64,000 nucleotides of DNA, taken from positions 124,001 through 188,000 of the forward strand of contig SKCR01034812.1 of assembly GCA_019454045.1 (NCBI GenBank), given 5' to 3'. This DNA comes from Zanthoxylum bungeanum. Its lineage: Eukaryota > Streptophyta > Magnoliopsida > Sapindales > Rutaceae. The position numbers and the translations under genes are program-made. Below the pieces are notes generated by a model. It was not told where the DNA came from, searched no databases, and saw only the letters and a list, made by a program, of their open reading frames with translations. Below, piece by piece: positions 1 through 64,000 of the stretch. Every line of letters starts with the position of its first letter. Within the stretch, counting starts at the first letter, position 1.

Positions 1-2
1 CC

Positions 3-2261
3 ATAAAAGAGAAGAGTAAAAATCGAGGCCCAGGTAAATCAGACAAGAACCGGGGGAAATCAAGAACGAGGGAAATTGAATGTTCCCACTATAAAAAGAA
101 AGGCCATATGAAGAGGGATTGCTACAAACTGAAGAACGAGCAGTCCAGGAGAGATGGTGACTCTAACCAAGAAAGAGTTGCTACTACCACCGACAAAACC
201 TCCAAAGAATTCTGCATTATGTATGAAGAAAATGTTGTGAATATTGCCAGTCACGAGACCAGTTGGGTGATAGATAGTGGCGCCTCCATATATGCCACAT
301 CTCGCAGAGACTTCTTTTCATCTTACACACCAGGAGACTACGGTGCTATAAGGATGGGGAATGACGGTCAGTCCAAAGTCATTGGTATTGGAGACATCTG
401 CCTTGAAACAGACAACGGGACAATGCTAGTGTTGAAGGGAGTCAAGCACATCCCTAACATCAGGTTAAACCTGATCTCAACAGGCAAGCTGGATGATGAA
501 GGTTTCTGCATAACCTTTAGTGAAGGCACCTGGAAGTTCACTAAAGGATCAATGGTCGTGGCACGAGGTAAGAAAAATTCAACTCTGTATTTGATGCATG
601 CTAAGCTTTCAAATAGTAGCATAAATACAGTCAATGGTAATGAGGCAGCCGAGCTTTGGCATAAAAAGCTCGGTCACATGAGTCAAACAGGGATGGAAAT
701 ACTACGCAGGCGGAATGTTCTTCCCGAGTTGAAGAACTCACACTTACGGAAGTGTGAACACTGCATGGCTGGAAAGCAGAACAAAGTGTCCTTCCAGAGC
801 TCCCCGCCTCAACGGAAATCGGAGGTACTTGATCTCATACATTCAGATGTATGTGGTCCGATGCAGAGACGAACACTTGGTGGGTCACTTTACTTTGTGA
901 CATTCATAGACGATCATTTATGGAAGACATGGGCATATACCTTGAAAAGAAAAGATCAAGTGCTGGGAGTGTTCAATGAGTTTCATGCCCTGGTGGAGAG
1001 AGAAACCGGCAAGAAACTGAAGTGCATCAGAACAGACAACGGTGGAGAATACAGAGGTCTGTTTGATCAGTACTGCAAGATGCAAGGAATCCGACATCAA
1101 ACGACACCTCTGAAGACACCTCAGCTGAATGTCCTAGCTGAGAGGATGAACAAAACCTTGTGTGAAAGGGTCAGAAGCTTGCTGTCACAAGCCAAGCTGC
1201 CGAAGACATTTTGGGGGGAGGCACTCAACACAACAGTACATGTTTTGAACATGTCCCCAACGATCGCACTGAAAGGTAATGTTCCTAACCAAGCCTGGAC
1301 AGGTAAAGAAGTGTCTTATGAACATTTGCATGTCTTTGGGTGCAAAATATTTGTACACATCCCAAAGGACGAGAGATCCAAGCTTGATGCAAAGACACGG
1401 CAGTGTGTCTTTATTGGCTATGGTCAGGATGATTTCGGCTACAAACTGTATGATCCTATGGAGAATAAGATTGTCAGAAGCCGAGATGTTGTCTTCGTCG
1501 AAGACCAGACCATAGAAGATATCCGGAAGGAGATAAAGATAATGTCACAGCAATACAGAGATGTGAATCCAGAACCTCATACACCGGTGCCAATACGAGT
1601 TGAAGATGAGGTTCCCAGACATGAGGGTACATGTGATGAAGCTCCCAGAGATGATGATCATGATCAACCACCAGTACTAGAAGCTACACCAACAGTTCCA
1701 CAGAGAAGGTCTGACAGAGAAATGCGACCTTCAACCAAATACTCTGCATATGAGTATGTGCTGCTTACTGACGGGGGAGAACCCGAGAGCTACCAGGAGG
1801 CCGTGGAAACAAAAGATAAAGAAAAGTGGGAGGAAGCCATGCAAGATGAGTTGGTGAAATTGCCAAGAGGCAAAAGGACTTTGAAGAAAAAATGGGTGTA
1901 CAAGGTGAAGCAACAGGAGCACACTTCACAACCCCGGTACAAAGCCATATTAGTTGTCAAGGGATTCAATCAGAGGAAAGACATTGAATTCGATCAAATC
2001 TTCTCTTCAGTTGTGAAGATGTCATCCATCAGAGTGGTACTCTGCTTAGCAGCAAGCCTCGACCTGGAAGTTGAGCAGATGGATGTCAAGACCGCATTTC
2101 TTCACGGAGATCTGGAAGAAGAAATTTACATGGAGCAACCAGAAGGCTTCAGAGTCAAAGGAAAAGAGGACCATGTGTGCAGACTCAGGAAAAGCCTCTA
2201 CGGTTTAAAACAGGCACCGAGACAGTGGTACGTGAAGTTTGAGTCAGTTATGGGGGAGTAG
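3..2261 (+). pseudogene. copia Gag(C-term)-protease-integrase-RT(N-term), truncated by stop
   Basis: The reading frame is open from the window edge, so the first Met (108) is not the true start. In order: a zinc knuckle at 87-128 (C-x2-Y-x4-H-x4-C, the second Cys replaced by Tyr); retropepsin WVIDSGAS near 268; a GAG-pre-integrase/zinc region with LWHKKLGHM and CEHC; the integrase core with D (HSDVCGP), D (RTDNGGEY) and E (LAERMNKT) all present; then the RT start with MDVKTAFLHGDLEEEIYM and SLYGLKQAPRQW. The usual glutamine-asparagine part of the integrase QxNGxAER motif is altered (LNVLAER). The frame ends at a TAG at 2259, before the catalytic YVDD, at a place where the family usually has Gln (CAG to TAG). 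It cannot make a full Pol. Confidence 0.93.
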
Positions 2262-3309
2262 GGATACAAGAAGACCACTTCAGACCATTGTGTTTTCGTT
2301 CAGAAATTTTCTGACGATGACTTTATCATTTTACTACTGTATGTAGATGATATGTTGATAGTTGGCCGGAATCAATTAAGATTGATAATTTGAACTAGCA
2401 ACTGAGTAAGTCTTTTGAGATGAAAGACTTGGGGCCAGCTAAACAGATTCTTGGCATCAGGATCAGCCGTGATCGGAAAGCCAGGAGATTATACTTGTCA
2501 CTGGAGGAGTACATCGAGAAGGTACTTCAGAGATTCCATATGGAAAAGGCTAAAGCGGTTAGCACTCCTCTTGCTACCCACTTTAGATTGAGTACACAAC
2601 AGAGCCCCTCTATTGAGTCAGAGAAGGAGGAAATGAAACATGTTCCATACACCTCAGCAGTGGGAAGTCTTATGTATGCAATGGTGTGCACGAGGCCAGA
2701 CTTAGCACACGCAGTTGAATTGGTCAGCCGGTTTATGTCAAACCCAGGACGAGAACACTGGAATGCCATCAAATGGATTATGCGGTATCTACGAGGCACA
2801 TCCAAGATGAGGTTATGTTTTGGAAGCAGTGAACCAGTGTTGATGGGCTACACCGATTCAGATATGGCAGGAGATGTGGATACCCGAAAGTCTAATTCAG
2901 GGTATCTGATTACTCTCTCAGGGGGGCTGTGGCATGGCAGTCAAGGTTGCAGAGGTGTGTTGCACTTTCTACAACAGAGGCAGAATTCATTGCAGTGACA
3001 TAAGCTTGCAAGGAATTGATGTGGATGAAGACATTGGTCCAAGAATTGGGTTTCAAGCAGGAAAAGTACACTTTGTACTGTGATAGCCAGAGTGCTATCT
3101 ACCTTGGTAAAAATTCCACATTTCACTCGAGGTCAAAACATATCGATGTGAGGTATCACTGGATACGGGACGTCCTGAGCTCAAAGCTGTTAGAACTCAG
3201 GAAAATTCACACCGACGACAACAGTGTCGATATGTTCACCAAGGTTTTACCAAAGGAGAAGCTTGAAATCTGTCGTGCCATAGCCGGGATGACAAAACTC
3301 TCCACATAG
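2262..3309 (+). pseudogene. copia RT(C-term)-RNase H, frameshifted remains
   Basis: Past the stop at 2259 the same frame continues with YVDDMLIVG at 2340-2366, the RT catalytic loop, then hits a stop at 2391. A frame change leads into 2420-2998 (MKDLGPAKQILGI, then YTDSDMAGD of RNase H). A second frameshift follows the SGG near 2920, a TAA interrupts VT-ACKELMW near 3001, and 3016-3309 carries the RNase H tail (CDSQSAIYL, SKHIDVRYH, ending in TAG). At least two frameshifts and two stops separate it from a working gene. Confidence 0.9.
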
Positions 3310-3470
3310 TCAGAGTGGGGAGAGACAGAGAACTACGATTGGCTTGATCCCAACTCAGGGTACGTAGGCAGTCATACAGATGCAGCCAAGGGTGGATCCT
3401 TTAAAGGATCCGGGTTTGGATGATTGATGTCGGCTCAGATTTTAGGGAAATCTTCACCGATGGGGAGATT

Positions 3471-3843
3471 TGTTGAAGACAGCAAAGCATGCATGCATGC
3501 AGAACTGCCACCGAAAGTTTGAAAATGTTGCCAAAGCTTTGCTGGATTCCATGCGCCGAAAGCTTGATTGCAAATGTTGCAAACTGTCAAAAACGTGTGC
3601 TACAGTGCACGTGTTTTTGACAGTATAAAATGGAGCCTAAAATCAGTTGCAAATCATCCCAAAATTTGTATAATAGAGAGTAAATAGAGTTGAGAGTTTT
3701 TTGTAAACCTTAGGGTTGTAAGCTTTGTAATTCTTTGTTTGTGTATAATAAAGAAGAATTTTCTCTCACATCTCCTCTATTGTGTGTGTCTAGGATGCCA
3801 CGCAGTATATTCCATCTATTCTTCGGTTGTAGAACCTGACACA
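3471..3843 (+). repeat. 3' LTR of the copia element
   Basis: It begins TGTTGAAG directly after a purine tract and ends near CCTGACACA. The exact last base (3841 or 3843) is ambiguous because the end reads CACA. It contains a TATA box (3624-3630) and an AATAAA signal near 3747. About 371-373 bp. Confidence 0.8.
3584..3630 (+). promoter_or_regulatory. LTR hairpin abutting TATA box
   Basis: CTGTCAAAAAC (3584-3594) and GTTTTTGACAG (3613-3623) form a perfect 11-bp inverted repeat. Inside the loop GTGC (3597-3600) can pair with GCAC (3607-3610), and the loop includes a G-box core CACGTG. TATAAAA follows at once at 3624-3630. The spacing suggests an upstream promoter element of the LTR. Confidence 0.6.
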
Positions 3844-4729
3844 ATTTTAGTATGTTCATTAAGAGATTCAGCAAGGCACATACCATATCGACAACATGCT
3901 AATCAGATCCGTCAGGCTCACAAGGATTCCAACAAGACCCGTGAAGTATTAGCAGCCTATCAGTTAGACTAGTACAGTAATGGGATTCTGATCACACATA
4001 ATGATTGACACCAGCGCAGACAGGAGATACCCCCAGGTCTTCCTAGGTTTTGCTGAACTTTGGAAAAGCCATTCTAGGATGTCTGTTAGTTTAGGTGCTC
4101 ATAGTACCAAAGCTCGGAAGAATGAATACTTAAGATAGACGAAATATGTAGCAACCACAAGAATATTACACGTGTGTTTTCAAGGCTTTCCTGATAAGTA
4201 TAAGAAAGTATTTGAATGTAGTGTAAGACCATGGCATTTTAGGGTATGCAACCAAGATAGTATTGGAGGGCTCTGGATGAGCTTACACTTCTTGGCAGCT
4301 CGTAAACAAGATCATGATTATCAGTGCAATATAAAGTCAGGAATCAATACAGAAATCTGCTTTCTAGCAGGCCTCTCGATATCAGTAATTTCGTAAAGTA
4401 GCCCTACTTGGTAGACCTACAAGGAATGACGCTCAGGGACATGCACGAATAGTATGTACTGCTATCTCCGATGTAATCAGTCAAACCATGATAACGGAAA
4501 GAATCCCTAACTTCTTAACTCTTCCCAGATCGAATCATGTAATTTAAGCAGCAGCATCAGCAATAGCATCGGCAATTGCATCAGCAATAGCATCAGTAGC
4601 AGTGACAGTATGGCCCTATAGCTTGAGGGTATGATGACAGAGACAAGTTTTAGGCGAGCAAGAACATGATCTAGTAGTTGCAAGTAAGGTCACAATCAGT
4701 TAATAAGCATCAAATATAGCAACCCGAAT
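3844..4729. other. Unresolved old repeat DNA
   Basis: I see no open frame longer than about 77 codons and no recognisable protein motif. It probably belongs to the same old gypsy-type DNA as 6306-7974. A short imperfect TCAGCAATAGCA repeat lies at about 4549-4605. Confidence 0.4.
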
Positions 4730-4956
4730 TGTTAAGGAATATGGAATCAATATCCAAAATAGAATTCCTACTACCTTTAGGATTAGTGATTTTATTATAT
4801 TTCCCTATTAGATAAATATTTCCTATATTCATTATTATTCTTCATTACTATATGATTCCTTTTCTATTTTGGTTTTCTATGTAGCCTATATATATAGGCC
4901 TTTACCATTGTAAATTCATATAGAGTGAATTCAAGACTTCCTTTCATTATCTAACA
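4730..4956 (+). repeat. 5' LTR of the non-autonomous element
   Basis: 227 bp, TG...CA ends. It contains a perfect 16-bp palindrome GCCTATATATATAGGC (4884-4899) that holds the TATA-like core. The primer site follows immediately. Confidence 0.85.
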
Positions 4957-5199
4957 TGGTATCAGACATCAGGTTCTCCTTTTTCTAGTTTCACTCTCTC
5001 TGAGTCTCATCGGCGCGTGGGGGATCACGGCTACCATAATTGTGTGACCCTCACGCGCCCCGCGTTGCCAACCATCACATTGCTTTTCCTATGCGCCACC
5101 CATTCGCACCACCCCTTCACAAGTGTGCTATGGGCCTGCTCCTTTCAGGTTTCGACTCTCTTTAAGATTTTGTTTCCGCTCTCTGTCGGGATTTCATTC

Positions 5200-6027
5200 A
5201 TTTTCTGGCTTCGGTTCTCTCGAGCTTCGGCTCTCTTTCAGGATTTCGCTCCTTCTCGGGCTTTGGCTCTCTTTCGGGATTTCACTCCCATTTTTCAGCT
5301 TCGGCTTTATTTCGGGATTTCGCTCCCTTTCGGGCTTCGGCTCTCTTTCGGGATTTCGCTCCCTCTCTGGCTTCGACACTTTTGGGCTTCGGCTCCGGCT
5401 TTATTTCGGGATTTCTCTCCCTTTTTCGGTTTCGGCTTTATTTCGGGATTTCGCTCCCTCTCGGGCTTCGGCTCTCTGTCGGGTTTCGGCTCTCTTTCGA
5501 GATTTCACTCCCTCTCTTTGGCTTCAGAACTTTCGGGCTTCGGCTCTTTTTCGGGATTTCGCTCCCTCTCCGGCTTCGGCTCTCTTTCGGGATTTCGCTC
5601 TCTTTCTTGCTTCGGCATCCTCTTGGGCTTCGGCTCCCCCTTTGGGCTTAGTAGGTTAAAGCCCTCCGGCTTCGGCATCCTCTTGGGCTTCGGCTCTCCC
5701 TTCGGGCTTCGTAGGTTAAAGCTCTCCTGCTTCGGCATCCTCTTGGGCTTCGGCTCCCCCTTCGAGCTTCGTAGGTTAAAGCTCTCCGGCTTCGGCATCC
5801 TCTTGGGCTTCGGCTCCCCCTTCGAGCTTCGTAGGTTAAAGCTCTCCTGCTTCGGCATCCTCTTGGGCTTCGGCTCCCCCTTCGGGCTTCGTAGGTTAAA
5901 GCTCACCGGCTCCGGCTTCCTCTTGGGCTTCGGCTCTCCCTTCGGGCTTCGTAGGTTAAAGCTCTCCTGCTTCGGCATCATTTTGGGCTTCAGCTCCCCC
6001 CTTCGGGCTTCGTAGGTTAAAGCTCGT
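5200..6027. repeat. CT-rich minisatellite inside the non-autonomous element
   Basis: The first part is irregular repetition of short units of the type TTCGGGATTTCGCTCCCT and GGCTTCGGCTCT. From about 5600 to 6025 it becomes a 60-bp tandem unit containing CTTCGTAGGTTAAAGCTC and CTTCGGCATCCTCTTGGGCT, about seven copies. Since 60 is a multiple of three, frames stay open in the array: a 332-codon frame at 5017-6015 (+) with a 20-residue repeat FGLRRLKLSCFGILLGFGSP, and a 158-codon frame on the other strand at 5505-5981 rich in Lys, Pro and Glu. I regard both as by-products of the repeat until expression is shown. Confidence 0.85.
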
Positions 6028-6148
6028 CCATTATCTCAAGGTTTTCAGCCTCCAAATTTCAATATTTACAGTTTCGGAACCCCGCTCTCCGATTTCAAGA
6101 TGCAACCTCAAGCTTACTCCTTCGTTACCAGCTTGAGTTTGAGGGGGG

Positions 6149-6305
6149 TGTTAAGGAATATGGAATCAATATCCAAAATAGAATTCCTACTACCTTTAGG
6201 ATTAGTGATTTTATTATATTTCCCTATTAGATAAATATTTCCTATATTCATTATTATTCTTCATTACTATATGATTCCTTTTCTATTTTGGTTTTCTATG
6301 TAGCC
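6149..6305 (+). repeat. Truncated 3' LTR of the non-autonomous element
   Basis: It matches the 5' LTR from TGTTAAGG to TATGTAGCC, then stops. The last ~70 bp are missing. The breakpoint falls inside the TATA palindrome of the intact LTR. Confidence 0.85.
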
Positions 6306-7327
6306 TTATGAAAGCATGACGCTTTAGCCTGCGAGACTATTAGGTCAGCTGTAGCTCAAACAAGTAGGGATAACATGACAAGTTATCCACTAAGCCAAAT
6401 TTAGTTCATGTGGCAGAATGAAGCAATAGTCTAGCTGATTTGAGGAAGATAAAGAGTTACAGAACAGCTTAGTTGTTTGCCACTATTTAGAAACCTTTTT
6501 CGCCTATACGGTAATCATGAATAAGCGACGGAGCGAAAATTTTAAGCGGTCATGGTTAGGTTTATGCGAGTAAAGTTATCTTAAGTATAATAGCAATTGA
6601 TATTTGTGACTATCTCCGAGTAACTCTCTGGAATAAGAGAACTTGTCGCCTATCGTAATGTACTCGAATATGACCTGAGGCATGTATGTGTATGACATAA
6701 TAAGATAGTTGGCTATACTATAACGAGAACATAAGGGCATCAAGTAATCAGGGGCAAGAATGCATGAGCATTGGGCTAAGATTTCAGTTAATAGATTCAG
6801 TACTGTCAGAACTTGCAGATCAATCGATTCAAGGAATGTTGGGCATAACAAAGGAAATCCAGGAGTGGGAAGTTTTCGTTCATTGGTCATAAGAAAAAGA
6901 ATGTCATGACAGCAGTTGCAGAACACCGGATACAAGATTACCTAGATTCAAGACGGGTTGTTATCCCTCAGTCAAGAATCCAAGGCAGCAATTATTCAGT
7001 ACAGCTCATGTACCTTTTACTCAGCATGCACAAACATAGCAAGACAAAGTAAGGGCAAGATAGAATAGTATAGGAGTGAACATCTCATGGATTAGTTATT
7101 CTAGAATGAAAACCAGGTTAGTTATTCTTAAATATAGACAGACGAGACTTTGCGATCAATGCGGCAGAGGATTTAGTTATCACGTCAAGCCGAATCTAGA
7201 TGTTATGAGAACCGCGGCGCTCACAGTAGGACATGGATCCACACAGATCATGCAAATGCATTCTTAGATTCCGACTCAAGATGTACACCTTTGATCATGA
7301 CTACCATTCATGTTATGATTCAATTCA
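6306..7327. other. Unresolved old repeat DNA
   Basis: I see no coding region I can name. A 63-codon frame at 7076-7267 contains CDQCGRGF, but no second half of a zinc finger follows. Confidence 0.4.
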
Positions 7328-7533
7328 TGTTAGATAATGAACAATATGAATTTACAATGATAGGGGTCTTTATATAGATTATATAGAAAACCAAATTAGA
7401 AAATGAATCCTATAGTAATGAACAATAATAATGAATATAGAAAATCTGCATCTAATAGGGAAATATAATAAAATCATGAATCCTAATGATACTAGGAATT
7501 CTATTTTGGATATTGATTCCATATTCCTTAACA
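7328..7533 (-). repeat. Reversed solo LTR of the 4730 family
   Basis: Read on the minus strand it starts TGTTAAGGAATATGGAATC and ends CATTATCTAACA, like the LTRs at 4730 and 6149, but diverged in its middle; the TATA palindrome is altered. No internal sequence or clear target duplication is visible. A second short TTCCTTAACA copy follows at 7534-7543. Confidence 0.75.
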
Positions 7534-9608
7534 TTCCTTAACATGTTTACATTTCTCAACCCACATATTAGCCTCAGTTATGTTACATCCGTCATTTCTG
7601 AAATAACATACATGTAATGATTATATGTTCTAGTTCTAATTCACGTTTTACGGACTCACGATAAGTTATAGCCTCAGTCATATTTTCAAGCCACATCAGA
7701 TAAGCTCCATAATGTAACCATATTACTTTACCTAGAACTCCAGCTTATAAGAATCAGTCGGGATATCTCATGTTGCAGTGGAGAGAAATTGTAGTTCATG
7801 AGAACATTTTACCAATTTAAGTCAGTTGGCAGTATTACAAGGCCAGGAAGTAGCATAAAGATCCAAGTATATTTTGGAAGTCACTCAGCTCTATGAGATT
7901 TCAAGTCAAGCGGCAGATCCAGGAATCCAACCCTAAATGGGATTTGAGGACGAATCCTATTTAAGCGGGGAGAATGTAACACCTCGGCCACCTTGATGTG
8001 ATTTTGATGACCATTTACTTCATGAATATTATGTTTCATGAAATCACGTATGAGTATGATTGTATTTGCAAAATCATTTTTCAAAAACCCATAGAATTAT
8101 TTGCAACCGATACCCATTTACTTTTCATTTGTGTTCCGGATAGTCCTCGGTATTTTAGCCATAACTTGAACTACCAATGTTCGTGATTGGCAATATTTAT
8201 ACCATCGAAAAGCTTAGACAAAGATCTACAACTGTTATATGTTTCCAAATGTCGAGCAGAACAAGATCAAAAATACATATTTTCTTGCCTATAATGTTCA
8301 ACTTATAGAGTCATCATTTATTTTTGACATGTGCTTGATTTAAATTAATATTTTATTCAAAAAAATCTCTCCCTTACTTTATAAATCAGCTACTATTCAT
8401 CTTCTTTATTCTTATCACGCCAAAAGCAAGGAAATTTGGTGGCTTTTTCAAGTAATTTCTCAGCCAAGTAAGTCTTTATTTCTCTCATTCCTTTGTAACA
8501 GGTTATAATCTTCTTCTTATCACTAGGTTCTTGAAAAGAGTTTCCAATGGCATTTTTTACTCGATGGCGGGTTCGTGAAATGGATTTCCAATGGTTTTAA
8601 TCTTCTTCTTATCACTAGGTTCTTGGAACGAGATCTTATCAAGTATAAGGCAAAACACCTTATCTGAATTAGGAAATTTTGGAGCATATTACAACCTGAT
8701 CATGGGTTTTTTTGGATTTCGTCCATAAGGGTTCGTTTCATTTCGTAATCAAAACTTAGACTATTCAAGGTTAGATTACATATCATTTATGTGTCTTTAT
8801 TTTTTTTTACTATTTCGTATTATTTCATTTTTGTTCATTATGTTTTCTTGTAAAAAAAATAAGTCCATTTATTTTCATTTCTGTGTGTTCTTTTTGTGTC
8901 ATGTTTCGAAAATATTTTTCCACACCATCATTTGAACGAGTTTCAGCATCATTCGAATGAACATTCCAGTGATTAATTCGTTCAAACCGTCAATCATAAC
9001 ATTCGAATGACGAATTATAAAATTATCTTTTTTGCTTTGTGATTCGCATTAGCTTATTATTAAAAAAACTATCAAAAAACAGGTTACCATACTCCAAAGC
9101 TTGCATATCATTATAGTTATCTAGGAATTGGTGCATAGTTACGTCTTTGTTCTATGTTTTTTCTTATTGATGTGCGTATTTTCTTGGTGTCTTGCGCATT
9201 TTTTTTATTCCTTTACGTATTTTTATTGTGTGATCATGACTAGCTAGCAACTTATTTCTAATCATTGTTTGTGAGGGGCAAAGCTATTGGTGATAGGAGG
9301 CAAGAGAGTGTGAGCACAGTAGAGAAAAAAACTGAGTGAAACACAGGTAAAGAGTCATTGTGAGTGTAAACACAAGAGGAAAATTATGAGGCTTTTGTTT
9401 TACTAATATTTTTATGCGTTTCTTTGTTTTAATATATTTTTTTACAACTTGTCTCCATGTCGAACGAAGAACATTAAGCTCCTAGAGAGTTAGATTTTAT
9501 GTTCTAAAAAAGCATACAAATACAATTTATGCAAATGGACATTATTTATAAGAACTTGGATAAGAAATTAGATAAGAATGAGATTATGAGTCAATGGGAG
9601 AAAATCAC
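7534..9608 (+). mobile_element. Ty3/gypsy 3' end and LTR (chromovirus-like), right border unresolved
   Basis: Before 7975 one frame reads GFEDESYLSGENV, which resembles the extreme C-terminus of Tekay/del-type Pol, and the purine tract AAGCGGGGAGAA leads into an LTR starting TGTAACACC at 7975. A TATA-like TTTATAAAT lies near 8378. The LTR end is not clear between about 9250 and 9608. A 65-codon frame at 9529-9726 runs into the next element and is not a gene by itself. The DNA up to 9608 continues at 38263 on the far side of the Tat element, as the ATCAC target duplication shows. Confidence 0.55.
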
Positions 9609-12553
9609 TGTAGGCATTGTATTTTTGCATGAACCTGATGATGAGCCTCGTATGGAGGCACTACCTGAAAAGTTACGGAAGTTGCGAAAAACGAATGCCG
9701 GAAGGAAAAAAAATCTCCAAAATTAACCCCTCATCGGATTCAGACTTACTAGCAAGCCTCAGATTTGCTCAGTCAGCCGCTGTTTCAAACCTTAGCTTCG
9801 GACCTCCCATGCAGCCCAACAACAAGATTTAATGAGATTTGAGATCCCATCCTTACCAATTCAACAAGATTTAAGATATCCTCATCACCAAATTCATGAG
9901 ATTTTATTCCTAAAATACATTGATAATATATCTCCCAAATTTCCATGATTTGTTTCCCTATTTGGAGATCCCTTCAAATCATTATAAAAAAGGGGACCAA
10001 ATCATCAAAGTGAAAAAGCTTGGACGACAAAAAAAAAAAAAAACCTAAGAGCAGCGTGAGGAGAAGCAACCACCACCGAAAAAAACCAGAAAAATAACCA
10101 AGAAACCACCACCGAAAAAACCAGAAAAACAACCAAGCAACCACCACTGAAAAAACCAGAAAAACAACCATTGACGTTTTTTCTGCTTTTGATTGTTTAT
10201 TATAATTTTCGTTATCGCATCTCGTATTTCTTAATTTAATATACTTTTGGAACTATGTTATTGTGATTATTAATATTTATGGGTGTGCAAATTTGTGTTT
10301 ATTTGAATTACCTTGCATGAACTGCATAAGACTTGGCTATACCATTGTGTGAACCCGTCCATTATATTGGAATAAGTAAGGGACCATTCTGAACCCAATG
10401 GTTTGAGGTATTCTCTTGCGAGGGGTGAGTGTTAGTGTCCTAGACATGCCAAGGATCTCTAAATATTGATTCGTGTATGAATATATCAAGAAAGTTTGCG
10501 GAAAAAACTTACATTGATCGATTGAAGTTCAAAACTTTTTCTTTGGATGTAGAAGCTCCAAGCCCTTGAAATGAATTCCAAACTCAAGGGTGAGTTTCCC
10601 TATCACCTTTCTTTGACTCATTAAGTGCTAGCTTGGATGAAATTTTGCAACAAAATTTCAAGAACAAGAAGAGGTAAATTCGGCCAAGGGAGAGGAAGAG
10701 AGAATGAGATGAATAGTTAACTTCTAAAGTTGACTTAACTTTTCAAAAAGTTAAGTGTTGTGTTTTCCAAAAACCAACTTAAGTGTGTTGGAAGAAAAAT
10801 GCATTAAATGCATCCAACCATATCCATCAACTAATGACTAGTGATGTAAGTTAGTGGATCCCACCACTTTGAATTCAAAATTCAAGTTGGCTTACACAAC
10901 ACACTTTGGACTCGGGTTCGTTTAATCCGATTAAACGAATTTTCCGTCGTGACGTAATTAAATCCAATTTAATTAAATAATAATGCCTAGCAAAATTATT
11001 ATGAAAGTCTCTTACGAATTAATTTTAAATTAATTCGTCCGCTCGAATTAAAATTCAATTTTAATTCCGTATTGAAATCCAATTTCAATTAATATATCCG
11101 ATATATTATTTTAGCCCAATTAAATAAATTAAATAGTAAAATCCAATTTAACTATTAAATTTACTTTGCCGATTAATTCCAAATTAATCATGTTCTCTCT
11201 TCTAGACGAATTTAATCTCAGATAAATTCTTACGACAATTAATCTCAGATTAATTTTCTCTTTCATAATTAATCCTAGATTAATTCTTACCGTAATTAAT
11301 CCCAGATTAATTTTCTCACTCATAATTAACCCCAGATTAATTCTGTTCGAGTCAAATATCATCATTGAATCTTTGGGAAGCGACCCAAGAGATCCCTGGA
11401 TATGTTGGCAGTAAATACGGTTGTCGGACTATCCGACACGTGCGTATCCCGTACCACATTCTCACCGATTTACAAGACATGGTTGGCTTCTAGCAAAATA
11501 CTGTGCCTACCCAATTCTCCAGAAATATTCAACGAGGAATATATAATCTGTATCAGGCGTAGTATACAAAGTATTGCGTAATACGATCCAGTATCTGATG
11601 TCACATACTAGGCCTAGGGCTGGAATTGTGTTTGCCTCGTACGAAGCATATATCGGATCACTAGCAACTAGTCTCTGTAATCGGATAATCATGACCTAGT
11701 CATACTATCCCGATAGCTGCAGCATTTAAGAGTACTAGTTAAGTATCCATGTGTGATCATCATCTCCATATGACTGAAGTGATACTTCCATTTTGACATC
11801 ACACCCAATACACTACGATTCTCAATAAACCTAGAAGAGGCGTACACAGAACTTGTTAAAGCTCCGGACGACCAAAACCAAAGTATACTGATTGTCGCAA
11901 GTATTAGCGATGCAAGTCTCAGGTTAAGACCACATACACCTACCCTGATTCGGATTTCCATAGACACATAGTCATACTACCAATGAGATTCTGAGGGGTC
12001 TATCCAGAGCGAAGCTGTTCTCGGTCCAACGGCTAACATAACCTCCTATCACACTTGCATAAGTATCCAATACTTAAATATATGAGAACTATGTCGTTAA
12101 ACTTCCATAACGCGCACAAGTGTAATACTAGCCTATTCCGCATTATCGATGTCCAGTCTCGATAATACTACGACTAGGGATATTTAATGATTAAACCTTT
12201 CGTGGATTAATACTGTCTCATATCTTATTAATCCGGTACTAATCATATGGACTTTTATCATTTATATATCCAAGTAATCCAATTACAAAATGATAAAAGA
12301 GCAATTTCCTTTGTCACATAGTTAATTTGTAAAAAAACACCATGTCTTTTACAAATAGTGATGTTATGGGTCATAATTGTCCAAAAATGAGTGCGGCCTT
12401 AAATCTTTCCCAGTTCACACTGAGTGGCGACTCCTTTATTCTCCGGTTTAGTCCACTGCGGGCTAATCCGTACTCTCTACGGGCTGCGAGCCCAATATTG
12501 TCGTGGCCGCCGAATATCATAGGCATAGCGATAAACCCCACTTCGCTCCTACA
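9609..12553 (+). repeat. 5' LTR of the Tat element, with nested solo LTR
   Basis: It aligns with the 3' LTR (36370-38257) but lacks about 0.1 kb near 9822 and about 0.8 kb near 10170, so its own sequence is only about 1 kb. It keeps TATAAAA at 9983-9989. A copia LTR interrupts it at 10430-12386. Confidence 0.9.
10430..12386 (-). mobile_element. Solo LTR of a copia family (reversed)
   Basis: The same family as the 5' LTR at 57319-59311 and the solo LTR at 43192-45046. On the minus strand it starts with the equivalent of TGTTGGACAATTATG (here mutated at the end) and ends ...ACTAACA. GTGAG (10425-10429) and ATGAG (12387-12391) flank it, a 5-bp target duplication with one change. The intact 3' Tat LTR shows the uninterrupted site (GGGTGAGTGCGG). 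About 1.96 kb. Confidence 0.9.
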
Positions 12554-12555
12554 GA

Positions 12556-12573
12556 TGGCGACTCCACTTGGGA
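12556..12573 (+). other. Primer-binding site of the Tat element
   Basis: TGGCGACTCCACTTGGGA starts two bases after the 5' LTR end. Sites of this form occur in Ogre/Tat elements and are usually ascribed to tRNA-Arg; I have not matched it to a tRNA. Its first ten bases also occur inside the LTR (12425-12434). Confidence 0.75.
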
Positions 12574-13731
12574 TAGAGAATCGGCCCCGAAACAATGCCT
12601 TGTAGTGTCCGTGGCTTTGGCTTTGGTTAACCAAGTCTCATATATTTTACATAACCTTCTTACCCCCGATGGCGTCTTGTATCGTGAAGTCGCTTTCACT
12701 CAAGGCGGCGGATCGTTATGTGATGATAACCATCACTCGTTGGCACGTACCCTAGGGTATAAAAAAGGCGTGCTCACTTGGTCGCTCAAACCCTTGAGTG
12801 GGGAGACCTAGTTATGTGCAACCTCTCACCGATGAGAGCCTTATCCATACCCTTGTAAGGCCACATACGAACCATAGTCATATGTCCCATAGAAGCTACC
12901 CCCATGCTTATGTTTGGGCCCATTATCATTTGGATCCATTTGGGCTTCTCGTCATAGGATTCGAACTTGTTGGGCTATTTAAACTGGGACGAGTTTGTAT
13001 CTTATGATGATTAGGCCAAAAGTTTTCAAAATGATGATGGACCACCTTGTGTTTGGGCCCTCTATCATTTGAAGTTATGTAGCCACCTTATTCGCAAAAG
13101 TGTAAACTTGTTGGGCCTTTTCAACTGAGACAAGTTTACACCTCGTAATAATCTGATCGAATGCTTTAAAATGATAACGGGCCAACTTGTATGAAAAACT
13201 TGACGGGCTTAGAAGGTTCAAACATGATCCGAATATGCCAGATGCATGAGTCTGATATCCGCACTGGCTTTCATCGAGGAAGGGTACGCCTTGTTATGGC
13301 ATATTTGTAAACTTTTGGATATCTCTAAGTCCGTCTCCGCCGCAATCGTGATTATTGAGGGCCCAATTCGTCATTTCTAGACAATGGCACGATCCCCATA
13401 ATAAGCTTAGTCAATATTGTAAATGGGCGGTCTTTGTCTTTTACTGATGAAGAGGGACTGAGGTAGCCAAGGTTCACCTATGTAGCGTAGGAGAGAATGA
13501 TTTTGTGTACCCCACATTGGTGCATAAAATGAACCATACCTTGGGCACAAATGGACTTACCACGGGTGTGGGAGGAATAAGGTCGGAATGGTATATATTA
13601 ATTTGATAACCACATGCATCTCATGCATCTCATGCATACACGCATCATGCTAACCCCTTGTCTTAACAGCCATCATAGATATCTGTTGGGTTAGAGAAGA
13701 AGGAAGACTTGTCAAGAAGAGGTTAGCAAGC
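12574..13731 (+). other. Tat 5' leader with imperfect direct repeats
   Basis: No gene. Two related segments of about 125 bp (around 12910-13030 and 13045-13175) share GTTTGGGCCC, TATCATTTG, AACTTGTTGGGC, an AACTGGGACGAGTTT-like stretch and TAAAATGAT. A further GGGCC-bearing remnant follows to about 13230. Confidence 0.6.
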
Positions 13732-14654
13732 ATGGATGCGTCAGACAGTGAAAGTTCTCGCATGGATTAATTTGAGACCAGCATCACCAAAATTACCGAG
13801 CAACTACAAGCTTTGGCCAACGCTATGGCTAATCTGACCGTACCCCGCACAGTGGGAATAGAAAATAATGAGGATGGAAGGCGTGAGGAGCCCCCGAATA
13901 GGGTGAGCGAAGAAATCTCTGTTTTTGATGATGACATGGCTGAGTATACCGCGGGAAGGATAGCTGGGCCTCAGGAAGAATTAAAAAAACTTAGAGAACA
14001 AGTAGAGTCAGTAACCCGCAAAATGAAGGGAAAACATGAAGACCTGTTAGACTATGATGCGATGACTTTCGAATAACAACTCCCTCCCCAGTTTAAGATG
14101 CCTGACATGGCCAAGTTCAATGGAAACAGAGATCCCAGGGTCCATCTCCGACAATATATTTCAGTAATGAGTGCAGTGGGTTTGTCGAAGCGCCAGGTAC
14201 AGAAGATGTTCAGGATGTCACTGGAAGGGGCGCCCGTAGTATGGTATCATGGCCTGGAGAGAAAGGTTAGGGATGACTGGAGGTCATTAGAAGAGGCCTT
14301 CTAAACCAGTATGTTATGGACATAGAGATAGAATTGTCACTCTGTGACCTAGAAAAAACCAAATTGAAGTTAGAGGAAACCTTCAAAGATTATGTGGATC
14401 GCTGGAGAAGCCAGCTCTTGAAGATGCAGACTTGACCCTCCAAGAAGGACCAGATTAAGATGATCATTAAGGGCACCAAACCCTCCATTTATAACAAGCT
14501 GAGGAGGATGACCTCCATGATTGGGGACTTTCGACAGTTAAGAGAAACTATCATGGATATCGAGGAAGAGGAAGCCGAGAACAGAAAATTTTATGGCCAG
14601 AATAGAAAGACCATTGGGTGGACCTTAATGTGGCTAGAATCATGGAACAAATGA
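13732..14654 (+). pseudogene. Tat gag, broken
   Basis: The likely start is ATG 13732 (MDASDSESS), followed within 13 codons by a TAA. The frame resumes at ALANAMANLT (13813-14076), has two stops, then PQFKMPDMAKFNGNRDP (14086-14304), typical of the Tat/Ogre gag core, and after a shift SIYNKLRRMTSMIGDFRQL to 14654. The product would form the virus-like particle. At least four inactivating changes. Confidence 0.88.
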
Positions 14655-15958
14655 AATATGAGCCATGCACAGGTTTAAGTGCTAGAGGACGGGGAATAAG
14701 AGCACTGTCATATTTCAAGGGACATACCACTAAGAGAGGATTGGGGTATGAATCCGACGGGAATGAGCCGAAAACCAAGGAAAAATGTATGAAGCTGATG
14801 GAATACTTTGTGAAAGCCACTGGGTATCAAGGAGAGCCTGAACCCGTAGAAGTCAATGGGATCATAGTACCAGGATTTGAAATCTTCAAGGATACGATGG
14901 GCAAAGAACCATAGGCAGATGAAGTTGCAAAAGAGGAAGATAAATGGGAAGAAGAACTACTGCAGTTGGAGAATCTAACGCTCGAAGAAAGCAAGAAGAC
15001 GAAAGAAGACGAGGCTGCAAATTACGAAGATGTTTATTTTCCTGACTTATTTGATTGTAATCATGCATTTATTAATCATAAAGACATTGATTTTTCTTAC
15101 ATGTTCGAGTCTTTTCCTGTTAGTCTGCATCATATCATGCATGACATGAACATATTTGACATTAACTCAATAAAGACAAATGCATTTAATATTGGTACAT
15201 GTGAAAACCCCAAGGAAATTTCTATTGCAAGTGAGGTTACCTCTGATGAGCGGAAAGAATTAGAGAGAATATTAATAAAATATGCAAAAGTATTCGCCTG
15301 GTCTTATGAAGACATGCCAGAAGTGGACAGAAGTATTGCCCAGCACATGATACCAACTTATCCGAACATGAGATCGGTAAAACAGAAGCTCCAAAGAATG
15401 AGGCCAGAATGGGCCGAAAAGGTTAGGGAAAAAGTCAAGAAGTATATAGATGTAGGGTTCTTAGAGGTGGTGAAGTACCCTGAGTGGTTAGCCAACATTG
15501 TGCCGATACCAAAGAATGATGTAAATGTCAAAATATGCGTGGATTATAGGGACCGCAACAAGGCTTGCCAAAAAGATTATTTTCCCCTACCCCATATAGA
15601 CGTGTTGGTTGATAGCGTGACTTTATCTGCTATGTACTCTTTCACGGATGGATTCTCATGATATAACCAGGTCTTCATGGCCGAAGAAGACAAGCATAAG
15701 ACTGACTTCATCACTGAGTAAGGTACATATTCTTACAAGGTGATGATGTTTGGACTTAAAAATATGGGAGCCATTTATCAACGAATGGCCACTAAATTAT
15801 TCCACGACTTGATGCATAAGGAGATTGAGGTATACGTGGATGACATGATGGTTAAGTCAGAGACGAGGGCCAGATATATAGAAGCGCTGGAGAAATTCCT
15901 TCAAAGAGTCAATAAGTACAACCTCCGACTCAACCCCAAGAAGTGTGTGTTTGGGTAA
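14655..15958 (+). pseudogene. Tat protease linker and reverse transcriptase, broken
   Basis: 14618-14914 reads GRGIRALSYFKGHTTKRGLGY, a Tat-type segment between gag and RT. 14966-15661 continues through VFAWSYEDMPEVD, the conserved entry to gypsy RT, and ICVDYRDRNKACQKDYFPLPHID, to a stop after SFTDGFS (TGA, where Gly-Tyr is expected). 15740-15958 supplies FGLKNMGAIYQRMATKLF and the catalytic YVDDMMVKS, then another stop. No clear retropepsin D[ST]G triad is seen. Confidence 0.88.
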
Positions 15959-18227
15959 CATCTGAAAATTTGTTAGGGCATACGGTAGGAATGGAAGGGG
16001 TAGAAGTGGACCCTGAAAAGATCAAGGCAATTACCGAGATGCCCACACCAAATAGGAAAAGGAAGTTAGAGCTTTTCTCGGGAAAATCCAGTACATCAGT
16101 CGATTCATTGCAAAGTTAACATTAGTATGTGAACCCTCTCTTCAAGCTATTAAGGAAGGACCAGCTTGTAGAGTGGAATAGGCAATGTCAAGAAGTTGTT
16201 GACAAAATCAAAGAATACTAGGTTAAAATGCCCGTCTTGAAACCCCCAAGGCCGGGCAAACCCTTGGAGTTGTATTTGGCTATAGAACCCGAAGCGCTGG
16301 GGGCGATGATGGTACAAGCATATGAGACAGGGGTGGAACATGCAGTCTACTACCTCAGTAAGAAGATGCTTTCGTATGAAGCCCGCTATCAAGAGTTGGA
16401 AAAGATCTCTTTGGCGGTGATATAGGCTTCCCGAAAGTTGCGTCATTACTTCCAATCCTATAAGATACAAGTGGTAGAAAGGAGAATCCCCTAAAGTATT
16501 TGCAATCAGTACCCTCACTGGTAGGAAATTTGGGCAGATGGTTGGTGCTGCTGACGGAGTTTGATATAAAATACCTCACCTCTAAGGTAATAAAAGGGCG
16601 AGCCGTAGCGGAATTCTTGGCATTACAACCCATAGAAGGAGATCAGTATAAGTTCGAATTCCCAGACGAGGAGATTCAAGCCATAACGGTCCAGAGATGG
16701 AAAATATATTTCGACGGGGGGAGAGGGGGTGAATTACAAAGGAGCTGTAATAGGAATTGTGATAGTAACCCGCGAAGGAGAAACCCTACATATGGACAAA
16801 AGGTTGACGTTCGGAGTAACCAACAACATGGCCGAATATGAAGCATGTGTCTTTGGACTGAAATCACTAATAGCCCTAGGAGCTAGGGACGTAGAAGTTT
16901 ATGGAGACTCGATGTTGGTAGTTCGACAGATGCGAGGGGAATGGGAACTGGAGAAAGACCGGTTAAAACCCTACCTACTTCATCTCAGGAAGTTGGCACA
17001 GGCTATCCCCGATTGTAAATTCCAGTACTTGGCACGAGAAGAGAACCAAATGGCGGACGCATTAGCCACCCTAGCTGCAACTTGGGAAAACCCTGAAAAA
17101 CTGGTAATGAGACCCCTTGTGCTGACAACAGCTAGCAGACCCAGTTATGAGATAGAGAGAATCTTGGAAGTAGAAGTCAATGATGGGAAGCCGTGGTACT
17201 ACGACATTCTACAGTATCTAGAACGTGGGTAATTCCCAGATGGAGCCGACAAGAAAGAAAGAATATCCATTCAGAAATTGGCTTCCTAGTATGTGAGTTT
17301 GAAGGGAGAGCTGTACAAAAGACAAGCCAACAGTGTCCAGCTAAAATGTTTAAGAAAAGGAGAGGCTTAGAAGGTGATGGAAGAGGTGCACACTGGAGTA
17401 TGTGGACCGTACATGAATGGATTGAATTTGTCTTGCAAGATAATGAGATATGGATTTTACTGGTCAACCATGGAAGCTGACTGCGCAAAGCTGGTGAAGC
17501 ACTGTCACGATTGCCAGGCACACGACAACCTGAACCATCTACCGACTACGAAATTTCACGGACTGTCAGAACCATGGCCTTTCTCAGCGTGTGGCATTGA
17601 CATGATTGGAGAAATCAGATCACATGCATCAAATGGGCACCGCTTCATAGTATTGGCGGTAGACTATTTTTCGAAATGGGTAGAAGCCGAGTCATTCTAT
17701 AATGTTACGGTGAAGCAGATGGCCAAGTTCATAGCCCGTAATATAGTATGTCGATACAGAATGCCACGTCACCTAGTGACGGACAATGGAGTCCAATTTT
17801 AGGGAGAAACAAATGCGATATTGCAGAAGTACAAGATAGGGCATCAGAAATCATCACCTTACAGGCCACACGCTAATGGGGCGGTGGAGGCAACCAATAA
17901 AACTATAAAGAAAATACTATCTAAGATGACGGAAAATTATAAAGATTAGGCTGACAAACTGCCGTATGCCCTGTGGGGGTATAGAACTTCGGTGAGAACG
18001 GCAATAGGAGCCACACACTGTGCTTTGTTTTACGGGATGGAGGCAGTGTTACCAGTGGAAATATAGATACACTCAATGAGGGTACTAACAGAGGCAGGAT
18101 TGCCTAAGTAGGAATGGGCCTCGCAGAGTTTCGAATAGCTAGCATTACTGGATGAGAAAATGATAAAGGCCTTATACAACATGCAGCTATACCAGAAAAG
18201 GTTGGCCAGTGCATTCAATAAGAATGT
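15959..18227 (+). pseudogene. Tat RNase H, second RNase H and integrase (copy A), interrupted
   Basis: RNase H 1: AVYYLSKKMLSYEARYQE near 16335-16400, stopped by TAG where copy B has TGG. RNase H 2 (archaeal type): YFDGG, a frameshift, then NYKGAVIG, NNMAEYEACVFGL, YGDSMLVV and QMADALAT (16729-17232). Integrase: the zinc region (CxxC at CHDCQ; one His of H2C2 is Tyr here, GPYMNG), then GIDMIG, VTDNGVQF and GAVEATNKT give the D-D-E triad. Several TAG stops replace expected Trp or Gln codons. The gene is cut at 18227 by an Athila LTR; its C-terminus is at 30987-31222. Confidence 0.9.
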
Positions 18228-19680
18228 TGATTACGTCCAAAAGTTTTCGCGGCTATCGCAGCATAGCTGGGGTGTCGATTCCTCAGGGAGATGGCTATAT
18301 GAACTACTCACTTGGAAAAACACGCGTTAGCAGTAACTTTGTAAAAAGGAAAAGATTTACAGATTACGATGTAAAATAAAACTACGAAAAAGTGAAAGGA
18401 GATTATCAGTGATTTAAATAGCAAAGCTTTCGGAATTCCCCCTAAACCAAGTTCTTATATCTAGTTATCTGATTCTCTTATTACACAATTGGGGGTTTCA
18501 CTTCCCAAACCCACAATCGGAAGATATTTAATACAACTCAAATTAAGGTCTGAAGTAATTGATAGTTTGTCTCTTTACTGTTAACACACATATAGATTAT
18601 CATTACAAGTTATCCAACGACGACAACATTGCAAGCAATACTGTAGCAGAAGATAAACTCGTAAAACAATACTAACTAGTCACAACTTAATTCTACGATC
18701 CATACATAAGAAAAACAAGGCTGAACTTATATATAAATTGTTGAAATAAGTTTCTGGGCTTAATCATCCAAGAGATAAGAATAATAATAATATATAAATT
18801 ATATTAGTCAAGTTGAGGTCCATACAAGAATCAAAATAACATAAATAAAAGAATAGCATAGGGATTCATCCTTAGGTTTGCTGCAGAATATTAGTTCTCC
18901 ATGGTGAAGGAAGAAACCTTGATAAACTGAAGAGATGAGGTCATAGACTTCATGTTCTTCATCCTTGTCTCGACGTTGTTGAGTTCTTCTCCTTGGTTCT
19001 TCACTTATTTTCTCTGAATTTCTCTTCTTTTTCTTCCCCCATTGGGTTAGGATGAAGCCGGGTTTATATAGGGAGGCTCTGGAACCCTTATGCGCATCAG
19101 AGACAGCCAAAATAAGGTTTTCTGGACGTTCTGGGCGCCGCAGCGCCGAACTCTTGGCATTTTGGCTTGGGCGTGTTTCAGCGTGAGGCGCCGCGGCGCC
19201 AAGATATGGGCGCCACAACACCAGTGTGTTTTACTTCATTGGTTGCTGCCTCACATCTCCGATGCTCCTGCGCATATTCGATGCGTCCATTAGGCTTTGA
19301 AACATGACTTTTTGCTCCATTCTTCATCATCCATTGCTCCTAATAACAAAGCATAAAATGAACTTTAATTAAGATTAAGAACATAGCAACTACACTGAGT
19401 TAGTGTGGTTCAAAGTACACTTTCGTACACAACCCCCAACCAGCTCATTGCTAGTCCCTAGCAATTCAAGCGCAAAATAAAATAAAAACTAAACAAAATA
19501 AATAAACACTACCTTGGCCACTTTTGTAGGGATCACGATTGTATTTATCATATGCAACAAGCCTTTAAACCCATAGGTGTCCCTAATGGACGAGTTAAAT
19601 TCTCGTGAGGGCTTACAGCGACGACACCCACAAACGTCAATTAAACATAAACAAACATTCAAAACAAAAATTACAAAACC
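16230..19680 (+). repeat. 3.45-kb tandem duplication, copy A
   Basis: It starts GCCCGTCTTGAAACCCCC and ends TTACAAAAC. It spans the Tat RNase H-integrase, an entire Athila LTR and about 250 bp of Athila 3' untranslated DNA. The next base starts copy B at the same Tat position, so the two lie head to tail. Confidence 0.92.
18228..19429 (-). repeat. Athila LTR, duplicated copy A
   Basis: On the plus strand it begins TGATTACGTCC, directly after Tat sequence AAGAATGT, and ends CACTTTCGTACA. It contains a minus-strand TATA box (TATATAAACC, 19061-19070) and upstream CpG-rich palindromes including GGCGCCGCGGCGCC (19187-19200). About 250 bp of Athila 3' DNA follow before the duplication joint. Confidence 0.9.
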
Positions 19681-21678
19681 GCCCGTCTTGAAACCCCCAA
19701 GGCCGGGCAAACCCTTGTAGTTGTATTTGGCAATACAACCCGAAGCGCTTGGGGCGATGATGGTACAAGCATATGAGACAAGGGTGGAACATGCAGTCTA
19801 CTACCTTAGTAAGAAGATGCTTTCGTATGAAGCCCGTTATCAAGAGGTGGGAAAGATCTGTTTGGCGGTGATATGGGCTTCCCGAAAATTGCGTCATTAC
19901 TTCCAATCCTATAAGATACAAGTGGAAGCAAAAGAGAATCCCCTAAAGTATTTGCAGTCAGTACCCTCACTGGTAGGGAAGTTGGACAGATGGTTGGTGC
20001 TGCTGACGAAGTTTGATATAGAATACCTCACCTCTAAGGTAATCAAAGGGTGAGCCGTAGCGGAATTCTTGGCATTACAACCCATAGAAGGAGATCAGTA
20101 TAAGTTCGAATTCCCAGACGAGGAGATTCAAGCCATAACGGTCCAGAGATGGAAAATATATTTCGACGGGGGGAGAGTGGGTGAATTACAAAGGAGCTGT
20201 AATAGGAATTGTGATAGTAACCCTCGAAGGAGAAACCCCACCTATGGCCAAAAGGTTGACGTTCGGAGTAACCAACAACATGGCTGAATATGAAGCATGT
20301 GTCTTTGGACTGAAATCACTAATAGCCCTAGGAGCTAGGGACGTAGAAGTTTATGGAGACTCGATGTTGGTAGTTCGACAGATGCAATGGGAATTGGAAC
20401 TGAAGAAAGACCGTTAAAACCCTACCTACTCCATCTCAGAAAGTTGGCACATGCTATCACCGACTGTAAATTCCAGTACTTGCCACGAGAACAGAACCAA
20501 ATGGCGGACGCATTAGCCACCCTAGCTGCAACTTGGGAAAACCCTGAAAAACTGGTAATGAGACCCCTTGTGCTAACAACAGCTAGCAGACCCAGTTATG
20601 AGATAGAGAGAATCTTGGAAGTAGAAGTCAACGATGGGAAGTCGTGGTACTACGAAATTCTACAGTATCTAGAACGTGGGGAATTCCCAGATTGAGCCGG
20701 CAAGAAAGAAAGAATATCCATTCAGAAATTGGCTTCCTAGTACGTGAGTTTGAGGGGAGAGTTGTACAAAAGAAAAGCCAACAGTGTCCAGCTAAAATGT
20801 TTAAGAAAAGAAGAGGCTTAGAAGGTGATGGAAGAGGTGCACACTGGAGTATGTGGACCGCACATGAATGGATTGAATTTGTCTCGCAAGATAGTGAGAT
20901 AGGGATTTTACTGGTCAACCATGGAAGCTGACTGCGCAAAGCTGGTGAAGCACTGTCACGATTGTCAGGCATACAGCAACCTGAACCATCTACCGACTAC
21001 GGAATTGTACGGACTGTCAGAACCATGGCCTTTCTCAACATGGGGCATTGACATGATTGGAGAAATCAGATCACATGCATCAAATGGGCACCGCTTCATA
21101 GTAGTGGCGGTAGACTATTTTTTGAAATGTGAAGAAGCCGAGTCATTCTGTAATGTTACGGTGAAACAGATGGCCAAGTTCATAGCCCGTAATATAGTAT
21201 GTCGATATAGAATGCCACATCACCTAGTGACAGACAATGGAGTCTAATTTTAGGGAGAAACAAATGCGATGTTGCAAAAGTACAAGATAGGGCATCAAAA
21301 ATCTTCACCTTACAGGCCACTGGCTAATGGGGCGGTGGAGGCGGCCAATAAAACTATAAATAAAATACTATCTAAGATGACGGAAAGTTATAAAGATTAG
21401 GCTGAAAAACTGCCGTATTCCCTGTGGGGGTATAGAACTTCGGTGAGAACGGCAGTATGAGCCACACCATATGATTTGTTTTACGGGATGGAGGCAAAGT
21501 TACAAGTGGAAATAGAGATACAGTCAATGAGGGTACTAGCAGAGGCAGGATTGCCTGAGTAGGAATGGGCCTCGCAGAGATTCGAATAGCTAGCATTACT
21601 AGATGAGAAAAGGATAAAGGCCTTATACCACATGCAGCTATACCAGAAAAGGTTGGCCGGTGCATTCAATAAGAATGT
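19681..21678 (+). pseudogene. Tat RNase H, second RNase H and integrase (copy B)
   Basis: Same domains as copy A. 19721-20053 has the Trp that is a stop in copy A (AVIWASRKL). 20181-20417 and 20387-20695 carry NNMAEYEACVFGL, YGDSMLVV and QMADALAT. The integrase zinc region keeps its His (GPHMNG), and 20921-21247 has GIDMIG and the VTDNGV site followed by a stop. TGA and TAG stops differ in part from those in copy A, so both copies decayed after the duplication. Interrupted at 21678 by the Athila 3' LTR. Confidence 0.9.
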
Positions 21679-22879
21679 TGATTACGCCCAAAAGTGTTCG
21701 CGGCTATCACAGCACAGCTGGGGTGTCGATTCCTTATGGAGATGGCTATATGAACTACTCACTTGGACAAACACGCGATAGCAGTAACTTTGTAAAAAGG
21801 AAAAGATTTACTGATTACGATGTAAAATAAAACTACGGAAAAATGAAAGGAGATTATCAGTGATTTAAATAGCAAAGCTTTCGGAATTCCCCATAAACCA
21901 AGTTCTTATATCTAGTTATCTGATCTCTTATTACACAATTGGGGGTTTCACTTCCCAAACCCACAATCGGAAGATATTCAATACAACTCAAATTAAGGTC
22001 TGAAGTAATTGATAGTTTGTCTCTTTACTGTTAACACACATATAGATTATCATTACAAGTTATCCAACGACGACAACATTGCAAGCAATACTGTAGCAGA
22101 AGATAAACTCGTAAAACAATACTAACCAATCACAACTTAATTCTACGATCCATACATAAGAAAAACAAGGCTGAACTTATATATAAATTGTTGAAATAAG
22201 TTTCTGGGCTTAATCATCCAAGAGATAAGAAGAATAACAATATATCAATTATATTAATCAAGTTGAGGTCCATACAAGAATCAAAATAACATAAATAAAA
22301 GAATAGCATATGGGTTCATCCTTAGCTTTGCTGCAGGAGATTAGTTCTCCATGGTGAAGGAAGAAACCTTGATAAACTGAAGAGACGACGTCATAGACTT
22401 CATGTTCTTTGTCCTTGTCTCCACGTTGTTGAGTTCTTCTCCTTGGTTCTTCACTTATTTTCTCTGAATTTCTCTTCTTTTTCTTCCCCACTTGGGTTAG
22501 GATGAAGCCGGGTTTATATAGGGAGGCTCTGGAACCCTTATGCGCATCAGAGACGGCCAAAATAAGGTTTTCTGGACGTTCTAGGTGCCGCAGCGCCGAA
22601 CTCTTGGCATTTTGGCTTGGGCGTGTTTCAGCGTGAGGCGCCGCGGTGCCAAGACATGGGCGCCACAGCACCAGTGTGTTTTACTTCATTGGTTGCTGCC
22701 TCATATCTCCGATGCTCCCGCGCGCATTCGATGCGTCCGTTAGGCTCCGAAACATGTCTTTTTGCTCCATTCTTCATCATCCATTGCTCATGATAACAAA
22801 GCACAAAATGAACTCTAATTAAGATTAAGAATATAACAACTACACTGAGTTAGCGTGGTTCAAAGTACACTTTCGTACA
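21679..22879 (-). repeat. 3' LTR of the first Athila element
   Basis: Plus-strand ends TGATTACGCCC and CGTACA. A minus-strand TATA lies at 22511-22520. It matches 18228-19429 and 29768-30986. On the minus strand it is preceded by the purine-rich GGTTGGAGGTTG. Confidence 0.92.
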
Positions 22880-24317
22880 CAACCTCCAACCAGCTCATTG
22901 CTAGTCCCTTGCAATTCAAGCGCAAAATAAAATAAAAACTAAACAAAATAAATAAACATTACCTAGGCCACTTTCGTAGGGATCACGATTGCATTTATCA
23001 TATGCAACAAGCCTTTAAACCCTTAGGTGTCCCTAGTGGACGAGTTAAAGTCTCGTGAGGGCTTACAGCGATGACACCCACAAACGTCATTTAAACGTAA
23101 ACAAACATGCAAAACGAAAATTACAAAACAAAAATAGTCCCAATAGTTTGACATAATTTTATCCTCAAAGAATGCCTAGTACTGAAACCAGAGAACCTTC
23201 AAAGTACTCGACATAACCCAAATCCAAGTCTTTGAATAAATTATCTAAGCTAGACTCACAGTGTGTGTGTGTAAAGATTCGTTCACAGCTTTATTCCTAG
23301 GTAAGCCAACTCAATGATTTTTTTTAAAAATTGGGATCGATGGGTCAAACCAACATAGATATCTCAATTAAGCTTTGTAATTGCTTTTATGTGCTTAATA
23401 TGGTATGATTTTCTTTTTTCTTTTCTTATCTCCTTATTTTTTGAACTTTTTTTTTTCAACACACCTACCCTTTAAGATAGCATTTCTCCTCATGGTGGTC
23501 CTAATACTCACCCATGGGTAGCTTCACGCTTATCAGTTATAGGTGGTTTAATTTTTTTTCAGAGACTTTTTCTTTTCATTTTCAATCATACCACACATCA
23601 TAACATAAGAAAATCAGGATAGACATCTAAGAAAATGGTCATTCATCGACATGCAACTTCTTCAACTAGTCACTTTGCTAACCACTCAGGCTTTCACTGT
23701 TAAAAACCAATAATTAAGTGCCTACGAGTCTAACATAGAGAAACTACTCAAAGCATTAGATAAAAGTGTATCAGGAGCTTATCTTTTCTAAAATTTCTCC
23801 GTAAAACAAACAATGTCATCATTGGACTTATGCCTAACTATTAAGGACTAAAAACAAACAAAACAAATTAAAACAAATTAAAATTTTTTTTTAAAAAAAA
23901 AATAACATGAATAACATATACACATCCAGGTGAAACACATGATAATACCCCCACCCCCAACCTAGATGAAACACTGTCCTCAATGTAACAACATAAGATA
24001 AGGAATGAGTTCACCTGATTAGAGAGGTGGTGAATCTGGATGAAATATTAAGTTATCCTGCAAAAGAAACAAAAATGAAACAAAAAAAAGGAAAGAAGAA
24101 AAATTAAAAACAACTAGAAAATAAATAAAGACATAAATAAATATTGTACAACAATGAGAAAAAAGAAAACTCAATCAGTATAGGTAGGATCAGCAAGAGG
24201 GGCATCCTCTATTGCAGGAATCGGATTTTCCAGGAACGGTTTCAGCCGCTGTCCATTAACTTTAAACACTCTACCGTCCTTGGGATCTTCTACTTCAACA
24301 GCTCCATGGGGAAAAAC
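22880..24317 (-). other. Athila 3' untranslated region
   Basis: No gene. Two signals are shared with the second Athila element: a 118-bp block at 22968-23085 (also at 19518-19635 and 48087-48203), and an internal polypurine tract with an adjacent TTGAGGACA-type motif at 23947-23985. The region also has (GT)n at about 23262 and long A/T-rich runs. No env-like frame or cargo gene is present. Confidence 0.75.
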
Positions 24318-25397
24318 TTACTTCACAATGAAAGGTCCCGTCCACCTGGATCGCAGCTTTCCCGGGTGAAGATGGAGTCTGGAATCATAAAGATACACCT
24401 TTTGGTTAGGCTCAAAATTCTTCCTCATTATGTGCTTGTCATAGGCAGCTTTCATCTTGGCTTTGTAGATGCGGGAGTTGGCATAGGCATCATTCCGTAA
24501 TTCTTCAAGTTCCGAAAGCTGTAATTGCCTTTGTGCACCTGCAGTACTTAAATCAAAGTTAAGAGTTTTAATGGCCCAATAAGCTCTATGTTCTAACTCA
24601 ACAGGTAAATGACACGCCTTTCCAAAAACAAGCCTATAAAGAGACATCCCAAGTGGGGATTTATAAGCAGTACGTAGAGACCAATCCTTGCGGTCGGGGT
24701 TTACCGTTTTCTCTAGTATCTGTTTTATCTCTCTGTTAGCTAATTCTGCCTGCCCATTTGTCTGCGGGTGATAAGCAGTAGAAATCTTGTACACCATACC
24801 ATACATGCACATCAAGGCTTCAAATGATTGGTTGTAAAAGTGTGTCCCTTGATCACTAATGATGACACGCGGGGTGCCAAACCGTGACAATACATGTTCC
24901 TTCAAGAACTTAACTATAGTAGTACTGTCGTTGGCTCGACATACCAATGCCTCAACCCATTTCGATACATAATCAACTGCGAGCAAGATATATAGGTAGC
25001 CAAAAGAATGTGGAAAAGGTCTCATAAAGTCAATGCCCCAACAATCAAATACTTCAATGACAAGAATAAGGTTAAGAGGCATCATATGATGATAGGACAG
25101 AGCACCAAATTTCTGACACATTTCACAGGAACGGCATAACCCATTTGTATCCATAAACATAGTGGGCCAATAAAAACCACATTGCAAAATTTTTGCAGTA
25201 ATTTTCTTTATTGAGAAATGGCCTCCGCATGCATGGGAATGATAAAAGGTAAGTACACTGAGAACTTCATCTTCACGAATGCACCGTCGAAATATCTGGT
25301 CGGGGTAGTATTTAAATAAGTAGGGGTCATCCCAATAAAAATTACGTACCTCGACCAAGAATTTACGCTTATCATGTGACTCCAAGTGGACGGACAC
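24318..25397 (-). pseudogene. Athila integrase domain
   Basis: An open frame of 359 codons. The zinc domain has [10 protein letters not shown] and CRSCEMC. The catalytic core has D in CWGIDFM, D in IISDQGTHF and E in [12 protein letters not shown], so the triad is complete. The C-terminal part has [20 protein letters not shown], then a stop. Between DWSL and [10 protein letters not shown] about nine residues usual for Athila integrases (the segment ending LWAY) are missing, an in-frame deletion. It belongs to a Pol polyprotein whose upstream frame is broken. Confidence 0.9.
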
Positions 25398-26568
25398 TCA
25401 CCGGAAACTAAATAGTTGACAATGTGTGCATACTATGGTGCTCATGTGACTGTAAAAAGATGTTCATCAGGGAAGTCATCACGAATTGGTGGGCCATCAG
25501 CAGAGTCGTTAAAATCCAAGCGAGATAAGTGATATGCCATCACATTTTCAACACCCTTTTTATCATTGATTATTAGATCAAATTCCTGTAACAATAGGAT
25601 CCACCTAATCAACATTTCCTTAGCATCTTTATCGAAAGAATGTACTTAAGGGCTACATGATCGGTGAACACAGTGATGGGAGAACCAATAAGATATGCAC
25701 GAAATTTGTCTAAAGTAAAGACTACAGTCAACAATTCTTTTTCTGTTGTGGAATAGTTCATTTGGGCACTGTTCAAGGTTCTACTAGCATAATAGACGTC
25801 AAAAGGTTTCCCTTCTCATCTTTGCCTTAAGACTACCCCAACTGCGTAGTCACTGGCATCACACATGATCTCGAATGGTAATGTCCAGTCCGGTGGTTGC
25901 ATGATTGGGGCAGAGGTGAGGTTAGTGACTAATGTTTTGAAGGCGTCGTCACATTCTTGTGTCCATTCAAAGGGAGAGTCCTTAACAAGGAGGTTACATA
26001 ATGGTCTGGAAATAGATGAAAAATTCTGTATGAACCTCTTGTAGAAGCTAGCATGCCCAAGAAAGGATCAAACATCTTTAACAGTTTTGGGTATTGGCAG
26101 CTTGGATATTAATTCGATTTTAGATTTGTCCACTTCGATACCCTTGGAAGAGACAATATGACCTAGAACAATTCCCGAAGGGACCATGAAGTGACATTTT
26201 TCCCAGTTTAGAACGAGGACTTTTTCCTGACAGTGACTTAACACAGCTTTAAGATTAAGTAGGCATGTATCAAAGGAATTACCAAACACGATTAAGTCAT
26301 CCATAAATACTTCCATGCACTTCTCAATCATGTCACTAAAAATACTCAGCATGCATCTCTAAAAAGTGGTAGTAGCATTACATAAACCGAATGGCATGCG
26401 GTGAAAAGTATAAATGCCAAATGGACAGGTGAAAGTGGTCTTATCCTGATCTTCCAAGGAGATCTCAATTTGGTAGTACCTCGAGTATCCATCTAGGAAG
26501 CAGTAGAATGGATGTTCAGCTACCCGCTCGAGAATCTGGTCGATAAAAGGAAGCAAGAAGTTATCCTT
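25398..26568 (-). pseudogene. Athila RT (C-term) and RNase H, broken
   Basis: 26359-26556 reads LPFIDQILERVAEHPFYCF and MPFGLCNATTTF. 26068-26352 has the RT catalytic VFMDDLIVFG and GHIVSSKGIEVDKSKIE. Downstream toward 25600 the pieces FEWTQECDDAFKTL, CDASDYAVGVVL and [10 protein letters not shown] of RNase H can be read across stops and shifts. Confidence 0.88.
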
Positions 26569-28305
26569 TCAGGTGGCAGCATTCAACTTCCTGTAGTCTA
26601 TGCACATACACCAACCTGTGACTACCTTGGTAGGAACCAGTTCTCCTGTCTCATTTTTCACTACAGTAACTCCCGACTTTTTAGGCTCAACCTGCGTAGG
26701 ACTAACCCATTTACTATCAGCAATTGGATATACAATACCCGCATCTAATAACTCAATCACTTCATTTATTACTATTTCCTTCATATTGGGGTTTAGCCTA
26801 CGTTGAGGGTCTCTACGAGGCACATCTCCCTCTTCTAGGTGAACTTTGTGAGAGCAAATCAAGGGGCTGATACCTTTAATGTCTCCAATGGTCCAGCCAA
26901 GTGCCGATTTATGCTCATTTAACATGTCAAGTAATTGCTCCCTTTGTGACGCATTCAGCTCTGATGAGATGATGACGGGAAAGGTGTCACATGGCCCAAG
27001 AAATGCATGTTGAAGCCCTTCTGGTAGTGCCTTTAGTTCAAATTTTGGGGTTTCTACTGCAGAAGGCTTCGGCTTCTCTCTTTCCCCAGGCAAAGCTTCG
27101 AACTGTGGCTGCCATACTCTTGTTCCATGCTTTTGCGAAACGGAACAACCATTAGAGATCTCAGGAATTTCAGGTAGGTCAAGAACATCTAAAACATCTG
27201 AGTGATGGAGAAGATGATCAGGAGGGTGAGAATCATGTGGGATTTCTGGCGCAAGCGCATCTATCAGGTATGTCTGATGACATTCATCGTCATCTTGTGG
27301 TTGTTTCCCAACATGAAAAATGTTTACTTCCAGTGTCATATTCCCGAATGATAATTTCATGAGGCCATTCCTACAGTTAATGAGGGCATTTGCTGTGGCA
27401 AGGAAAGGTCTACCCAGGATCAGTGGAATTTTGGATTCAGAATTTACTACGGACTGGGTATCGAGAATCGGGAAATCTATCGAGTAGTAAAACTTATCGA
27501 CTTTGAGTAAAACATCTTCTACCACTCCTCGTGGATTTATGATAGAACGATCAGCTAGCTGCAAAATTACTGATGTAGGCTTAATTTCTCCTAGACCCAA
27601 CTGCATGTAGATGGAAAAAGGCATGAGGTTAACACTTGCGCCTAAATCTAGTAATGTCTGGCCGAATTCATATGTGCCAATGTGGCAAGTGATAGTGGGA
27701 CAACCCGGATCTGTATATTTTGGCGGGGCCTTTTGCTCAATCACTGCACTTGCTTGTTCCGTCAAGAATGCAGTCTTCTTTACATGATTTTTCCTCTTCA
27801 CGGTGCAGAGATCCTTTAAAAACTTCGCATATGTGGGGACTTGTTTGATCACATGTAGCAATGGAAGGTTGATTTTCACTTGCTTGAGATGCTCTAGGAT
27901 CTCACCATTTGGGTCTACAGCTCTAGTAGTGGGCCTAAGGGCTTGAGGTAAGGGTACTTTCACTAGGGTAGGTGTCATTTGATCCTCCTGAGGGGTATCT
28001 ACACCTTTGTCTTTAGTAGCACCTACAGTATCGGAAGTGTCATGTATCCCTACTTCTTTACCACTCCTAGTGATGATGGCATTTACAACCTTTACAATGG
28101 CTCCCTCATATTCAGCCTGTGCCATGTGTTGCCCCTGTGGATTGGTTTGAGCCTGAGAAGGGAATTTGCCTGGCTCTGTCACACTTAGAGCATTGGTCAA
28201 CTTAGAAACTTGGCTTCTAATCTCCTTATTTTCCTCAACTAATTGAGCTATCATTGACTCCACCTTCTGATTAGTCCTATTCTGGGCCTCCATAAATGTT
28301 TGCAT
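26569..28305 (-). pseudogene. Athila gag C-term-protease-RT(N-term) open frame
   Basis: 578 open codons. The first ~200 residues are the gag tail with a coiled-coil-like start (QNRTNQKVESMIAQLVEEN). A retropepsin follows with LLDLGASVNLMPFSIY, LILGRPFLAT and flap residues. The last ~150 residues are the RT start (LGWTIGDIKGISPLICSHKV, then CMCIDYRKLNAAT) ending in TAG. Being the longest open Athila frame here, it suggests a moderately young copy. Confidence 0.92.
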
Positions 28306-28608
28306 AGTATCCTCTAATGAGTTCCTAGGGTTTGCAGGTGTGTGATATTGGGGAGTACTATAACCTCTAGGTTGTGGTGGCTGAGTTGGTTGCTGAGACT
28401 CTTGTCTCCAACTAAAGTTATGATGGTTCCTTCATCTAGGGTTATAGGTATCTGAGTACAGTGTGTAAGGCTTCCTGTATGTTCCTAATGCATTGCATTG
28501 GTCCTCATATGTTCCCCCAATCTCACCATTTTACGGGGCACTCTGCTAAATTGGCTACTGCATGCATGGTCTTGCTATCATTGGCCTTTAGGGCTCCTAT
28601 CTCTCTGG

Positions 28609-29490
28609 TTAATAGCTCGACATGTGCCTTAAGGTTATATTCTTCTCTAAGGTGGTATATGCTTCTACTAGAAGAAGTAGGGTGTGCCTAGTAGTGCTAT
28701 CTACGGCGCTTGGCCCGGTCCATCTGTGAGACTTTTCTGCTAATTCATCTAGGTACTCTAGTGCCTCATCAGGGTCTTTGCGGATAAACTCTCCATTGCA
28801 CATTGTTTCCACGAATTGGTACTCTCTAGGGGTCAGTCCATCATAGAAGTAGCTTATTAGGCGCCAACTCTCATAGCCATGGTGGGGACAACTAGCTAGC
28901 TTTTCCTTATACCTCTCCCACGCTTGGTAGAGGGTCTCACTGTCCTTTTGGGCGAAGGTAGAGATTTCCCGTTTCAAGGCACTAGTCTTATGATGAGGGA
29001 AATATTTATTGAAAAATGCCTGAGTCATTTCGCCCCATGATCCTATTGACCGGGGTCCCAAAGAGTATAGCCAACTCTTAGCTCTATCCCTAAGGGCAAA
29101 AGGGAAGAACTTGAGCCTAATGGTGTCTGTGGTCCCCAACCGGTCATGGAAGGTCGCTACTACCTCTTCATATTCCCTAATGTGCACATAGGGATTCTCG
29201 TTCTCCAACCCATGGAAGGTTGGAAGGTACTGTATCATCCCAGGTTTGAATTCTATGTGAGGGGCATCAGGGGTAAGCATAATGAATGAAGGTGTAGCGG
29301 TGGGAGTAGAATGAAGGTACTCTTCAAGAGTCCTCACAGGTAGTCTCTCGTAGTCGTTCATGGTGTGCCTACTAGATCTAGATGGTGCGGCGAAATTTTT
29401 TTCAAATGTATTCTCGGAGTCTGAATCCGACTCTGAGTCTTCATGTACTATTCTTGCAAACCTCCCCAACCGGTCCGTAAGTCTAGGCAT
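28609..29490 (-). pseudogene. Athila gag, N-terminal part
   Basis: The start is chosen at MPRLTDRLGRFARIV (ATG at 29490); the open frame extends upstream but that part is leader. Retrotransposon gag core: SFIMLTPDAPHIEFKPGMI, FFPFALRDRAKSWLYSL, FFNKYFPHHKT and ISTFAQKDSETLYQAWERYK. A frameshift near 28700 ends similarity; the rest of gag resumes at 28305 after a stop-rich gap. A good 3' splice-site-like tract precedes the start in the leader. Confidence 0.9.
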
Positions 29491-29744
29491 ATACTTCAAA
29501 CTCAATTTATACGAGAAACTAAAGCGACCTAAATAACTAAGTAAGCCAAATAAATAAATAAAGAAAAGAATAACTAAAAACAATAATAAGAATAAAGTAA
29601 GTAAAAACTAACTAAAATTTTAACTAAAATAAACAGGCAATAAATAAGTAAATAAACAAAACTAAAATAAGATAAAAGTAAATAGGAAAGAAGTTACCGC
29701 GTCGTTGTTGACTAAGTGAATTGCTCATTGAGTTGTCAACCGTC

Positions 29745-29762
29745 TCCCCGGCAACGGCGCCA
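29745..29762 (-). other. Athila primer-binding site
   Basis: The plus strand reads TCCCCGGCAACGGCGCCA, so the element strand has TGGCGCCGTTGCCGGGGA, the standard Athila primer site. It lies a few bases from the 5' LTR end. Confidence 0.92.
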
Positions 29763-29767
29763 AATTT

Positions 29768-30986
29768 TGATTAGCCCAAAAGTGTTCGCGGCTATCACAG
29801 CACAGCTGGGGTGTCGATTCCTCAGGGAGATGGCTACATGAACTACTCACTTGGACAAACACGTGTCAGTAGTAACTTTGTAAAAAGGAAAAGATTTACG
29901 GATTATTATGTAAAATAAAACTACGGAAAAGTGAAAGGAGATTATCAGTTATTTAAATAGAAAAGCTTTCGGAATTCCCCCAAAACCAAGTTCTTATATC
30001 TAGTTATCTGATTCTCTTATTACACAATTGGGGGTTTCACATCCCAAACCCACAATCGGAAGATATTCAATATAACTCAAATTAAGGTCTGAAGTAATTG
30101 ATAGTTTGTCTCTTTATTGTTAACACACATATAGATTATCATTATAAGTTATCCAACGATGACAACATTGCAAGCAATACTGTAGCAGAAGATAAACTCG
30201 CAAAACAATACTAACCATTCACAACTTAATTCTACGATCCATACATAAGAAAAACATGGCTGAACTTATATATAAATTATTGAAATAAGTTTCTGGGCTT
30301 AATCATCCAAGAGATAAGAAGAATAACAATATATCAATTATATTAGTCAAGTTGAGGTCCATACAAGAATCAAAATAACATAAATAAAAGAATAACATAG
30401 GGATTCATCATTAGCTTTGCTGCAGGAGATTAGTTCTTCATGGTGAAGGAAGAAACCTTGATAAACTGAAGAGACGACGTCATAGACTTCATGTTATTCG
30501 TCATTATCTCCACGTTCTGGAGTTCTTCTCCTTGGTTCTTCACTTCTTTTCTCTGAATTTCTCTTCTTTTTCTTCCCCATTGGGTTAGAATGAAGACGGG
30601 TTTATATAGGGAGGCTCTGGAACCCTTATGCGCATCAGAGACGGCCAAAATAGGGTTTTCTGAACGTTCTGGGCGCCGCGGCGCTGCGAGATGGGCGTCG
30701 CAGCGCCAAACTCTCGGCATTTTGGCTTGGACGTGTTTCAATGTGAGGCGTCGCGGTGCCAAGACATGGGCACCGCGGTGCCAGTGTGTTTTACTTCACT
30801 AGTTGCTGCCTCGCATCTTCGATGCTCCCGCACGCGTCCGATTAGTCTGTTAGGCTCCGAAACATGTCTTATTGCTCCATTTTTCATCATCCATTGCTCT
30901 CAATAACAAAGCACAAAATGAACTCTAATTAAGATTAAGAACATAGCAACTACATTGAGTTAGCGTGGTTCAAAGTACACTTTCGT
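29768..30986 (-). repeat. 5' LTR of the first Athila element
   Basis: Plus-strand start TGATTAGCCC. A minus-strand TATA is at about 30600-30607. The distal end stops at ...CACTTTCGT without the final ACA. The CpG palindrome of copy A is decayed here to GGCGTCGCGGTGCC (30747-30760). Confidence 0.9.
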
Positions 30987-31215
30987 GCTTTTATCAAAGG
31001 TGTGTCCCACCAAGATCAGAGAAGGTGATTTAGTGCTCAAGCAATCGAAGCCACTGATAATGGACCCAAGGGGAAAGTTCAGGCTTAATTGGGAAGGGCC
31101 CTACCTAGTCAAGAAGGTGATGTGGAATGGGCAGTGAGACTGTCAGATTTGGAAGGGAACGAGTTCACCGAGCCCATCAACGTGGACAGGCTGAAGCAAT
31201 ACTTTGCAATAAAAA

Positions 31216-31222
<7 letters not shown>
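30987..31222 (+). pseudogene. Tat integrase C-terminus, separated from its core
   Basis: Read across a frame change, this has REGDLVLKQSKPLIMDPRGK, NWEGPYLVKKV and VRLSDLEGNEFTEPINVDRL, the C-terminal tail of Tat integrases. It continues the gene cut at 18227/21678 by the Athila insertion. Confidence 0.88.

Positions 31223-31254
<32 letters not shown>
31216..31254. repeat. (GA)n microsatellite
   Basis: An almost pure GA run directly after the integrase end. Confidence 0.95.
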
Positions 31255-31256
<2 letters not shown>

Positions 31257-32039
31257 CTCGTTGGGTTGAAAATCCACAAAGGACAGCCCAAGCAAAATAT
31301 AGAGCATGAGTGAGCAAGAAAAATGGTTAATTGTAAAATTCGTGAGGAATAGTTAGCGACAAATGTATCCTTGCAATTCAGTTCATTATTTCCTACATAT
31401 GTACTAAGAAGTAATGCAAATGCCTTTATTGAAACAAATGTTCAAGATGTTCATATATTGCCTAAATCCCAGCTAACCGGGAAAAATTAGAGTCAAGTAA
31501 TTACAAATCACGTCTTTTGTTTCTTAGATGTTGGATCAAGGTCAATAGATCTAGGAGAAGAACTCTAAGAATGGAGATGAACCTCGGGAATAAGGACGAA
31601 CAACTCCAAGAATGGAGAACAACCTCGAGAATGAGGATGAGCAAAAAACCTCGATAATTAGGACAGATCTGGAAAAAAAAATTTAGCTTGTTGGGTTGAA
31701 AACCTGAAAAGGCGACTCAGGCAAAATAGAGCAATCCGCTAAGTTGAAAATTCGAAAGGACAGCTTAGGCAAAAGATAGGACGAACCTGCAAGACAAAGA
31801 GACTCCCAAGAAACTGGCTTGCAGGGTGGTGCTTTACACGTGAGAGGACTTGTAACTCAATGGACGAAGCACAAGGCTGTACATTTTCCGCATCCTCAGG
31901 ATAGCAAAGGAAAGCTTCAGGAATCAAAAGATATGATTTTCAGTATCCCAAAAGGATGAGGCCGCTTTTAAAAGGGCTTAATCTACCTTGACCCGATTCA
32001 GGTAGCGAATAGCAGAAAGCTGAGCCAGGTCTGGGGATG
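31255..32039 (+). other. Tat 3' untranslated region, first part
   Basis: No gene. Repeated short motifs: GTTGGGTTGAAAA followed by AAAGG and GGCAAAA (near 31260, 31690 and 31735), and CTCCAAGAATGGAGAAC with CTCGAGAATGAGGA (about 31555-31650), which recur at 34570-34660 beyond the nested solo LTR. Confidence 0.6.
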
Positions 32040-34225
32040 TGTAGGACACAGAAATTGGTGATGTTGTTCCAGGCTCGTGGCCTAGTTGGGAGTACGGAGT
32101 AGCCTGCGGGGGACTAAACCAGAGAAATAAAATGGAGTCGCCACCCAGAGTGAACTGGGAAAATGATTTAAGGCCGCACTCACCCCTCGCAAGGGAATAC
32201 CTCAAACCGTTGGGTTCGGAATGATCCATTACTTATGCCACTTGTAATGAACAGATTTTTGCAATAATCTAACCAAGTCTACGCAACATACGTTCCCAAG
32301 AGTACCATATTTCTAAGTTTATGTACATGAAAACAAAACCTATATCTAAGTTTGCATGCATAAAAGTAAATCGTCATAACGGTAAGCGGACAATTTCATG
32401 AACATATTAAATTGATGAATGCGGAAACATAAATAAATAATAAATCCAAATTAAATGCGAAATAATAAAAGACTAATAATACAAAATAAATACGGAATAA
32501 TAAATATGTGACCAAAGAATTTAGCCGTTTTCAATGTAGGACTTTGCATACCCGGTTGGACGTATTCCACGTCCAACCAAGCATGTCGGTTCCAAGACGA
32601 TAAAATAAAATATAACAAAGGGTGCCCTCAGGTCTTACCTTTTAAGTCGCCTCTTGGAAGTGCGTTACGCGGCCGTCGGAAGGGTTACTGCTCCGCAACT
32701 CCTCCGGTTCACTGGTTCAATGTTTTCCTTCGTCGCCTCACTATTTTGGGCTACTATTTTCTCTTCTTTCCGATTCAGTTTCGCTGCTGTTTTTGTCTCT
32801 GTTTTGGCACTGTTTTCAGGGACTGTTTCATGGGGTTTATGGACTGTTTTCAATGGTGATTTTGCACTGTTTTTTGGTCAATTTCTTGGACTGTTTTGGG
32901 GTGTTTTATTCACTATTTTGGGGTGTTTTAAGGGGCTATTTTGGGGACTGTTTTAGGGTGCAGTTTGGGGCTGGTATTGTTGAGGGTTTGTGGGCAGTTT
33001 CAGTTTGTTGCTGCATGGCCTGGGACGGGACTAAGGGCTGAGCGTGTGAGTGATGTGTGTACGTGAGAGTGAAGGGTGCGAGGGCTGTGTGAGTAGCGTG
33101 AGTGTGTCAAGGCTTATTAGTGTTAGTGCGTGGTGCATGGGGTTGGTGACGTGTGTTTTTATGTGAGCAGTGTGTGTGCGTGAGTGTTTGTTGGCTTGGT
33201 TTGTGATGATGATTTGGTGCTTGTCGTGGAGAGACGAGAGAGATCCAGGAAGCTTGTTAGGGTTTATTTTTGTTTTTTCTGCCGAGTGAGAGGAGTGCGT
33301 GCAGTTTTTGTGGCTTGTGTGGGACGAGGGTTATTGCTGGTCAGTGGGTGGCTGGCGTAGGTTGGGCTTAGTGTTTTTGTTGTGACTGACTTGGCCTGCT
33401 TGAGGTTACGTGGGGGCGCTGCATGAGAGGAGAGAAGGGTTGCGTTGTTGTTAATGGGTTGGGTGGTAGGCTTTTTTGTTTTGGTTGCTTAGGGACGTGA
33501 GAGAGAGAGAAGCGTGAGAGAGAGAGGGAGAGTTATCGGGAGTGAGAAGTGAGCTCTAGTTTTTTTCTTTACCGTGAGTGAGCTGTGGTGAAAGAGCTAG
33601 GGGTTCTAAGGTTGGGTTTATGCTTCTTTTTATAGGCAAGGGTTGGGGGTTGTCCTTATGCAAATAGGGAAGGAATATTGTGTAATTATGAGGGATATTT
33701 AGCTTGTGTATCATAAGGAAAAGATATCTTTAATTTAGGAAGGTAATTTGATTTAATTTAATTTTATTTTATTTAGTTTAGGAATGTGATTTAATTTAAT
33801 TAGGAAGGTGATTTATGAGATTTGATTTTATTTAGTTTAGGAATGTGATTTAATTTAATTATGAAGGTGATTTATGAGATTTGATTTAATTCTTTTAATT
33901 TGGAAAGGTGATTTGATTTGATTCTTTTAATTTAGGAAGGTGATTTATTAGGATTTCAACATGTGTTTAATGTGTGGATTTATTATTTTGGAGGGATTAT
34001 GGGCGTGTGGTTGGTTATTTTGGTGGGCTTTGGGCCAAGGATAAGTTTTAAAACAAATGCCTAACGAGCAAACCCGAAGCTAAGCAAACGAATTAATCAA
34101 ACAGGGTATTGATTTCTGAATTTTCCCTTCCGACGTCCGTTTCCCGCGACTTCCATAACTTAAAGAGTAGTGCCTCCGTACGAGGCTCATCATCATGACT
34201 TATATGCAAAAATGCAGTGCCTACA
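32040..34225 (-). mobile_element. Solo LTR of a second Tat-like family (reversed)
   Basis: On the minus strand it starts TGTAGGCACTGCATTTTTGC and ends GTGTCCTACA, like the host Tat LTR but diverged. GGATG flanks both sides (32035-32039 and 34226-34230), a perfect target duplication. It contains a minus-strand TATAAAA at about 33629 and three imperfect AT-rich repeats of about 70 bp near 33740-33955. Frames at 32654-33041 come from GGACTGTTTT repeats and are not genes. Confidence 0.92.
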
Positions 34226-34230
34226 GGATG

Positions 34231-34719
34231 ACCAGTCTACCACCCCGAGAATAAGGGACACAATAGGATCTTGATCCATGGAACCAAAAGAACTGAGCAA
34301 TCACCGAAGGAGAATTGGCAGAAGGAATCTGTAAACAGACTAAGGGGGCGACCAAAGCATTTTATAGGCAAAGGGGCGCCAAAGGCCAAGAGGATTCCTA
34401 AAAGGGTGAAGAAAACTCTCTGGCGCAAGGAATGCCTTACCAATGATGACATCAAGCCAATAAGACAAAGAAACCCCATCGGAGTAGGGAATGCATCCAT
34501 GCATACATGCATACATATCATATACACACAATTTTTTTTTATGTTCGCAAGCCTTGAAGAAAAAAAACAGCAAGGACGAGCAACTCCAAGAATGGAAAGG
34601 AACCTCGGGAATGAGGAAGAAGAACTTCAGGAATGGAGAACAACCTTGGGAATGAGGATGGATCAGGAGTTGAAGTGCCTCACCACCATCAGTTCAATAG
34701 TTCAGGAATGAATCCCAGG
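34231..34719 (+). other. Tat 3' untranslated region, second part
   Basis: No gene recognised. A 146-codon frame (34271-34711) is Lys/Arg/Glu-rich and starts in the purine-rich repeats continued from 31650; I see no domain in it. Confidence 0.5.
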
Positions 34720-36245
34720 GTCGAGGCCCATATTATCAATAGTTTGGGAATGAATCCCAATGGTCGAAGCACCTCATCATCATGAAAAAAATAAACTCCC
34801 CAGTGGATCGAAGATTCACGCAGATGGACCAAAATGCCATCACCCATTCAGTTCGGGAATGAATCCCAGAGGTCAAAGAACCTCAAGATCGAAGCATCTT
34901 AAAGATAAAAGCATCTCACACCCAGCATAGTTCGGGAACAAATCCCAAGGGTCGAAGCACTTCGCCATCAACTCAACTCAGTTCAGGAATAAATCCCAAA
35001 GATCCAAGCATCTCACACCCAGCATGATTCAGGAACAAATCCCAGGGGTCGAAGTACCTCGCCATCAACTCAACTCAGTTCGGGAATAAATCCAGAGATC
35101 GAAGCATCTCACACCCAACATGGTTCGGGAACAAATCCCAGGGGTCGAAGCACCTCGCCATCAATTAAACTCAGTTCGGGAATAAATCCCAGAGATCGAA
35201 GCATCTCACACCCAGCATAGTTCAGGAACAAATCCTAGGGGTCGAAGCACATCGCCATCAACTCAACTCAGTTCGAGAATAAATCCCAGAGATCGAAGAA
35301 TATCACACCCAGCATGGTTTGGGAATAAATCTCAGGGGTCGAAGCACCTCGCCATCAACTCAACTCAGTTCGGGAATAAATCCTAGAGATCGAAGCATAT
35401 CACACCCAGCATGGTTCAGGAATAAATCCCAGGGGTCGAAGCACCTCGCCATCAACTCAACTCAGTTCAGGAATAAATCCCAGAGATCAACTCAACTCAG
35501 TTCGGGAATAAATCCCAAAGATCAAATTATCTCACACCCAGTATGGTTCGGGAACAAATCCCAGGGGCCGAAGCACCTCGCCATCAACTCAACTCAGTTC
35601 GGGAATAAATCCCAGAGATCGAAGCATCTCACACCCAACATGGTTCGGGAACAAATCACAGGGTTTGAAGCACCTCGCCATCAACTCAACTCAGTTTGGG
35701 AATAAATCCCAAAGATCGAAGCATCTCACACCCAGCATGGTTTGGGAATAAATCCTAGGGGTCGAAGCACCTCGCCAGCAACTCAACTCAGTTCGGGAAT
35801 AAATCCTAGAGATCAAAGCATCTCACACCCAGCATGGTTCGGGAATAAATCCTATGGGTCGAAGCACCTCGCCGTCAACTCAACTCAGTTCGGGAATAAA
35901 TCCCAGAGATCGAAGCATCTCACACCCAGCATGGTTCGGGAATAAATCTCAGGGGTCGAAGCACCTCGCCATCAACTAAACTCAGTTCGGGAATAAATCC
36001 CAAAGATCGAAGCATCTCACACCCATGGGTCGAAGCACCTCGCCATCAACTAAACTCAGTTCGGGAATAAATCCCAGATATCGAAGCATCTCACACCCAG
36101 GGGTCGAAGCACCTCTCTATCAACTCAACTCAGTTCGAGAATAAATCTCAGGGGTTGAAGCATCTCACAACCAAGGGTCGAAGCACCTCGCCATCAACTC
36201 AACTCAGTTCGGGAATGAATCTTATAGATCGAAGCATCTCGCAAA
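34720..36245 (+). repeat. 97-bp dimeric tandem array in Tat 3' region
   Basis: About 15 units. Each has two related halves built on GTTCGGGAATAAATCCCAG and GTTCGGGAACAAATCCCAG, followed by ATCGAAGCATCTCACACCC or GTCGAAGCACCTCGCCATC. The period between 35171 and 35268 is 97 bp. The ends are more degenerate, the middle more homogeneous, and units near 36010-36170 lack one half. Tat-group elements are known to carry variable arrays here that can seed satellites. Confidence 0.9.
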
Positions 36246-36369
36246 AGTAGTGAAACAACAGGTAAGTCCAACAACGGCCAATGAACCAGGTAAGTAAAAA
36301 TACATGCATGACTTTGATAGGATTGTCACTGTCTTACACTGCAGAAGCCCCATCAAAGTGGGGGACGAC

Positions 36370-38257
36370 TGTAGGCATTGCATTTTTGCATGAGCCTGAT
36401 GATGAGGCTCGTATGGAGGCACTACCTGAAAAGTTTCAGAAGTTGCAAAAAAAATACCGGAATGAAAGAAAACCTCCAAAATTAGCCTCTCATCGGATTC
36501 GGACTCACTAGCCAGCCTCAGATTCGCTCAGTCAGCCGCTGTTTCAAACCTTAGCTTCGGACCTCCCATGCAGCCCATCCACGTGGCCCATGGCCCACCA
36601 TGCAATCGGCCCATGAACCCATGCAATCCATCCACAAGCCCAACACCCCATGGAATCCACATGTCCAAATCCCTTCGTCAACACTTTCCAATTTAATGAG
36701 ATTTGAGATCCCATCCTTACCAATTCAACAAGATTTGAGATATCTTCATCACCAAATTCATGAGATTTTATTCCTAAAATAAATTGATAATATATCTCCC
36801 AAATTTCCATGATTTGTTTCCCTATTTGGAGATCCCTTCAAATCATTATAAAAAAGAGGACCAAATCATCAAAGTGAAAAAGCTTGGACGGCAACAACAA
36901 CAAAAAACCCTAAGGCAGCGTGAGGAGAAGCAACCACCACCAAAAAAACCTGAAAAATAACCAAGCAACCACCACCAAAAAAACCAGAAAAACAACCAAG
37001 CAACCACCACCGAAAAACCCAGAAAAACAACCAAGCAACCACCACCAAAGAAACAAAATACAACCAAAACAGTAGCCAAATAACTAAAAAAACAGCAACC
37101 AAAACAACCAAACAGCAGCCAAATCACCGAAAATACCAACCAAATCACTGCAAAATAACAGCCCAAAAATCACAAAATAGCAGCCCAAAAAACTGTGAAA
37201 ACAGCGCCCAAAAAATAACCAAAATAGCAGTCCAAAAATCGCAAAATATCACCTAAAAAATGCAACAAGAATATAGCAAAACAACAACCAGAAATTGCAA
37301 ACCAGCAACCAGAAACAGCAAACCTTGAAACCAAGCTTTGATCCTTCTGGCGACGGCCTAATGCACTTCCGAGAAAGTAACTTAAAATGTAAGACCTTAA
37401 GGCACCCTCACCATATTTATTTTCATAGTTCCAGACGCTGCATGTCTGACTGGACGTGAAATACGTCCAGCCGGGTATGCGAAGTCCTACATCAAAAACA
37501 GCCAAATCTTTGGCCACATCTCCTCTTTGGCATTTCATTATTTATCTTATTTATTTATTTATTCACTTTTATCGTTATTTTATTTCGCCTTTATTTTGTT
37601 ATTTATCTTTTTTTCTATTTATCATTATTTTATTACTTCGCCTTTATTTGTGTTTGTTCATGTTGATGATTATAAACGTTATTATCTCTATTGGTATATC
37701 GGATGGAAACCCAGACGTAAATTCCGTAGCCGAATCCGAATGGATGATAGTGCGGTCTGTACTTGGGATACAACTCCACGTGCCATTCGGGAAATACTCG
37801 TATATGTGTGATTAACCCTTGTTTGTTATTTATTTATTGACGTTTTTCCTGTTTTTGAATGTTTATTATAATTTTGGTTATCGCATCTAGTATTTCTTAA
37901 TTTAATATGCTTTTGGAACTATGTTATTGTGATTATTAATATTTATGGGTGTGCAAATTTGTGTTTATTTGAATTACCTTGCATGAACTGCATAAGACTT
38001 GGCTATACCATTGTGTGAACCCGTCCATTATACCAGCATAAGTAAGAGACCATTCTGAACCCAACGGTTTAAGGTCTTCCCTTGCGAGGGGTGAGTGCGG
38101 CCTTAAATCTCTCCCAGTTCACACTAGGTGGCGACTCCTTTATTCTCCAGTTTAGTCCCCCGCGAGCTAATCCGTACTCTCTACGGGCTGCGAGCCCAAC
38201 AGTGTCGTGGTCGCCGAACATCATAGGCATAGCGGTAAACCCCTATTTGCTCCTACA
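36370..38257 (+). repeat. 3' LTR of the Tat element
   Basis: 1888 bp, TGTAGG...CCTACA, preceded by a purine tract and followed by target duplication ATCAC. TATAAAA at 36847-36853. After it comes an ACC-rich stretch and a segment absent from the 5' LTR (about 37030-37835). TGGCGACTCC, identical to the first ten bases of the primer site, is at 38129-38138. Confidence 0.93.
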
Positions 38258-38262
38258 ATCAC

Positions 38263-38557
38263 ATAAGCCTTAGCTCACTTAGGATCAGGACAACTTAATG
38301 CTCATACAGAGCAATTTCACCAAGAGATACCTACTAGAAATCCGAATAGAGATGGGTTTTTGTCTTGAGGGGATCGACATATAAATGTACTATGAGAGAC
38401 TTTAGGGTAGTAGATGAAGTAGATAGTGACTTAGGCAAGAGTAATATGACAATTCCATCTTCCCAGAGTGATGTAGAGGCCTGCTTAGAGTGGAAGATGA
38501 AAATAGAGTTCATTGTTTATTTCTATAACTAAGAATAAGATAAGAAGGTGAAACTAA
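38263..38557 (+). pseudogene. Chromovirus gag fragment 1
   Basis: Near its end one frame reads DVEACLEWKMKIE followed, across stops, by DKKVKL, the conserved entry of a gag type found in many plant chromoviruses. It joins the DNA left of the Tat element (to 9608) and continues at 40175 past a solo LTR. Confidence 0.65.
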
Positions 38558-40169
38558 TGTATGAGTGAAGCGGGGTTTATCGTTATGCTCATGAAACCAA
38601 AGACCACGATACTGTTGGACTCGTAGCCCGTAGAGATTACGGATAGCCCACAAAGGACTACCCAGAGAATTAATTAATCGCCACTAAGTACAATACATTG
38701 GGAAAGATTTAAGGCCACACTACACCCCTCGTAAAATCTAACCTTAAACATGTTTGGGTTTGGAATGATCCCTTACTGGTGCCACTATAATATCCAGGTT
38801 TAAAAGAGACGAAGTCATGTCTTATTATTCAGAATCACACAATGACAATTTAAAGCATACGATTCTTCAATCATTAACAACAAAGAATAATAAGGAAGTA
38901 AAATTGACAAATATAAACATCTAGAAGCGGTATAATACTAATTAAATAGAAAAAATAAATATCTTGTTAGCCTGTCTTCGGAAAAGCCTGACCGGATATT
39001 TTTTATGTCTTTGATGTCCAGTCGGACATAGTTCATATTTGGCCGGACATTCCTTGCAACTTAGAATGATCGTTAAAATATAAACATCGGTACCAACAAT
39101 AACAACTAAACAGTTATGGCATAACATTATTAAAATAGTAATAAAATGATAATGAAACATAACATAGCACGTTTCTCATCGGTCTGGCTTCGGAGAAGTC
39201 TGGCCAGACTTTCTTTGTGTAATACATGTCCAACCAGACTTAATACAAATCTAGCCGGATATTCATCGTGATACACAATGCAGAAACATGCATAACTTAC
39301 AAGAATAATAAAACAGAAAGAAAATGACTATAAAATTGGGCAATAATAACAAAACAGTAAATAAACAGGAGATGGAACGTCGGGATATAGTTTCATATAG
39401 GGGATTTTCGACCAAATATGCCATGGGTCTGGTCGGAAATTCCATGTGAACTAGTGAGGGGGACAAAAATAGAAACATGCATTACTATAGCAAAGGGTAG
39501 GAAACAACATAACAATATAAAGAAAATGAGATCTGTGAAATCGGTCTTTCGTATAATTATTTCTCAGTAGTACGTGAAGTTACATCTCGAGTGCAGACCA
39601 TATTATCATTCATTCAGAATCGGTTATGAAATTTACATATGGGTTTCCATCTTATATACTAAAGGGGAGAAATCATATATGGCCGGATATATATCTGACT
39701 TGTGTATGTCTAGCCGGATGTGAATCAAGTCCAGATGGACATACTGTATCGAGACAATACTCTAAAATGAGTAGAAACAGCGATGAGGGTGCCCTCAGGT
39801 CGTAACTTAAGTTAAATTCATTAGTAGTTTGGTATTATCCAACTTCTTTATCTCATAACTAGCAGATGCATTATGTCTGACAGGATTTAGGATTTCCAAT
39901 ATATATACGGTTGATGTTCATGTCTGAGAGAGGTCTGGCAGGGCATAGGTGATGTCCGATCGAATGTTCATGTCTGAGAAAGGTCTGGACAGACATATGT
40001 GATATCTGACATGTTGTTCATAGACATAGGTGATGTCCGGCCAAGACTTGGCTGTTTTTCAAATTCTCTAGAGTTTATTTCCCTTCCGACATTTAGCATT
40101 TCAAACTTTCAAGTGGTGTCCCTATACGAGATTCACCACCGGACTATGCGTAAAGATGCAAAGTCTACA
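38558..40169 (-). mobile_element. Solo LTR, diverged Tat-like (reversed)
   Basis: On the minus strand it starts TGTAGACTTTGCATC and ends AAACCCCGCTTCACTCATACA. The U5 section matches the Tat LTRs (GGGATCATTCC, GAGGGGTG, GGCCTTAAATCTTTCCC). ACTAA (38553-38557) and ACTAG (40170-40174) flank it. It contains scattered CCGGACAT-like motifs and a ~50-bp tandem repeat at about 39917-40042. Confidence 0.85.
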
Positions 40170-40423
40170 ACTAGCAATCATAGAGTTCATAGACTATTCA
40201 ATCATTTGGTATCAAGTAGTTAGCAATATGAGGCATAATCGTGAGAGACATATAGAGACTTAGGGTGAGTTGCAAGCTCTTATATGAAAATGATTTATAC
40301 CTAAGCATACCACATAGACTTATAATAGAAGCTTTAAAACCTTTACCAAGGCTCCAATAGTGTAAAAGATTACCACAAAGAAATAGAAATTATTATGATT
40401 ACGGCTACTATAGAGAAGGATAA
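40170..40423 (+). pseudogene. Chromovirus gag fragment 2
   Basis: Conceptual reading across stops gives a Y-Q/R-L-Q-SLTQGSxSVxEYYKE-like segment, seen as NLYQGSNSVKDYHKEIEIIM near 40337-40396, followed by TATIEKD at the next insertion. It links fragment 1 and fragment 3 of the same gag. Confidence 0.75.
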
Positions 40424-42875
40424 TGTCACATCCCCAATCCGGAGATGCTACCGACATGGAATAGGCCGTACTATCTCCCTAAGCCACTGATCTTCTAATT
40501 ACAAACAGTGCTGAGACTGGACTTTACTTAACTTGACTAAACTCTATTTTTGACTAAACTCTATTTCTAACACCCTAGTGACTGCCATCAGTATTCGTCC
40601 TCCCGAGCTCGTCCTCCATGAACCTGTAAAACAAAACACTAGGAGTGGGAGGGTTAGATCGTTAAATGATCTAAGTGAGTGGATGGTTTTAAAATGAAAA
40701 CTGAACTACTTTTTGAAACTCATGTTTTAGAAATCAAATCAGACATTTTCTGAAAACTTTTCTTTCCTGAAAGCCGTTCTCTTTCTAGAAACCTTTGTGA
40801 AAATCTTTTCTGAAAGTCTCTTATGAAGTTTTTGTTTCTGAAAACTTTATTTCTAGAAAAATTCTCTGTAAAACTATCTTTTCTGAAAGTATGTCTCTGA
40901 AAACTATTTCTGAAATATCTGCTTCTGAAAACTGTCTCTGAAAAACCTGATGCATGGAGGCGTTACGTATCGCCGTCCCCCCATATACCTAACTAGAGCC
41001 AGGAGTGCAAATCCATGACATTGGGGCGTTATGTATCACCATCCTTCAAAGCATGCCACTACCTATCCCTAAATCTAGTGGTCTTGAGGCGTTACGTATC
41101 GCCGTCTCCCAGGCCACTAAACTAGAACTGGGGGTCCGGATCTATGCTACCCTCTAAGCTATGAATCTAGGATCTATGGGCATCTGTCATCCCTAGTCCT
41201 GAACTAGGATCTGGGCGTTATGTATCACCATCTCCCCCGTCCTCTACATGTGCACATGTGCTCTCCGTCAATTCCATATCTGAATCAAGTTACATACTGA
41301 GGTGGGTTTTCCCCCATGTCTCGAAAACATAAAATCATGCTTTTGAAAACATCTCTTTTTAAAACATTTCTCGGAACATGCTTAATTACAATATAATATA
41401 AAAAAAACTTGGCTAATGCCCTAAACACAGAAAATGTAAGTCTGATATTTAAAATAATCATAAATTAAAATCAACTTAAGAAAAAGTGTATCCACTCATA
41501 GATTTGGAATTTGGCTGGCGTAACTTCTTTGCGCTGACAGGATTTGTGGTTCCTACAATAACCTTTAATGGGCAACTTAGTTAGAATATAAATCGTAGAA
41601 TACACTTCGAAACTATTATTACTGCAAGGGATTTTTTTCAACTATTTCAGGGTAATTTACGTGTATAAAAGATGATAAGAAGTCATTCGGGTGGTCTCTA
41701 ATATCCTGAGTCAAAACTGAATTGGTAAAAAAAATTATCCTAGAAAATGGCCACGCGTCGCGACACGACCTAGAGAAGGCCGAGACAGTGAGCTATTTTT
41801 GGGTTCGCATCGAGACGTGAATCTATGCGCGTCGCGACGCGCACAACACAGAATCGAATTGGGGCTTATTTTTCTAGAACGCGTTGCGATGCGAGGTGAG
41901 TGGCGTAGCGACGCGAGGCCAATTTCAGGGCCTAATACCAATTCTGTCATGTCTAACTTGCTCGAAACACGTTTTTTACACTTCCACACTAACACTTTTG
42001 CACAAAAAACTTCTTAAACTATCCCATTCATTCTTCAGACTCCAAATACCACTACCCTAATATCATTTAACTCAAGAATCTCATCTTAAATTTATTACTT
42101 AGGATTTTCTTAATTCTTGATCAACCTTCCATAAAACCATTTTCTTAGTTTATTATCTACCTCAATGCAATTACTAGCATGCCGATAAAACTACCATAAT
42201 ATCATTTTATTAAAATCTCATAACTTAGAATTTGGGTCAAGATTCTTTACCTTTTTTCTCTTGACTTCTTTCACTCCACAAGCTCTCAATAGTTGCCAAG
42301 CCTCTTCTATATTATGGAGATTTGGTATTTTCCCTCTCTTCTCTTCTTCTTCTTCCCTCTTCTCTCTTCTTCTTCTTCTTCTTCTTCTCTTCTTCTTCTT
42401 CTTCTTCTTCTTCTTTTCTCTCATCCTCAAGTTTCTCTCTCTTTCTCTACAAATTAGAGACTAAGGAATAGTGTCTTTTATATAATGGGGCTATTTGACT
42501 AATTTTAATACTTTTTAAAATAAGAAATATTATAATATTTGAGATAATTTGAGAGTTTTCTAGATAAGTCCATAAATTACTATTCATCCAGATTTTTTAT
42601 CTGCATTTTCAACCTATTACTGGTTCAGTTTTAGAAAAATATTCAACGCTTAGGTCTCGATCTTAGCTTTCCGTCGATATAAAATTGATAAATATCAGAA
42701 TTCATATGAGAAATTTATGACCCAAATACCCTGGGCTGTCTGGAGTAGAATATCGTATCATCTATAAAATTATTATCCAAAGTTATTTCATGAGGGTATA
42801 TATGTCCAAGCATGATTTATATTATGTGACACTCATCCCATGATGTAACAGTAGTTGAAATTCTCGGTCGTTACA
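40424..42875 (-). mobile_element. Solo LTR of a chromovirus-like element (reversed)
   Basis: On the minus strand it starts TGTAACGACCGAGAATTTC and ends GGGGATGTGACA. GATAA flanks both ends (40419-40423 and 42876-42880), a perfect duplication. A minus-strand TATATAAAA lies at 42476-42484, with a purine-rich leader (the CTT run at 42340-42418 on the plus strand) downstream. It contains GCGCGTCGCGACGCGC (41827-41842), a 16-bp palindrome, and four GGCGTTACGTATCGCC-type repeats at about 40970-41230. Confidence 0.9.
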
Positions 42876-43191
42876 GATAAAGAGGCGGCCATGGTTAGGC
42901 TCTTGAATGGTTTGAACAAATAGATTGCCAATGTAATAAACATGCAACACTATGTTGAGCTAGAGGGTATGGTACACATGGCTATGAAGGTGGAACGGCA
43001 GTTGAGGAAGAAATGAACAAAAATGTACCTGACGGGTTCCAATTCTTCTTAAAAACCTCAATGGAGTGGTAATGAGAAGAGAGATGAGGCTATTTATAAA
43101 GGGTGTATTGAAACAACTAAAGGGAATATAATGGATTTAATAAGTTTAAACCCAATGCCAATGTCCCACCAACTAAAAATAGGGACATTAA
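42876..43191 (+). pseudogene. Chromovirus gag fragment 3
   Basis: Reads DKEAAMVRLLNGLNK, a stop, IANVINMQHYVELEGMVHMA and MKVERQLRRK, characteristic of the C-terminal gag region of these elements, then low-complexity Asn/Lys/Pro-rich linker. Cut at 43191 by a solo LTR. Confidence 0.9.
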
Positions 43192-45046
43192 TGTTAGTTC
43201 TTAGACATGCCACAAGATCTCTAAGATGATTTGTGTGTGAATATTAAAGAAGTTTGCGGAAAAAACTTACATTGATCGGATGTTGGATTTCAAAAATTCC
43301 TTTGTATTTGTTGAAGCTCCAAGCTTTGTTGAATCTTTAATTCCAAGTGTGAGTTTCCCTATCACCTTAATCAACTCTTCAAGTGCTAGCTTTGTTTGAT
43401 TTTGAAGTAAAATCAATGGAGGAATATCATGAAGCTCACGGTAAAGCAAGGAGAAGGAGAGAGTTTATGCTTTTTATATTTTGTTTTTCTCAAAGCAATT
43501 ACCTTAGTCAACTTTCAAAAATTTGTGTATATCTTTTCAAAAGAAAAGTAAAGTGTGTTGAGCAAGTCTTTAATAAATGCTCTCAACCACTTCCATCACC
43601 AAAAAAGTGACTAGTGATGTAAGTAGTGGGTCCCACCACTTTAATTCAAAATTCAAGTGGGATTAGACAACACACTTCGGGCTCGGGTTCGTTTAATCTA
43701 ATTAAACGAATTTTCCGTCGCGACATAATTAAATCCAATTTAATTAAATAATAATGTCTAGCAAAATTATTGTGAAAGTCGCTTACGAATTAATTCTAAA
43801 TTAATTCGTTCGCCAGAATTAAAATCTAATTTTAATTCCGCCCTGAAATCCGATTTAAATTATATCCAATATTTTATTTAATCGATTAATTCTAAATTAA
43901 TCGCTCTCTCTCTTCAATCCAAATTTTATCCCAGATAAATTCTTGCCGCAATTAATCCTAGATTAATTTTCTCCCTCTCATAATTAATCCTAGATTAATT
44001 CCGTTCGAGTCAAATGTCATCGGTGAATCTTTGGGAAGCGACCCAAGAGATCCCTGGATATGTTGATAATAAATCCGGTCATCGGACTATCCGAACACGT
44101 GCGTACCCCGTACCACATTTTTACCGATTTACAAGACATGGTTGGCTTCTAGTAAAACACCGTGCCTACCCAATTCTCCAAAAATATTCAACGAAGAATA
44201 TATAATCTATATCAAGCGTAATATAGTATGTATTGCGTATTACAATCCAGTATCGGATGTCACATGCTAGGCCTGGGGCTGGAATTGTGTCTGCCCCGTA
44301 CAAAGCATATATCGGATCACAAGCAACTAGTCTATTTAATAGGATAATCATGACCTAGTCATACTATCCCAATAGCTGCAACATTTGAGAGTACTAGTTA
44401 TGTATCCATGCGTGATCATCATCTCCATATGACTGAAGTGATACTTCCATCTTGACATCACACCCAATACACTACAATTCTCAGTAAACCTAGAAGAGGC
44501 GTACACAGAACCTGTTAAAGCCCCGGACGACCAAAACCAAAGCGTACTGATTGTCGCAAGTATTAACGATGCAAGTCTCAGGTTAAGACCACATACACCT
44601 ACCCTGATGCAGATTCCCATAGACACATAGTCATACTACCAATGGGATTCCGATGGGTCTATCCAGAGTGAAACTGTTCCCGGCCCAATGGCTAACAGAA
44701 GCTCCTATCACACTTGCATAAGTATCTTATACTTAAATATATGAGAACTATGTGGTTAAGCTTCCATAACGCGCACAAGTGCAATACTAATCTATTTCGC
44801 ATTATCGAAGTCCAGTCTCGATAATACTACGACTATGGATATTTAATGATTAAACCGTTCGTGGATTAATACTGTCTCATATCTTATTAATTCGAAACTA
44901 ATCATAAAGACTTTTATCATTTATATATCAAAGTAATCTAATTACAAAATGATAAAATAGCAAGTTCTTTTGTCACATAGTTAATTTGTACAAAAACCAC
45001 AATTTCTTTTACAAATAGTGATGCTATGGGTCATAATTGTCCAACA
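43192..45046 (-). mobile_element. Solo LTR of the copia family (reversed)
   Basis: On the minus strand: TGTTGGACAATTATG ... ACTAACA. ATTAA flanks it on both sides (43187-43191 and 45047-45051). It is the same family as 10430-12386 and the LTR 57319-59311. The interior holds small frames (for example 44348-44626) also present in the other copies, which I do not regard as genes. Confidence 0.92.
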
Positions 45047-45382
45047 ATTAAGTGCTTCAAATGCTTAGGCTTAGAATAAACATGTGATTATTTTTTATAA
45101 AAATAGGGAGGTTGGAACCAAAAGTGAAAGTGAGTGTGATACGATGCCCGAGTTGGTTGAGGCAAGAGATGATGATGGAGTTGTCTATTTCACAGTGGAA
45201 GAATCCCTTATTACTAGGCACGTTTTGAAGGCACAAGCTGTTGTGGATGCCGTGGAGCAGCAGCCGAAAAATATATTCCAAATTAGATGTACTATTAGTA
45301 GGATTATGTGTAATATAATTATTGATGGAGGCAATTACACCAGTTTCGTTAGTAATACCCTCGTAAAGAAGTTTTGGTTAGT
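45047..45382 (+). pseudogene. Chromovirus zinc knuckle and protease fragment
   Basis: CFKCLG at 45052 is the start of a zinc knuckle that is then lost. 45084-45380 carries MPELVEARDDDG, NIFQIRCTISRIMCNIIIDGG and NTLVKKF. IIDGG is at the position of the catalytic DxG of chromovirus proteases. Similarity stops at about 45382, where hAT sequence starts. Confidence 0.85.
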
Positions 45383-45681
45383 CATGGCCATGAGCCAGTT
45401 TCTGCCCGGAATCGGTTCGTGGCGAACCGATCGGAAACAGGGACAACCCAGAACCGGTCCGAATTAGAACCGGATCCCCCTCTTGGATGTTCGGTTCCAG
45501 TTTGACAACGTTGGAACCGTGGCAGTTCCAACCCGGAACCAGAAGTTCTAAACCAGCGATTTTAACCGTTGGAATTATATGTGTGTGTGTAATTTTTAAA
45601 ACCACAAAAATAACCCTCCCAACAACTATAAACAACTAGTTTTTGGTGTTATTTTAGGAATATTAAAAAAATTTCCGACTC

Positions 45682-45689
45682 TATAAATA
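45682..45689 (+). promoter_or_regulatory. hAT transposase TATA box
   Basis: TATAAATA, followed by a CT/A-rich leader and, 165 nt on, the ATG at 45854. Confidence 0.6.
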
Positions 45690-45853
45690 CCCCTTATTTC
45701 TTTCATTTTCAACACAACAATAAATTTCTTCATTTTCTAATCTCTCTCAATTCTTATACTCTCTAAATTTCTCAAATACTATATTCAATTTAAATACTCT
45801 CTATTTTTATTATTAGTCCCAATTTTTTTACTTCAATTTTATTTTATTTAAAA

Positions 45854-46218
45854 ATGTCAAGTAGTGTTATCGGTGCAAGCTCAATGAATAAGGGTAAGTG
45901 TAAAGTTGTTGAACAACTCCCCCCACACATTACCTTTACGATGATAATTTTGAAAATATGGTTAAGGAGGAAATACAAAGGAAACACTATCCTACTCAAG
46001 ATAGCAACCAAAAATATGCATTAACTAATGAAGAGGAGAGGCAATGTTCCGAAGAATATGGCCAAGAAGAATGCATGATGGAAAAACGAAAGTCATTAAC
46101 ACACACTTCCGGCATTTCCACCATATACATCACAAAGAAACAAAAAGACGACAATATGTTTGAGGCAATTTGTAATTATTGTAAAAATATCTAACAACTT
46201 TAAATTGGGAGGGGTATG
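45854..46218 (+). pseudogene. hAT transposase, N-terminal part
   Basis: Start ATG 45854 (MSSSVIGASSMNKGKCKVV). A frame change leads into 45958-46194 with an acidic segment and FEAICNYCKN, the CxxC half of a BED zinc finger. The frame meets a stop and then the Athila insertion at 46219; the His half follows at 55535 (GTFKRHLEK). Confidence 0.85.
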
Positions 46219-48006
46219 TGACCGGCGTAAACACACACGTATAACGCAAGCGCACGTATCGTTCAAGTAGTATAAAAATATCGATCCCACGAGGACTTAA
46301 TATCTAATCTATTAATTTTATGAGGTCAAATGATTACTAGTATCTAACAGGTTGTTTGATTGATTTGAAATGGTGACGATTCTAAATTTAAAACAAGTAA
46401 ATAAAATTGTTCGAAACTATGTTTTAAGAAAATTCAATATTAAAAACTATCTAGGGTTGTGATTTCTTCCAATATCATTTTAAAGATGAAGTGGTTATCT
46501 TAAAGTTGGGTAATATATTGATTTATTAACCTGGAACACTAAATTATGTGTAAGCCTCTGTCGATGGTCAGACACAAATACACAGTTTAAACCAATTGAA
46601 CCATATGTCTATGTCAACCAAATTATCTGGATTCATTAAGTTTAAGTTCCAATTATGGCTACCCCCGCTCGACATGTATATGTCTATCCTGTAAGGAAAT
46701 TTATTAAAGGGTTATCTATCCTCAAGGAAGATCGTGAACTATTGAGTCTAAGGTCTTAAACTTAAAATCGCTATGTCTAGTTCATTTTAAGTTTCCCAGT
46801 TCAATTTTATTAATGGCCAGTTAATGAAAAAGTATTAAGATTAAGACTCAATAAATAAATCTTTATATTACCCAAGTTATAATCTAACCCCTTATAAACC
46901 GGCGATATTGGATTTCATCACAACCCCAGATAACTGGCTTAGTTACGACACATATTTACGGGTAGTAAAAAAATTAAATAAAATAAAATACATAAAGTAA
47001 AATACTGAAAATTAAATACTGAAAAGTAAATGCTGAAAGTAAATGCTGCTGAAAGTAAATGCTGAAATTAAATAATGAAAATTAAATGCTGAAAGTAAAT
47101 TACTGAAAGTAAATTGCTGAAAGTAAATTGCTGAAAATGTAAATTGCTGAAAAGTAAATTGCTGAAAGTAAATTACTGAAAAGTAAAAACTGAAAATTAA
47201 AGAAAGAAAAGTATTGTGCGTAAAAGTAAATTGTGGAAAGTAAAAACTGAAAAGTAAAGAAAAGAAAGTGCGAAAGCGGAAATTAATTACTGAAAGCTGT
47301 AAATAAACAAACAAGATACAATCTTCTTAGTATTCTTAAGGATTTCTTAGAAGAAAGTATGAATTTTACAAATGAAATGGCTTGGTATTATAGGCAAAAT
47401 TTTGCCTCCATCAAATCATCCACCAAATCAATTATTAATTGCTCCACTAATTGCTCCACCAAATCCATTATTAATTGCTCCACTAATCTCTTATCATGTT
47501 TGGTGATGATTTGATAATTTTTATTATTTATTTATTAATTTATTTTTTGCTTTGAAAATGATTGAAAGTGACTTTAATAATTACACACAACTCACTTCTG
47601 GATGGTTCATCAATTTCGGGCATGAAATCATCAGAATTCGAAATTATTTTGTCTTTCAAAGCTGTAGATCTTTGAGTCTTCTTTAATCTGGAACTTGAAT
47701 CAGCTCAATCCGATATTGGAATAAAAGGTTATGCCCAAAATACGAAAGATGTGCAAACCTGGAATTTCCAAAATTGCACTTCGTCAAAAACGCCCTTTCA
47801 AGTTTCCAATCTCCAAAATTAAAATATCAAGTCCAATAATTGCCCTTATTTGACCCATATTTCGTCCTAAATGATTTCATTGAGATCCTATATTATTTTA
47901 TATGCAAAATAAACTAAAACACATCAAAACGTTCATCAAACCCGAGAAACTAAACAAAATATTAAGTTAAAAGGGCGGTAAATATTGATATATTTTCCGC
48001 TCATCA
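46219..48006 (-). repeat. 3' LTR of the second Athila element
   Basis: 1788 bp. Very close to the 5' LTR; differences are mainly length changes in a TGAAAGTAAATTGC-type minisatellite (47000-47290) and an added CCACTAATTGCTCCACCAA segment near 47450. Its TATA (47386-47392) has lost one base compared with the 5' LTR. Confidence 0.93.
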
Positions 48007-49338
48007 CACCCCCAAACCTAAAATTTTGCTAGTCCTCGAGCAAAACAATAAAATAAAATACAAGAAACAATTAAAATTAAACTAAGCCACTTTCGTAGGG
48101 ATCACGGTTGCATTTTGCATATGCAACAAGCCTTTAAACCCCTAGGTGTCCCTAGTGGACGAGTTATAGTCTCGTGGGGGCTTACAACAACGATACCCAC
48201 AAATTTTTTACAAAAGTAAAAAGGTAGTGAAACTAATGCACACAAAAGCAAAAAGACAAGAGAAAAGAGAATAAAGAAGTTAGTGACTAATCAGGTGAAA
48301 CTTCTACTCCAAATCAATAGTTGTTTTGTTTCATTCTAAATTACCGAATAAGTAAATTCTCCGATTATTTTTACCATTCTCCATATACACAGTCGACAAA
48401 ATATTAATCAACTCATTTTTGCCCACAACAGTCATAAGTGCAGTTGATAAGAGAGTAATATTTTGTCCTAAAGTTCTATCAGATTTCACACCTTTTTGTA
48501 GCAATGGAATAATTTTTCTGATTTTTCAGATTTTTTCTTTGATTTTTCTCTATTTTTTATTTATATACAATATCTTCCATCTATATAGCGAGTGTTGGGT
48601 CGGTGGCTCCCAAACCAGTTGGCTTTAGGGCACCAGGTGTTAAGACACCCCTACGAACTTAATTACTCAGACTTCAGATATATATATATTTGCAGCATCT
48701 TTGATCCATGTAACGAGCTTTGGGCCAGTGACTCCCAAACCAGTTGGTTTTAGGGCACTAGGTGTTAAAACACCCTTACAGACTTAATAACTCGGATCTC
48801 AGACGTTTTTTTTTTTTTTTTTACTCCATTGCTTTTTGAGATGCTTCCTCTAATTAAACTAAAGCACTGAATATTACAAACTTTTCAATTACAGCTCATG
48901 TCCGTATGTTACTATATATGTTGATAATATCTGCTAACTGAACATATGAAGATCCATTTTAGTCTGTTTTATGGAGAATTCACAAATTAAATAATTCAAA
49001 ATGAAATAAACAAAAATTAACTTATTTTGAAAATAGGCTTGAGATACGTCTCAGGAGTGGAAACTCCTTACTCAGATATCTCTTACCAATTTCACCTTTT
49101 AGTCAAAATAAAAACACAAAAACGCAAAATATTTTTGTAATTTTTGAAAATTTTTCAATTTTTTTGTATTTTTCGAAAAATTTTGGACTAAAAATAAAAA
49201 CAACACACAAACTAAAAATAAGGTACTGATCAACTAATTCCCTCCCCCAAACCTAAATGAGACATTGTCCTCAATGTCTTAAAAAGTAGAAGAAGAGTTT
49301 AGAAAATAATACCTGGTTAGCTGAAATTCTACAGGAAA
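48007..49338 (-). other. 3' untranslated region of the second Athila
   Basis: No gene. It contains, in plus-strand order: the terminal polypurine tract complement (48007-48021); the block shared with the first Athila (48087-48203); two tandem ~125-bp segments with CTCCCAAACCAGTTGG and GGGCACCAGGTGTTAAGACA-like cores (about 48575-48680 and 48705-48805); a T17 run (about 48807); and an internal polypurine tract complement with the conserved CATTGTCCTCAATG motif (49240-49277). Confidence 0.8.
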
Positions 49339-49485
49339 TTAAAGGTTAAGATCCAGATTAATCCTACGCCTCTTACCACGATCGTCCTCAGACCAATTTA
49401 TCTTTGAAAGGATAGGGTCAACTCGTGGTTCATAGGCTATGAGTTGGTCTATTAGATCCGAGCAGTTAGTTCTGGGTAAAGAGGA
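49339..49485 (-). pseudogene. Out-of-frame C-terminal extension of the LOG-like gene
   Basis: Overlapping the LOG stop in another frame, TNCSDLIDQLIAYEPRVDP continues the way LOG C-termini do (an L-x-x-L-x-x-YxP helix, then a basic-acidic tail). It ends GKRRR followed by INLDLNL and TAA. LDLNL fits the LxLxL form of an EAR-type repression motif, next to a basic cluster. A single-base shift near 49470-49485 would explain the split. Confidence 0.6.
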
Positions 49486-49993
49486 GTTCTTTCAAAGGTT
49501 TTGACACGAACCCATTTCTCCGGGCATCATCAAGAAACACACAAAGAAAATCATAAAATCCATCAACGTTGTACAACCCAATTGGTTTTTGGTGTATGTT
49601 CAGGTTCGCCCAAGATAGCACAATAAAAATTTCCTCCAATGTACCCAAGCCACCTGGCAAAGCAATAAAAGCATCAGCACGGTTAATCATTTCTACCAAA
49701 CATTCAGACATACCTGGCACGATCAGTTCCTCTCCATTTGATGGTTCAATAATATTTGCTTCTGCCAAGGGTTTTGGGATGATTCCCAAAACGTGACTGC
49801 CTCTTTCCTGTACAGCTTTTGAAATGATCCCCATAAGTCCAAGATTGCCTCCGCCATATATTAAGTGCATATTTCTTGCAGCTAAGACTCGACCCAATTC
49901 TTGTGCTGCTTCTACGTATTGTGGCTTAACACCAACACTACTACCGCAAAACACACAGATGTTTTCAACTCGTCTTCTTGAAGTGGCTTCCAT
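49466..49993 (-). CDS. LOG-family (cytokinin riboside monophosphate phosphoribohydrolase-like) cargo gene
   Basis: 175 codons from ATG 49993 (A at -3, G at +4) to TAA, no intron. CVFCGSS (13-19) is the N-terminal nucleotide-binding strand, GGGNLGLMG (47-55) the Rossmann loop and PGGLGTLEE (113-121) the family signature with catalytic Glu121. NIHQKPIGLYNVDGFY (132-147) is typical of plant LOG proteins, which release active cytokinin base from its nucleotide in the cytosol. In LOGs the segment before the signature is normally H-x-R-[KM]-A-x-M with an essential Arg; here it is SECLVEM, with Cys98 (TGT, one C-to-T change from CGT). The usual C-terminal helix continues in another frame (49339-49467), so a late frameshift truncates the protein. 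It sits in the env-like slot of an Athila element, 71 nt past a splice-acceptor-like site. Family certain; activity doubtful. Confidence 0.9.
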   Translation of the reverse strand: MEATSRRRVENICVFCGSSVGVKPQYVEAAQELGRVLAARNMHLIYGGGNLGLMGIISKAVQERGSHVLGIIPKPLAEANIIEPSNGEELIVPGMSECLVEMINRADAFIALPGGLGTLEEIFIVLSWANLNIHQKPIGLYNVDGFYDFLCVFLDDARRNGFVSKPLKELLFTQN

Positions 49994-50063
49994 TTTTTTA
50001 TATGTATTTCTTTCTCAACTCTGGATGCCTTCAAAAGTGCAATGACTGGCTGAATTTATAGTA

Positions 50064-50090
50064 CCTGAAAAGGGTGAGTAAAAATAGCAC
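50064..50090 (-). promoter_or_regulatory. Candidate splice acceptor before the LOG-like gene
   Basis: The minus strand reads GCTATTTTTACTCACCCTTT then TCAG/GT, with the exon side starting at 50064, 71 nt before the ATG. It is pyrimidine-rich with no other AG between tract and site. Confidence 0.5.
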
Positions 50091-50254
50091 AAGTATCTTC
50101 CAGAGGACGATTAGTAGTGAAATAATATCGTGATAGTTAAAAAGGTCTGGATCCTGTCGGAGAAAATAAAAGAAAACAACAAAACAAATCACAATTATTA
50201 AGAAAAGACAAAGAGATATAATATTTACAAGAAAAGTAACGGCTTGATTGACGT

Positions 50255-50803
50255 CTATGCATCAGGGACAAGCTTCCCATCCAATTTTCTTATAAACTGG
50301 CAAACAGGGTCTTTTTGAGTCAGATTCCCAAGACTTAATTGTTGTCTTTCTTTTTGGAATTGTGTATGTAATTTGCGAATAGCTATGTGAACATATCCAC
50401 TGGGATGTGTCTCAAGAGTTAAAGATATATCATCTAAAGACTCCTTACTCAAGCCATCCCTAATGAATTTATTTTTTTCTTCGCGATTATCAGACACCAT
50501 TCCTAAATAACGACAATGAGTATTGCAATTCCAGCGTGCACATTTGTAACAAACACCCATTTGTTTAGCTCTACGTTTCTTTGCATAGGTGCTTCTTCCA
50601 AAACCAGGCAGATGTGAAATAAAAGAGTCAGAAGACTCACCTGCCAATCGGACTCGTGCTTCAATTACCCAACGAATGTCATTAGGAATACCTTTAATCA
50701 TCAGTAATCTCATCCGTTCCAAGCGAGCTTTGTTAACTTTCATCAGAGATTTTTGAGGGAGGGAAGGAAATTGCTTGCGAAGATTTGCGAGAGCTTCTTC
50801 CAT
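50255..50803 (-). CDS. Cysteine-rich nucleic-acid-binding protein, carla-like virus type, cargo gene
   Basis: 182 codons, intact, from ATG 50803 (A at -3, G at +4). The open frame extends 17 codons upstream, but the ATG lies 16 nt past a splice-acceptor-like site, so this start is chosen. Residues 69-80 (GRSTYAKKRRAK) form a basic, nuclear-signal-like patch; Cys85, 88, 93 and 97 form C-x2-C-x4-C-x3-C. A GRS-x-YA, basic run, then Cys cluster and a later KFI-x-DG is the layout of the small cysteine-rich proteins at the 3' end of carlavirus-type genomes (Carla_C4/NABP family), which bind nucleic acid and act as silencing suppressors or regulators. The N-terminal 60 and C-terminal 60 residues match nothing I know; Cys168 is isolated. 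Alternative: a zinc-binding protein of retroelement origin. Lies 140 nt after the integrase tail, same strand. Confidence 0.65.
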   Translation of the reverse strand: MEEALANLRKQFPSLPQKSLMKVNKARLERMRLLMIKGIPNDIRWVIEARVRLAGESSDSFISHLPGFGRSTYAKKRRAKQMGVCYKCARWNCNTHCRYLGMVSDNREEKNKFIRDGLSKESLDDISLTLETHPSGYVHIAIRKLHTQFQKERQQLSLGNLTQKDPVCQFIRKLDGKLVPDA

Positions 50804-50818
50804 CTTGAAATGACTAAA

Positions 50819-50855
50819 CCTGCAAAAATTAAACACACAAAAAAGAAAACACACC
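50819..50855 (-). promoter_or_regulatory. Candidate splice acceptor before the cysteine-rich gene
   Basis: The minus strand has a long T-rich tract (TTTTCTTTTTTGTGTGTTTA) then ATTTTTGCAG/GTTTAG, exon side at 50819, 16 nt before ATG 50803. Strong match to the plant 3' splice consensus. Confidence 0.6.
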
Positions 50856-50942
50856 AGATCACAATATATACAAAAATTGTATGGGTTGCCTCCCTGCTAG
50901 CGCTAAGTTTAGAGTCGTCAGCCAGACTTGACTTCTCGAACG

Positions 50943-51275
50943 TTAAGCTGGATCTGAAAGTGTAACACTTTCTTTTTGTCGCTCAAATGATTCTCCCCAG
51001 TAGTGCTTGACACGCTTGTTTTTAACCTTGAAAGTCTTGTTGGAGTCAGGATCATGTATCTCAACGGCTCTATTTGGTAAAACTTTGGTGATCACAAATG
51101 GACCTGACCACCGTGATTTTGGCTTCCATGGGAAGAATTTCACCCTTGATTTGTTTAACAGTACCTTCTGCCCTGGTTCCAGTTGTATGCGTACTAACTT
51201 TTCATCATGTCTTTTCTTGCCCTTTTCTTTGTACAATTTGGCATCCTCATAAGGCTGATTGTGAAATTCCTCCAA
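50943..51275 (-). pseudogene. Integrase C-terminal tail of the second Athila
   Basis: 110 codons: EEFHNQPYEDAKLYKEKGKK, then KVLLNKSRVKFFPWKPKSRW and GPFVITKVLPNRAVEIHD. This is the DNA-binding tail of Athila integrases; zinc domain and D-D-E core are missing. Upstream it abuts the protease tail at about 51280-51330, so about 2-3 kb of pol has been deleted. Just downstream the minus strand has TAGCGCTAGCAGGGAGGC and AACCCA, a sequence often found after integrase in Athila elements. Confidence 0.88.
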
Positions 51276-51333
51276 TTCGTTGAGCTGGTGGAACTTTTCT
51301 CTTCTGTTGCTTGTAGAGCAAGAATTGGCTCTT

Positions 51334-52522
51334 TCAGTGAAAAAGATGCTTTATCTTTAGGCTCCACAGGCAATTGACATGTTTTAAGTTTTTCAGTAGA
51401 ACTTTGCATTGCATGGAGTTCTGAATGGTACTGTGTATCACATCAAGTTTGAAACATTCCTCCTTCTTTTCGTCATCTGGGAAATTCATGGCTTTAAAAA
51501 CATTGAATGTTACTTCTTGGTCTTGTACCCTCATGGTTAGTTCTCCTTTTTGTACATCAATAATGGTTCGACCTGTAGCCAAGAATGGTCTCCCGAGGAT
51601 GATTGGCACGTCTGCGTCTTCCTCCATATCAAGGACAATAAAATCTGCGGGGAAAATGAATTTGTCAACCTTGACCAGCACATCCTCAACTACGCCTCTT
51701 GGAAATACGAGCGTTCTATCAGCAAGTTGTAGTGAGACTAAAGTGGGCATTGTTTCTCCAATCTGCAGTTTCCTGAAAATAGAAAAAAGGCATCAAGTTA
51801 ACACTAGCACCTAAATCACACAGAGCCTTACCGAAGTCATGTTCTCCTATGGTGCAAGGAACAGTGAAACTGCCAGGATCTTTCAACTTTGGAGGAAGTT
51901 TTCTCTGAATGATGGCGCTGCATTCTTCTGATAATGCTACTGTCTCATAATCTCTCAATCTCCGCTTTCGTGAAAGAATATCTTTCATGATTTTGGCATA
52001 GCTGGGCATTTGTTCCAACGCTTCTGCAAATGGAATGTTGATATGCAGCTTTTTGAACACCTCCAAGAATCGAGCAAACTGCTTGTCCAGTTTATTCTTC
52101 TGAAGATGCTGAGGAAAATGTGGAGGTGGAGTTATCTGTTCTTTTTCCTTTGCTTCTTTTTCCTCCATCTGTTGCTTTGTTTCTTTTGGAAAATCTTCAA
52201 TTGTTGTTTCCTTGATTCCAACATCTTTGTTGATTTCAGTACCACTTTTTAACATGATGGCATGACATTGCTCCTTCCCCATGTTCCTTGGATTTGGCTC
52301 TGTGTTGCTAGGAAGGGTACCTGGCGGTCTGTAACTCTGAGCATTGGCCAGTTGTCCAATTTGATTCTCCAGTGCTTTAATAGAAGCTGATTGAATTTGA
52401 ATTAATGCAGCTTGGGATTGAAACATAGCATCATATCTTGCTGCTTGAGACTGAAACATAGTATCATATCTTGCTGCTTGAGAGTCATGTTTTGCTTCTA
52501 TCTTTTTCAAGTGGGTCAACAC
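51334..52522 (-). pseudogene. Athila gag tail and protease, frameshifted
   Basis: 51719-52522 encodes a coiled-coil-like gag tail with an internal repeat (SQAARYDTMFQ then SQAARYDAMFQ then SQAALIQ), a Lys/Glu-rich segment, and the protease start CDLGASVNLMPF. A frameshift near 51780 moves to 51334-51750, which has LQLADRTLVFPRGVVEDVLV and IILGRPFLATGR. Together they form a complete Athila retropepsin apart from the shift. Confidence 0.9.
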
Positions 52523-52552
52523 TTCTGTTATTCCTGGTTCATTTGCCTGTTC

Positions 52553-53666
52553 CTAGCTTTTGTTATGTTGTTGGAATCCGGGTGGTGGATTGTTCATTTT
52601 CCCTGAATTGTTGCTCCATGCGAAATTGAGATGATTCCTCCACCCTGGGTTGTAGGTGTTGGAATATGGAATGTTCCCCTGTCTGTTGAAATTATTGACA
52701 TAATTCACCGTTTCTTTATGTTGGTTGAAAGATTCTGACTTAGGTGCTCCTTCAAATGGTGAACTTGTGGATCCACCATTAACTTTTATGTTAAGAGTTT
52801 CCAGATTTTTGCAAATCACATCCAGCTTGGAATTCAGTGCTGTGTTGGCTCCAACTTCATAAATTCCTGCAATTCTTTGGATCATGCTCCTTTCTATTGG
52901 CCATAAAGAATTGTTGTTGGCCATTTCTTCGATTAGGTCTCAGGCTTCATCTTCTCTTTTTGCCATTAAAGGCTCTTCCAGCAGCAGCATCGATTGTGGT
53001 TCTCATTATTCCAGAAAGTTCATTATAGAATGTTTGGACTTGAAGCCATTTTGGAATCTCATGGTGAGGACATTTCCGGAGCAAATCTTTGTACCTTTCC
53101 CAAGATTCGCAGAGGGATTCTGAATCTTGTTGTACAAAGGATGTGATGTCATTCCTCAGCTTTCCGATTCTGGCTGGTGGAAAGTACTTTGCAAGAAATT
53201 TGGTGGCTAAGGTGTTCCAAGTTGTGATAGAACCTGCTGGTAGTGAATGTAGCCAAGCTTTAGCTCTGTCCTTCAAGGAGTATGGGAAAACACGCAGTCT
53301 CATTGCTTCTTCTGATGCTCTGTTGTAGTTGAAAGTGCGGCAAACTTCCAGGAAGTTACTGATGTGGGCATTAGGATCTTCAGTTGCATTCCCCCCGAAC
53401 TGAACTGACTGCTGAATCATCTGAATGCATATTTTGATGTCACACGCATTTGCTGGTAAGGGAGGAAGTACAATACAGGAAATGAGTCTGTTAACCACCG
53501 AAATGGTTCTGTCTCGAATGGAAATTGGTGGTGCAACCTCCAACGGTTCAGGTTCCATGTTGACTAAAGCTTCTTGGCCTTCTCGCCTTTCCCTTCGAAA
53601 CTGTCTGATGGTTCTTTCAATTTCCGGGTCAAGCGGTCGGAGTTCAAAGCTTCTGGTTCGTCTCAT
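52553..53666 (-). pseudogene. gag of the second Athila element, one frameshift
   Basis: The start is set at MRRTRSFELRPLDPEIERTI (ATG 53666), 15 nt after a splice-acceptor-like site. Gag core: FPYSLKDRAKAWLHSLPAG, FLAKYFPPARIGKLR and DITSFVQQDSESLCESWERY. The frame stops at 52947 after AFNGKKRR; the continuation in another frame is 52553-52924 (MANNNSLWPIERSMIQRIAG), then a stop before the coiled-coil part. One shift and one stop separate it from an intact gag. Confidence 0.9.
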
Positions 53667-53680
53667 GAAGTTTCTGAAAA

Positions 53681-53712
53681 CCTGAAACACAAGAAAAAAA
53701 AACAATAAGTAA
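53681..53712 (-). promoter_or_regulatory. Candidate splice acceptor before gag
   Basis: The minus strand has ATTGTTTTTTTTTCTTGTGT then TTCAG/GTTTTC, exon side at 53681. It resembles the sites before both cargo genes in position and sequence. Confidence 0.5.
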
Positions 53713-53772
53713 AAAGAAATTAGATACAAGTAACGTATCTAACCCCAAAATTAATAGTGAAAGATAAATAAG

Positions 53773-53790
53773 TCCCCGGCAACGGCGCCA
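53773..53790 (-). other. Primer-binding site of the second Athila
   Basis: The plus strand reads TCCCCGGCAACGGCGCCA, identical over these 18 bases to the site of the first Athila (29745-29762). Confidence 0.93.
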
Positions 53791-53796
53791 AAAACT

Positions 53797-55532
53797 TGAC
53801 CGGCGTAAACACACACGTATAACGCAAGCGCACGTATCGTTCAAGTATATAAAAAATCGATCCCACGAGGACTTAATATCTAATCTATTATTTTATGAGG
53901 TCAAATGATTACTAGTATCTAACAGGTTGTTTGATTGATTTGAAATAGTGACGATTCTAAATTTAAAAACAAGTAAATAAAATTGTTCGAAAGTAGGTTT
54001 TAAGAAAATTTAATATTAAAAACTATCTAGGGTTGTGATTTCTTCCAATATCATTTTAAAGATGAAGTGGTTATCTTAAGTTGGGTAATATATTGATTTA
54101 TTAACCTGGAACACTAAATTATGTGTAAGCCTCTGTCGATGGTCAGACACAAATACCCAGTTTAACCCAATTGAACCATATGTCTATGTCAACCAAATTA
54201 TCTGGATTCATTAAGTTTAAGTTCCAATTATGGCTACCCCCGCCCGACAGATATATGTCTATCCTGTAAGAAAATCTATTAAAGGGTTATCTATCCTCAA
54301 GGAAGATCGTGGACTATTGAGTCTAAGGTCTTAAACTTAAAATCCTTATGTCTAGTTCATTTTAAGTTTCCCAGTTCAATTTTATTAATGGCCAGTTAAT
54401 GAAAAAACATTAAGATTAAGACTCAATAAATAAATCTTTATATTACCCAAGCTATAATCTAACCCCTTATAAACCGGCGATATTGGATTTCATCATAACC
54501 CCAGATAACTGGCTTAGTTACGACACATATTTATGGGTAGTAAAAAAAACTTAAATAAAATAAAAGACATAAAGTAAAATACTGAAAATTAAATACTGAA
54601 AAGTAAATGCTGAAAGAAAATGCTGAAATTAAATACTGAAAATTAAATGCTGAAAGTAATTACTGAAAATAAATTGCTTGAAAGTAAATTGCTGAAAAGT
54701 AAATTGCTGAAAAGTAAATTGCTGAAAGTAAATTACTGAAAAGTAAAAACTGAAAATTAAAGAAAGAAAAGTATTGTGCGTAAAAGTAAATTGCGGAAAG
54801 TAAAAACTGAAAAGTAAAGAAAAGAAAGTGCGAAAGCGGAAATTAATTACTGAAAGCTGTAAATAAACAAACAAGATACAATCTTCTTAGTATTCTTAAG
54901 GATTCCTTAGAAGAAAGTATGAATTTTACAATGAAATGGCTTGGTATTTATAGGCAAAATTTTGCCTCCATCAAATCATCCACCAAATCAATTATTAATT
55001 GCTCCACTAATTTCTTTATATGTTGTGTTGGGATGATTTGATAATTTTATTATTTATTTATTAATTTATTTTTTACTTTGAAAATGATTGAAAGTGACTT
55101 TAATAATTACACACAACACACTTCTGGATGGTTCATCAATTTCGGGCATCCAATCGTCCGAATTCAAAATTACTTTGTCTTTCAAAGTTGTAGATCTTTG
55201 AGTCTTCTTTAATCTGGAACTTGAATCAACTCAATCCGATATTGGAGTAAAATGTTATGCCCAAAATACGACAGATGAGCAAAATTGGAATTTCCAAAAC
55301 TGCACTTCGTCAAAAACGCCCTTTCAAGTTTCCAATCTCCAAAATTAAAATATCAAGTCCAATAATTGCCCTTATTTGACCCATATTTTGTCCTAAATGA
55401 TTTCATTGAGATCCGATATTATTTTATCTGTAAAATAAACTAAAACACATCAAAACGTTCATCAAACCCGAGAAACTAAACAAAATATTAAGTTAAAAGT
55501 GCGGTAAATATTGATATATTTTCCGCTCATCA
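53797..55532 (-). repeat. 5' LTR of the second Athila element
   Basis: 1736 bp with intact ends and an intact minus-strand TATAAATA (54945-54952). The GAAAGTAAATTGCT minisatellite (54570-54740) is shorter than in the 3' LTR. Confidence 0.93.
54945..54952 (-). promoter_or_regulatory. TATA box of the 5' LTR
   Basis: TATAAATA on the minus strand; the same sequence occurs in the plus-strand LTR of this family near 63463. It would drive gag and, by splicing, the cargo genes. Confidence 0.65.
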
Positions 55533-57310
55533 GTATGGTACTTTTAAAAGGCATTTGGAGAAAAACATCAATCAAATCTAGGAATCAATAAAAGCCAATC
55601 TCAAATTTCCTGGTACGTAATTTCTAAAACGTCATCTCAACATTTATTTCAATATAGTGATAATAAAAATAAAGAAGAATTAGCAAAAATGGTTTCTAAT
55701 TGTCATTTATCTTTTAATTTTTGCGAAAATAAAAATTTTGATCGTTATTGTCAAAACGCTTTAAATCCTAGTGTTAAACATATCCATAGAAACACATTAA
55801 AAGATAAATTTTTACTATGTATAATAAGGAAAAGATGATTTAAAAATTTTATTTTCAAATTTAAATGGACGTGTTTCAATTTATAGTGATATTTGAAGTG
55901 ATTATTGGCAAAGACATTCATATATGGGTATCACATATCATGGGATTGATAGTGAATGGAATATACAAAAAAGATTAATTACCTATCGTGCTTTTAATGA
56001 TAGACATACTGCTTTAAATATTTATAAATTAATGAAAGTTATTTTGGAAGAATATAAAATAATTCATAAAAAAATTCAGTTTCTTTTGATAATGTAGTAG
56101 CAAATACTGCATCAATTTCTGATCTTAAATCAATTTGTCAACCTAATATTCGTGGTAGCTTTTTCATATAAGATGTGCATGTCATGTTTTAAATTTATGT
56201 GTGCAAGATGGTTTATAATCATTAGATACTTACATTTCTCCTATTATAAAAGCAATTTCACATTTATGGGTTCATCCTCAAATAATAAAAAAATGGTTTA
56301 AATTCTGTAAAATAAATGGTAAGTATCCTAAAACATTTTCTTCTAATGTTCCAATGCGTTGTAACTCAACTTATTAAATGTTGCATGAATCTTATGAAAA
56401 TAAATAATTATTGTGTTCATTTTTTTATAGTAATATTTCTAACATTATGATTTTTCCTCAAACCTGGGATAGTTGTGTAAAATTTTTAGACATTTTAAAA
56501 AAAATTAATGATGCTACGCATGTTTTTAGTGGTTTTTATTTTCCAACTTCACATTTATTGATAAATGAATTTTATAATATTACTTGTACATTATATGAAT
56601 ATGTAAATAATGATATATTAACTAATTGTATCTATTCAATGAAAAGAAAATGGTTAAATTATTTTAAAATAATTCCACCAATTTTTCTTGTAGATATTAT
56701 TTTTGATCCTTGGTGTAAATTCGAAATGTTAACTATTTATTTAACTAGATATTATTTATATTTAAATCTTTTAGATGATTATGAAATTAATGTTTCTAAG
56801 ATTATTGATTAAGTAAGAAAAATGTACTTGATTTATATTATGAATTTTCTACTTTATTTGGTGATCCAATATGAGTTAGTAAATTTTCTTGTACTGAAGT
56901 TCAGAATGAGCCATCATCAAAAAATAAACTAGGTGACTGTCTTCTTCTATAAAAAAAGGCAAAGGCATGTGTTGAGTGGTTGCTCAATAACTGAACTTGA
57001 TGTTTATCTAACAACCATTTTTCGTGTTTGGTGATAATAGTATAGGGAAGGATTTTCCAATTCTTGAATAGTGGAGTTGGCACGCCAATACTTTTTCTGT
57101 CCTCACACAGATGGCTAAACATATTTTACCAAAATCGGTCTCTACTGTTGCAGTAGAACAAGCTTTTAGTGCTGAGGGAATATTTTGGATGCGAAGCGTT
57201 TAAAATTGAGTCCTGAAGTATTGGAAGTCCAAGTATGTTTGGCAGACTGGGTAAAACAGAAGTAAGGGAACAAGATTTACAAGAACAAGAAAGTGAAGAA
57301 TACGAAATGA
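55533..57310 (+). pseudogene. hAT transposase, core and C-terminal part
   Basis: It opens with GTFKRHLEKN, the second half of the BED finger cut by the Athila insertion. Recognisable hAT pieces follow across stops: HSYMGITYHGIDSEWNIQKR, FNDRHTALNI, FSFDNVVANTASI, HIRCACHVLNLCVQDGL, an open 133-codon stretch at 56411-56812 (FDPWCKFEMLT), and VSTVAVEQAFSAEG at 57134-57175 with RLKLSPEVLEVQVCLADWVK (dimerisation domain) after a one-base shift. TGG-to-TGA and similar stops make it non-functional. Confidence 0.9.
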
Positions 57311-57318
57311 GCGGAACA

Positions 57319-59311
57319 TATTGGACAATTATGACCCATAGCATCACTATTTGTACAGAACATGGTGTTGTTGTACAAATTAACTATGTGACAAAGGAAA
57401 TTTCTCTTTTATCATTTGTAATTAGATTACCGGGATATATAAATGATAAAAGTCCATATGATTAGTTCCGGATTGAGATGATATGAGACAGTATCAATCC
57501 ACGAAGGTTTAATCATTAAAACATCCATAGTCGGAGTATTATCGAGATTGGACATCGATAATGCGGAATAGACTAGTATTACACTTGTGCGTGTTATGTG
57601 AGCATAACAACATAGTTCTCATATATTTGGGTATTGGATACTCATGCAAGTGTAATAAGAGGTTGTGTTTACCGATGGTACGGGAACAGCTTCGCTCTGG
57701 ATAGACCTCTCGGAATTCCATTTGTAGTATGACTATGTGTCTATGGAAGTCCGAATCAGGGTAGGTGTATTTGGTCTTAACCTGAGACTTGCACCGCTAA
57801 TACTTGCGACAATCAATATACTTTGGTTTTGGTCGTCCAGGGCTTTAACCGGTTCTGTGTACGCCTCTTCTGGGTATATTGAGAATCGTAGTGTATTGGG
57901 TGTGATGTCAAGATGGAAGTATCACTCCAGTCATATGGAGATGATGGTCACGTAGGATACGGAACTAATACTCTTTAGTACTACAGTCATCGGGATAATA
58001 TGACTAGGTCATGATTATCCGATTATAGAGACTAGTTACCAGAGATCCGATATGTGCTTCGTACGGGGCAGGACACAATTCCAGCCCCAGGCCTAGCATG
58101 TGGCATCCGATACTGGATCGCAATACGCAATACTACGTATACTACGCCTGATATAGATTTTATATTCCGTTAAGAATATTTATGGAGAATTGGGTAGGCA
58201 AAGTGCTTTGCTATAAGCCAATCATGTCTTGTAAATCGGTAAAAACGCAGTACTAGGTACGTACGTGTTCGGATAGTCTGACGACCGGATTTACTGCCAA
58301 CATATCCAGGGATCGCATGGGTCGCTTCCCGAAGATTCACCGATGACGTATGACTCAGACATAATAATCTGGGATTAATTAGAAGAGAGAGAAAATTAAT
58401 CTGGGATTAATTACGGAGATATTTTATCTGGGATAAAATACTATTTGAAGAGAGAGAACGATTAATTTGGAATTAATCGATAAAATAATATATTCGATAT
58501 ATTATACGAAATTAGATTTCGACGCAGAATTAAAATTGGATTTTAATTCGGGTAAACGAGTTAATTTAGAATTAATTCGCTAGCGATGTGAATAGTAATT
58601 TTTCTAGGCATAATTATTTAATTAAATTTGATTTAATTACGTCGCAACGGAAAATTCGTTAATTCGGAATTAGCGAACCCGAGCCCGGGAGTGTTTGCGG
58701 GCCCCTCGTATTTCGAATCAAGTGGGGCCCACAAGTCACATCACGCGTCACATCATTAGTCATTCTTGTGATGTAAGTCACATAAACTTTGAGTGATGTG
58801 ATGGATGTCACTTTTGAGTGATGTGAGTAGATGGAAGGCTTAAATGCCTTGTACCTTTTTGGAAAGTGGTAATTGTATTTGTTTTTGAAATCAAACACAA
58901 CCAACACAACTTCATCTTTCTCTTCTCCTCCCTCACGGCTTTGGAAGCCATTTCCTCTCAATTTTTTCTCTCATTGGCCGAGAGTTAAAAGAAGCAAAGT
59001 GAAGAATTCTTACAATTTTTCAAGAGTGCTAGCACACCAAAGGAGTCTCACAAAGGTGATAGGGAAACCCATTCATGAGTATGGAATCCATTCACAAAGC
59101 TTGGAGCTTGGAGCACATAAATGGAGGACCTTGACCGAAACTTCAAGGAGCACAAAAAAGGGCTTGGCCGAGAGCTTCAATGGAGGAGAAATTTTTGTGT
59201 TCTTCGCATCGCAAAAGCCGATCAAAGTAAGTATTCCGCAACTTTACTTTGATGTAATACCCATGTTTTAATAGCTTAATTTGATCGTGGTTTGACCTAG
59301 AAAACCCAACA
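57319..59311 (+). repeat. 5' LTR of the copia element
   Basis: 1993 bp. It starts TATTGGACAATTATGACC (TG mutated to TA) and ends CCCAACA. It defines the orientation of the two solo LTRs of the family. Confidence 0.92.
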
Positions 59312-59312
59312 A

Positions 59313-59326
59313 TGGTATCAAGAGCC
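59313..59326 (+). other. Copia primer-binding site (initiator Met type)
   Basis: TGGTATCAAGAGCC, one base after the LTR end; complementary type to the 3' end of plant initiator tRNA-Met. Confidence 0.85.
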
Positions 59327-61640
59327 TTGATTAAGCATTAAATTGGATTTAGGGTAAAATTTGGGTAAAATTGATTTGAGTATGATTTGATGAAATTGAT
59401 TGTTTGAATATGTTTGAATGATGATAACTTAGAGTTATGCATGATCAATTTGATGAAAATTGAATTGGATTAATTTTTCCCCAATAATTTGGCTTGGCCG
59501 AATGTGACTAGATGCCCTAAAGTTATGGTAATTTTGTTTTTTGATCATTGGATGAGTTGGAAGACTTGGGATAAATTGATTTAGGATTTAATTGGATTAA
59601 AATCAAAATAGGATTTAAAATCCCCAAATTTCCGTGAGCTTCATATCATGGAAATGATATGATTTTTTATTCAATAATGTTGGACATGTGTTGATGATGA
59701 TAAGCATGATTAATTATGTAAATTGGTATTTTGGAAATGTTAATTTGAATAATTAATTATGGCTAATACACTTTAGTTAATTAAATTGTGAAATTTGGAA
59801 ATTTGGAATTTAATTAGTTGGGCTAAATTTGGAATTGGGCTAATAAAGTTGTATTTGGGCTTAATGGGCTTGGTTGGGCCAAGTTTGGTTTAGGTTAATT
59901 GGTTGGATCCAATTGGGCCTAAAACCATTTCCATAAAGTCCATATATGATTAAATGGACCTTTAATATTTTAATTGGGCCTAATGGGCCTAAATTGATTT
60001 TTGGCAAAAGGGTGATTGCTTATTGGGCTTTGGTTGCCAAAGTCCGTGCCTTATAAATTAATTGAAAATCATTGGACTTTAATTAAATTGACATTGGATG
60101 TTAAATTAGGCTTTGAGACCCGTAATGATTAGATTTAGAATCTAAGTCGCAAAGGCTCATTAATAAAGTGTAATTATTTAATTTGGAATTAAATATAGAT
60201 TTAGTATTGAATACAAATTAAATTGGATTTAATATTGTAGTTTGATATAATTCAAGAATTCGTACTTTGAGTACTTATTCTTAAAACAAGTTTGACTTGC
60301 GCAAATCAAATCGTTGTTTGAACATTGGATGGTCATTAATTTCAGATTAATTAATTGGATTAGATTGATTGATAACATGCTTTGTGTGAATACATGGATG
60401 TGATGTATGAATAATGTATATCGGATGGATATTAGATGGGTGAGGGCAATTTTGGAAATTGTAGTAATAAATTTAGAATTTATTAAATTGGACCTGCATG
60501 TACAGCCTATTACCTCTTGACTCTTTGTATTTCTCTTCTCACCCATTCCCCTCAATGTAAATGAGGTTTCTTTAGAAGTTTTATGTAATTGGGTAGAAGT
60601 AAGATTTGTGCTAGCCGGGAGAGAGGAAAGGGAGAGATTTGTTCTAGGAACAAGTTGTTTTAAATATCCATCCGCATATCATTATTAATTTATTTACCGC
60701 GCCTTATTATGCTTTTAGAATGCATGCTTAAGGGTGTATGATGAGACCTAATCAAATATAATTAATTGGTTGCCAATTACGCGAAAAACCCTCAACATAT
60801 ATTAAGCGTTTTTCCTTCCATTGAATGATTCATTCTCAAGATCCAAGATTGGCACTGGTTTTTTGGCCAAAGTCAAGACCTTTTTCCATCGCGGATGTGT
60901 TTGAATCATGAAGGCTTTGTTCCATATCGCATGTCTTTTCCAAGTTGTGATTTGTTGGACAAAGTCAAGATCACTTCTTGTCCATCGACATCGATTACGA
61001 AGCTTTCCAAGGTCAATGGGTGTCGCTTAACTGGAATCATTAAGTTTGTTGTGCCAAAGCCAAGGCTTAATTGATTCAGAGGAAAAAGGTTAGGCAATAT
61101 ATTGGATATATTGGCATATATAAGATATATGTTTCGGACTTGGATGTCCACCTATTGGATCTAGGAATTGGATGAGATCCAATTGATCTTAGAGATCTAC
61201 CTAGTTAAATATCATACAGCTTGTTGGCCAAAGTCAAGGTTGTGTGTTATTTAACGGGATCCTAGCCCACCAGGAAACAAGGTTTCCCGAGTACTCATTA
61301 GAGGGTTAGAGGCTCACCGAAAAATAGTGGGAGGCAAGTATTAAATTTTCGATTTCGTTTAGATACTTGCCAATACGCGCTCATTTTATTTTTCATCATT
61401 AATTAATAAATATATTAGTTGGACTAATATTCAATCGTTGTTTTAATTAAACAGTTGGACTGTATTCAAACTACTTCAATTATAGTTGATTATATAATTG
61501 GATTTTAGTAATCAATATATTTGAATTTAACCAATTAAAGTATAGTTGATTATATAGTTAGACTATAGTAATCATTATATTCAATAGTACCTGAAATCGT
61601 TGATTGGATAGTTGGACTATAACAATTAAGATAACTGAAA
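59327..61640 (+). other. Copia leader and decayed gag, repeat-rich
   Basis: No frame above about 110 codons and none convincing. Repeats: GGGCT/GGGCC-rich text at about 59820-60050; four spaced TTGG-x-CAAAG-x-CAAG motifs at about 60860, 60955, 61050 and 61212; and AT-rich near-repeats of GTTGATTATATAGTTGGAC at 61400-61630. Confidence 0.5.
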
Positions 61641-62836
61641 GATTAGCATTTAAAACATAAACCTGGGTTAAAATGTCATTAAACGGCTTTAATTTTTAGA
61701 TTGGGAATAGAACCTCAGGATAGTCCTGGGAATTGAGAAGTTATTCTATTTGATAGAATCACATCTCGGGCCTAAGCCCGGAGTTGAGCAAATAGTAGAA
61801 CATGATCTTTGGAAGATTCATGTGATGATAACTTTTGTGCTCAATCTATTATGCTTGCCACAAAGACTCCTTAATTTCTTCGTCAGAATTAAGGATTAGA
61901 TCCTTATAGTATGATATTGAAATTGAAGGATCTTCATAGATCTATACTTAGATCTTAGAAGTACTAATTGCAATAGAAAACTCTTGGAGAGTTAATGGCT
62001 ATGCTCAAGGAGACAAAGCCATAGTTTGCAAAAGAGCAAGAAGCGCAAGGCGCATCTTACTTCGACATCCCAGAAGGCCAAGGCTTGGCCGAAGGCTTCT
62101 GGTTGTGGAAAAGGGCAAAGGCAAAATCATCACAGTCTTCTAGGAAGACAAATGACATATCCCAAAATATATGCCTAAACTGTGGCAAAAGGGATCACTG
62201 GAAGCGTGACTGCCGTATGGACAAGGCAGACATGAAGGAAGTGAAGAGGGGCAAGGCTCCGACTTCAAATATATTTGTCATAAACATGTTCACTGTTAGT
62301 TTCAAAATTGGATTTTGATACTAGATGTGGTACATAAGATATGTACTGATGTGCGGAATCTGCTGATTAGCAGGATACTGACTTCAGTTGAAATTGATCT
62401 GCGAATCGGAAACGGGACGAGAGTCGCTGTTTTAACCGTAGAAACCTAAGTTTAGGAACTACCCTTTGGGTGTGTACTTAAATTAGGAAACTGTTATAAT
62501 GTACCTAGTTTGACTAGAAACATTATCTCTATATCAGAGTATAATCCGTTGCAGATATACCTTTATATTCTAGAACACTAAAGTGTTTTATTTTATAAAG
62601 ATTTTATTGAGATAAACACATTAGATGTGAATAACAGTATTTATATTTTGAATATAAATGAATCTCAAACGTATAACATGACAAACAAATAGCTCAAACT
62701 AAATTAATCAGATGAGACTTATTTATGGCATTATTGTATGGGACACATTAAATAGACTCGTATATCCACACTTTTGAAGAGTGGATACTAGGACAGATTT
62801 GATCCTATTCAAATAATGTCTACGAATCTAGTTTAT
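61641..62836 (+). pseudogene. Copia gag C-term, zinc knuckle, protease, GAG-pre-integrase, decayed
   Basis: 62085-62318 is open: ICLNCGKRDHWKRDCRMDKA is an intact C-x2-C-x4-H-x4-C knuckle. The protease DTxCGTHICTD-type motif follows at about 62315-62350, split by a frame shift and stop, then RIGNGTRVAVLTVETYV, and SLTRNIISISEYN with a one-base shift. Near 62718 SDETYLWHYCMGHIK is the GAG-pre-integrase start. The Athila LTR at 62841 ends it. Confidence 0.88.
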
Positions 62837-62840
62837 TAGG

Positions 62841-64000
62841 TGATGAGCGGAAAATATATCAATATTTACCGCCCCTTTTACTTAATATTTTGTTTAGTTT
62901 CTCGGGTTTGATGAACGTTTTGATATGTTTTAGTTTATTTTGGAGATAAAATAATATTGGGACTTAATGAAATCATTTAGGACGAAATATGGGTCAAATA
63001 AGGGCAAAAATTGGACTTGACATATTAATTTTGGAGATTGGAAACTTGAAAGGGCGTTTTAACGAAGTGCAGTTTTGGAAATTCCAGTTTTGTGCATCTG
63101 TCGTATTTTGGGCATAACTTTTTACTCCGATATCGGATTGAGCTGATTCAGGTTCCAGATTAAAGAAGACGCAAAGATCTACAGTTTTGAAAGACAAAAT
63201 AATTTCTAATTCTGAAGATTTCATGCCCGAAATTGATAAACCATCCAGAAGTGTGTTGTGTGTAATTATTAAAGTCACTTTCAATCATTTTCAAAGCAAA
63301 AAAATAAATTAATAAATAAATAATAAAAATTATCAAATCATCACCAAACATGATAAGAGATTAGTGGAGCAATTAATAATGGATTTGGTGGAGCAATTAG
63401 TGGAGCAATTAGTGGAGCAATTAATAATTTATTTGGTGGATGATTTGATGGAGGCAAAATTTTGCCTATAAATACCAAGCCATTTCATTTGTAAAATTTA
63501 TACTTTCTTCTTTGAAAATTCCTAATGAATAAATAAGAAGATTGTATCTTGTTTGTTTATTTACAGCTTGCAGTAATTAATTTCCGCTTTCGCACTTTCT
63601 TTTCTATACTTTTCAGTTTTTACTTTCCGTAATTTACTTTTACACACAAACCTTTTCTTTCTTTACTTTTGCAGTTTTTATTTTTCAAGCAATGAGGAGG
63701 TAACTCCCCCTTGCTGGGGTAAAAGGTAAAGCTTTTATTATTGCTATCTAGATTAATCTCCCTTAAATATAAAATATAAACTATTTAAAACCTGACTTAA
63801 TGAGGATACCGCTATATTGGCCGGTTGGAAATTAATTATAAATTGGTTTTAACCTGACTAAGTATGGATACCGCCTGGTTGGTCGGTTGGTAATTAATTA
63901 TTAATTTGACTTAATCAGGATACCGCCTATATGGCTGGTTGGTAATTATCACGCAAAGTTAATATATTATATTAAGGGAGATATCTAAAATAGTAGTAAT
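62841..64000 (+). repeat. LTR of the second Athila family, plus orientation, cut by window end
   Basis: It starts TGATGAGCGGAAAATATATC, the reverse complement of the right end of the LTR at 53797-55532, and follows it to the TATA (near 63463) and the TTTACTTTC/CAGTTTTTACT minisatellite, then diverges. After TTAGG of the copia element. A solo LTR or a full element cannot be told apart here. Confidence 0.88.

What the first reader, a model, noticed from the sequence alone, without database searches (positions are those of the whole stretch)
49466..50803. An Athila retrotransposon carrying a virus-like cysteine-rich protein gene and a LOG-family gene
Two intronless open frames on the same strand as gag occupy the position between the integrase tail and the 3' LTR. 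One has a carla-like cysteine-rich layout, the other is a clear LOG-family protein. The element has clean LTRs and perfect GTATG target duplications, so both genes travelled inside it. I know of no described plant retroelement with this pair. A silencing-suppressor-class protein plus a hormone-activating enzyme would suggest an element that acts on host defence and cell state; that functional idea is inference.
Basis: partly seen in the sequence, partly recalled or inferred. Interest (0 to 1): 0.93.

Follow-up and report, generated by a model that had tools for sequence, protein, structure and literature searches.

The report
Plant retrotransposon carrying two accessory genes
A family of plant jumping genes, present in many copies in this genome and with relatives in other flowering plants, carries a virus-type zinc-finger protein gene and an altered copy of a plant hormone-enzyme gene, which suggests that these elements make proteins that act on the host cell.

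Summary
Confirmed, and larger than claimed. On the minus strand, 46219-55532 is a Ty3/gypsy element with 97% identical LTRs and a GTATG target duplication. Between its integrase remnant and 3' LTR lie an open 182-aa cysteine-rich frame (Pfam Carla_C4 and Viral_NABP, above cut-off) and a LOG-family frame. The copy is defective: RT, RNase H and integrase core are gone; its LOG has lost the catalytic Arg and shifts frame near the C-terminus. The pair recurs in this 3.96-Gb genome: LOG follows CRP in 7 of 7 other CRP-selected loci; CRP sequence precedes LOG in 27 of 29 other LOG-selected loci. In 11 of those 29, integrase runs past the deletion point; two of three sampled further upstream show gag, RT, RNase H and integrase. 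CRP relatives occur in rosids and an asterid; in one foreign contig CRP follows an open integrase, without LOG. Element-type LOGs form one clade, keep the catalytic motif, replace host base-pocket residues, and mostly end in a basic LxLxL (EAR-like) tail (66 of 92; 0 of 119 host LOGs). LOG in Citrus and poplar gypsy elements was in print; I found no print of the CRP, the pair or the tail. Function is inferred.

The parts
46214..46218 (.). target site duplication GTATG (left)
   Evidence: sequence
46219..48006 (-). 3' LTR (TGATGAGCGG...CGGTCA on the minus strand)
   Evidence: LTR alignment
48007..48018 (-). purine-rich tract before the 3' LTR (GGTTTGGGGGTG)
   Evidence: sequence
48558..48803 (-). 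two 121-bp direct repeats (79% alike) in the 3' untranslated part
   Evidence: self-blastn
49240..49290 (-). TTGAGGACAATG...GGTTTGGGGGAGGG motif downstream of LOG; a TTGAGGACAATG match also lies downstream of CRP in L001
   Evidence: the exact 12-mer is in only 3 of 38 own-genome loci
49342..49464 (-). rest of the LOG reading (C-terminal ~41 residues, ...GKRRRINLDLNL) in another frame: this copy is frame-shifted
49466..49993 (-). LOG-family frame, 175 aa as it stands, catalytic Arg replaced by Cys
50255..50803 (-). cysteine-rich protein (CRP), 182 aa, CxxCx4Cx3C after KKRRAK, carlavirus nucleic-acid-binding family
50943..51350 (-). integrase C-terminal remnant (47% to the open integrase of L001 over 114 columns; no Pfam match of its own)
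51334..51792 (-). protease frame, joined directly to the integrase remnant; assigned by motif (recalled) and a sub-threshold RVP_2 match (16.9 against 20.3 bits)
51719..52552 (-). gag C-terminal part (32% to the matching frame of the window's second element)
52947..53738 (-). gag (Retrotrans_gag, E 4.7e-21)
53774..53790 (-). primer binding site TGGCGCCGTTGCCGGGG (tRNA-Asp type; the tRNA match is recalled)
   Evidence: same string in 5 of 6 other upstream pieces
53797..55532 (-). 5' LTR
55533..55537 (.). target site duplication GTATG (right)

Best explanation
The window holds a non-autonomous member of an Athila-type Ty3 retrotransposon family whose fuller members read gag-PR-RT-RH-IN-CRP-LOG. 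CRP is related to the zinc-finger nucleic-acid-binding proteins of carlaviruses and their kin. LOG descends from a LOG-type phosphoribohydrolase and has a basic, LxLxL (EAR-like) C-terminus that host LOGs lack. Shown: anatomy, recurrence, family membership, shared clade, tail, and constraint on the CRP between distant elements. Inferred: both proteins are made from the LTR transcript and work in the nucleus. CRP binds nucleic acid and blunts silencing or redirects transcription, as its viral relatives do. LOG uses a changed nucleotide pocket and/or recruits TOPLESS-type co-repressors through its tail, so that together they favour expression of the element in the host cell. The window copy would rely on proteins of other copies to move; its own LOG is probably inactive. 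My estimates: identity and anatomy 0.95; any host- or silencing-directed function 0.4; the specific nuclear/EAR role 0.25. The overall score weighs these together.
For: Structure. CRP family: Pfam above cut-off in the window copy; 80 (Carla_C4) and 79 (Viral_NABP) of 92 aligned sequences at E up to 0.001; finger cysteines and His133 kept in 94-99% of 120-121 sequences; 16 of the first 18 BFVD matches of the CRP model are named as nucleic-acid- or RNA-binding proteins or silencing suppressors of plant viruses. Recurrence. Copies with pol: integrase runs past the deletion point in 11 of 29 LOG-selected loci; the core itself was seen in 5 of them: L024 and L039, and L012, L020 and L034 through the upstream pieces L043-L045; RT, RNase H and integrase domains in L044 and L045, gag in both. 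CRP after an open integrase in a foreign contig; CRP dN/dS 0.25 at dS 0.87 between that copy and the window. LOG: one clade, 93 of 93 (support 0.93), against 31 of 31 host LOGs (0.99); catalytic Arg in 32 of 37 and both Glu in 37 of 37 own-genome loci; model of relative P0121 closest to Arabidopsis LOG3 2a33, TM 0.94 by target length; tail LxLxL 66 of 92 against 0 of 119, basic cluster 82 of 92 against 1 of 119, although the query (175 aa) lacked the tail. Viral CRPs as silencing suppressors and pathogenicity factors with NLS and zinc finger: PMC12172455, passages.
Against: Within the genome, in loci not chosen by the frame measured, pN/pS is only about 0.5 (CRP in LOG-selected loci 0.50, LOG in CRP-selected loci 0.51), like the leftover integrase tail (0.43 and 0.77); 12 of 26 CRP copies in LOG-selected loci carry a stop. 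CRP is intact in only 1 of 10 copies whose integrase runs past the deletion point and in 5 of 12 deletion-form copies. The CRP model is weak (pLDDT 69, pTM 0.33) and 0 of 48 BFVD matches reach E 0.001. 26 of 92 element-type LOGs lack LxLxL, among them several ending KKRRLA or KRRRLD, as does 1 of 20 open full-length own-genome copies. No expression, localisation or activity data. L001 shows no LOG, so the pair is not obligatory.
Confidence: 0.6

Rival explanations
1. Passenger genes: both frames were captured long ago and are copied only because they sit inside a successful element; they do nothing for it now, at least in this genome.
For: pN/pS about 0.5 for both frames in loci not chosen by that frame, not clearly lower than the integrase remnant (0.43 and 0.77); CRP intact in only 1 of 10 copies whose integrase runs past the deletion point; the window LOG is damaged.
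Against: CRP is exactly 182 aa in 61 of 120 listed relatives and keeps its finger residues; dN/dS 0.25 to a foreign copy; the printed positions of the PGGxGTxEE motif are kept at 96-100% in 91 element-type LOGs, bar the Leu at 90%; 136 of the 150 best CRP hits have no stop (a list of the best, so biased).
Confidence: 0.25
2. The LOG is still a true cytokinin-activating enzyme that changes cell division or meristem state in favour of the element.
For: LOG fold; motif kept and the catalytic Arg in 87% of 91 element-type sequences and in 32 of 37 own-genome loci; the pocket Trp is invariant in 18 aligned sequences.
Against: Pocket residues of CgLOG, AtLOG3 and CpLOG (Lys100, Glu125, His97 in CgLOG numbering; PMC4979012, passages) are kept in only 12%, 12% and 35% of element-type proteins and in 0 of 37 own-genome loci (Leu, Ile, Ser). 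NCBIfam's cytokinin-LOG equivalog cut-off is not met (112.6 against 300 bits).
Confidence: 0.2
3. The CRP is not of viral kin: it is a zinc-finger protein of element or host origin that converged on, or gave rise to, the viral proteins.
For: Family E-values are only 1e-6 for the window copy and 1e-8 at best, the Carla_C4 match covers 34 residues around the basic stretch and finger, and the direction of transfer cannot be read from these data.
Against: Two Pfam families match, one over 108 residues; 16 of the first 18 BFVD matches are nucleic-acid-binding or silencing-suppressor proteins of plant viruses.
Confidence: 0.25

Closest known systems
Citrus (and Populus trichocarpa) Ty3/gypsy consensus elements with a YgdH/LOG domain (Steinbauerova 2011; PMC9289625)
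   Same: A LOG-family gene inside plant gypsy elements; Populus proteins fall in the same LOG clade as the copies here.
   Different: In what I could read of PMC9289625 (passages and section 12; its terms carla and nucleic acid binding: 0 hits) there is no CRP, pairing, changed pocket or C-terminal tail; Steinbauerova 2011 is not held.
Carlavirus/vitivirus/trichovirus/mandarivirus cysteine-rich or nucleic-acid-binding proteins (PF01623, PF05515)
   Same: Basic stretch followed by a cysteine finger; both Pfam cut-offs passed; in such viruses a silencing suppressor and pathogenicity factor (PMC12172455, passages).
   Different: Encoded after pol of an LTR retrotransposon; 182 aa with a long conserved C-terminal part; finger spacing CxxCx4Cx3C. 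The usual viral spacing is wider (recalled).
Athila elements with env-like or other 3' extra ORFs (PMC6317226, PMC7264820, PMC11728184)
   Same: [quoted passage not shown] one predicted nuclear.
   Different: In the passages I saw these are env-like, Athila ORF-1 or Transposase_32-like, not CRP or LOG.
Phalaenopsis gypsy elements with an AlkB-type m6A demethylase (PMC9289625)
   Same: A plant gypsy element with an extra enzyme of a kind also found in flexivirids, proposed to bear on host surveillance.
   Different: An Ogre/Tat-like lineage and another enzyme; its activity was shown in vitro, here nothing has been assayed.
Endogenous betaflexivirus replicase-like sequence in cucumber (PMC3136472, passages)
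   Same: Flexivirid-related sequence in a plant genome.
   Different: A replicase-like sequence, not a CRP; the terms cysteine-rich and nucleic acid-binding do not occur in that paper's main text.

Membership tests
LTR retrotransposon | two LTRs with TG...CA ends, PBS, purine tract and a target site duplication | tested here: met
Athila clade of Ty3 (OTA superclade) | gag-PR-RT-RH-IN order without the additional aRH domain that marks Tat (PMC6317226, passages) | tested here: inconclusive
   Not testable in the window copy (no RT). In the related pieces L044 and L045: RVT_1, RT_RNaseH and rve, and no RNase H match outside the RT-RNase H region at E up to 0.001; those frames end inside the integrase, so a domain after it was not covered
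Athila clade of Ty3 (OTA superclade) | position in an RT/RH/IN tree of reference elements | not tested
   No reference set at hand; the assignment rests on domain order and on a recalled resemblance of PBS and integrase
Carlavirus-type CRP/NABP | Pfam PF01623 and PF05515 above the gathering score | tested here: met
   28.8 against 20.9 and 28.7 against 23 bits; 80 and 79 of 92 aligned sequences at E up to 0.001
Carlavirus-type CRP/NABP | encoded in a flexivirid RNA genome | tested here: not met
   It lies in an LTR element; so it is a relative of the viral proteins, not a virus gene in place
Carlavirus-type CRP/NABP | nucleic-acid binding, nuclear entry, silencing suppression | not testable with these tools
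   Needs protein work
LOG phosphoribohydrolase | PGGxGTxxE motif and LOG fold | tested here: met
   LPGGLGTLEE in the window copy; TIGR00730 163 against 96 bits; model of relative P0121 matches 2a33
LOG phosphoribohydrolase | catalytic Arg (CgLOG Arg99) | tested here: not met
   Cys in the window copy; Arg in 32 of 37 own-genome loci, the window copy among the 37
Cytokinin-activating LOG | prenyl/adenine pocket residues His97, Lys100, Glu125 (CgLOG numbering) | tested here: not met
   Ser, Leu and Ile in 37 of 37 own-genome loci; 35%, 12% and 12% kept in element-type proteins
EAR-motif repressor | LxLxL that binds TOPLESS | tested here: inconclusive
   LxLxL in 66 of 92 element-type proteins; in the window copy it lies in another frame; binding not testable here; the motif's meaning is recalled

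The most novel reading that the evidence does not exclude
An Athila lineage spread through flowering plants carries a nuclear two-protein counter-defence module: a virus-type CRP that blunts silencing or reprogrammes transcription, and a re-purposed LOG whose base pocket has changed (possibly to hydrolyse another nucleotide, such as a nucleotide immune signal) and whose basic LxLxL tail recruits TOPLESS-type co-repressors to host or element chromatin.
Probability: 0.2. Interest if true: 0.92.

Novelty: new variant of a known kind. Interest (0 to 1): 0.74.

Why it matters
Functions of the extra ORFs of plant LTR elements are mostly unknown. Here one lineage carries, between pol and LTR, a protein whose viral relatives are silencing suppressors and an enzyme-fold protein with a changed pocket and a putative repressor tail, in copies numerous and open enough for direct tests. 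It would show plant retrotransposons sharing counter-defence tools with RNA viruses, and it warns that some genes annotated as LOG (for instance LOGL10 in Populus) belong to the element-type clade.

Tried and rejected
Scans of IMG/VR with the window CRP, the CRP alignment and the LOG alignment found no confirmed relative. Papers: Carla_C4 had no hit; PF05515/PF01623/Viral_NABP gave two methylglyoxal papers that I did not open; retrotransposon + carlavirus + cysteine-rich protein gave three papers, seen as a listing only; Athila + LONELY GUY gave PMC9289625 alone. Of the papers listed I opened only PMC9289625, PMC7264820, PMC11728184 and PMC3136472, and no more than passages or one section of each. 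'Not in print' rests in an open-licence library only.

Rejected: that the CRP is just the gag zinc knuckle, since gag is separate and upstream; that low pN/pS in the selected sets (0.15-0.24) proves selection, since loci were picked by similarity to that same protein and the crossed sets give 0.50-0.51; that equal contig lengths for CRP and LOG hits prove linkage: two coincidences of 2000 bases or more (4511 and 8723) against about 0.09 expected are suggestive only (which used 110 of the 120 CRP rows and 95 of the 120 LOG rows, without chromosome-size contigs and rows lacking a length). The exact 12-mer TTGAGGACAATG as a family landmark: in only 3 of 38 own-genome loci. L035 was dropped as a near twin of L034 from the counts. 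The tree used 30 of the 120 proteins and those that are 205-245 aa long. Why the CRP frame so often breaks near residues 140-165 in LOG-selected copies is not explained.

Full report
What is there. On the minus strand, window 46219-55532 is an LTR retrotransposon: LTRs 46219-48006 and 53797-55532, 1679 of 1727 ungapped columns identical (K2P 0.028), flanked by GTATG. Reading along the element: PBS, gag (Retrotrans_gag 4.7e-21), a protease frame (motif recalled; RVP_2 16.9 bits, below its cut-off), a 135-aa frame with an integrase C-terminal remnant, a 182-aa CRP frame (50803-50255), a LOG frame (49993-49466), a long 3' untranslated part and the 3' LTR. Pieces of RT, RNase H and integrase core from a relative (L044) match other elements of the window but nothing within this one, so the copy is non-autonomous.

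CRP. It passes the cut-offs of two Pfam families of plant-virus nucleic-acid-binding proteins. A search found 319 proteins at E up to 1e-3 among 578 candidates, 120 listed; named sources include Xanthoceras, Acer, Populus, Rhamnella and Orobanche. Of 92 aligned sequences (the window's included), 80 match Carla_C4 and 79 Viral_NABP. Over 120-121 sequences the four finger cysteines are kept in 94-98% and His133 in 99%; 61 of 120 relatives are exactly 182 aa. One Orobanche gene model carries a stretch like this element's protease frame in front of the CRP (P0112), which also places it in such elements. The AlphaFold model is weak (pLDDT 69); still, 16 of its first 18 BFVD matches are named nucleic-acid- or RNA-binding proteins or silencing suppressors of plant viruses, all with E of 0.018 or more.

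LOG. It passes Lysine_decarbox and TIGR00730, but not NCBIfam's cytokinin-LOG equivalog (112.6 against 300 bits). Close relatives are mostly 217 aa; in the window the last ~41 residues lie in another frame and the catalytic Arg is Cys, so this copy is probably dead. I use 'element-type' for the 120 best hits: a tree of 93 such sequences (four of them own-genome copies) and 31 host LOGs rooted on a Pseudomonas LOG gives 93 of 93 in one clade (0.93) and 31 of 31 in the other (0.99). Only the own-genome copies are shown to lie in elements; for the rest this is inferred from the clade. In 91 element-type proteins the printed motif positions of PGGxGTxEE are kept at 96-100% (the Leu at 90%) and the catalytic Arg at 87%, but residues that line the base and prenyl pocket of studied LOGs are replaced (PMC4979012, passages). 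Their C-terminus differs: LxLxL in 66 of 92 and a basic cluster in 82 of 92, against 0 and 1 of 119 host LOGs; 19 of 20 open full-length own-genome copies have LxLxL, 15 of 20 ending GKRRRINLDLNL. The host set is of the LOG1/LOG3 type, because it was found with LOG3. That LxLxL is an EAR-type motif is recalled.

Recurrence in the genome. The window lies in an unnamed 3.96-Gb genome. All 150 scored CRP hits are 92-100% identical to the window CRP over nearly its whole length, 136 of 150 without a stop; all 150 scored LOG hits are 92-100% identical. Both are capped lists of the best and include the window copy, so they are lower bounds on number and biased towards intact copies. In the 7 CRP-selected loci other than the window, 7 of 7 have LOG sequence downstream and integrase tail upstream; in the 29 LOG-selected loci other than the window, 27 of 29 have CRP sequence upstream, some of it partial (L014, L024, L039).

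Two forms. In 11 of 29 LOG-selected loci (L012, L016, L020, L021, L022, L024, L032, L034, L035, L038, L039) integrase sequence runs upstream past the deletion point, in most to the edge of the fetched stretch, in L032 by only 18 residues. The core itself was seen in 5 of these 11: L024 and L039, and L012, L020 and L034 in further upstream pieces (L043-L045). Twelve of 29 show a protease-to-integrase-tail layout like the window's; 3 have another or unclear layout (L030, L031, L037) and 3 show no integrase (L014, L026, L028). Of the three upstream pieces, L044 and L045 show gag, RT, RNase H and integrase, and L043 gag, RT and integrase with broken frames; three sampled deletion copies (L040-L042) show LTR, gag, protease frame and integrase tail only. 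So the pair belongs to a lineage with complete pol, and a deletion form has multiplied.

Elsewhere. A 3330-bp contig filed under a Candidatus Nomurabacteria MAG, which I read as plant contamination, holds the end of an Athila-type pol (open integrase frame with rve and H2C2), then CRP (67%) about 200 bases after the integrase stop, and no LOG match in the remaining ~980 bases. CRP may therefore be the older cargo and LOG optional.

Selection. Between that CRP and the window's, dN/dS is 0.25 at dS 0.87. Within the genome, ratios for a frame in loci chosen by that frame are low (0.15-0.24) but biased; in crossed sets they are 0.50 (CRP, 26 loci, 12 with a stop) and 0.51 (LOG, 8 loci), not clearly lower than the integrase remnant (0.43 and 0.77). 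CRP is intact in 1 of 10 copies whose integrase runs past the deletion point and 5 of 12 deletion copies; LOG in 6 of 10 and 8 of 12, LOG being the frame chosen on. I conclude long-term constraint on the CRP across elements and only weak evidence in this genome.

Mechanism. Viral CRPs of this family are silencing suppressors and pathogenicity factors whose basic NLS and finger matter (PMC12172455, passages). By analogy the element CRP would act in the nucleus on silencing or transcription. The LOG keeps a hydrolase core but not the cytokinin pocket, and ends in a nuclear-signal-like, EAR-like tail; a nuclear role, as a nucleotide hydrolase of changed specificity or as a co-repressor adaptor, fits better than plain hormone activation. 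All but the first sentence of this paragraph is inference.

What is known. LOG (YgdH) domains in Citrus and Populus gypsy consensus elements were reported (PMC9289625, section 12 read; it cites Steinbauerova 2011, not held). A review of extra ORFs and a systematic survey show no carlavirus or 'lonely' hit in their main text (term searches). In the library's full text I found no report of the CRP in retroelements, of the pair or of the tail (no search was made for the tail by name).

Noticed in passing
window 24318-29762 (-): A second Ty3 element with gag, RT, RNase H and integrase sequence and the same PBS string, Athila-like, without CRP or LOG matches.
   Followed up: partly
window 15506-21352 (+): Further Ty3 pol sequence (RT, RNase H, integrase), partly duplicated 3.45 kb apart and more distant from the studied family.
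   Followed up: no
window 62841-63687 (+): A partial LTR of the same family (92% to the 3' LTR) in the opposite orientation, near the window's edge.
   Followed up: no
window 53056-53162 (+): Rfam snoR71 match (47.9 against 40 bits) antisense inside gag: either a snoRNA-like stretch in the element or a sign that this Rfam family collects retrotransposon sequence.
   Followed up: no
window 34909-36240: Tandem array of ~97-bp units (with 74-bp variants), about 90% alike; another array of 60-bp units at 5609-6025.
   Followed up: no
window 56408-56812 (+): hAT-like transposase RNase-H fragment just outside the element's right end.
   Followed up: no
window 2399-2998 (+): Ty1/copia reverse-transcriptase fragment (RVT_2).
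   Followed up: no
L001 (DAIEQH010000041.1): A contig filed under a Candidatus Nomurabacteria MAG encodes a plant-type retrotransposon integrase and CRP: probable contamination.
   Followed up: partly
L002, L009, L027, L034, L035 at the catalytic Arg codon of LOG: 5 of 37 loci changed this Arg, to Cys, His or stop: what C-to-T decay of methylated CG in an Arg CGN codon would give.
   Followed up: no
L034 and L035 (C31827, 26 kb apart): Two near-identical CRP-LOG loci on one contig: a local duplication or assembly artefact.
   Followed up: no
P0168, P0173, P0176 (Populus): Proteins named LOGL10 in Populus are among the element-type LOG hits, so some annotated host hormone genes may be retrotransposon genes.
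   Followed up: partly
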